A stretch of 34,222 nt of DNA, from contig JAQMWT010000625.1 in the NCBI GenBank assembly GCA_029834535.1, forward strand, positions 1-34,222, in the 5' to 3' direction. Below are positions 1 to 34,222 of this stretch, piece by piece; within the stretch, counting starts at the first letter, position 1; each line of letters opens with the position of its first letter. Below the pieces are notes generated by a model. The model was not told the origin of the DNA. It did not search any database and saw nothing but the letters and a program-made list of their open reading frames with translations. The translations under genes and the position numbers were made by a program. This DNA is from Chrysophaeum taylorii. Its lineage: Eukaryota > Sar > Pelagophyceae > Pelagomonadales > Pelagomonadaceae.

Positions 1-800
1 ATCTCAACAAAACGCAACGACGCAGAACGCAATCTCGATACATCCATTTCGAATGTCGCTCTTCCATTTGCTTGCAGAAAAAAAAAAAGGGGGGGAAAAA
101 GAGCTCCGGCCGTCTTCACACCTAGAGTTAATCGCAAGAAACTATGAGCGCCAAGTGGGGCTAACCATCGTGACAGCGTCTTGCGCTGCCGGATCCAGAC
201 GAAGGTTGTGGTACCCCCATCTAATATCAATGCATGTCCGCCAGCGTCGCATGGCGAGAAAAGCTAAAGCATCGTCTTGTCGAATGTTCGGCCAACTGTC
301 ATTGACCAATTGATCGTTGAGCTGACGTAAGTAAACTGCGGCACGGAACGCGTTTGACGTTCCAATCTCAGCTCCTTTCTTGGGAAACATCAACACAGGA
401 AAGCCCCAAGGTGAGTTGGCCGGGCGAATGACTCCATCCCGACACCACTCACTGATCTGCTTGCGGAGACAATCGAGCTTCGCAGGCGTCAGTCGGTAGG
501 GCGCCGTCTTAATCGGTCGCGGATTCGAGTCTTTGAATCGTAGAGACACAGGAGGCGAGTCCACAGGTCAAATAATCGGGACGAAAAAGGCCCAAGAGTA
601 TTGCACACAGTGACGGAGCATCAGTTTCGCATCGTCATCTAAGTGCGGATTGTCAGGAATTCCAAGCTCCTGAACAACCTTGTCAACTTCTTCCTTCGTA
701 TAAGTCTTTACTTTCATAGCACTGTTATCCTTGACATGCTCGGGAGTTTGCGGCAGCGGTGCACCATCAGCATCGCGTGGCGCATCTTTCCATGGCACAT
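1..800 (-). pseudogene. gypsy-1 reverse transcriptase, N-terminal half (broken)
   Basis: Copies element RNA into DNA. Reading leftward from about 800, the frame carries the usual gypsy RT entry: PPVSLRFKD, then KTAPYRLTP, then ISEWCRDGVIRPANSPWGFPV, then KKG, then a YLRQLN stretch matching the DYRxLN block, and IDIRWGYHNLRL matching the D-L-R-x-G-Y-H-Q-I block with the first catalytic Asp. An in-frame TGA at 568-570 splits the N-terminal arm from the palm, and the frame ends at 142 (WRS, stop). Bases 1-141 are degenerate, with A and G homopolymer runs. The YxDD block, RNase H and integrase would lie beyond the window edge. The domain directly follows the methyltransferase. Confidence 0.85.
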
Positions 801-2045
801 CGAACTTTTCTCGTATTTTAGTCTCACTTCCGGGTGGCTTTTGTTGATCTTCTCGCCTTTGACACGAACGCTCGGCTCGCTCTTAATCTTCGGTTCCCGA
901 TCTCGCTCAGGATCTGTCGGAACGTCCAAATTTGGTTGTCGGGGGGGGGCAGCAGAAGAAGCATGAGACGTCCCCCGCTCGTCTGTTGCAGGCGGAATCA
1001 ACGGTACCTCTGGAGGTTTCCATTTGGTGCGATCTTGGAGATCATCAGTCGACACCCATCTTACGACACGTATGCGCGTGTTTAACAGCGGAACTTGTAC
1101 GTTACGAAGAGTGGTTTCGTCGATTTGCAAATAATAATCAAACGGCCGGTCTGCAGGACTCAACGCGGACGGCAAAGCCTCGCCGCTCAAGTGAAAATCC
1201 TTGGTCACAGAGTTGTGCAAATCGAGTACTAATAAGGCCATCGTGTCTGGTGGCACGACGGACGCCAAGTGTTTCAACGAGATCGTCCTGGAGAAGCCGA
1301 CCCAACCAAAATCCAGGGGCATCGTCAGCAACTCCGAAGTCATTTTCAGATTCAAAGATCTGTAATCGGAACGGTGCGGTCCTACGCGAAGCGGGACACG
1401 CGCAACGGTATAAGCTGAGTCTGTCGCGGCTCGTGATGATCCTATATTGTTCATATGAAGTAAATGCCGTTCATCTGCGTAGCCAAGCGCAGCGGCGAAC
1501 TCTTGTTGCATATTCTTGCAAGTCCTGGTGACTACGCGCAAATGGAGCGGATGGCTGGAAACCAACAACCGCACGCGACAGTTCATCAAACTGGGCGTTT
1601 TGTCGTAAAAATTGACGACGTACACGTAAGGGTGTAAACGCGCAACATAAGAAATAATCGAGGCCTCCTGCTCTATCAACCACATGAAGAAACCAGCCAT
1701 CTTGCATAATTTCATCGTCCAGTGGGTGGCGGTGACTCCCTTCCCAACATCTCTGGAAGTCAAGTTGCACAGAGCGGAGTGTACGCAGGGTGGTGACGCG
1801 ATACACATCGACGACGACCATTCCGCGTAAGGTAAATAAGATTCGATCAACCGTAGGGTTGTAACATAGCGACCACAAAGCGTGTGCTGCACCACAGGAA
1901 TATTCGGAAAGTTCTTGCAGTGAATATTGTTGGCGGTGCCCGACGCATCGAGTGCTAGCACGACTCGGAACGACGCCCCACACATTTCGTTAGCTCGTTG
2001 GAGACCTAAAGTGCTGCCTCCGGCTCCACTGAACAGCATCACCAC
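714..2045 (-). CDS. Cytosine-5 DNA methyltransferase module inside gypsy-1 pol
   Basis: Predicted to methylate cytosine C5 using S-adenosylmethionine. The 443-codon open frame shows C5-MTase motifs in order: motif I LFSGAGGSTLG (res 4-14); motif II/III around ALDASGTANN and NFPNIPVVQHTL (31-56); motif IV SPPC with nucleophile Cys87; a weak motif VI, IEQEAS, keeping Glu125; motif VIII NCRVRLL (155-161); motif IX YRSLNLKMTSELLTMP (228-243); motif X ASVVPPDTMA (261-270). Residues from about 400 on are a frame-shifted tail: at about 800-830 the true frame moves to the RT frame. Upstream, another shift near 2040 joins it to the pol linker. No separate promoter or LTR lies between it and pol, so it was probably made as part of the polyprotein. 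Motif VI is the weakest; all others are clear. Confidence 0.85.
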   Translation of the reverse strand: MVMLFSGAGGSTLGLQRANEMCGASFRVVLALDASGTANNIHCKNFPNIPVVQHTLCGRYVTTLRLIESYLPYAEWSSSMCIASPPCVHSALCNLTSRDVGKGVTATHWTMKLCKMAGFFMWLIEQEASIISYVARLHPYVYVVNFYDKTPSLMNCRVRLLVSSHPLHLRVVTRTCKNMQQEFAAALGYADERHLLHMNNIGSSRAATDSAYTVARVPLRVGPHRSDYRSLNLKMTSELLTMPLDFGWVGFSRTISLKHLASVVPPDTMALLVLDLHNSVTKDFHLSGEALPSALSPADRPFDYYLQIDETTLRNVQVPLLNTRIRVVRWVSTDDLQDRTKWKPPEVPLIPPATDERGTSHASSAAPPRQPNLDVPTDPERDREPKIKSEPSVRVKGEKINKSHPEVRLKYEKSSMCHGKMRHAMLMVHRCRKLPSMSRITVL

Positions 2046-2902
2046 CCTGCGCTAGTGATTCAAACCATGAACCTTTTTCGCAGCGGCGGCGGATCTCTGC
2101 TTCGGTGATCACGCGGCATTTCTTTTCATCTTCTTCCCGACCGTCGAGCGAAAATCGTCGTCTCTTTTGGTCGTTTGAGGGAGGACGCCGGGGGCCACAG
2201 CACGGCTGAGCGTCCTTCTTCGCCGTCTCAAGCAACATCCGGCGGGTAGTTGTCGCAGCGCGTAAGTGACTACGCGGAAACGGTGAAAGAAAGGTTCCCT
2301 TGTCGTACCCTTCTTCCCTTCTTTTGATTGTTTCGTAAGCTCGTTGATCGTATAAACGGTTCAGCTCATCTTCGTACCGAACGATGTCGCCAATGCGAGA
2401 ACTCGCCTTGAGTGACGACTGTCGGCACTTCCCGTGGAAACAGGGACGACGCGAGCAGATGACCTGTCGTGCTCTTCGCAAGAAGAACACATCCCTTCGA
2501 CAACTCCCAACTGCTCGTTTTCAGCAAGCGTAGCGACGAAAACCTGTCCTTTTTCCATAGGCTTCGACAAAATGACCGGTAAATTGCAAGTTCGACCGTG
2601 CTCGATTTGAAGCGTGCGCGCAGCGTAAGCAACTACTTCCCGCACGGCTTCTCCCGGAGCTGGGGGAGTTTGGTCGTAGAATATCCCCGCGTCGTCAAGG
2701 CTACCGCTCGTTCCTGCGGCGGGCTGCGGAGATCTTTATTCGTGCTCAAACGAGCGTAAACTCGAGTCTCGACCAGGTCGAGACTCTGCCGAAAGGCGTC
2801 GTGCTGATGATTGTAAATCGGCACGGTTATCAGGTCTCGATCGTAAACAGATCGAAAGGTCACAATGGGTGCATCGACTCGTTCACCAACCCTTGCTTTC
2901 AA
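2046..2902 (-). pseudogene. gypsy-1 pol segment between protease and methyltransferase
   Basis: Two frames are needed. The segment at 2361-2645 reads VAYAARTLQIEHGRTCNLPV, then FVATLAENEQLGVVEGMC, which resembles the beta-strand-rich stretch that often follows the protease in Ty3/gypsy pol (an LPV motif, then a fixed-length strand and a G-V-x-E-G sequence). The following frame (2490 to about 2045) is basic and acidic low-complexity sequence ending in ITEAEIRRRCEKGSWFESLA, right at the methyltransferase entry. The stretch at 2633-2902 is open but unrecognised. No independent function is proposed; it is linker sequence of the polyprotein. Confidence 0.55.
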
Positions 2903-3471
2903 TCTGCTTGCGCCCGTTTGATGGGGTCGACCGAGCCTGGGTCGATAAAACGATCGATCTTGGACGTAGTCCCGCGACGGCTCCTAAAACTCGATATCGC
3001 GCCCTCTCCAACAGGGGGAACATGTTGATTGGTGTCGGCCCAAGCGACACGGGGCGCGATTTCGTCGGCGATGAGCGACCCGTATCGCGATCCAACGATA
3101 GATCGTCGTCGTATCACCCCACCCCGTCCGCACACAAGCTTGCGCTTAACGGAAGCTCGCCTTCCTCGAAAATCAACGTGTCTTTGCCAACTTTCGGCCA
3201 TTTCACGGCAAAATAAGAAACATCTGCCATTCCATCGACCCGATGGTCGTCGAAATTTCGGTCCGTCACGATTCCTGCAAGATTGACAGCCTAAACGTAA
3301 GAGTACCCGTATCCAAGCAACTGAGGGAACCAAATCATCTTGCGTAGTCTTGCCATCGTCGCGCGTCAACGAAGTGTGAGAAACATTGGGCTCTGGAACT
3401 CGCTCGTCGCCGGGGTTGGGCATCGACAACCGCCGGCTTGGAGCTCTCGTATCATCGTCTTCGGGCGTCAT
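2903..3471 (-). pseudogene. gypsy-1 aspartic protease (frameshifted)
   Basis: Retrotransposon proteases cut the Gag-Pol polyprotein. On the minus strand, codons at 3302-3313 read Asp-Thr-Gly-Thr within SLSCLDTGTLTFR, matching the D-T/S-G-A/T active-site loop of retropepsins. A frame change just after it leads into a strand-rich stretch (VNLAGIVTDRNFDD, then DVSYFAVKWPKVGKDTLIFE) of the expected size for the rest of the fold. It sits downstream of the gag tail and upstream of the post-protease linker, the normal gypsy position. Besides the active-site loop, no flap glycine can be assigned with confidence. At least one frameshift makes it a pseudogene. Confidence 0.6.
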
Positions 3472-4163
3472 CGAACGCAGCGTCCCGGCAAAGCCTCTTT
3501 ATCTGGTGGCTTCCGCTCTTCCTCAATAGACAACTCGGAGGGAATTTCAATCTGGTGAAGGGATGTCCGTTCTTCGACGCTTTATCGGAAGCATAAGACC
3601 TCTCCCACAACTCGTTCATATCGTCTGTCCAGAATTTGTCCGTAGATTCTTTCGTCATCTGCGGATCGTCACCGACGGTGCCGATCGGTTCCGTGTCAAC
3701 TGCGGCTTCGATTCCGTAGCCGAGCGGTCGTTCTGGTTTCTTAGCAGAAGCTCCGAGTTCGTCGTCCACAATCCTGCAGGTTCCACGTCGCTCATCTTCG
3801 TCCCAATCAGAACCTGCTAATCTTCTTCTACATCCATCTTCCTTCGGTCGGTTCAGCTCGATTCCGGCAACGCCGTCACGGCTCTCTCTTCTTCTGGGCG
3901 GGGACAATCCGGCATTGCTCAATCGAGAAGCGACCCTTTCGTCTTCGGACCGTGCACGTAGCTTCTCGTCAGGCGCATTATGCGATTTCTTATCCTTTTC
4001 TTCCATCGGCGTATCCGTGGCTCGATCCGTCGTAACTGAAACCGTTTCGGGGGGGGTCCGCAGGAAAAGATGGCGTCGTCCCCGACGTCAACTCTATCGT
4101 AAGATCGTCGTCTGCATCACTCGCAATGGTCATCGTCTCATCGGTCGAATGATCATCCGTGCT
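3452..4163 (-). pseudogene. gypsy-1 gag C-terminal acidic region, downstream of the retroposon insertion
   Basis: Continues gag after the insertion at 4164-4560. The open part (about 4006-3452) is charged and low-complexity, with WTDDMNELWERSYASDKASK near 3560-3620. The same landmark occurs in gypsy-2 near the right edge of the window (NGEMNELWERSFASENN). A G-run at about 4050 (pairing with a C-run at about 33737 in the other copy) marks a frameshift-prone spot. No catalytic domain is visible. The role is probably a spacer between nucleocapsid and protease. Confidence 0.6.
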
Positions 4164-4573
4164 AACTAACTAACTAACTTCAGACCTCTCCCGAGCATGC
4201 GGGCCAGGCCGGACAGGCAGGAGCCGATCCGGAATCACAGAGGAAAATCAAGCAGTGGGGCAGAGGCGAGGGACGAGGACTCGTTGATGACGGACCGCCA
4301 CTGCGCGCGGTCTTGTGAGTCGTCGTGCAAAAGAGGTGGCGCGTGGCCGCCGCAAACGTCGTTGGCCACGAAACAATCGTCGACCCGACCTGTCCGTAGC
4401 GTTCTGCCCAACCGAGCGAACCCCAGCCCAGCGCGGATTTTCCGGGTGCTAACCGGCCAGCCCGGGAGGCGAGCAGGCACCGTCTCACTCCGGGACGGCC
4501 GGGGCCGCCGCAGGGAGCAAGCGTGTTAGGCGCCGTCCTCCATCGCAACCAACGGTTAGCGATCATCCGTGCT
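4151..4573 (-). mobile_element. Retroposon (SINE or LINE 3' end) with 13-bp target-site duplication
   Basis: A 397-bp insert (4164-4560) is bracketed by perfect 13-bp direct repeats GATCATCCGTGCT at 4151-4163 and 4561-4573. The gypsy-2 copy (about 33615-33650) has the uninterrupted site. On the minus strand the insert starts near GGTTGCGATGGAGGACGG and ends CTCGGGAGAGGTCTGAA followed by a (GTTA)n tail, so it moved by target-primed reverse transcription. A second copy lies at 20351-20717. One frame contains DRAQWRSVINESS, reminiscent of the C-terminal end of some LINE ORF2 proteins, so it may be a 5'-truncated LINE or a SINE sharing a LINE tail. Confidence 0.8.
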
Positions 4574-6285
4574 ATCGCTGCAAAACTCCAGGTCTGGCTC
4601 ACTGCCAGTCCGGTCGCCAAAGGTCATCTCTGGAGGATCCAAAGATAAGCCGATAGCGTCGAGGGCTTCCTCGTCAAAAACAAACGGTGGGTCGTCCGTG
4701 GACAACTCGTCAAGTAACGTAATCTCGGACACTGGTTCACAAGGTGACGCTTCTTCGGCGTCCGAGTCCGAATCGCCTTCCCAGTATCGCGGAGCTTCGA
4801 GTTCATCGCTCGATTCTTCGAGTTCATCGCTCGACGTCTCTTCATAAAACTGTGCCAAAGATCGACGATCGGTCAGCACTTCGTTGGGTGGCTCGTCCGA
4901 CGGCGGACGAGCACGAACTTCGAATGCGGCCGCGGCAGGGGCGTCGGCTGCGTTGTCGGAGCGGGTGTCCGTTGTCGGGTACATCATCACTCCTAATGGT
5001 AACTGTTGACCGCAAGGGGTCGTAAACGCGAACGTAGCAGGCGAATGACCCAAATCTTCTCGGTAACGTCCACCGTCCGAATCGCGATCGCGAGATCTTC
5101 GTCGCCGGCGTCGGCGCGAATGTCTGCTAGGGCTCCGGCATTCTTTCCGTCGGCGCGGACGCGAGCTGCTGCGGCTCTTGTCGCGGCGTCGGGGGTTCCG
5201 GCTGTCTCGACGGCCAGGTCGTGTCGAAAACGATCGGCCGTGTCCATCTTTCAAGTGCTTCACGGAATCCATGACCGTGGTCAGCTGCGTGCCCACGTCG
5301 TTGAGCCTGCTCTGAATATCATGAGCATCGCTCGAACCGAGAGTGGCATTCGAACTGCCATCATCGCGCGACTGGGTATCCTTCTTCTGTCGACTCTCCC
5401 ATCTGCCTCGAGAGAGAGGTTTCTTGTCGTTTTCGATGTACTTACACATCGCAACATAATATTCATCGGGTTCGCGGGTGCAAAAGACGCGGCTCCCATG
5501 TTCATCCTTGTCGTGGGTCGACAGGGAAAATCCACAATTATTGCATGTGAGCTCGTACCACTTTTCGGATTCTCTTCTAAATGTAACGATTCATATTTCT
5601 TCTTCCTATCTTTCGGTCCCGAGGCTTGCGCTCGGCCTCCGCGTCCAGGCGACGGTTTCTGCGGCTTCCCGCCCGACGGGTTCGGCGAATTGCGGCTGCT
5701 CCGCTCCGCCAACGCGGTCGCGTAATCGTTCTCGAGCCGCGTAATCAGTGACAACGTTGACGTAAGCGTATTATACGTAGTCGGGTGCCCGCTGCGCATG
5801 GTTCGCACGCGGGATCGTAACTTGTTGGACTCCAGTCCACGTATCAAGTAAGAAATGATCTCCACATCATTGAGGTCTCGGTTGGCCACAGAGCAGTAGG
5901 CCATCGCCTCGCTCTGGAATTTGGTGCAATAAGTGTGCACATGGCGATCCCCAGGCCGTTTCGGAACAGTCGCCTGGGTCGTACTCTGAAGCTTTCGTAA
6001 TAACTCCTCTGTCGTCATAGGCAAAGGGCAACTCGATCGGAAGTATTTCAAAATCTCGAGGCAGTACTCTCTGTTCAGTCGTCGTAGTCGTCGTACCACT
6101 GAACCGTACTCGTCATCGTCGACATCCCGACGTAAATAAAAAGACGCCGGATGGTCGAGGTCCTTGCACTCGTCCAAGTGTTCTCGGAAAATCGGCGCGA
6201 CGGTGTCGCGTAAGCTTACCGGCAGTAGATGCCGCAGCTTTTCCATGCTGAAATTGTCGTCGGCTATCGTGCTCATCACGGCATC
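4574..6285 (-). pseudogene. gypsy-1 gag: capsid, zinc knuckle, SR-rich tract
   Basis: The Gag region starts at DAVMSTIADD, where H1 cuts it. Capsid-like helices include YCLEILKYFRSSCPLPMTTE, HVHTYCTKFQSEAMAYC and IISYLIRGLE, typical of Ty3-type capsid. A one-base loss in an A-run near 5570 shifts the frame. The next frame begins WYELTCNNCGFSL and holds a C-x2-C...H...C cluster (codons at 5545-5479), a probable nucleocapsid knuckle. After it come an SR-protein-like arginine/serine tract (about 5100-5230) and an acidic D/E/S-rich tail. The same order occurs at 32300-33600 in gypsy-2. Gag packages element RNA; the SR tract is unusual and could bind RNA or splicing factors (inference). Confidence 0.8.
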
Positions 6286-6350
6286 CTAACTACTAATCGA
6301 CAGATGTTTGTCTGTCTGTTTGTTTGTCTTTAAATGTCGACTGCTAAGAG

Positions 6351-6364
6351 TAGGGTCGGATAAG
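6351..6364 (+). repeat. Left terminal inverted repeat of the DNA transposon
   Basis: TAGGGTCGGATAAG, a perfect 14-bp inverted match to 10997-11010. It is preceded by the Helitron-type flank CTGCTAAGAG. Confidence 0.9.
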
Positions 6365-6728
6365 GAACTCGGGGGTCCCGCGCCGGGGCCGAAAATCCCC
6401 AAGGATTGGCGGGCTTTTTTGTCCGTCGCCAAGTTGACCCAAAATGGTGCCGATTTTATCTTGGAACGAAGTCCGTAGCTGCCGATTTGGCGAATCTACT
6501 TGGGAGTGAGGTATTTTGGCGCCTCGGTGGAGGCGGGGGCCTAGGTGGCTCTACTCTGCACGACGCCATCGGCTCCAAATACAACAACCGGCGCATCGGG
6601 AATGTCCGTAGGCCCAATGAGGGTCGTGTGGGCGTTTAGACGGCGCCTTTTGTTCGCTGGGGCCAGTTCTAGTGTCCTCGTCTTTCCGGGCGTCCTCGGG
6701 AGACCGGCGTCGGGGCCCGCGAACGCAG
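6365..6728. other. 3' non-coding part of the DNA transposon
   Basis: 364 bases lie between the left inverted repeat and the transposase stop codon. The stretch is GC-rich with short inverted GC tracts (for example GGGTCCCGCGCCGGGGCC near 6373). No convincing ORF is present. It probably holds the 3' UTR and subterminal transposase-binding sites, but I cannot define any. Confidence 0.4.
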
Positions 6729-9700
6729 CTATGCGTAGTCGTCGTCGTCGACGTCCATCGCGTCCTCCTCCTCCTCCTCGTCGTCGTCGTCGTCGTATTC
6801 GTTGTCCTCGGACACGAAGCGCCAGGAAGCCGGCTTGGAGCCGTTGAAGAAGGTGGGGCGGTTCGCGAGGAGCCACCCGCTGAAACCGTCGTCATAGGAA
6901 ACGAAGATCCAACCCAGCCCGAGTTTCTTGCGACCGTCCTTGGAGTTCTCGTCGGATACCGCCTCGATGGTGCCGGGCATCCAGTAGCAGCCCGGGTGCC
7001 CCGACAACTCCCAGAGAACCTCGACGCGTGACCCGACCAACGCCACGTCAATCGTCGGTAGCTTCGAGCGGCCACTCGTTGTCCGCGTCCGCTTCCTCGG
7101 ATGGCGAAAGGCGCGGCACTCCTCAACCTTGGCCTTGAGCTCGTCAACGCTCAAGTGCCGCCTCGCGTCGAGTTCGAGACGCTGGGCCGTCGCGGTCCCG
7201 AGCACTGGCAGCTGCCGTCGGCGCTCGCCCGGGACTACCGCCTCGGCGACCAACTCGCGGGAGTTGGTCTTGATCTGCTCGTAGACGTACTCGAGGTGCG
7301 CGGTGAGGAATTCGATGTTGGCCTTGGAACCGGCCGAGCCGATCGTCGGGTCCTTGCCCGAGGTGTAGGACTTGGGTTTGAGGTCGCCCATGCCCATGCC
7401 GACGACGTACCTGTCGATGTTCTCCTTGAGGACCTTCGACCGCGCAGCGTCGCTCGAGATCTGCTTAAGTGCCGCATCAAGTCGCTTCTTGACCGTCGAG
7501 AGCAGGGTCCTCCCGACGAGGGCCTGCTCGTCGACGACAGGCTTGACTTTCATGGCCTCCTGGGCCTTGGCGTAGTCGTTCACCTGGCGCTCGAGGGCCT
7601 TCTCGACGAACGCGGCGGCGCGACGGCGATGGTGCTCCTTCGCCGCCTCCGCGCGCGCGGCAGCCTGCTCCTTGTGGTTCTGCCGACCACGACGAGCCGC
7701 CTCCATCAACACTCCTCGAAAGTCGTCGCCGAGCGTGGCGAGACGTCCTCCACCAACTCGATCGCGCATTCGAGCCTTCGTCGTCGTTCGACCAGCGACC
7801 TCGTCGGCGACGCGTCGCCGGCGCTTGGTCGTAAAACTCGTGGCGGCCCGGTCGAACATGTGGTCCCGTTGGCACGCGACGACCCCGACGCAGTTCACGA
7901 CGCTCATGTTGACGTAGGAGGCGTTGTAATACTTCAATACGCCAAACTCGCCTTCGACCTCGTTCGAGTTCCGCCGCGCGCCGTCGAAGGCCCTCCGGAG
8001 CTCCGACGTCTGGTTGACCGCCGCGAGGTCGCCGTCGCCGACGTAGCGCATAGACTGCCCCCCTCGAACGTGCGGCGCATGCCGCGGCCCCAGGCCCGGA
8101 GCGCGTCGAGCATGGTCTTGGCCTCTGGATCATTGGTGTCAGTCGGAGCGTAGAGCCGCGCCCGAACGGCCGCGACGTCGCGGATCGTGGACTGGCCGTC
8201 GACGGACAGCTTCGCCGACCCGGCCCGCGTCTCGAGGAACTGGGCGTAGGTGGCGATCTCAGTGTCGAAGGCCTCGTAACCGGCGGTCGCAACGAGTTGT
8301 GGATTATCCTGGCAGACTTGGAAGAAGGCATGCACTCGCTCGAGAACGCCCGCCATGTCGAGAACCGACCAACCCTCGAGGGCGTCCGATGCGGCGAAAA
8401 ATCGGAAAGGCACCGTGAGCTTGTCGTCGATGATCGCTCGGGCTCGAATGGCTCCGGCGACCTCCTGCGAGGACAAGGTCGAGAAGAGGTTGTTCCTGAG
8501 GATGTTCTGCGGCGCGTAGCTCGCGTTCTCGAGGAACTCGACGAGAAACGGGAGGTTGTGGAAGATGACCCAGGCCGCGTTGGTGCACGCGTCCTGCCGC
8601 GTCCCCTTGTCCGTGCGGCCGAGCGTGAGGTAGAGCTCCGACGGGTGCTTCTCCTCGAGGAATGCCCGGAGAGGGGTCCCGAAGCCCTTCCCGTAGCGAT
8701 CCACGCCCTCGCCGATACACTTGGACAAGGCATGAATGACCTTGTTCAACTCGCCGGTGAGGCGCAGGTGCTTCGCCTCCGAGCTCTCGATGCTATCCTT
8801 CAGCAGCGTGTCGAGCATCTTGGCCTCCTCGGCGGCGCCGCCGTCGAGCCATGTGTTGCCTGCTCAACAAATTGCTGGTGGGACGGCACGACGTACCGAG
8901 ATGTCGCTGGCAGTTCCCGTGAAAGACACGAGTCTTCGCGTCGCGCTCGTCTTGCGTCATCAAATTCCACAGCTCTTCCCCGATCTCCTTCTGCACCGCC
9001 GCGAGGACATGCTCCTGGAGCTCGCGGACCGATGCGATGGCGGCGGAGGCGTTGTCGGTAACGATGGCCCGGCCGGCGAGATTCTGCACGCCGGCGCTGC
9101 CGGCGGCCGGGAGCGCCTCCGCAGCAGCGTCGGCTCCGTAGAGCTCCTGGTAAACTTGATTAACGAGCTGGAGCGCTCGATTCAGGTCACCAAACCGATC
9201 GTTGATCGCCTTGGCCTCGCCAGGCGCGCTCTGGTCGGAGATCTCGCTCGCGCCCAGCGTCCAGTTCTCCGTCACGCCGCCGCGTGTGACGCGAAGTTGG
9301 GTAGTCGCGATCTCCTTGCCGTCGAGCGGCGACGCGTCCGTCGCCGCGTCGACGACGTCACCGTATCCCACGGCGAGGGCGACGGCGGCCTCGTGAAGGA
9401 CACCCATCTCGGAGCGCAGGTCGCGAATGAAGCGTGCGGACGGGAGCTCCATGTCGCGCACTCGCTCCGGGCCAACGACCGCCTCGACGACCGAGACCAG
9501 GACCTCGGGGATTTCCGCAGGCGCAACCCGCGAGGCGAGCAGTTTCATACACAGCACCCTGAGCTTCGAGTCCCACGGAGTGCCCTTGCCGGACGGCTTC
9601 CGCGGTACCCACACTTCGGCGTTCTGCTTCTCGAGGACCGCGACCCGCTCCCGCAGCCGCTCGATCTCCTCCTCCCGGGCCTGGACGCGGTCCTCGGCAG

Positions 9701-10871
9701 CCGCGAGCTTTATCTCCATTTGCTTCGCTTCCTGGTTGAGGGCGGCGTAATTGTTCTTGAGTTGTCGCATGGCCCGAGGGTCCGATTTCTTCAGTCGGTT
9801 CCTCTCCCGAAACTCGGCCGCCGCCGCAGCCTGTCTCGCCGCCTCGTTCGACTGGGCCTTGGTCGCGTTGAGCTCGTCGATGGCTCGCTGCAGCCTCGCG
9901 GCATCGCGGTCGCGCTGCTTCTCATTGGAGGCCTGGTGGCGTTCGATGCGGACCTGGAGCCGTGCCTCCCGACGTGCGGCATCCCGGACCTCGTCCTCGT
10001 ACTTCCACTTGGCCTCGAGACGCGCCGCGTCTGCCTTGGCGGCCGCCATTTCCGCGGCGAAGGCGTCGGCGTGGGCTTCTTTCGTCTCGCGTTCGGCGGT
10101 GACAGAGCGAGAGTGCTGAGCCGTCTTGGCCGCCGTGAGCTTGTCGACCGTGCTCCGGAGTTTCGACACCTCCTTCTCGAGCTCCGAGATCCGCACATTC
10201 GAGTCCGACGACGACGACAGTGTGGAGATAACCGATGACCCACTCGATCCAAGCGTCGGACGCGCTGGCCGTCCGGGTGGTAGTCGCCGAATCGGGGGGG
10301 TGTCGTTCTCCTTGTCGGGCTTGGCCTTGACGTGGGAGAACGGGACGCGGATCTCTCCCTGCTGAATCGTTTTCACGTCGTATGACTCGACCCGACACAC
10401 AGTGTTGTTGTAGATTAGGCCCAGGACAACGCCGTTGCCGCCCTGGATGTTGTGCCCCGCCGAGAAGTCGTGCTCGATGAGGACCTCGTCCCCGCTGCGG
10501 ATGGTTGTCTTGAGAGTCCTAGTTAGCGACGCGGAGATCCGGGCGAGAACGGCCTTCGCGCCCTTCGTCGTGTGTAGCTTGCTCGGGGTGAAGTCGTCCC
10601 GGCACATTTTCGAGCACACGTAGAACTTGTCGGGCAGCTCGCCCTCGATATTCAGGAGTCGCTCCAGGTCGAGCGGCTGGCCCCTGGCCGTCTCGTCGGC
10701 GTCGAGCCTCGCTACGCAGCACACGCACTCTCCCCTCAAGAGGTTTTTTCGCCGTTGACGTTTGGCAGCGGGTTTTTTCGACACTTTCGTCAACTCAGCC
10801 GGGACCGAAGGGTCCACAGGGGTTACAGAAGGACCCGGGGCCGACTCTTTGCTCGTTTCGGCCGATTCCAT
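6729..10871 (-). CDS. Large DDE-type transposase-like protein with zinc finger, SH3-like, coiled-coil and Tudor-like parts
   Basis: Removing a 37-bp intron (8860-8896) and adding one base in the G6 run at 8058-8063 gives a continuous frame of about 1368 aa from the ATG at 10871. Numbering from an upstream in-frame ATG at 10934: basic NLS-like KKPAAKRQRRK (53-63); cysteines C70, C73, C107, C111 as a zinc finger; SH3-like stretch GDEVLIEHDF...GVVLGLIYNN (148-200); coiled coil about 250-440. The catalytic region has VDAATDASPLDG (Asp533), IVTDNAS (Asp627), then C-x2-H in HGNCQRHLG, and late NSNEVEGEFGVLKYYN with a candidate acidic residue, an order seen in RNase H-fold transposases with an inserted helical domain. 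The C-terminus has a Tudor/Agenet-like VGSRVEVLWEL...GCYWMPGTIEAV, then an acidic tail. The DDE assignment is inference from motif order; the superfamily is unknown. Confidence 0.65.
8860..8896 (-). other. Probable 37-bp spliceosomal intron in the transposase gene
   Basis: On the minus strand GTACGT opens and GAGCAG closes a 37-base segment. Its removal joins CQRHLG to NTWLDGGAAEEAKML without a break and restores the downstream frame. Left unspliced, the frame runs into unrelated basic sequence. Length, GT-AG ends and the clean join support an intron. An insertion or deletion of the same size cannot be excluded without RNA. Confidence 0.65.
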
Positions 10872-10996
10872 GGGCGGAACGCCGATTTTGTGATTTTGCA
10901 GGCTATGTTTGAAACATAGCCTGAGACAATCCACTTTTGAATGAGGGTTTCTCGTTTGGTGTTCGAAATGTAGGCTAGGGCCTAGTTTTGAGCTTT

Positions 10997-11010
10997 CTTA
11001 TCCGACCCTA
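10997..11010 (-). repeat. Right terminal inverted repeat of the DNA transposon
   Basis: CTTATCCGACCCTA, the exact reverse complement of 6351-6364. Helitron-type sequence (ATGAAGGATGTGGGTGGG) resumes directly after it. Confidence 0.9.
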
Positions 11011-11850
11011 ATGAAGGATGTGGGTGGGTTTGTGGGGTATGAGGGATGTGCCTGACGGGCGGTGATAAGTACGCGGGACCTAGTCGGGGTCATCGCCGAG
11101 GCGTGGGGCAGGCGAAGAGAGGACGGGCCCCGCCCGTCGGTCGTACGCATGCTGCCGCCGGACGTATGTGCGACGAAGGGTGACGTCCTGCTGCAGTGCT
11201 GGGATTTGTTTGTCCCTCGATTTAGGGTAAGGATCAGGTAGGCCCGCGAGCCAGGCAGGCATTGATCATCCGAGCCGTCTACGGCGACCTCGCAGACTGT
11301 TTCCACGACCCGCGGCGGCTCTTTCGGCGCGCCATTCTCACGCCCCGTCGAAACGATGTTGTCGATGCTGACAACGCGCGCATGACCGCGGCCTTTTTTT
11401 CCCGGAGACGAGGCGTCGGAGTTCATTTCGGCAGACTAGGTTGGGTCGGAAGACGACGCCTCGCTCTCAAGAGTTTTGAACTCCCTGACAACCAACGGCA
11501 TGCTGACTTTGATCGCGAGCTTAAAGTCTTCGCAACCTCGACCCGTCGCACGGCCACTGCAACGGTACCAGATACATGATCGATCGTGTCGTTGTCACCG
11601 AGGCTCCTCCAACCTGTATCCCTTAAGGCCCGCCGACGCCAAACGATCACCAAGAGCCAGGGCCAGCCGCCCCGCGAGGTCGGCGTCCTCTTGGCGAAGC
11701 CCGTCTACTGCCACGTCCAGCTCTACGTGGCTCTCTGTCGATCGGCAACCCCGAGGATATCCTCTTCTGGGTCGACGACTCCACCCTACCCCACACGTGC
11801 TGCGCAATACCGATAAGACCCCTCCCGGCGTCTACACGCGCACTATAGGT
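11011..11850 (+). pseudogene. Helitron Pif1-type helicase C-terminal remnant in H1
   Basis: The plus strand encodes VYGDLADCFHDPRRLFRRAILTPRRNDVVDADN (split here only as landmarks VYGDL, RRAILTPRRN and VVDADN), matching the late Helitron helicase block in which a VYPDL motif is followed by RAILTPxNxxVxxIN. Further on come CNGTRYMIDRVV and a frameshifted match to the motif VI block (compare INKSQGQ and LYVALCR in H2). Only the last part of the helicase is present; Rep and the Walker A/B motifs are absent, so it is non-autonomous and several frames are needed. Bases 11011-11210 are H1 sequence with no recognised coding match. Confidence 0.75.
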
Positions 11851-12211
11851 TAACTTACTGGGACCAGGTAAACTTACAGGAACCAGGTGAACTTACTGGG
11901 GTTAGAGATTGGGACTAGGTGAACTTAGTGACCAGGTGAACTTACTGAGACCAAGTGTGAACTTACTGGGGCTTTTAGAGTAAACTCGAAGCTTAGCGGC
12001 GTGTGCGAATCAAAGCGCCTTAGATTGGCGGGGGTGAGAGCGACGAGCTCAAAGGAGAGTGCGTGTGGGTTTACGCCGAACTTACTGGGGTTAGAGATTG
12101 GGTTTACGCCGAATTTGCTGGGGTTAGAGATTGGGACCAGGTGAACTTACTGGACCAGGTGTACTGGGGTTGGAGATTGGGACTAGGTGAACTTACTGGC
12201 CTGCACTTGTT
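11850..12211 (+). repeat. Minisatellite at the 3' end of H1
   Basis: Imperfect tandem copies of a unit close to GGACCAGGTGAACTTACTGG alternate with GGGTTAGAGATTGGGACTAGG spacers, broken by a unique stretch at about 11975-12070. The array ends in GGCCTGCACTTGT at the element edge. The same array occurs inverted at 13633-13975. Tandem repeats near the 3' end are known from several Helitron and Helentron families. Confidence 0.8.
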
Positions 12212-12991
12212 TGCATCTAAATCGAACTGGTCCTGGTCGCGACCATCAAGAACCAATTCAAACGCTTCAGTCTTCAATCCGGAGGTTGATCGCCGATCCT
12301 TGCTGCGATCATGTTTAGCTAGCGCGCTGGCGAACCGGTCAGTGAAGTCCATGAGGAACTTCTGGTTGTCGACCTTCCCGTCGTCATGCGTCTCCTCCTT
12401 AGTCTCGTAATCATCGTCGTCGTAGCGCGGCTTCCTAACTTTCGCGCGTGTTCGTGTAGGCGGCGGTTCATCCTCGGGTCGGGATCCCGGGCTGCTCGCT
12501 CGCCTCAAGCGACTCGGCGTACGTAATTCGTCCCTCTCTTGGGTCAATAGCTCTACTCGATCTTGGAGTTCTTCTGATCGGGCTTTTGCTTTCCGTAGTT
12601 GCTCTCGCAGTTCGTATAACTCCTCTCGGCGTAGTCGTTCCTTTCGCTCATTTTCTTCTGCTATCTGCTGTAGAAGTCTCTCTTGCGCGCGTTCGTTTTC
12701 TCGGCGTAACTCGCGTAGATGAGCTTCGTAAAACTCGTTCATGCTCGTTGCATCTGTGCTTCGTGCACGTGTTGACTGGGCTGTCGGTTGCCTCTCCTGC
12801 GGCGCTTCCAACGGCTCATCGCCGTCGTAGTCCAGCTCTTCTTCATCGTCATCATCCTCGGTAGCATAGTCCGTATCCGCATTATCATCAACTTCATCTT
12901 CATCATCATCGTTCCGCTCGTTCGTCCCCTCGGGACGACAAGAAGGTTCGGGTTCTCGTATCTGCTCGTCAGCAGCATCATCGTCCTCCAT
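12212..12991 (-). pseudogene. gypsy-1 gag N-terminal domain (middle piece)
   Basis: Starts at MEDDDAADEQIREPEP (12991) and matches gypsy-2 from about 31103. Order: an acidic D/E-rich leader, a coiled coil (MNEFYEAHLRELRRENERAQ and the following arginine/glutamate helix, through EELQDRVELLTQERDEL), a basic linker ending TRTRAKVRKPRYDDDDYE, then FLMDFTDRFASALAKHDRSK. It ends at QFDLDA, where H1 cuts in; the next gag residues (DAVMSTIADD) resume at 6285. The coiled coil probably drives Gag assembly (inference). Frame is intact across this piece. Confidence 0.85.
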
Positions 12992-13632
12992 ATCGGCTCC
13001 GGCTCGCTCTAATCGGCCAAAGTCAGAACGGGTCCAAAATGGTTGAGTCGTCGTCGTTCTCGTGTTCCTCCGACTCTGGGACCTCTACTCGTCCACGTCA
13101 CGCGTAATATCGTCGCCGCGTGCGTCTTCCACCGACTGATCTATCAGTTCCGGTGGGCGGCAGAATTCGTCTCTGCCCGGCAATCAATGCCTCAGTGAGC
13201 TGCGATCTCAATCCGCTCGCCTGCGGCAGCGGTACCCGGGTTGCGCGTCGGCTCGAACCGATCCGCGCGACGTCACCTCCGACGACTAACGTATCCGGCC
13301 GGGGAACTTTCCCACGGCGATGGTCCCTCTTGAGCTCTTCGTCGGCGCGCTTGATCAGGGCGCGCACGGTTTGTCCGGACCGTGTAGAGAATGCAAGATG
13401 CACTCGTCCGCTGCGACTGATATGTTCGCTCGACTCTCGTATTCCTCAGCCACCTGTGGCGTTACAGGAAATTACGCCTACCTGGCTCACCTTCAAATCT
13501 AGGCTCGCCGCTCGCGTCCGTGCCCTTTATGGAGTCACTGGACGAGGAAGGCCGCTCTCTCGCCACACAATCACAAATAACTCCCGTGCCTGGTCCTCAC
13601 AACTTGAGGATCGGCTGTTGCTTTATGATTAA
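12992..13632 (-). pseudogene. gypsy-1 leader and ORF upstream of gag
   Basis: Matches gypsy-2 at about 30467-31102. An open stretch (13403-13098) reads MHLAFSTRSGQTVRALIKRA, then EELKRDHRRGKVPRPD, VPLPQASGLRSQLTEAL and AGQRRILPPTG. An extra base then shifts it out of the frame that ends VDE-stop in the other copy. The codon at the gag ATG of gypsy-2 (31010) is AGG here, so gag in this copy would start at the later ATG (12991). No known domain is recognised; it may be an N-terminal Gag extension or a separate small protein. Confidence 0.6.
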
Positions 13633-13975
13633 GACAAGTGCAGGCCAGTAAGTTCACCTAGTCCCAATCTCTAACCCCAGTAAGTTCACCTGGTCCCAGT
13701 AAGTCCACCTGGTCAGTAAGTTCACCTAGTCCAAATCTCTAACCTCAGTAAGTTCGGCGTAAACCCTTTCGTGCTCACACCCACTCCTTCGAGCTCGTCG
13801 CTCTCGCCTCCGCCAATCTAAGCTGCTTTGATCCGCACACCCCGCTAGCCTTTGAGTTTACTCTAAAACCCCCAGTAAGTTCACCTGGTCCCAGTAAGTT
13901 CACCTGGTCACTATATTCACCTAGTCCCAATCTCAAACCCCAGTAAGTTCACCTGGTCCCAGTAAGTTCACCTAC
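13633..13975 (-). repeat. Minisatellite at the 3' end of H2
   Basis: Tandem CCAGTAAGTTCACCTGGTCC units alternate with CTAGTCCCAATCTCTAACCC spacers. It is the inverted counterpart of 11850-12211, including the unique stretch with CGCCTCCGCCAATCTAAG in the middle. Confidence 0.8.
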
Positions 13976-14620
13976 AGTGCGCGTGTAGACGCCGGGAGGG
14001 GGCTTATAGGTATTGCGTAGCACGTGTGGGGTAGGGTGGAGTCGTCGACTCAGAAGAGTATATCCTCGGGGTTGCCGATCGACAGAGAGCCACGTAGAGC
14101 TCGACGTGACAGAAGACGGGCTTGTGCAAGAGGACACCGACCTCGCGGGCCGTCTGGCCCTGGCTCTTGTTGATCGTTTGGCGTCGGCGGGCCTTAAGGG
14201 ATACAGGTAGGAGGAGCCACGGTGACACGACACGATCGATCACGTATCTGGTACCGTTGCAGTGGCCGTGCGACGGGTCGAGTTTGCGAAGACTTTAAGC
14301 TCGCGATCAAAGTCAGCATGCCGTTGGTTGTCAGGGAGTCGAAAACTCGACTGTAAAGAGCGAGGCGTCGTCTTCCGACCCAACCTAGTCGGCCGAAAAG
14401 AACTCCGACGCCTCGTCTCCGGGAAAAAAAGGCCGCGGTCATGTGTGCGTTGTCAGCATCGACAACATCGTTTCGACGGGGCGTGAGAATGGCGCGCTGA
14501 AAGAGCCGCCGCGGGTCGTGGAAATAGTCTGCGAGGTCGCCGTAGACGGCTTGGAGGATCAATGGCTGGCTCGCGGGCCTACCTGATCCGCACCCTAAAT
14601 CGGGGGACAAACAGACAAAC
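13976..14620 (-). pseudogene. Helitron helicase C-terminal remnant in H2
   Basis: Frames on the minus strand give AVYGDLADYFHDPRRLFQ, RAILTPRRNDVVDADN and, in another frame, RRQTINKSQGQTAREVGVLL followed by VFCHVELYVALCRS. The latter is the conserved final block of Pif1/Helitron helicases (TINKAQGQ...VGVYL...VFSHGQLYVALSR). It is better preserved than in H1. Frameshifts separate the blocks and the ATPase Walker motifs are missing, so this is a relic. Confidence 0.8.
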
Positions 14621-14656
14621 AGACAAACAGACAAACATCTGTCGATTAGTAGTAAG

Positions 14657-14813
14657 GATATTATCGAATCACATAAATCAGGGTGATACATGTCAAGGAA
14701 AAGGGAGATGATGTCATAGAGAAAACTGACATCATCAGAACGGAGTAGGGTGCCCCCGATAAGGGGGGCCCTAAATGAGGGGTAAGCCTTAGGAAGCGGG
14801 AGTTTCCGCCACA
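14657..14813 (-). repeat. Start of the gypsy-1 5' LTR
   Basis: Begins TGTGGCGGAAACTCCCGC (minus strand, from 14813) and matches gypsy-2 from 30304 through the H2 insertion point. The shared start, with unrelated sequence outside it (14814 up and 30303 down), marks the outer element edge. The LTR's 3' boundary cannot be set because neither 3' LTR is in the window. Confidence 0.7.
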
Positions 14814-14862
14814 ACAGCAACGCCAGTCCAGAAGAAGAATAAAAGGGGCGACATGGTGGCCG

Positions 14863-15498
14863 ATGACTCGGCTCATCATCTCTGTCCTTTGTAGGAGGAG
14901 TTTCCCGGTCCCGAAGTGCTTGCTCCTGGACGAGGTCGCCACCAACGAGAAGAAAAAGGAGAACGTCATTGAATCTATCGCGAAGCTCATGAACCTCGAG
15001 AACGAGCTCCCGACGAAAACGTTCTTCGAGACCGACGAAGCCGGCAACAAGATCCCTCTCTCACAGATGGACCACGCCGCTGTCGGCGCTGCTCTGCGCC
15101 AATACGAGCACAACTTCGACCCGCCAGCCGGACCGACGGGGCGCGAGTTGCTTGCGACGCTCCGCCGGAAGAAACTCGCGCCCACATCTCCGCTGCAAAA
15201 CCACCCAGGAGACGACAAAGGGATGCAACGGCAAGGTGGGCGATCTCATTCGCAAGCTGGGAAAAGGCTACTTCAAAGGAATCGTTGGGAACGAAGGCGT
15301 CTTCGCCAAGTACCACGACCCCGGCGATACCGATACCATCTGCACCGACGACCCCATGGAGTCAATGGAGACTTGAGTTCGATGAAAGATGACAATATCG
15401 GGGGAATCGAGGGGAACTGGTTGAAGGACATATACCACACTTGTACACTTAAGCTTTCCAGTGACGCTCTTTGGGAGCCGAGTCAAAACTTCAAATAG
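14863..15498 (+). other. Unrecognised ORF, possibly a gene fragment
   Basis: One frame reads CLLLDEVATNEKKKENVIES, then LMNLENELPTKTFFETDEAG and HNFDPPAGPTGRELLATLRR. After about 15220 the likely continuation moves to the frame GKVGDLIRKLGKGYFKGIVG, then FAKYHDPGDTDTICTDDPM, stopping at 15376. The composition looks like ordinary globular protein rather than retrotransposon sequence, but I recognise no family. It lies directly outside the gypsy-1 LTR, so it could be a host exon or a piece of another element. A splice junction could replace the frame change. Confidence 0.4.
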
Positions 15499-15621
15499 AG
15501 GGCCTAGTTTCAGACCTAGGGGGCGCACAGGTCGGGTGATTAATGCGTTCGCGAAACCGTCGTCGCCAGCTCAGTATAATGCATACTAAACGTATCGCAA
15601 AAAACGGGAAGTTCAATGTGC

Positions 15622-15712
15622 GTCCCCTGCGTCTGTCTGTCTTTAAAGGTCGACTGCTAAGAGGAGGGGGGGGGGGGTGCAGAAAGGATGTGTGTGGTTT
15701 TGTGGGGTAGGA
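15622..15712 (+). repeat. H3: Helitron-like 5' fragment, paralogous unoccupied site for the DNA transposon
   Basis: TCTGTCTGTCTTTAAAGG, then TCGACTGCTAAGAG, a G-rich 19-bp stretch including a G12 run, then AAGGATGTGTGTGGTTTTGT. This matches both flanks of the DNA transposon in H1 (6310-6350 and 11014-11045). The rest of the element is absent; copia-A sequence follows. Confidence 0.75.
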
Positions 15713-16330
15713 GGTAGAGATAGAAAATTCGATTTAGGGTTAGTACCCCATATCCTAGGGTTAACCCTCTCTTATTCTCACTTTTAATTCAGAAAAATGC
15801 AGTGTTATTCACACCGTGCTGTCCTCGTTGTTAGAGCACAGGACGAGGGTAGACTACCACTGCTCTCACTCTGCTGAAGGGTAACACAGTTGTGATTACT
15901 GTTCTCTAGGTCACGGGCACCAGTCCGGTCTCAGCAGAGTACCAGGATTTCCAGTCGAGTTCCGCTCCCTGACGTTCCTGAACCAAAACAAGATTTAACA
16001 AATCAATAACTCCAAAAGGAGTTTCAGCAACATGCTCAAGCATTGAAAGATCAAGAAGCTCGCTTAGAGGCAAAGCATAAAAGGGGACTGCAAGCACAAG
16101 CTCTAGCGAACGACGCTCGCTTCCAAGCACTCGAAGCTAGATTTAATGCAATGCAGCCACCACCTGCCGTCGCCGCGGCGACTGCTCCCCCCACTCCAGC
16201 TCAACAAGACCCCAAGAACAAGGCCAGCACCTTCAGTGGCCCGCCAAGCTCGGTCCTCAAGTCCATGGACGGCGCTCAAGTCACCCCCCAAATGCTCTCG
16301 TTTCGCGTTGCAGAGTATTCCGCTAGGCAG
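15713..16330 (+). pseudogene. copia-A: truncated LTR and gag 5' fragment
   Basis: 15713-15920 resembles the LTRs at 17139 and 26697 (GATAGAAAATTCGATTTAGG, CACCGTGCTGTCCTCGTTG, CTACCACTGCTCTCAC). The leader CACGGGCACCAGTCCGGTCT matches that of copia-B. A gag frame to about 16330 reads QQHAQALKDQEARLEAKHKR (coiled coil), then PPPAVAAATAPPTPAQQDPK and SVLKSMDGAQVTPQML, after which similarity to copia-B gag stops. The coiled-coil start differs from copia-B, so this is a related but separate family. Confidence 0.75.
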
Positions 16331-17138
16331 TGGTTAGATCACTGAGAGACCATCCCGTCTCACCGCGTGAGTCTGGCAAAAAGGTAGGTTTCAGGGAACC
16401 CAGGCAGTGGTCCCCCTAGCCTCTTCACACGACAGACGATACATAGCAACACATCAGGGTAACATGTAATTACTACGTACCTGCGGGGCGCGCTAGACCA
16501 TGATGATGAGCGTGAACACATATCGGAGGACTCATTCCTATGGCCACTCTCGCTATTCGCCTTTCGAACCGTCATTGGTCTGTTGTACACTTCACGACTG
16601 CCTGACCCGTGATCCCTACTATTGTTATCAGTTAGACCGCCCGCTATACTACGAGGATCCCTCAGCCACTTAGGATTTATCCACCCGCACGCACCGTCGT
16701 CCTGTGTCACGGAACACCCACGACTTAATGCATGCAACTCTCGTATTCGACGATGACACTCGTACACTCGCTTATTCTTCACGATGTTGTCATTACATCC
16801 TCCTTTCATCAGTCACTGAACAAGATGATGTTCTGATCTCTAGTACTGAATTTGCCGTATTTCACCATTAGCCCACCTATCATCTTCTTCCACGTCCCCT
16901 CTTCTTTACGATCGATGCTTTTCCCCTTTTCGATTATTCGCCTCCTCTTGCATTCTCCTTTTCACTTTGTTTCCCCTCTCTACCTATTCCACGTTCTACA
17001 TTGCGCTCTTTCTCCTTTCTCACTCACACTCCCCTGCTACGTCGCTCTACTCTATCTCTCTCGTGCACTTCGCACACTTCTCGTTCCACGGCTCCTCACA
17101 ACTCAACGTCTATTTGTCTTTGGCCAGACATTGTTTTG
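16331..17138. other. Intergenic stretch, no gene seen; contains one dispersed repeat
   Basis: No frame with recognisable protein. 16468-16532 (CTACGTACCTGCGGGGCGCG, then CTAGACCATGATGATGAGCG) recurs at about 30108-30170. The remainder is pyrimidine-rich on the plus strand toward 17100. Confidence 0.5.
16468..16532 (+). repeat. Dispersed ~60-bp repeat, copy 1
   Basis: Shares GGGGCGCGCTAGACCATGAT and flanking bases with 30108-30170, with few differences. Both lie downstream of copia gag fragments, so it may be internal or 3' sequence of that family. Confidence 0.6.
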
Positions 17139-17390
17139 TTTGTTCCAGATTTTCGCTCATCACCGAGTTCAATCTGCGAGGGCGTAAAGATATAAAATTC
17201 GATTTAGGGTTAGTACCACCCCCCCCCATACTCACACTCACGCCCAATCACCAATAAAATCACTGTGTCGAACACCGTGCCGCTCTTTGTGTCGTTAGGT
17301 ACAGGGCGTCAGAGTGGCGCTACCACTGCCATCGTTCTCTACCAGGAGCACAGTGATTCTTTCCTGTCTCTACTAGGTATACGGGCACCA
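17139..17390 (+). repeat. copia-B 5' LTR (approximate limits)
   Basis: Starts near TGTTCCAGATTTTCGCTC; the 3' counterpart starts TGATCCAGATTCTGCTCG at 26697. The two share AGTTCAATC, GAGGGCG, AAATTC and the CACCGTGC block but differ widely between. The right edge is before CGGGCACCAGTCCGGTCTC, which is also found after the copia-A LTR and may include the primer-binding site. Confidence 0.6.
17191..17198 (+). promoter_or_regulatory. Candidate TATA box in the copia-B 5' LTR
   Basis: TATAAAAT, about 270 bases before the gag ATG. The matching place reads TAGAAAAT in copia-A and in the 26697 LTR, so only this copy keeps the box. Confidence 0.4.
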
Positions 17391-17463
17391 GTCCGGTCTC
17401 GGTAGAGTACAGGATTCCCAGTTGAGTTCCGCTCTCTGACGTTCCTGAACCAACAAGAACAAG

Positions 17464-19288
17464 ATGGCCACTCGCAATCAAAGCAACCGATATCTGCGAC
17501 AAGAGATACAAACTCTGAGATCAGAGATGGACACTCGCATCGCAGCCGCGGTCGCAGCCGCTGTCGCCGCACAGATGTCAGCCAACACCCCACCACCTGC
17601 CGTCGCAGCAGCGACTGCTCCCCCCACTATGGCTCCACAAGACCCTAAGAGCAAGGCCACCACCTTCTCGGACCCCACTGGCTCTGTCCTCAAGTCCATG
17701 GACGGCGCTCAAGTCACCCCCCAAATGCTCTCTTACCACGTTATGCAGCTGTTCGCCGAACATCTCATGCCCGAGACTGGCATTGCGCAATACTTCCTGC
17801 AAGGCTTCTACACGTGGGAATCCGTTATACGCGGATCTAACGATCTAGCTGACACACTCCTCAGCCACTGCATGGAAGAATACGACCAACGCCGCGAACA
17901 CCATGCCACAGCTGGCAACACCCAAGATTTCCAAGGACGCTTGGTCTATTACCAGGGCGTATACCGCAAGTTCGGTAAAGATTACCTTGACAATATCGAT
18001 GAGCCCAAACTCCAAACACTCCAAGCACAAGACAAAGACACCACCGATTCGTCGAAAGGAAAGCCATATCCTATCACGCAACCTCACCTAGAAGATAAAG
18101 AAGCTGATTTCGTCGTCTATCTCCGCGAGACCGTACACCCTATATTTCGCCGTTTTCTGCACGCCGGTCGCGACTCTGTCAAGCACCCCGCATACGACGA
18201 AATCGACAAACTCGGATCCTCTCACCCCATAGGCCTCGAATTCGTACACGAAGTTTGCATCGCCCTTGATAAGCACACGGGCCAGAACCATGTCCATCAT
18301 GCTCACTATGTCTTCAATTCGTTCCTGGAGACACCGTTCAACCCGGAGATCCACGAACCAGCGCACTATATCGACTATATGCGCCACGTCCAACAGCAAT
18401 TACGTCAAATCACCGACGATCCTTCTCTCCAACTCGACGACGACACGATCAAAGACGAAATTCATAAAATCCTTCGCTTCAAGTATCCCCCAAGTTTACT
18501 TGACTCCCGCGCCCCAACTCACATCAAAGGTTTCGCCCGTCTAGCTATCTGTCTTCGTACCCCGAACGACTCTCCGCACCTCGACGAAGATAAGGCTGCG
18601 ATCCACCATCTGCCCAAGCTTATTGCGCGCATCACAGTCATATCATCTTTTGAACGCAACTTCTGGGCTCACCTCAAGCCCCACCACTCCCTCAACTTCA
18701 AGCCTCTCCGCTTTGTCACCGACTTCGGTCGTCTGCCGACCAAGGACAAAGACAACCCACGATTCCGTTTACGCCCCTTGGTTTCCACCTCACCGAATAT
18801 GACGATGACGCGTCTCCTCCCGAAGACGAGATACCCCCTGATCCAGACGACGCATCCCCTGACGACGCCGACCATGTCGACGCCTTTATCGCGGAAGCCA
18901 ATCTCGACCTAGAAGATGATAACGCACTCATCCAACACCTCCACACTTATCGCAAGAAACAACTCACCCGCCACCCCAAGAAAAACAAAAAGCCTCCAAA
19001 TCCTCGTTCACCGTCATACTACGACACCAATGACAGTCCCAAGCCCAAGACCACCCCGGTCACACCCACCAAACATAAACGGAATCCTCGCGCTCCTCAG
19101 GTCACCCCTGACAAACGCGAACACCCGCACTCCGCAAGGTCACATTTCCCACACAAACGCACCCTCCCAAGTCACCCACTCCAGACCAACGTTTCAAAGT
19201 CCCCCTACGTGATGTTCGCCGCAAACTCCAGACCATCCGTAACCTCAGCCAAGCTGCCCGGCAACACACCTCCAACTCTGACCGCATG
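17464..19288 (+). pseudogene. copia-B gag
   Basis: The ATG at 17464 follows the leader. Residues 1-48 form a helical start (MATRNQSNRYLRQEIQTLRS, then an alanine-rich helix). A linker PPPAVAAATAPPTMAPQDPK and then VLKSMDGAQVTPQMLSYHVM begin a mostly helical body to about residue 430, including FVVYLRETVHPIFRRFLHAG and IHEPAHYIDYMRHVQQQLRQ. Near 18775 the frame shifts; the next frame carries GFHLTEYDDDASPPEDEIPP and a basic, proline-rich RNA-binding-like tail (KKNKKPPNPRSPSYYD), ending at about 19288. No classical CCHC knuckle is seen. The helical body is the probable capsid (inference). Confidence 0.75.
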
Positions 19289-20342
19289 ACCAGGCTCATC
19301 AACCTCACCACCACCATCTCTGACGATATTCTCCTATCTGAGGCTGATACTGATGCCGCCGACTTTCTTCAGCTCCACTCCTCCGACCAACCGCCGGATG
19401 ATCGAGCTGATGAGGACGCAATCGACGACGGCTCGCCATATGATCGAGCTCATGAGGGCGCAATCGACGACGGCTCGTCATATGATAACCAAGGCCAACT
19501 CGGTTTATATGATGACCATGGTCACATCGGCTTATACGACGATGATCAAGTTCCCGAAATCGAAGATCAAGAAGACACCATCGAAGAATACGTACAACGC
19601 CACCAAGACTACATGTGTGCACTTCATCAGACCCGGCTTTTCGCTAACGGTTACCGACGACGCCTGTGCCGCCAACCAAACAACATTAAATCAGGCACCC
19701 AGCCTAGCGATGTGACAAACTTCCTACATCATCGACAATTTCCAAAACAGTCGCAGATTTCTTATGCGCAGCATACACCGCAGGAAAAACTTCTAAAAAG
19801 ACGAAGTCCCTGCACGGATGCAACGGCCCCGGCACCGAACTTTCTTTGCTCGACAGCGGTGCTTCCTTTTGTTTTACTCGCACCACAACCAATTTGGTTC
19901 AAGAACCCATACGCAGATTCCCCGAGCATACAATCCGCATGCGAAGGGGCACTCTCACCCTCAACTTCGTAGGTATTAAGCCACTATATCTGCAAGCTGC
20001 AGGTCGCTCCTCACATGACATCAAATGCTCTACTGGCTACGCATTATACTTTGTTTCCCTAGTCGTCCCGCATTTCCGACCAGGTTTACAGGTTATGGCG
20101 ACATCATAGTTAAAAGCTCTAAACGTCCAGGCAACGAACCCGCCGCTGCCGCACAAGCCATATTTGTACAAACTTGTGAAAAACTCCACTTCAAACCCTC
20201 ATGACTACAAATCACTTTTAAAAACCACTGCTGTAGTCATCGCTCATCGACAGACTAACGGCCTCCTGTCACTGCCATCTCATCCTAAGCATGTATTCGC
20301 CCATGTGGTCAGCTTCCACACCCGCCGCGAGATGACCCTCAA
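19286..20342 (+). pseudogene. copia-B aspartic protease
   Basis: After an acidic linker with repeated DDRADEDAIDDGSPYDRAHE-like units (19286-19590), a new frame at about 19830 reads NGPGTELSL, then LLDSGASFCFTRTTTNL, the copia protease active-site motif D-S-G-A-S (Asp codon 19852-19854). A strand-rich stretch TIRMRRGTLTLNFVGIKP follows. The frame stops at 20109; another frame continues with VKNSTSNPHDYKS and FAHVVSFHTRREM up to the retroposon insertion at 20351. Confidence 0.75.
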
Positions 20343-20725
20343 GGATGAAAACTAACTAACTAACTAACTTCAGACCTCTCCCGAGCATGGGAGCCAGGCC
20401 GGACCGACAGGTGCCAGTCCGGAATCACGGGCCTGTAGACGAGGAGCGCCGAAAGGTCGGTCGGCGGAGAGTGACCATCAAGCTTGTCGCCATGCGACGA
20501 GGAGACCGCGATGTGACTGACAACCAACTCGTCGATAACCTTCCGTCTTCGCCCCCCGGCCATACCCCGTCCCACTGCGAACGTTCCGGCTGCCAACCGG
20601 CCCGCCCGGGAGGCGAATAGGTGCCAACCTACGCCGGGAGGGCGGATGCCCTCGCAAGGCTCAGAATTCATGAGGCACCGTCCTCCATCGCAACCGCAGT
20701 CGGCGATCAGGGTAAGGGGATGAAA
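20343..20725 (-). mobile_element. Second copy of the (GTTA)n-tailed retroposon, in copia-B
   Basis: A 367-bp insert (20351-20717) flanked by 8-bp direct repeats GGATGAAA at 20343-20350 and 20718-20725. It shares the 5' end (GGTTGCGATGGAGGACGG), the middle GCCTCCCGGGC...GGCCGGTT block, and the 3' end CTCGGGAGAGGTCTGAAGTT with tail (GTTA)n with the copy at 4164-4560. The bodies have diverged a lot. Its position splits protease from the methyltransferase-like region. Confidence 0.75.
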
Positions 20726-20789
20726 TCGCAAACATTATGCAAAAGTCGCAAGGACCCGCACCCAGTCCCATTTTCTCGATTCTGCCAAA

Positions 20790-21775
20790 TTGCAAGCCCA
20801 TTCTGCTTTTCTGACGGAGTCTTTCAAACTGCCGAGCCCCTATTTGAAATATGCGCTCACTGGCACCGCGGAACTCTCTGTGTTTACACAGCCCCATCCG
20901 CTGCACACTGCCATTATCGCAGGTGGACTCCACCAAGAAGGATTTACTTCATTTCGCAAGCGCTTCGACAAACGCATTACTTTCGTTGTCACCTGTAAAA
21001 CTAACCCCACCCTGCACGCCCACGCGCAACAACTGTTCCCATATGCTCAGCACTACAGGGATCTCAGGCAACTTACTGCCGCCCGTCAAACTGGCAAACT
21101 ACGACTGCCTCGACTTGACATGGCTGTCTTCACCCTGCCCTGTCAACACCGCAGCGTAATTAAGGACCATGATGGCAATGCAACTCCAGCGACTGCCGAT
21201 CTTTTTGTTAAAGAACAAGTCCGCGTTGTTCGTTGCACGCTCCCGACATACACCATTGTCGGGGACGTTCCACCAAACCCGAAAACTCATCATGAGTACA
21301 CGCAACTCGCCAAATGCTATCAAAGTGTGGGCTACTTCCGACACTTTGGTGTCTACAACGCCTCAGCCTTCGGCGACGTCATAAGCAAGCACCGCTATCT
21401 CGCTGTCTTCGCTCGGCACCCGCTAGATGGCTACTCTCGAGAAAACCGCCTCCTCCTGGTTGACATCCCCACCGAGTATGGTTCCCTTCTTGGACCCTAG
21501 TCACACCATCCCAGAAGATCTCTGGATACCCGCCCCCGCCCTTCGCGGCACTGTGACTCGCTCGACCTTGGATTACTATCAACACAAGGCTATCTTCTCG
21601 TACACACCCGACAATGCAACTCGACTGTCGATTTCCGAGAATGCACGCATCTGCCAAATGCTCGCACGTCTCAAGCAGCCCTTCATGGATCTTGGACTGG
21701 GCGCAGACGGCACCCCCTATGCCTCCACGACTTCCACCCCGTACCTCCTGGTATTTACACACTACTGCACAACCA
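20790..21775 (+). pseudogene. Cytosine-5 DNA methyltransferase-like domain inside copia-B
   Basis: Predicted former C5-cytosine MTase. In the frame from 20790: motif I-like HTAIIAGGLHQEGFTSFRK (res 39-57); motif II/III FVVTCKTNP and QLFPYAQHYRDLRQL (65-95, Asp91); motif IV FTLPCQHRS with candidate nucleophile Cys118 (21141-21143); a motif VI position IVGDVPPN where the usual E-N-V is G-D-V; motif VIII NASAFGDVISKHRYLAVF (190-207). After a frame change at about 21490, motif IX appears as TRLSISENARICQ (21619-21657). A motif X-like PLCLHDFHPVPPGIY follows near 21720 in another frame. Loss of the motif VI glutamate and of the motif II acidic residue suggests an inactive copy. It lies between protease and integrase, an unusual place for an extra domain. 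Confidence 0.7.
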
Positions 21776-21776
21776 C

Positions 21777-22590
21777 TTGCTGCAACACCCCACTCTCGCT
21801 TCCTGGAATACGCTTCGCTGCATCCACGCTTCCGAGTCAACATGCACCCACCAGCTGGATGGACTCGTCCCCGGCACCGCTGCCACCGCCCTTGCATGCG
21901 GCTACTTCACGCGCGCCTCGCTCACGCTCCATTCGCGACCCCCCCAGATCCTGGATTGCGCCCACCAAACCGCCGCTTTCTCGCCGCAACACGCCTTCTC
22001 CCTGTCTGTCCCCAAGGGCACCGCTTTCCTGGTCGTGGCCTTCACCACCTCCTCGGCTGCCGCGCACAGCTGCTCGCGTCCTTCCACGTGGGTCCACTAC
22101 ATGAATCCCTCACGCCCCGGCTTTGCCGCGATCGATTCACGATGGCGCATCGCTCTCGATGACCCCACGGGACTCATAATGTCCGAAGCACGTCCCACTT
22201 ACGCGGACTATGTCGGCCACATCGGCGAAACGCTCCAGAAAAGCACCAAGTGCTGCTCGGTCACTGGCTCGTACCCCATCAACACGAGTTACTCCAACGC
22301 ACTCCTGCTGGTCTCCCCCGATCGCATCCGATACGCGACTCTCAACGAAATCGCACAATTTGGACACCACTCGGACCCAGAGCTTCTCCGCCTGTTCCGC
22401 CAGCACCCGCCGTTCTTCGCGTTGGAGGCACTGGCCAACGCTGTCCCACACAACATGCTACAGGCAAAGTACAGCGCTGTTCTGGCACATCACGCCTCGC
22501 ATCACCATGTGAACCTTCACATCGAATGGGACGCACTACGCAATTGCATTCCTAGCGCAGGAGACATCTATCAGACCACGGAATTCTTCT
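21777..22590 (+). pseudogene. Second methyltransferase-like C-terminal block in copia-B
   Basis: The long frame that later encodes integrase begins with a region that again looks like the C-terminal half of a C5-MTase: LDGLVPGTAATALACGYF (possible motif VI), HQTAAFSP and SVPKGTAFLVVAF (motif VIII-like, res 64-89), IRYATLNEIAQFGHH (motif IX-like, 22326-22370) and LEALANAVPHNMLQAKY (motif X-like with N-A-V-P, 22428-22470). Motifs I-IV are not visible in front of this block. Either the true motif IX/X of the upstream domain lie here after a long target-recognition region, or two MTase domains were fused in tandem. In-frame continuity with integrase shows it belonged to the polyprotein. Confidence 0.5.
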
Positions 22591-23561
22591 CCAACATCTC
22601 TGGCCGCCTTCTAGCAGTTGAAGACCTCCACCTCACTTCCCTCTTCATTGCTGTTGCAGATGCTCACCATGCAGCGATTCGCAACTCACCCAACTCGACA
22701 AACCTCGAAATGTTGCTTGCCCAAGCCGCCGTTGCAAAGATCAGAGTTGACAAACGAGCCAACTCCCCGAGCACGCCGCCTGTTGCGCTGCCTCCTTTTC
22801 ACAAGCCTGGCACCATTCAGCACGCTCAAAGAGTGCTCCTGGTCACCCGCTGGCACCGCATTCACCACCAGCAGCCCGGGGTTCTTCGCCGCACGATCGC
22901 AGCTGATGTCACTAACATCCGCCCAGGTGATGACCGGTATCTGCAGGACTGCACCGACTGCAAGCGCTGCCAGTCACACGTCGGTTTCAGCCACAAGAAA
23001 GCCTCATGGTCGCATGACGAACTGACCTATGCCCCTGGCCAACATCTCCACACGGATGTGTCCTACCCGAGCATCAGTAAATGCTATGGTGGATTTCGTT
23101 ACATCATGCACTTCGTATGCGTTATATCGGCCCACAAATGTTTGTACTTCCGACGGAAACTGGACGCACAAGACGTTATTGTAGGAATCCTCTACGTGGC
23201 CGACGTCGTAAAGGTCGAATTCGACGTACATGTTAAGATGCTATCATCGGACGCATTCTCGACATTCCGCTCTGAAGCCTTTCACCCGCTCAAAGTACAA
23301 CTTGGCATCCAGTTTCAAATCATTGGTCGCCACCTACACCAACAGAACTTGGCGGAAAACATCATAAAAGAAAACACCCGTGGCACCGTCATTCGCCTTC
23401 TGAATCTGCGCCACGTTCGCATCGAAGGGAAGCCCAAAAGCGCCGAGTATTACCATCCGCTTGCTCTGCTGCACAAGATCCAAGCCGACAACCAACGCTT
23501 CCATGGACTGCCTTCACGCACCCACCTGTCTTGCACCGTTCCCAGGCGCATCATGTCGTAA
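22591..23561 (+). pseudogene. copia-B integrase
   Basis: Joins element cDNA to host DNA. A zinc-binding pre-integrase part has TRWHRIHHQQPGVLRR and CTDCKRC (HH-CC). The RNase H-fold core shows LHTDVSYPS (Asp codon 23055), MLSSDAFSTF (Asp 23250) and QNLAENIIKENTRGT (Glu 23355), spaced 65 and 35 residues apart, which is the D,D35E arrangement. The frame is open through the whole core and stops at 23561. It is fused in frame with the upstream methyltransferase-like block. Confidence 0.85.
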
Positions 23562-24900
23562 AAGGCACCACTCTTGAAACTCCTCCCATTTGGCGAGCCA
23601 GTCACTTTCGTGAACCCGCAAAGCCTTAAAATGGGGCCCTCCAGCGTCTCGGCCTCCTACTTCCACAGCAACAATTATGTGCCTAAGCTCCCGGGCACTG
23701 ACAGATTTATCTGCGATGTCCACAGCTCCTGTACATCAAGGGAAGTATGGGAAAACAGTCACGTCAAACGACTTCCACGTCGACGCAGATTTGCCTGTTA
23801 ATCGCAACAAGGAAGTTGAGCTCATTAAAGCATGGGCACAGTCTCCAACAAACTCACGTCAAGATACCCCGCTCCTAGCCATCAGCAATCAGCCGATGCC
23901 GGAACTTAGACAGGAATCACCAAATGAGGGCGAGACTCCCAATCACGACCACGACGACAAACCTGACGATAAGGATACGGATTCGGATCAAAACTTTGCC
24001 AACCGTCAAATCCCAGACAGTGACGAGCCACCCGAACAGGACTTTTCGTTCCTCAACAGGCCTCCTCCATCGGACGGCAGCATCCCGATGCCAAAGCGAC
24101 ACGACCGATTACAGGTTGTTCTCGACGACTCAGGCTTTACCCCAGTCGTTGTGCATCGCAACCAGCGTGACAAACTCAAGGCAGATCTCAAGGAGGACCG
24201 CGTTTTCCGCATTCCTAAAGACCAACTCTACATCGTGAAACGTGTTGACGATGGGCAGCTGTTCACCAGACGCATTATCGCCTCAGAGTATGGTCGCAAC
24301 TGGAAGTACCAACAGGATCAGCCCACGGCACGCGCCACAGCCAACATGTCTAGCACACTGATGTTCCTTATCGGTGTCAGCGCTTTGCACCAAGGCCATG
24401 CCGCCAGCCTCGCGTCCGGATTGAACACAAGGAGACACGCCAAGCCACCAGACGATGTACCGATATCCTCCTCGCGCACACTACCCAAGATTACGGCATA
24501 TTAGGTGGCAACGCGCTGGATCTGCAGAGAGAAACAGACGCCGAACTCTTGCATGTCGACTTCCCAAAGAAGCCGCATCATTCGTCTGTTCTAGTCGACC
24601 ATCTGGATGACGATAACTCTGTCCTCGAGAACTACATGTGCCATGACGATTTGTCACTGGCAGAGTACTATGCGCGACAATGGAACCAAGAATTATGTTG
24701 TATGAATTCCTCCCTGTTATGGGACATCTCCGCGCACCAGCACTTCCACCTAGCTTCTCGTCATAGACATGCTTTCATGCACGACTCCGGCGAACTCGGT
24801 CACCTTTTTCTAAGTCAAAGTGACCCGAACCAAGACATTCTTCAAGAAGTCATGGACCATGACCTGCAGCACATTGATCACGTCGTGTTGCAGCTCGTGA
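23562..24900 (+). pseudogene. copia-B pol linker between integrase and reverse transcriptase
   Basis: Frames at 23677-24504 and 24549-24900 are open and rich in Asp, Pro and His (NHDHDDKPDDKDTDSDQ). They are followed by a basic strand-rich stretch (FRIPKDQLYIVKRVDDGQLF). This is typical of the variable C-terminal integrase region and linker of copia pol. A frame break lies near 24500. No separate domain is recognised. Confidence 0.6.
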
Positions 24901-25830
24901 CTGCTGATGACATTGTCTATGAGCCAGAGAAAACTGTCCAACTCAAGGGCCTCAGCGAAGAAGACAAGCTCAATCACATTGCTTCAATTCGCAAGGAGAT
25001 TGAGGGATTATGCTCTAATGGTGTCTTCAAGCTGGAGCAATTGCCGCCGGATCGTTCGTCAATATCGACGAAACTCGTGCTAGAAATCAAGTATTTGCCG
25101 ACGGACTCCGGACCGCTATAAGGCTCGCCTAGTTGCCCGAGGTTTATTGGCACGCGTCGGCATCGATTTCCATGCTACCTCTTCACCGACCGCGATTCTC
25201 GCCACCAACCGGTTATTGCTCGCCATCGCCGTGAAGCACAAGCCCCCCGTCGCGCACGCGGACAGCACGCAGGCCTTTATCCAATCGGCGCTCGATCGCC
25301 CGGTATGGATCGATTTGTGTGTCTCGCAGAACCTCATTCAGCAGATACAGAAAAACCACCCGGAGTCCAAACTAGCTCTGCGACTCGTCAATGCACTCTA
25401 CGGTCTCAAACAGTCAGCTTTGTTGTGGAACATCAAGCTCGACTCGTTCCTTCGAAAACACGAGTTCGGACGATCGCAAGTCGACACTTGTCTCTACATA
25501 AGTTGGGATCAATCTATCAGGGTTCTCCTATCCGTTTCTGTCGACGATCTTTTGATCACTGGTACCAACTCCGCCAAAATTACCTCTCTCCGCACTGCTC
25601 TGGAGAAAGAATATGGCGAAGGCACCTGGCACGACAATATTCGATCTGTTCTTGGTATCGACGTGCATTACAATGTATCCGCTGGTCATCTCACTATGAA
25701 TGTCGCAGCAAAGATCAATAAAATGATCGCCGAACATAAGCTCGACATTCGCAGTTCGGACGTACCACACTCTGAATTGCTCAATCAGAAGCCTTCAGCT
25801 AAGCCTCTCTCCGATTTGGCTCCTACCCTC
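24901..25830 (+). pseudogene. copia-B reverse transcriptase
   Basis: IRKEIEGLCSNGVFKLEQLP starts the domain; a one-base break near 25090 leads to RYKARLVARGLLARVGIDF, then TSSPTAIL, VAHADSTQAFIQSALDRPVW (first catalytic Asp), LVNALYGLKQSALLW and VDTCLYI. The catalytic box reads LLSVSVDDLLITG (Asp codons 25543-25548); copia elements normally have Y-V-D-D, so the tyrosine is serine here. Next comes WHDNIRSVLGIDVHYN, matching the thumb-region FLGI block. The domain is otherwise complete. Confidence 0.88.
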
Positions 25831-26694
25831 GACATTCTTCGCAAACATTATCCTCATTATTGTGGCACTAGTATCTACCTCTCCGTTGCATGTCGCCATG
25901 ATATTACAACTCTGTGCAGCAAATGCTGCAAAGGCATGCACAATCCTGAGCAGACTCATCTTCTGCACTTGTATGTTCTACTTCGCTACTTAAAGCGGAC
26001 TCCGAATGACTCTTTAGATTATTCACCCGACAGCCCTTCCATTACGCCCTTTATTCAACACTTGATCAGCAACTACCCCGAATTGCATAATCTTAGTTCG
26101 CCCATTATTTGTTTCACGGATGGCAGTTTCGCTGACCATTCTGACCCCCGCTTACGATCTCACTCTGGTGCTAGTATTAAGGTTTTTGGCAATCTCGTAT
26201 TTTGGTCTAGTAAACGACAGACACTCACTGCCAAGAGCACCATGGAAGCCGAACTCATCGCCGCTAGCGCAGCTGCTGATGAATGTCAATGGTTTCATAA
26301 GATCTTTTCTTCCCATCCCTATTTATTTTCGTGTGATCAAGCTCACGCTATCCCCCTGCTTGTCGATAATGCTAGCGCATTACAAGTAGCTAACCATCCT
26401 AAAGTCAGTGCTCCCTCTCGTCATGTTAACTTACGAGAATTTCGCATCCGTGACTACCAAGCCAATTCTGTGATTCGTCCCCTCTGGTGTCCTCCTCCGT
26501 ACCAGATCGCCGATCATTATTCGAAACTTCATTCTCGCACATTGTTTTACAAGTTCAAGAACGCCAATGGTGTTAATTCTACCTCTTCTTCACCTCCATC
26601 TCGCCAAGTCCATCTTTCCACAACTCTTCCATCATACGACTCCGTTCAAAACACTTTTCACATTCTTGTTGACGGGAAGTCTCTTTCTGCTTAG
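25831..26694 (+). pseudogene. copia-B RNase H
   Basis: In frame with RT. The copia connection region contains ISTICYLSV-type sequence (TSIYLSVACRHDITTLCSKC) and LLRYLKRTPNDSLDY. RNase H residues follow: CFTDGSFADH (Asp), WSSKRQTLTAKSTMEAELIA (Glu), LLVDNASALQVAN (Asp) and QIADHYSKLHSRTLF (Asp). All four acidic positions of the Ty1/copia enzyme are present. The stop at 26694 lies three bases before the 3' LTR-like sequence. Confidence 0.88.
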
Positions 26695-26696
26695 TT

Positions 26697-26936
26697 TGAT
26701 CCAGATTCTGCTCGATCCCGAGTTCAATCAGTGAGGGCGCAGAGATAGAAAATTCCATTTAGGGCGAGTAACCCCCTATCCTAGGGTTAGCACCTTCTTA
26801 TATCACACTTAAATTCAGAAAACGTCGCTGTGTTATCAACACCGTGCTGTCCTCGTTGTTAGAAACAGGACAAGGGCAGCCTACCACTGCTCTCACCCTA
26901 CCGAAGGGTAGCACAGTATAAATTACTGTTATCTAA
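26697..26936 (+). repeat. LTR at the 3' end of copia-B, of copia-A type
   Basis: Starts TGATCCAGATTCTGCTCG. It is closer to the copia-A LTR (shares CTATCCTAGGGTTAGC-like, GTGCTGTCCTCGTTGTTAGA and CTACCACTGCTCTCAC) than to the copia-B 5' LTR. It is followed at once by another gag fragment (copia-C), so it may be the 5' LTR of copia-C taking the place of the copia-B 3' LTR. Confidence 0.6.
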
Positions 26937-27375
26937 CGATATTCAGCAAAACCAAAACACCCCACCACCTGCCGTCGCCGCAGCGACTGCTCCCCCCACT
27001 ACGGCTCAACAAGACCCCAAGAGCAAGGCCACCACTTTCCCAGACCCCCCTAGCTCGGTCTTCAAGTCCATGGACGGCGCTCAAGTCACCCCCCAAATGC
27101 TCTCTTGCCAGGTCATGCAATTGTTTGTCGACCATCGCATGCCCGAGACAGGCATTACTCAATACTTCGTGCAAGGCATCTATACGTGGAAATCCGTTAT
27201 ACACGGATCTAACGATCTAGCAGACGCTCTCCTTGGCCACTGCATGGAAGAATATGACAACCGCCCCGAACACCATGCCACAACTGGAAATCTAGTGTCG
27301 AAACTCTCACGCATATGCTACGAACACGGTTTGGCAACTCCATATGAATATTTTCTTCTCTCTCCCAAATCCTAA
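26937..27375 (+). pseudogene. copia-C: gag 5' fragment
   Basis: Reads PPPAVAAATAPPTTAQQDPK, then SSVFKSMDGAQVTPQMLSCQ, HRMPETGITQYFVQGIYTWK and ALLGHCMEEYDNRPEHHATT, parallel to copia-B gag residues 43-150. The N-terminal start codon region is missing. Similarity ends at about 27290 and the frame stops at 27375. Confidence 0.75.
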
Positions 27376-27428
27376 GGTATCTCCATCGTGCTTCGGTTAA
27401 TGAACGTGCAAAATACTACTCGAATATC

Positions 27429-27845
27429 TTGGAAATAACTTCCCCGTGCACAAATCGAAATGTTATCAACGGGAGAGCCATCTCGACTTTCGAGCGAGAT
27501 ATGGACGATTCTCTATTTCCAAGCACATTATGTGTGCTTGAACTCATAAAGCCTCTTGTCCTCCTTATGGAGATGACTCCCCCGCATAGTGCATCCTGTG
27601 AAGACCATATTAGAGTTGCTAACTTGCTCTTTTCGTCATTGCACTATACATTGGACATCTCCGATCGTTTTCCTTGTTATTTGTGTGGCGACTATCAATC
27701 CAGGGGAATATGGATCCTTGTTGCCCGTAAACACAATCAGGGCTGGACCTTGACTCGAAATTTTTGTCACATCGAAAATCTCGACTTTGACGTCACGCAG
27801 ACAGTGGTCAGATCTGGGTCACATCAAAATCAACTTTCAGTGTGA
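27429..27845 (+). other. Unrecognised ORF downstream of copia-C
   Basis: Open frame with ERDMDDSLFPSTLCVLELIK, then RFPCYLCGDYQSRGIWILVA. No family recognised. It ends in the repeated-looking DNA (GACTTTGACGTCACGCAGAC). It may be remnant element sequence. Coding status uncertain. Confidence 0.25.
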
Positions 27846-28046
27846 CTGCCTTCATGATGGTCAAGTCCAAGTCAACATAACGAAAACGAGAAAAGCGGCC
27901 GCAAGCGGCCGGCAGAGGCTGGAAACGTCCCACACGCGCAGTTAGCGTCTTCCTCGCCTTCCCTCGTCTCTCGTACCCCCCCCCGCCTGCAGAAGCAGAA
28001 GAAAACACAACAGCGCGACCCTTTCATGTTGGAGGAAAACCCGTCA

Positions 28047-28613
28047 TCACCGAAATGTAGCCGTCCAAAGTACCGCTGGTCTTCCTCCTCGGCATCGCAG
28101 CAGTTCGCAACACGTCGTGCCGCTCGTCGGATCGCGAAAGATGCAGCAGTGCATCTTTTTACTGCAGTCCGTGTCTTTCTTCGCACGCTCTGGGTGATCC
28201 CCTGTCAGGCGCTTAACGTGCCTCCAAACCCCAGAAGGCGCCGCTCTCCTCCCGGCTTTCCCGGGCGTGTTATCCCGATACTGCTCCGGTGGAATGTACG
28301 GCCTCGCGTCGTATTCCTCCTCCGCAGCCCCGCTGACATCCTCGTCCAACACGAGCTGGTGTACATGCACTGGAGCCGATTCAGTCATTGCCGACGACGT
28401 CACATAAAATCCCGTGACCGTGACCAGCTCGCCAAAATTGGTCACGTCAAGTCTCGAAAACGCCAACGTCAACATTCGACGGTCGTTTGACGTCAACATT
28501 CTGACGACCTCGACGTCAAGGTGCAGCCCTGAACACAATTCTTGACCTCTGGACTTACTTTCCTGGCCTAATAAACGAGTCACTTCCTTTCTCGACATTG
28601 CTAATAATAGCAA
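28047..28613 (-). pseudogene. Possible BED-type zinc-finger transposase fragment
   Basis: The minus frame contains LAFSRLDVTNFGELVTVTGF and EEEYDARPYIPPEQYRDNTP, then APSGVWRHVKRLTGDHPERA, followed by KMHCCIFRDPTSGTTCCELL. The VWxHVKRL...HP...C...C pattern resembles the N-terminal BED-like zinc finger of hAT-type transposases in algae and oomycetes. The expected tryptophan-threonine and H-x-H end is not seen in this frame, and the catalytic part is absent. The GC content differs from the AT-richer ORF that overlaps its start on the other strand. Assignment is tentative. Confidence 0.35.
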
Positions 28614-29616
28614 TGCTATAAACCGAAAGCTGTATGTCGATAGACCTTGGACGCGAGTCTTTCCAGATGCATCTTACGTATCACATCCAAAGACCGTTGG
28701 TATCTTTAATCGCACAGGATATGTTCGCTTGACTGTAGCAGAACTTGAGACCCTAACGATACTTTTTATACGTCTGCACTCACAGGAAACAACAGAACAC
28801 CCATCTTTGGATGACATTAAGAATATAGCAAATTTTCGCCTTGGATTCATAACGAATCCAAAGCAACCTTTGCCTTGTATGACGTCGCCTATAGAACTCG
28901 AGGCGTTCGTCATTTTATACAACACTATGGGACGCTTGTTCCCAAAATCAATCACTTTACCTGCGTCTTTTCGTATTACCACGCTCGAAACTAACCAACC
29001 CCCACACAGGTTATTCTTAAACAAATCCTCAGCCACTCCCATCATCTACATCACCGGTGGAAGACACACAGGTGTTGACGTCACTGTCACCAACCCTTCT
29101 TCCAAGTATCAAGCTAATATCAACCCAGTTGGTGAGACGTGTACGTTTCAATCGCATGAGAGTGGGATCGACAAAATGGCCATTTTAGAATGTGCAACTG
29201 GCTTTATATGGCTTTGCAAAGACTATCATCACGTCAGTGAACTACGGGACACACGTTGCTTAATGAATACTCTTGTCTCGCACAATCCCCATGTGTTACA
29301 GGATTCACTGATCTTCTACTCGAAGACTAACCATCTCGAGTTTGTCGACAGGTCTTTTGCTCTAAGTGACATGCATTTGTCTCAAAGCAGGCATCTGGGC
29401 TTCATCACTTATAGCGATAGGAAAATGAGAGCTAAAGTACATTCCATTTACACTCCCACTCCCACTATGCGTGGATATGCAAACGTGTTGGTGTATGACC
29501 CACGAGAAGGTCGACTTCGACATTACTCGACACGAGAATTGGCACGCGCCAATAACTTCACAGCGCACCAAACTAATTTTCTTTGTCTCTACCACCTGAT
29601 TTGTGTTGTGACATGA
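28546..29616 (+). other. Unrecognised open frame of about 356 codons
   Basis: Open from just after a TGA at 28543 to the TGA at 29614-29616, with no in-frame ATG before about 28879, so the true start or an upstream exon is unclear. Landmarks: INRKLYVDRPWTRVFPDASY, TVGIFNRTGYVRLTVAELET, IIYITGGRHTGVDVTVTNPS, MAILECATGFIWLCKDYHHV, FITYSDRKMRAKVHSIYTPT and VYDPREGRLRHYSTRELARA. Composition is balanced and protein-like. I recognise no domain, no membrane segment and no transposon signature. It could be a gene fragment, an element-encoded accessory protein or the remains of a host gene. Confidence 0.45.
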
Positions 29617-30303
29617 CTGCGAATGCTATTCAAGCTGGCACCTATCATGTGTTGTATACACAATTGTGCCAGATCGTCTATGATCTACGCAAATCAACCT
29701 TATCTCCATCTTTCGATCCCGATCATGACAAGCTAACCAAAACGTTCGGGTCAACTTTCTTCACCAACATCTTTCCCACAGATCACCCACAACAACATTC
29801 TCAGAGTATTCTTATCGTGCAGCTTTTATCATCTAGAACTTCCACGTGTTGCGACAACCTAAACTAATTCCGATCCACTTCAGTTCGATGCCGACTCTGT
29901 TTCACGTGTGCTTATGTCACACATCTCGTCTTTAGATGATACATCAACTGCAGAGCATTTAGCATGCAGTGGTAAGTCACATGGGAAACCACCCCGTCTC
30001 ATCATGGGCGTCTGGAAGGTCAATTCGGGGAATGGAAGGTATGTTCCCTATATCCTCAGAACACAACAGGCGGCATCTAGAACTACACGAGAAAGGCTAA
30101 GTGTATAGTGCTACATACCTCGGGGCGCGCTAGACCATGATGATGAGCTTGAGCACAAATCAGAGGACTAATTGACTGTGTAGAAAGGAAGAAGAAGGGT
30201 AAGGAAGAGATCACGCTCTCAACGGACGGATAAGGGTAAGAGGCAGCAGATTTCTCTGCGTCAACATTCACTTCTAAACCTACAGAGAAGCATCCTTACT
30301 ACT
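29617..30303. other. Short unrecognised frames and a dispersed repeat; no gene called
   Basis: Open stretches at 29583-29867 and 29908-30108 show no recognisable family. 30108-30170 is copy 2 of the repeat at 16468-16532. Sequence outside the gypsy-2 LTR ends at 30303. Confidence 0.4.
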
Positions 30304-30514
30304 TGTGGCGGCAACTCCCGCGTCCTAAGGCTTACCCCTCATTTAGGACCTCCCCCTTATCAGGGGCACCCTACTCCGTTCTGATGATGTCCGTTTTCTC
30401 TGCGACATCATCTTCCTTTTCCGTGACATGTGTCACCCTGATTTCTGTGATTCGACAATATCTTAATCATAAAGCAACAGCCGATCCTCAAGTTGTGAGG
30501 ACCAGGCACGGAAG
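30304..30514 (+). repeat. gypsy-2 5' LTR start and leader
   Basis: Matches 14813-14657 plus 13632 downward in gypsy-1. It contains ATATCTTAATCATAAAG, the unbroken H2 target. LTR length cannot be set from this window. Confidence 0.65.
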
Positions 30515-31009
30515 TTGTATGTGGTTGTGTGGCGAGAGAACGGCCTTCCTCGTCCAATGACTCCACCAAGGGCACGGACGCGAGCGGCGAGCCTAGATTC
30601 GAAGGTGCGCCAGGTAGGCATAATTTCTCCTAACGCGACAGGTGGTGGAGGAATACGAGATTCGAGCGACCATATCGGTTGCAGCGGACGAGTGCATCTT
30701 GCATTCTCTACACGGTCCGGACTAGCCGTGCGCGCCCTGATCAAGCGCGCCGACGAAGAGCTCAAGAGGGACCATCGCCGTGGGTAAGTTCCCCGGCCGG
30801 ATACGTTAGTCGTCGGAGGTGACGACGCGCGGATCGGTTCGAGCCGACGCGCAACCCGGGTACCGCTGCCGCAGGCGAGCGGAGTGAGATCGCAACTCAC
30901 TGATGCATTGATTGCCGGGCAGAGACGAATTCTGCCGCCCACCGGACTGATATATCAGTCGGTGGAAGACGCACGCGACGACGATATTACGCGGGTCGTG
31001 GACGAATAG
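30515..31009 (+). pseudogene. gypsy-2 ORF upstream of gag
   Basis: Reads MTPPRARTRAASLDSKVRQV, then VHLAFSTRSGLAVRALIKRA and EELKRDHRRG, where an AAA-to-TAA change (AAA in gypsy-1) stops it. The frame then goes on through VPRPDTLVVGGDDARIGSSR and AGQRRILPPTGLIYQSVEDA to TRVVDE and a TAG directly before the gag ATG. The TAG is present in both copies, so it is an ancestral stop between this ORF and gag in the same frame. No known domain; basic, arginine-rich. Confidence 0.55.
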
Positions 31010-32670
31010 ATGTCCCAGAGTCGAAGGAACACGAGAACGACGACGACTCAACCATTTTGGACCCGATCTGACTTTGGCCGATTAGAGCGAGCCGGAGCCG
31101 ACATGGAGGAAGATGATGCTGCTGACGAGCAGATACGAGAACCCGAACCTTCGAGTCGTCCCGAGGGGACGAACGAGCGGAACGATGATGATGACGATGA
31201 AGTTGAAAATAACGATGATAAGGATTATGCTACCGAGGGTAATGACGATGAAGAAGAGCTGGACTACAACCGCGACGAGCCGGTGGAAGCGCCGCCGGAG
31301 AGTCGACCGACAGCAACGTCAACAAGTGCACGAACCCCAGATGCAACGAATATGAACGAGTTCTACGAAGCTTATATACGCGCGTTACGCCGAGAAAACG
31401 AACGCTCGCAAGAGAGACTTCTACAGCAGATCGCGGAAGAAAGCGATCCAAAGAAGCGACTACGCCGGAAGGAGGCAGAAGAGTTACGAGAGCAAGTGCG
31501 GAAAGCGAACTCTCGAGCAGAAGAACTCCAAGCTCGATCCGAGGAACTTCAAGCTCGAGTAGGTTTATTGACCCGAGAAAGGGACGAGTTACGTACGCCG
31601 AGTCGATCGAGGCGAGCGAGCAGCCCGGGATCCCGACCCGAGGAAGAGCCGCCGCCTACACGAACACGCGCGAAAGTCAGGAAGCCGCGCTATGATGACG
31701 ATGATTACGAAGATAAGGAGGAGGCGCATGACGACGGGAAGATCGACAACCAGAAGTTCCTCATGGACTTCACTGAAAGGCTCGCCAGCGCGCTAGCTAA
31801 ACACGATCGCAGCAAGGATCGGCGATCAACCTCCAGATTAAAGACTCAAACGTTTAAATTGGTTCTTGATGGTCGCGACCAGGACCAGTTCGATTTAGAT
31901 GCAGACGCAGTGATGAGTACGTTAGCCGAAGACCATTTTAGCATGGAGAAGCTGCGGTACCTACTGCCAGTAAGCTTACGCGACACAGTTGCCCCGATTT
32001 TCCGGGGACACTTGAAGAAATACAAGGACGCGTGCAAGGATCTTGACCATCCGGCGTCTTTTTATTTACGTCGGGATATCGACGATGATGAGTACGGTTC
32101 AGTGGTTCGACGACTACGACGACTGAACAGGGGGTACTGCCTCAAGATTTTGAGATACTTCCGACCGAGTTGCCCTTTGCCTATGACGACAGAGGGATTA
32201 TTACGAAAGCTTCAGGGTACGACCCAGGCGACCGTTCCGAAACGACCTGGGGAACGCCATGTGCACACTTATTGCACCTAATTCCAGAGCGAGGCGATGG
32301 CCTACTGCTCTGTGGCCAATCGAGACCTCAATGACGTTGAGATCATTTCTTATTTGATACGTGGACTGGAGTCCAACGAGCTACGATCCCGCGTGCGAAC
32401 CATGCGCAGCGGGCACCGACTACGTATAATACGTTTACGTCGACGTTGTCACTGATTACGCAGCTCGAGAACGACTACGCGACCGCGTTGGCGGAGCGGA
32501 GCAGCCGCAATTCGCCGAGCCCGTCGAGCGGGAAGCCGCAGAAACCGCCGCCTGGGCGCGGAGGCCGAGCGCTAGCTTCAGGGCCGAAAGATAAGAAGAC
32601 GAAATATGAGTCGTTACGTTTGGAAGAGAATCCGAAAAAATGGTACGAGCTCACATGTAAGGATTTTTGA
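31010..32670 (+). pseudogene. gypsy-2 gag, N-terminal and capsid part
   Basis: ATG at 31010 (MSQSRRNTRTTTTQPFWTRS), then the acidic leader, coiled coil with a local duplication (RAEELQARSEELQARVGLL), basic linker, and capsid DAVMSTLAEDHFSMEKLRYL onward. A TAA at about 32279 replaces the Lys codon of HTYCTKFQS in gypsy-1, and a one-base loss near 32418 shifts the frame. The frame at 32446-32670 reaches WYELTCKDF-stop, so the second knuckle cysteine (C-x2-C in gypsy-1) is lost here. Confidence 0.82.
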
Positions 32671-33417
32671 TTTTTCCTCTAGACCCACGAGAAGGATGAA
32701 CATGGGAGCCGCGTCATTTGCACCCGCGAACCCGGTGACTACTATGTTGCGATGTGTAAGTACATCGAAAACGACAAGAAACCTCTCTCTCGAGGACGAT
32801 GGGAGAGTCGACAGAAGAAATATACCCAGTCGCGCGATGATGGCAGTGCAAATGCCACTCTCGGTTCGAGCGCCGCTCATGAGATTCAGAGCAGACTCAA
32901 CGACATGGGCACCCAGCTGACCACGGTCATGGATTCCGTGAAGCACTATACAGATGGACGCGGTCGATCGTCTTCGACACGACCGGGCCGTCGAGATAGC
33001 CGGAGCCCCCGACGCCACGACAAGAGCCGTAGCAGCTCGCGTCCGCGCCGGCGGAAAGAAAGCCGGAGCCCTAGCAGACATTCGCGCCGACGTCGGCGAC
33101 GAAGATCTCGCGATCGCAATTCCGACGATGGACGTTACCGAGAAGACTCGGGTCATTCGTCTGTTACGTTCGCGTTTACGACCCCTTGCGCTCGACAGTT
33201 ACCATTCGGAGTGATGATGTACCCGAACACGGACACCCGCTCCGACAACGCAGTCGACGCTTATGCCGCGGCCGCATTCGAAGATCGTGCTCGCCCGCCG
33301 CCGGACGAGCCACCCAACGAAGTGCTGACCGATCGTCGGTCTTTGGCACGGATTTACGAGGAGATGTCGGGCGATGAACCCGGCGAGTCGAGCGATGAAC
33401 TCGAAGCTCCACGATAA
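32671..33417 (+). pseudogene. gypsy-2 gag, nucleocapsid and SR-rich part
   Basis: MCKYIENDKKPLSRGRWESR (32752), then SDAHDIQSRLNDVG-like helix (AAHEIQSRLNDMGTQLTTVM), then the SR-rich tract with RSSSRPRRRKESRSPSRHSR and RRRRRRSRDRNSDDGRYRED, then the acidic region ending DELEAPR-stop at 33417, where gypsy-1 reads YWEGD. The SR tract is kept in both copies at almost the same length. Confidence 0.75.
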
Positions 33418-34222
33418 TGGGAAGGCGATTCGGACTCGGAAGACGACGAAGCCGCACCGTGTGAACCAGTGTCCTCGATTACGTTACTTGACGAGTCGTC
33501 CAAGGACGACCCACCGTTTGTTTTTGACGAGGAAGCCCTCGACGCTATCGGCTTATCTTTGGATCCCCCCGAGATGACCTTTGGCGGCCGGACTGGCAGT
33601 GAGCCTGACCTGGATTTCTGAAGCGATAGCACGGATGGTCATTCGACAGATGAGACGATGACCATTGCGAGTGATGCAGACGACGATCTTACGATAGAGT
33701 TGACGTCGGGGACGGCGCCATCTTTTCCTGTGGACCCCCCCCCGAAACGGCTTCGGTTACGACGGATCGAGCCACGGATACGCCGCCGGAAGAAAAGGAT
33801 ACGAAATCGCATAATGCGTCGGACGAGAAGCTACGTGCACAGTCCGAAGCCGAAAGGGACGCTTCTCAAATTGAGCAATGCCTGGATTTGTCACCGCAGA
33901 AGAAGAGAGCAGTGACGGCGTTGCCGGAGTCGAGCCGAACCCGACCGAAGAAGATGGAGGTAAGAAGAAGATTAGCAGCGTTCTCGATTGGGACGAAGAT
34001 GAGCCGACGTGGAACCTGCAGGATTGGTGGACGAGAACTCGGAGCTTCTTGCTAGAGAAGCCACCAGAACGACCGCTCAGCGACGGAATCGAAGCCGCAG
34101 CCGACATGGAACCGATCGCCGATGACGGTGATGATCAACCGATGACGAATGAATCTACGGATGGATTATGGAACGGCGAAATGAATGAGTTATGGGAGAG
34201 GTCCTTTGCTTCCGAGAACAAC
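33418..34222 (+). pseudogene. gypsy-2 gag C-terminal acidic region (runs off the window)
   Basis: Continues the acidic tail (frame with EGDSDSEDDEAAPCEPVSS, DEEALDAIGLSLDPPEMTFG). It includes the intact target site of the gypsy-1 retroposon near 33630-33650, a C-run at about 33737 and the LWERS landmark at the end. Several frame changes. The protease would start just outside the window. Confidence 0.6.

Follow-up and report, generated by a model that had tools for sequence, protein, structure and literature searches.

The best-known role of DNA methylation is as a weapon that hosts turn against transposons. Retrotransposons that encode DNA methyltransferases (DNMTs) of their own have nevertheless been published already from dinoflagellates and a charophyte, one of them within a gypsy Pol, as far as the accessible part of PMC5890265 goes. 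An earlier note on the DNA analysed here had pointed to these cases, together with the statement that such enzymes methylate CG sites de novo in tests, and this second statement holds for part of the set. When expressed in yeast, SymbioDIRS-Dnmt3 was active, while KnitGypsy-Dnmt3 and SymbioLINE gave no activity, an outcome that the authors themselves termed inconclusive (PMC5890265, accessible part).

The same portion of that paper allows the described elements to be set beside the family reported here. KnitGypsy-Dnmt3, from Klebsormidium nitens, shares several traits with our family, in that the DNMT lies within the Pol frame of an LTR gypsy element, the copies are many and intronless, key residues are conserved, and selection is purifying; its DNMT, however, is a member of the Dnmt3 family, and its repeats follow the DIRS arrangement (PMC5890265). 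Compared by description only, our family is far more diverged, carries EQ in motif VI, is detected by Pfam in part, and has ordinary LTRs in the copy examined. SymbioDIRS-Dnmt3, from Symbiodinium, likewise places a DNMT in the Pol frame of its reverse transcriptase (RT) and has many copies with no significant CG depletion, whereas the element is a DIRS element with a tyrosine recombinase, and its DNMT, again of the Dnmt3 family, carries out de novo CG methylation in yeast (PMC5890265). SymbioLINE-Dnmt, also from Symbiodinium, resembles our family as a retrotransposon DNMT of an orphan, element-specific lineage and differs in belonging to a non-LTR element, in the placement of the DNMT in an upstream ORF, and in its CG-depleted copies (PMC5890265). 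DNMT3 in LTR Copia and DIRS elements is mentioned in the accessible part of PMC12344493, and methylation terms were not found in PMC5963040. The nearest solved sequences, though weakly so, are those of DNMT2/TRDMT1, which is in contrast a free-standing tRNA methylase, and of which the host keeps an ordinary copy of its own. No description of the present gypsy family was found in the literature searched, a search that lay outside most subscription papers and all preprints.

The window, by which we mean the whole stretch of 34,222 nucleotides from the pelagophyte alga Chrysophaeum taylorii that was analysed, contains a copy of this family whose features are collected in Table 1. The frame that carries the methyltransferase (MTase) had been placed at 714-2045 and extends to 2051 in a stop-to-stop reading; the MTase makes up its first 286 residues. 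It opens with RRVVMLFSGAGGSTLGL, followed in turn by ASPPC, IEQE, RVRLL and VVPPDT. Motifs IV (ASPPC), VIII (RxR), IX and X are recognisable on inspection, as claimed, and motif VI, absent from the earlier list, occurs as IEQ. The further claim of one open frame between protease and RT stands as regards the position of the MTase and its own frame, but mapping by tblastn puts the protease and RT of the window out of frame with it. This RT is 91% identical to that of a sister copy over 227 aa. Pfam gives no match to the window protease, which we take to be a retropepsin from its motif and position. The copy is also damaged by an insert of ~5.9 kb within gag and another of ~1 kb within the LTR.

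Table 1. Retroelement features of the window, with positions in window coordinates
Feature	Position	Strand	Basis
C5-cytosine-methyltransferase-like domain of gypsy polyprotein, 286 aa	1194..2051	-	PF00145, hhalign, invariant columns
Open frame, 445 aa, MTase and linker to RT	714..2051	-	Stop-to-stop reading, position mapping
MTase-RT linker, in MTase frame, 93% identity to intact sister	813..1193	-	tblastn
Ty3/gypsy reverse transcriptase, frameshifted relative to MTase, reaches contig end	26..810	-	tblastn mapping; RVT_1 in intact sister L039
Protease-MTase spacer, several broken frames	2062..2830	-	tblastn
Retropepsin-like protease, frame-broken, catalytic region VDGMADVSY near 3236	2834..3294	-	tblastn, motif scan
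gag/NC C-terminal part, pieces 3293-4142 and 4568-5047	3293..5047	-	tblastn
gag N-terminal part, cut off from the remainder by insert ~6283-12209	12389..13045	-	tblastn mapping; repeat ends
5' LTR of MTase-bearing gypsy copy, pieces 13450-13633 and 14654-14813	13450..14813	-	blastn with C5-copy LTR
Second copy of same gypsy family, LTR 30304-30645 and gag; contig stops before MTase	30304..34219	+	Repeat ends, blastn, tblastn
Second, different C5-MTase domain, in Ty1/copia element	20724..21500	+	PF00145, 22.9 bits
Ty1/copia reverse transcriptase (RVT_2, 120 bits), same element as second MTase	25084..26694	+	Pfam

Sequence comparison confirms the window feature as a strongly diverged domain of the C5-cytosine-methyltransferase family, a putative enzyme. 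The search with PF00145 that the earlier note had proposed gave a borderline match, in that the trimmed 286-aa domain scores 22.2 bits against a cut-off of 22 and the untrimmed pieces fall below it (20.3 bits for the whole ORF, 21.8 bits for 313 aa). PF00145 was matched by 14/14 members of subfamily A2, with a best E of 1.2e-10 and no other family at E 0.1, and by 7/9 sequences of a wider set. A copy from family B matches at profile positions 7-48 and 260-321, with 35.1 bits together, which statistically backs the C-terminal part in that family. None of the three full-length polyproteins from other data sets discussed below (P0002-P0004) has a Pfam DNA_methylase match at E 0.05. A profile of the family aligned by hhalign to four canonical C5-MTases at 98.3% probability (E 1.7e-13), compared with 0.05% for an RT control; the alignment covers motifs IV and VI without IX-X, and one of the four enzymes (P0001) came from the family's own profile, which favours the match.

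Conservation within the family bears on whether the domain is still catalytic. Over nine chosen sequences, among which the window copy and P0003 share 19% identity, only 20 columns are invariant, and these include G9, G16, D35, C89 of motif IV (codon at 1787 in the window), E127-Q128 of motif VI (1673 and 1670), R159 and R161 of the motif VIII RxR, and P267 of motif X. Motif VI thus reads EQ in place of EN, with the Q following the invariant E. The glycine-rich SAM loop of motif I is present in the window copy. A domain that has given up catalysis and is kept as a module that binds nucleic acid or cofactor, in the service of packaging or of the choice of target, would agree with the altered motif VI, with the erosion of motif I in P0003, with a PF00145 alignment on the window ORF that covers the SAM-binding part only (profile 3-52), and with the loss of the motif IV cysteine in 2/38 fetched A stretches. 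We nonetheless regard such a module as quite improbable, for the survival of the motif IV C, the motif VI E and the motif VIII RxR among so few invariant columns at such low identity is what retained catalysis predicts.

The affinities of the domain within the C5-MTases are faint. A single-sequence protein search with the 445-aa ORF found no match at E 1e-3 among 8000 candidates, and the A2 profile found a single match in the same protein database, the bacterial-type MTase P0001. In a search of the PDB by profile the best matches were to DNMT2 (4h0n at E 0.0058, in two short stretches; 9hgm and 1g55 at E 0.03), followed by the bacterial enzyme 3g7u, annotated as a DNA methylase, at E 0.035. 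With a narrower A1 alignment DNMT2 was found at E 0.09, and with the A2 alignment 3g7u was the sole match (E 0.62). The family profile scores 5.7 bits against the host's own DNMT2, in motif I only. A predicted-fold search placed C5-MTases at the top, with 31 of the 50 best rows, from a model of mean pLDDT 51 and with some RNA methyltransferases tied.

One further candidate for the origin of the domain is Dnmt3. The sequence S-P-x-C-x-x-x-S/A-x-x-N, found in most family members, may resemble the neighbourhood of motif IV in Dnmt3, and this would fit descent from Dnmt3 by the same ancient capture that gave rise to KnitGypsy-Dnmt3 of Klebsormidium. Both are, moreover, DNMTs in an LTR gypsy Pol (PMC5890265, accessible part). 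Yet the KnitGypsy DNMTs fall with Dnmt3 in the tree of that paper and have DIRS-like repeats (PMC5890265), while the examined copy of our family has ordinary LTRs. The nearest solved structures, too, are DNMT2 and a bacterial enzyme, with no DNMT3 up to E 10 in the PDB profile search. We consider a capture shared with KnitGypsy-Dnmt3 rather unlikely.

Seen by itself, the window copy, damaged and with its MTase frame isolated, might be put down to a host or foreign MTase gene that had landed by chance in a single dead gypsy copy. The earlier note had raised the prospect of sister copies without the segment; instead, many gypsy copies in the genome (70.8 Mb in 697 contigs were searched) hold the MTase between protease and RT. 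The A and B lists, once merged with 63 PF00145 matches placed by profile range, amount to at least 282 distinct gypsy-type MTase loci, which fall into subfamilies A1, A2 and B, most of these loci not having been opened singly. Because sister copies with long common frames share the MTase, and homologous polyproteins occur in other data sets, chance insertion is refuted and keeps next to no credibility. At least 127 matches to the window MTase (127 of 1015 candidates were scored) range from 76 to 95% identity, excluding the window itself, and 101 of the 127 listed have no internal stop. The more distant family B yielded at least 132 match rows from 122 scored candidates, and the B copy that was read, L048, has the order protease-MTase-RT, as in A.

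The layout of the element can be followed in L039, a copy on contig C5. A single frame of 3057 aa, which has not yet closed where the fetched stretch ends, reads Gag-PR-MTase-RT-RNaseH-IN between LTRs. Pfam detects the motif I part of DNA_methylase at 18.4 bits, below the cut-off, and downstream of the MTase RVT_1 (1997-2161), RT_RNaseH (2231-2368), Integrase_H2C2 (2552-2610) and rve (2628-2721); for gag and protease it gives no match in this frame. The two LTRs, each of about 340 nt, share 98.2% identity and end in TGTGG...CCACA, and no matching target-site duplication was seen in this one copy examined. With RT before integrase and LTRs of the TG...CA type, the host element is a Ty3/gypsy LTR retrotransposon.

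Carriage of the MTase is widespread among related elements. Of the best 150 RNase H places in the genome, 82 are preceded at a distance of 1.5-2.8 kb by a listed MTase, and when five of the remaining 68 were opened, MTase sequence was present in four (truncated in L055, frame-broken in L054, and also in L056 and L057). L053 shows a clean 1107-nt absence of the MTase and is otherwise about 99% identical to L054. The motif IV cysteine is kept in 35/38 fetched A stretches and 8/9 B stretches, counts in which one copy per set is entered twice; the exceptions have Gly (L027) or Arg (L056) in its place, or lack the region altogether (L055 and L053).

Substitution patterns indicate that the MTase is under purifying selection. 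Between one copy each of A1 and A2, the MTase has a pN of 0.108 against a pS of 0.695, which is near saturation, for a dN/dS of about 0.06. In the same pair pN is 0.038 for RT, 0.157 for the protease, 0.158 for the linker (71 aa) and 0.246 for the spacer that precedes the MTase. Identity between A1 and B is highest in the N-terminal part of RT (60%), followed by the MTase (42%), the protease (36%), the spacer (27%) and the linker (24%). Among recent A1 copies pN/pS is 0.13 for RT, 0.17 for the MTase, 0.29 for the spacer, 0.36 for the protease and 0.46 for the linker, in stop-free segments from 28/29 loci that were fetched for best-matching MTase, a choice biased towards intact MTases. Values for the protease and RT come from 10 and 7 pairs, respectively.

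Relatives were also found outside this genome. When the MTase-RT part of L039 served as query, eight proteins were returned, and three of them, P0002 (JGI set), P0003 (MMETSP transcriptome) and P0004 (ENA set), align with most of the MTase profile, scoring 173, 86 and 146 bits. All three are gypsy polyproteins with the MTase upstream of RVT_1 and a longer gap between MTase and RT than in family A, and their MTases are 19-30% identical to that of the window. A protease-like DTGA precedes the MTase in P0004 only; the P0002 sequence starts shortly before the MTase. In a tree made for RT only, the MTase being too diverged, the sequences of A1, A2, B and P0002-P0004 group together with 100/100 support, and a long stem separates this clade from the five other gypsies returned, two of which are long-branched; the main branch order within the clade is unresolved. 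Since these RTs form one clade, the simplest history would be a single capture of the MTase, long ago, in the clade's ancestor.

Not every gypsy-borne DNMT need trace back to that event. P0007, a 3348-aa gypsy-type polyprotein from an ENA source, also combines a Ty3/gypsy Pol with a DNA_methylase domain, in this case a canonical DNMT (PF00145 at 104 bits) that sits after RNase H and before integrase. Because its DNMT is canonical and placed otherwise, and its RT falls outside the clade, P0007 apparently represents a separate capture. As to where captured enzymes come from, viral contigs searched with the MTases of gypsy (A2) and copia (A3) gave 56 and 96 pattern matches, none of them confirmed, and so lend no support to a viral source among these contigs.

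The window holds a second example in a different kind of element. A Ty1/copia element spanning about 17.4-26.7 kb carries its own C5-MTase domain upstream of RVT_2, with LPCQ as motif IV and, in this copy, GDV as motif VI, the glutamate having been lost. Other copies of the copia DNMT reach 46 bits with PF00145, and among the matches listed at least 56 places cover the same central region of the profile. Six of the 56 were read (L003-L008); all have P-C-Q in motif IV, five have E-N-V in motif VI and L007 has E-N-A, and L006 and L007 show a protease-like D-G-G-A motif upstream in the same frame. To judge from their likeness to the window copy, these six probably lie in copia elements. Alignment of copia and gypsy MTases by hhalign gave 0.04%, a weak test because the two-row copia alignment scores 3.8% against canonical DNMTs, despite Pfam scores of up to 46 bits. 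Taking gypsy and copia together, we lean slightly towards the following account. A polyprotein with an MTase upstream of RT defines a Ty3/gypsy lineage that is present in this genome and in three other data sets; the MTase would be an unnamed lineage that branches off deep within the C5-MTases (S/T-P-x-C, EQ), detected by Pfam partly or not at all, captured once in ancient times, kept by selection, and with a regular job in the replication cycle. The copia elements, in which a protease-like motif precedes the second DNMT, would then represent a solution reached twice in one host.

A search of the genome with PF00145 gave at least 124 scored matches, and among those opened only a DNMT5-like gene and a DNMT2 gene lie outside retroelement sequence. 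The former scores 482 bits against 7r76, which is deposited as Rad8 and which we take to be Cryptococcus Dnmt5, and the latter (L001) scores 138 bits against 1g55. The frame adjoining the DNMT2 gene resembles light-harvesting proteins of algae with red-lineage plastids, VCPI-6 being the best match, followed by fucoxanthin and peridinin types, which points to a probable host of that kind.

The earlier note had suggested that the element methylated its own cDNA or new insertions. Lasting methylation of CG sites might be expected to leave a mark in base composition, and family A shows neither CpG depletion nor a clear excess of transitions. CpG observed/expected ratios were measured on the gypsy side for six A loci, one B locus and three stretches of the window, and besides these for the copia element, the long insert and two host genes. 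They are 1.19-1.42 for the family A stretches, 1.00 for the single B stretch and 1.08 for the copia element, the last two being richer in TG/CA than family A; the host comparison consists of the two genes, at 1.26 and 1.46. C-to-T changes per site among A copies (29 aligned, 656 ordered pairs) are nearly equal in CG (0.0282), CHG (0.0272) and CHH (0.0268). At four-fold sites of the MTase the rate for CG (0.035 and 0.032 on the two strands) lies above that for CA (0.028 and 0.014), below that for CT (0.098) and, on the second strand, below that for CC (0.189, 2044 sites); single sites weigh heavily in these rates, which give no methylation context. The CpG ratios and the equal C-to-T rates argue against long-lived CG methylation of A copies, and leave a pattern compatible with transient methylation, with methylation in another context, or with an RNA substrate.

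In LTR elements, the polyprotein is packaged in particles and processed by the protease. An MTase that is part of such a polyprotein would for that reason sit in the particle beside RT and integrase while reverse transcription runs, where it could methylate cytosines of the element's new cDNA ahead of integration. A methylated insertion might then resemble host DNA, escape being sensed as foreign, or stay re-expressible. DNMT5 maintains CG methylation in other organisms, and with a DNMT5 in the host a mark placed on cDNA could in principle be kept. Methylation of cDNA has likewise been proposed for the DIRS case by the authors of PMC5890265, in the part accessible.

The element's own cDNA would most likely be the substrate, and its main rival is RNA. 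Were the MTase to act on the genomic RNA of the element, or on the tRNA primer in the particle, it could influence stability, priming or sensing. Such an activity would suit a domain whose best PDB sequence matches are to DNMT2, the tRNA C38 methylase, whose fold search ranks some RNA methyltransferases level with C5-MTases, and whose A copies lack a clear CpG footprint; a comparable RNA idea has been put forward for SymbioLINE (PMC5890265, accessible part). That said, the DNMT2 match is weak and lies mostly in motif I, which is common to C5-MTases, the DNA methylase 3g7u scores nearly as well, and the MTase adjoins RT and integrase in Pol, both of which handle DNA. We consider an RNA substrate rather unlikely. 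For the fuller proposal, that the C5-MTase domain is a lasting Gag-Pol part of one Ty3/gypsy clade (protease-MTase-RT-RNase H-integrase) and putatively methylates the element's own cDNA, we judge the chances evenly balanced.

Whatever its substrate, the MTase is a durable part of the element, with many copies in three subfamilies, a long single frame, conserved catalytic residues, purifying selection and three homologues outside the genome. Conserved through saturated synonymous divergence, and with its catalytic residues kept at 19-30% identity, the enzyme can hardly be viewed as a passenger. For the role of such DNMTs this genome is a natural resource, with hundreds of copies, three gypsy subfamilies and a distinct copia DNMT family, to which a near-identical sibling copy without the MTase domain adds a ready comparison. 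Because P0002-P0004 carry the MTase but Pfam reports none, surveys built on Pfam models probably miss diverged retrotransposon DNMTs, which suggests that such DNMTs may outnumber the printed cases. On the sequences compared, the putative methyltransferase seems to have served these elements as a working component for a long time.

The gypsy elements that carry a methyltransferase (MTase) between protease and reverse transcriptase (RT), families A and B, have D-G-M-A as their retropepsin-like protease motif, found in the window's own copy (about 3236, minus strand), in the intact family A sister copy L039 and in the family B copy L048. The customary retropepsin motif is D-T/S-G-A. The protease-like motif reads DTGA in P0004, a gypsy polyprotein with a homologous MTase from another data set, and D-G-G-A in two of the copia-type frames (L006 and L007). 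Among family B copies, L053 (C335:25700-28640) and L054 (C311) are about 99% identical, yet L053 lacks the entire MTase, a clean absence of 1107 nt relative to L054.

The window's gypsy copy is itself interrupted by two inserts with common end sequences. The larger contains coding frames of 734, 466 and 309 aa, none of which gave a Pfam match at E 0.1; it is probably a DNA transposon, and the smaller its deletion derivative.

Features of the window
Feature	Position	Strand	Remark
~5.9-kb insert	about 6283-12209		within gag; end sequences shared with ~1-kb insert
~1-kb insert	13634-14654		within LTR; end sequences shared with ~5.9-kb insert
PF00145 domain, Ty1/copia element	20724-21500	+	upstream of the element's RT
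RT, DNMT-bearing Ty1/copia element	25084-26694	+	

The Ty1/copia element brings a second retrotransposon DNMT to the window, distinct from the gypsy MTase. In a profile search, about 56 genomic places among the matches listed resemble it, six of which were read (L003-L008).

Over the entire MTase stretch of family A loci L010-L038, C-to-T differences between copies peak before T and not at CpG; the four-fold-site subset of this comparison puts heavy weight on few sites. Observed/expected CpG is 1.00 in L048 (one family B locus) and 1.08 in the window's copia element (17449-26700, one stretch), both below family A and two host genes, and TG/CA is higher in these two, one stretch each, than in family A or the host genes.

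Other gypsy-type polyproteins also bear chromatin-related domains. In P0007 (3348 aa), RNase H and integrase flank a canonical DNMT, which was apparently captured separately in a different organism, and the PHD finger (PF00628) in the precomputed Pfam list for P0009 is a further chromatin-related add-on.
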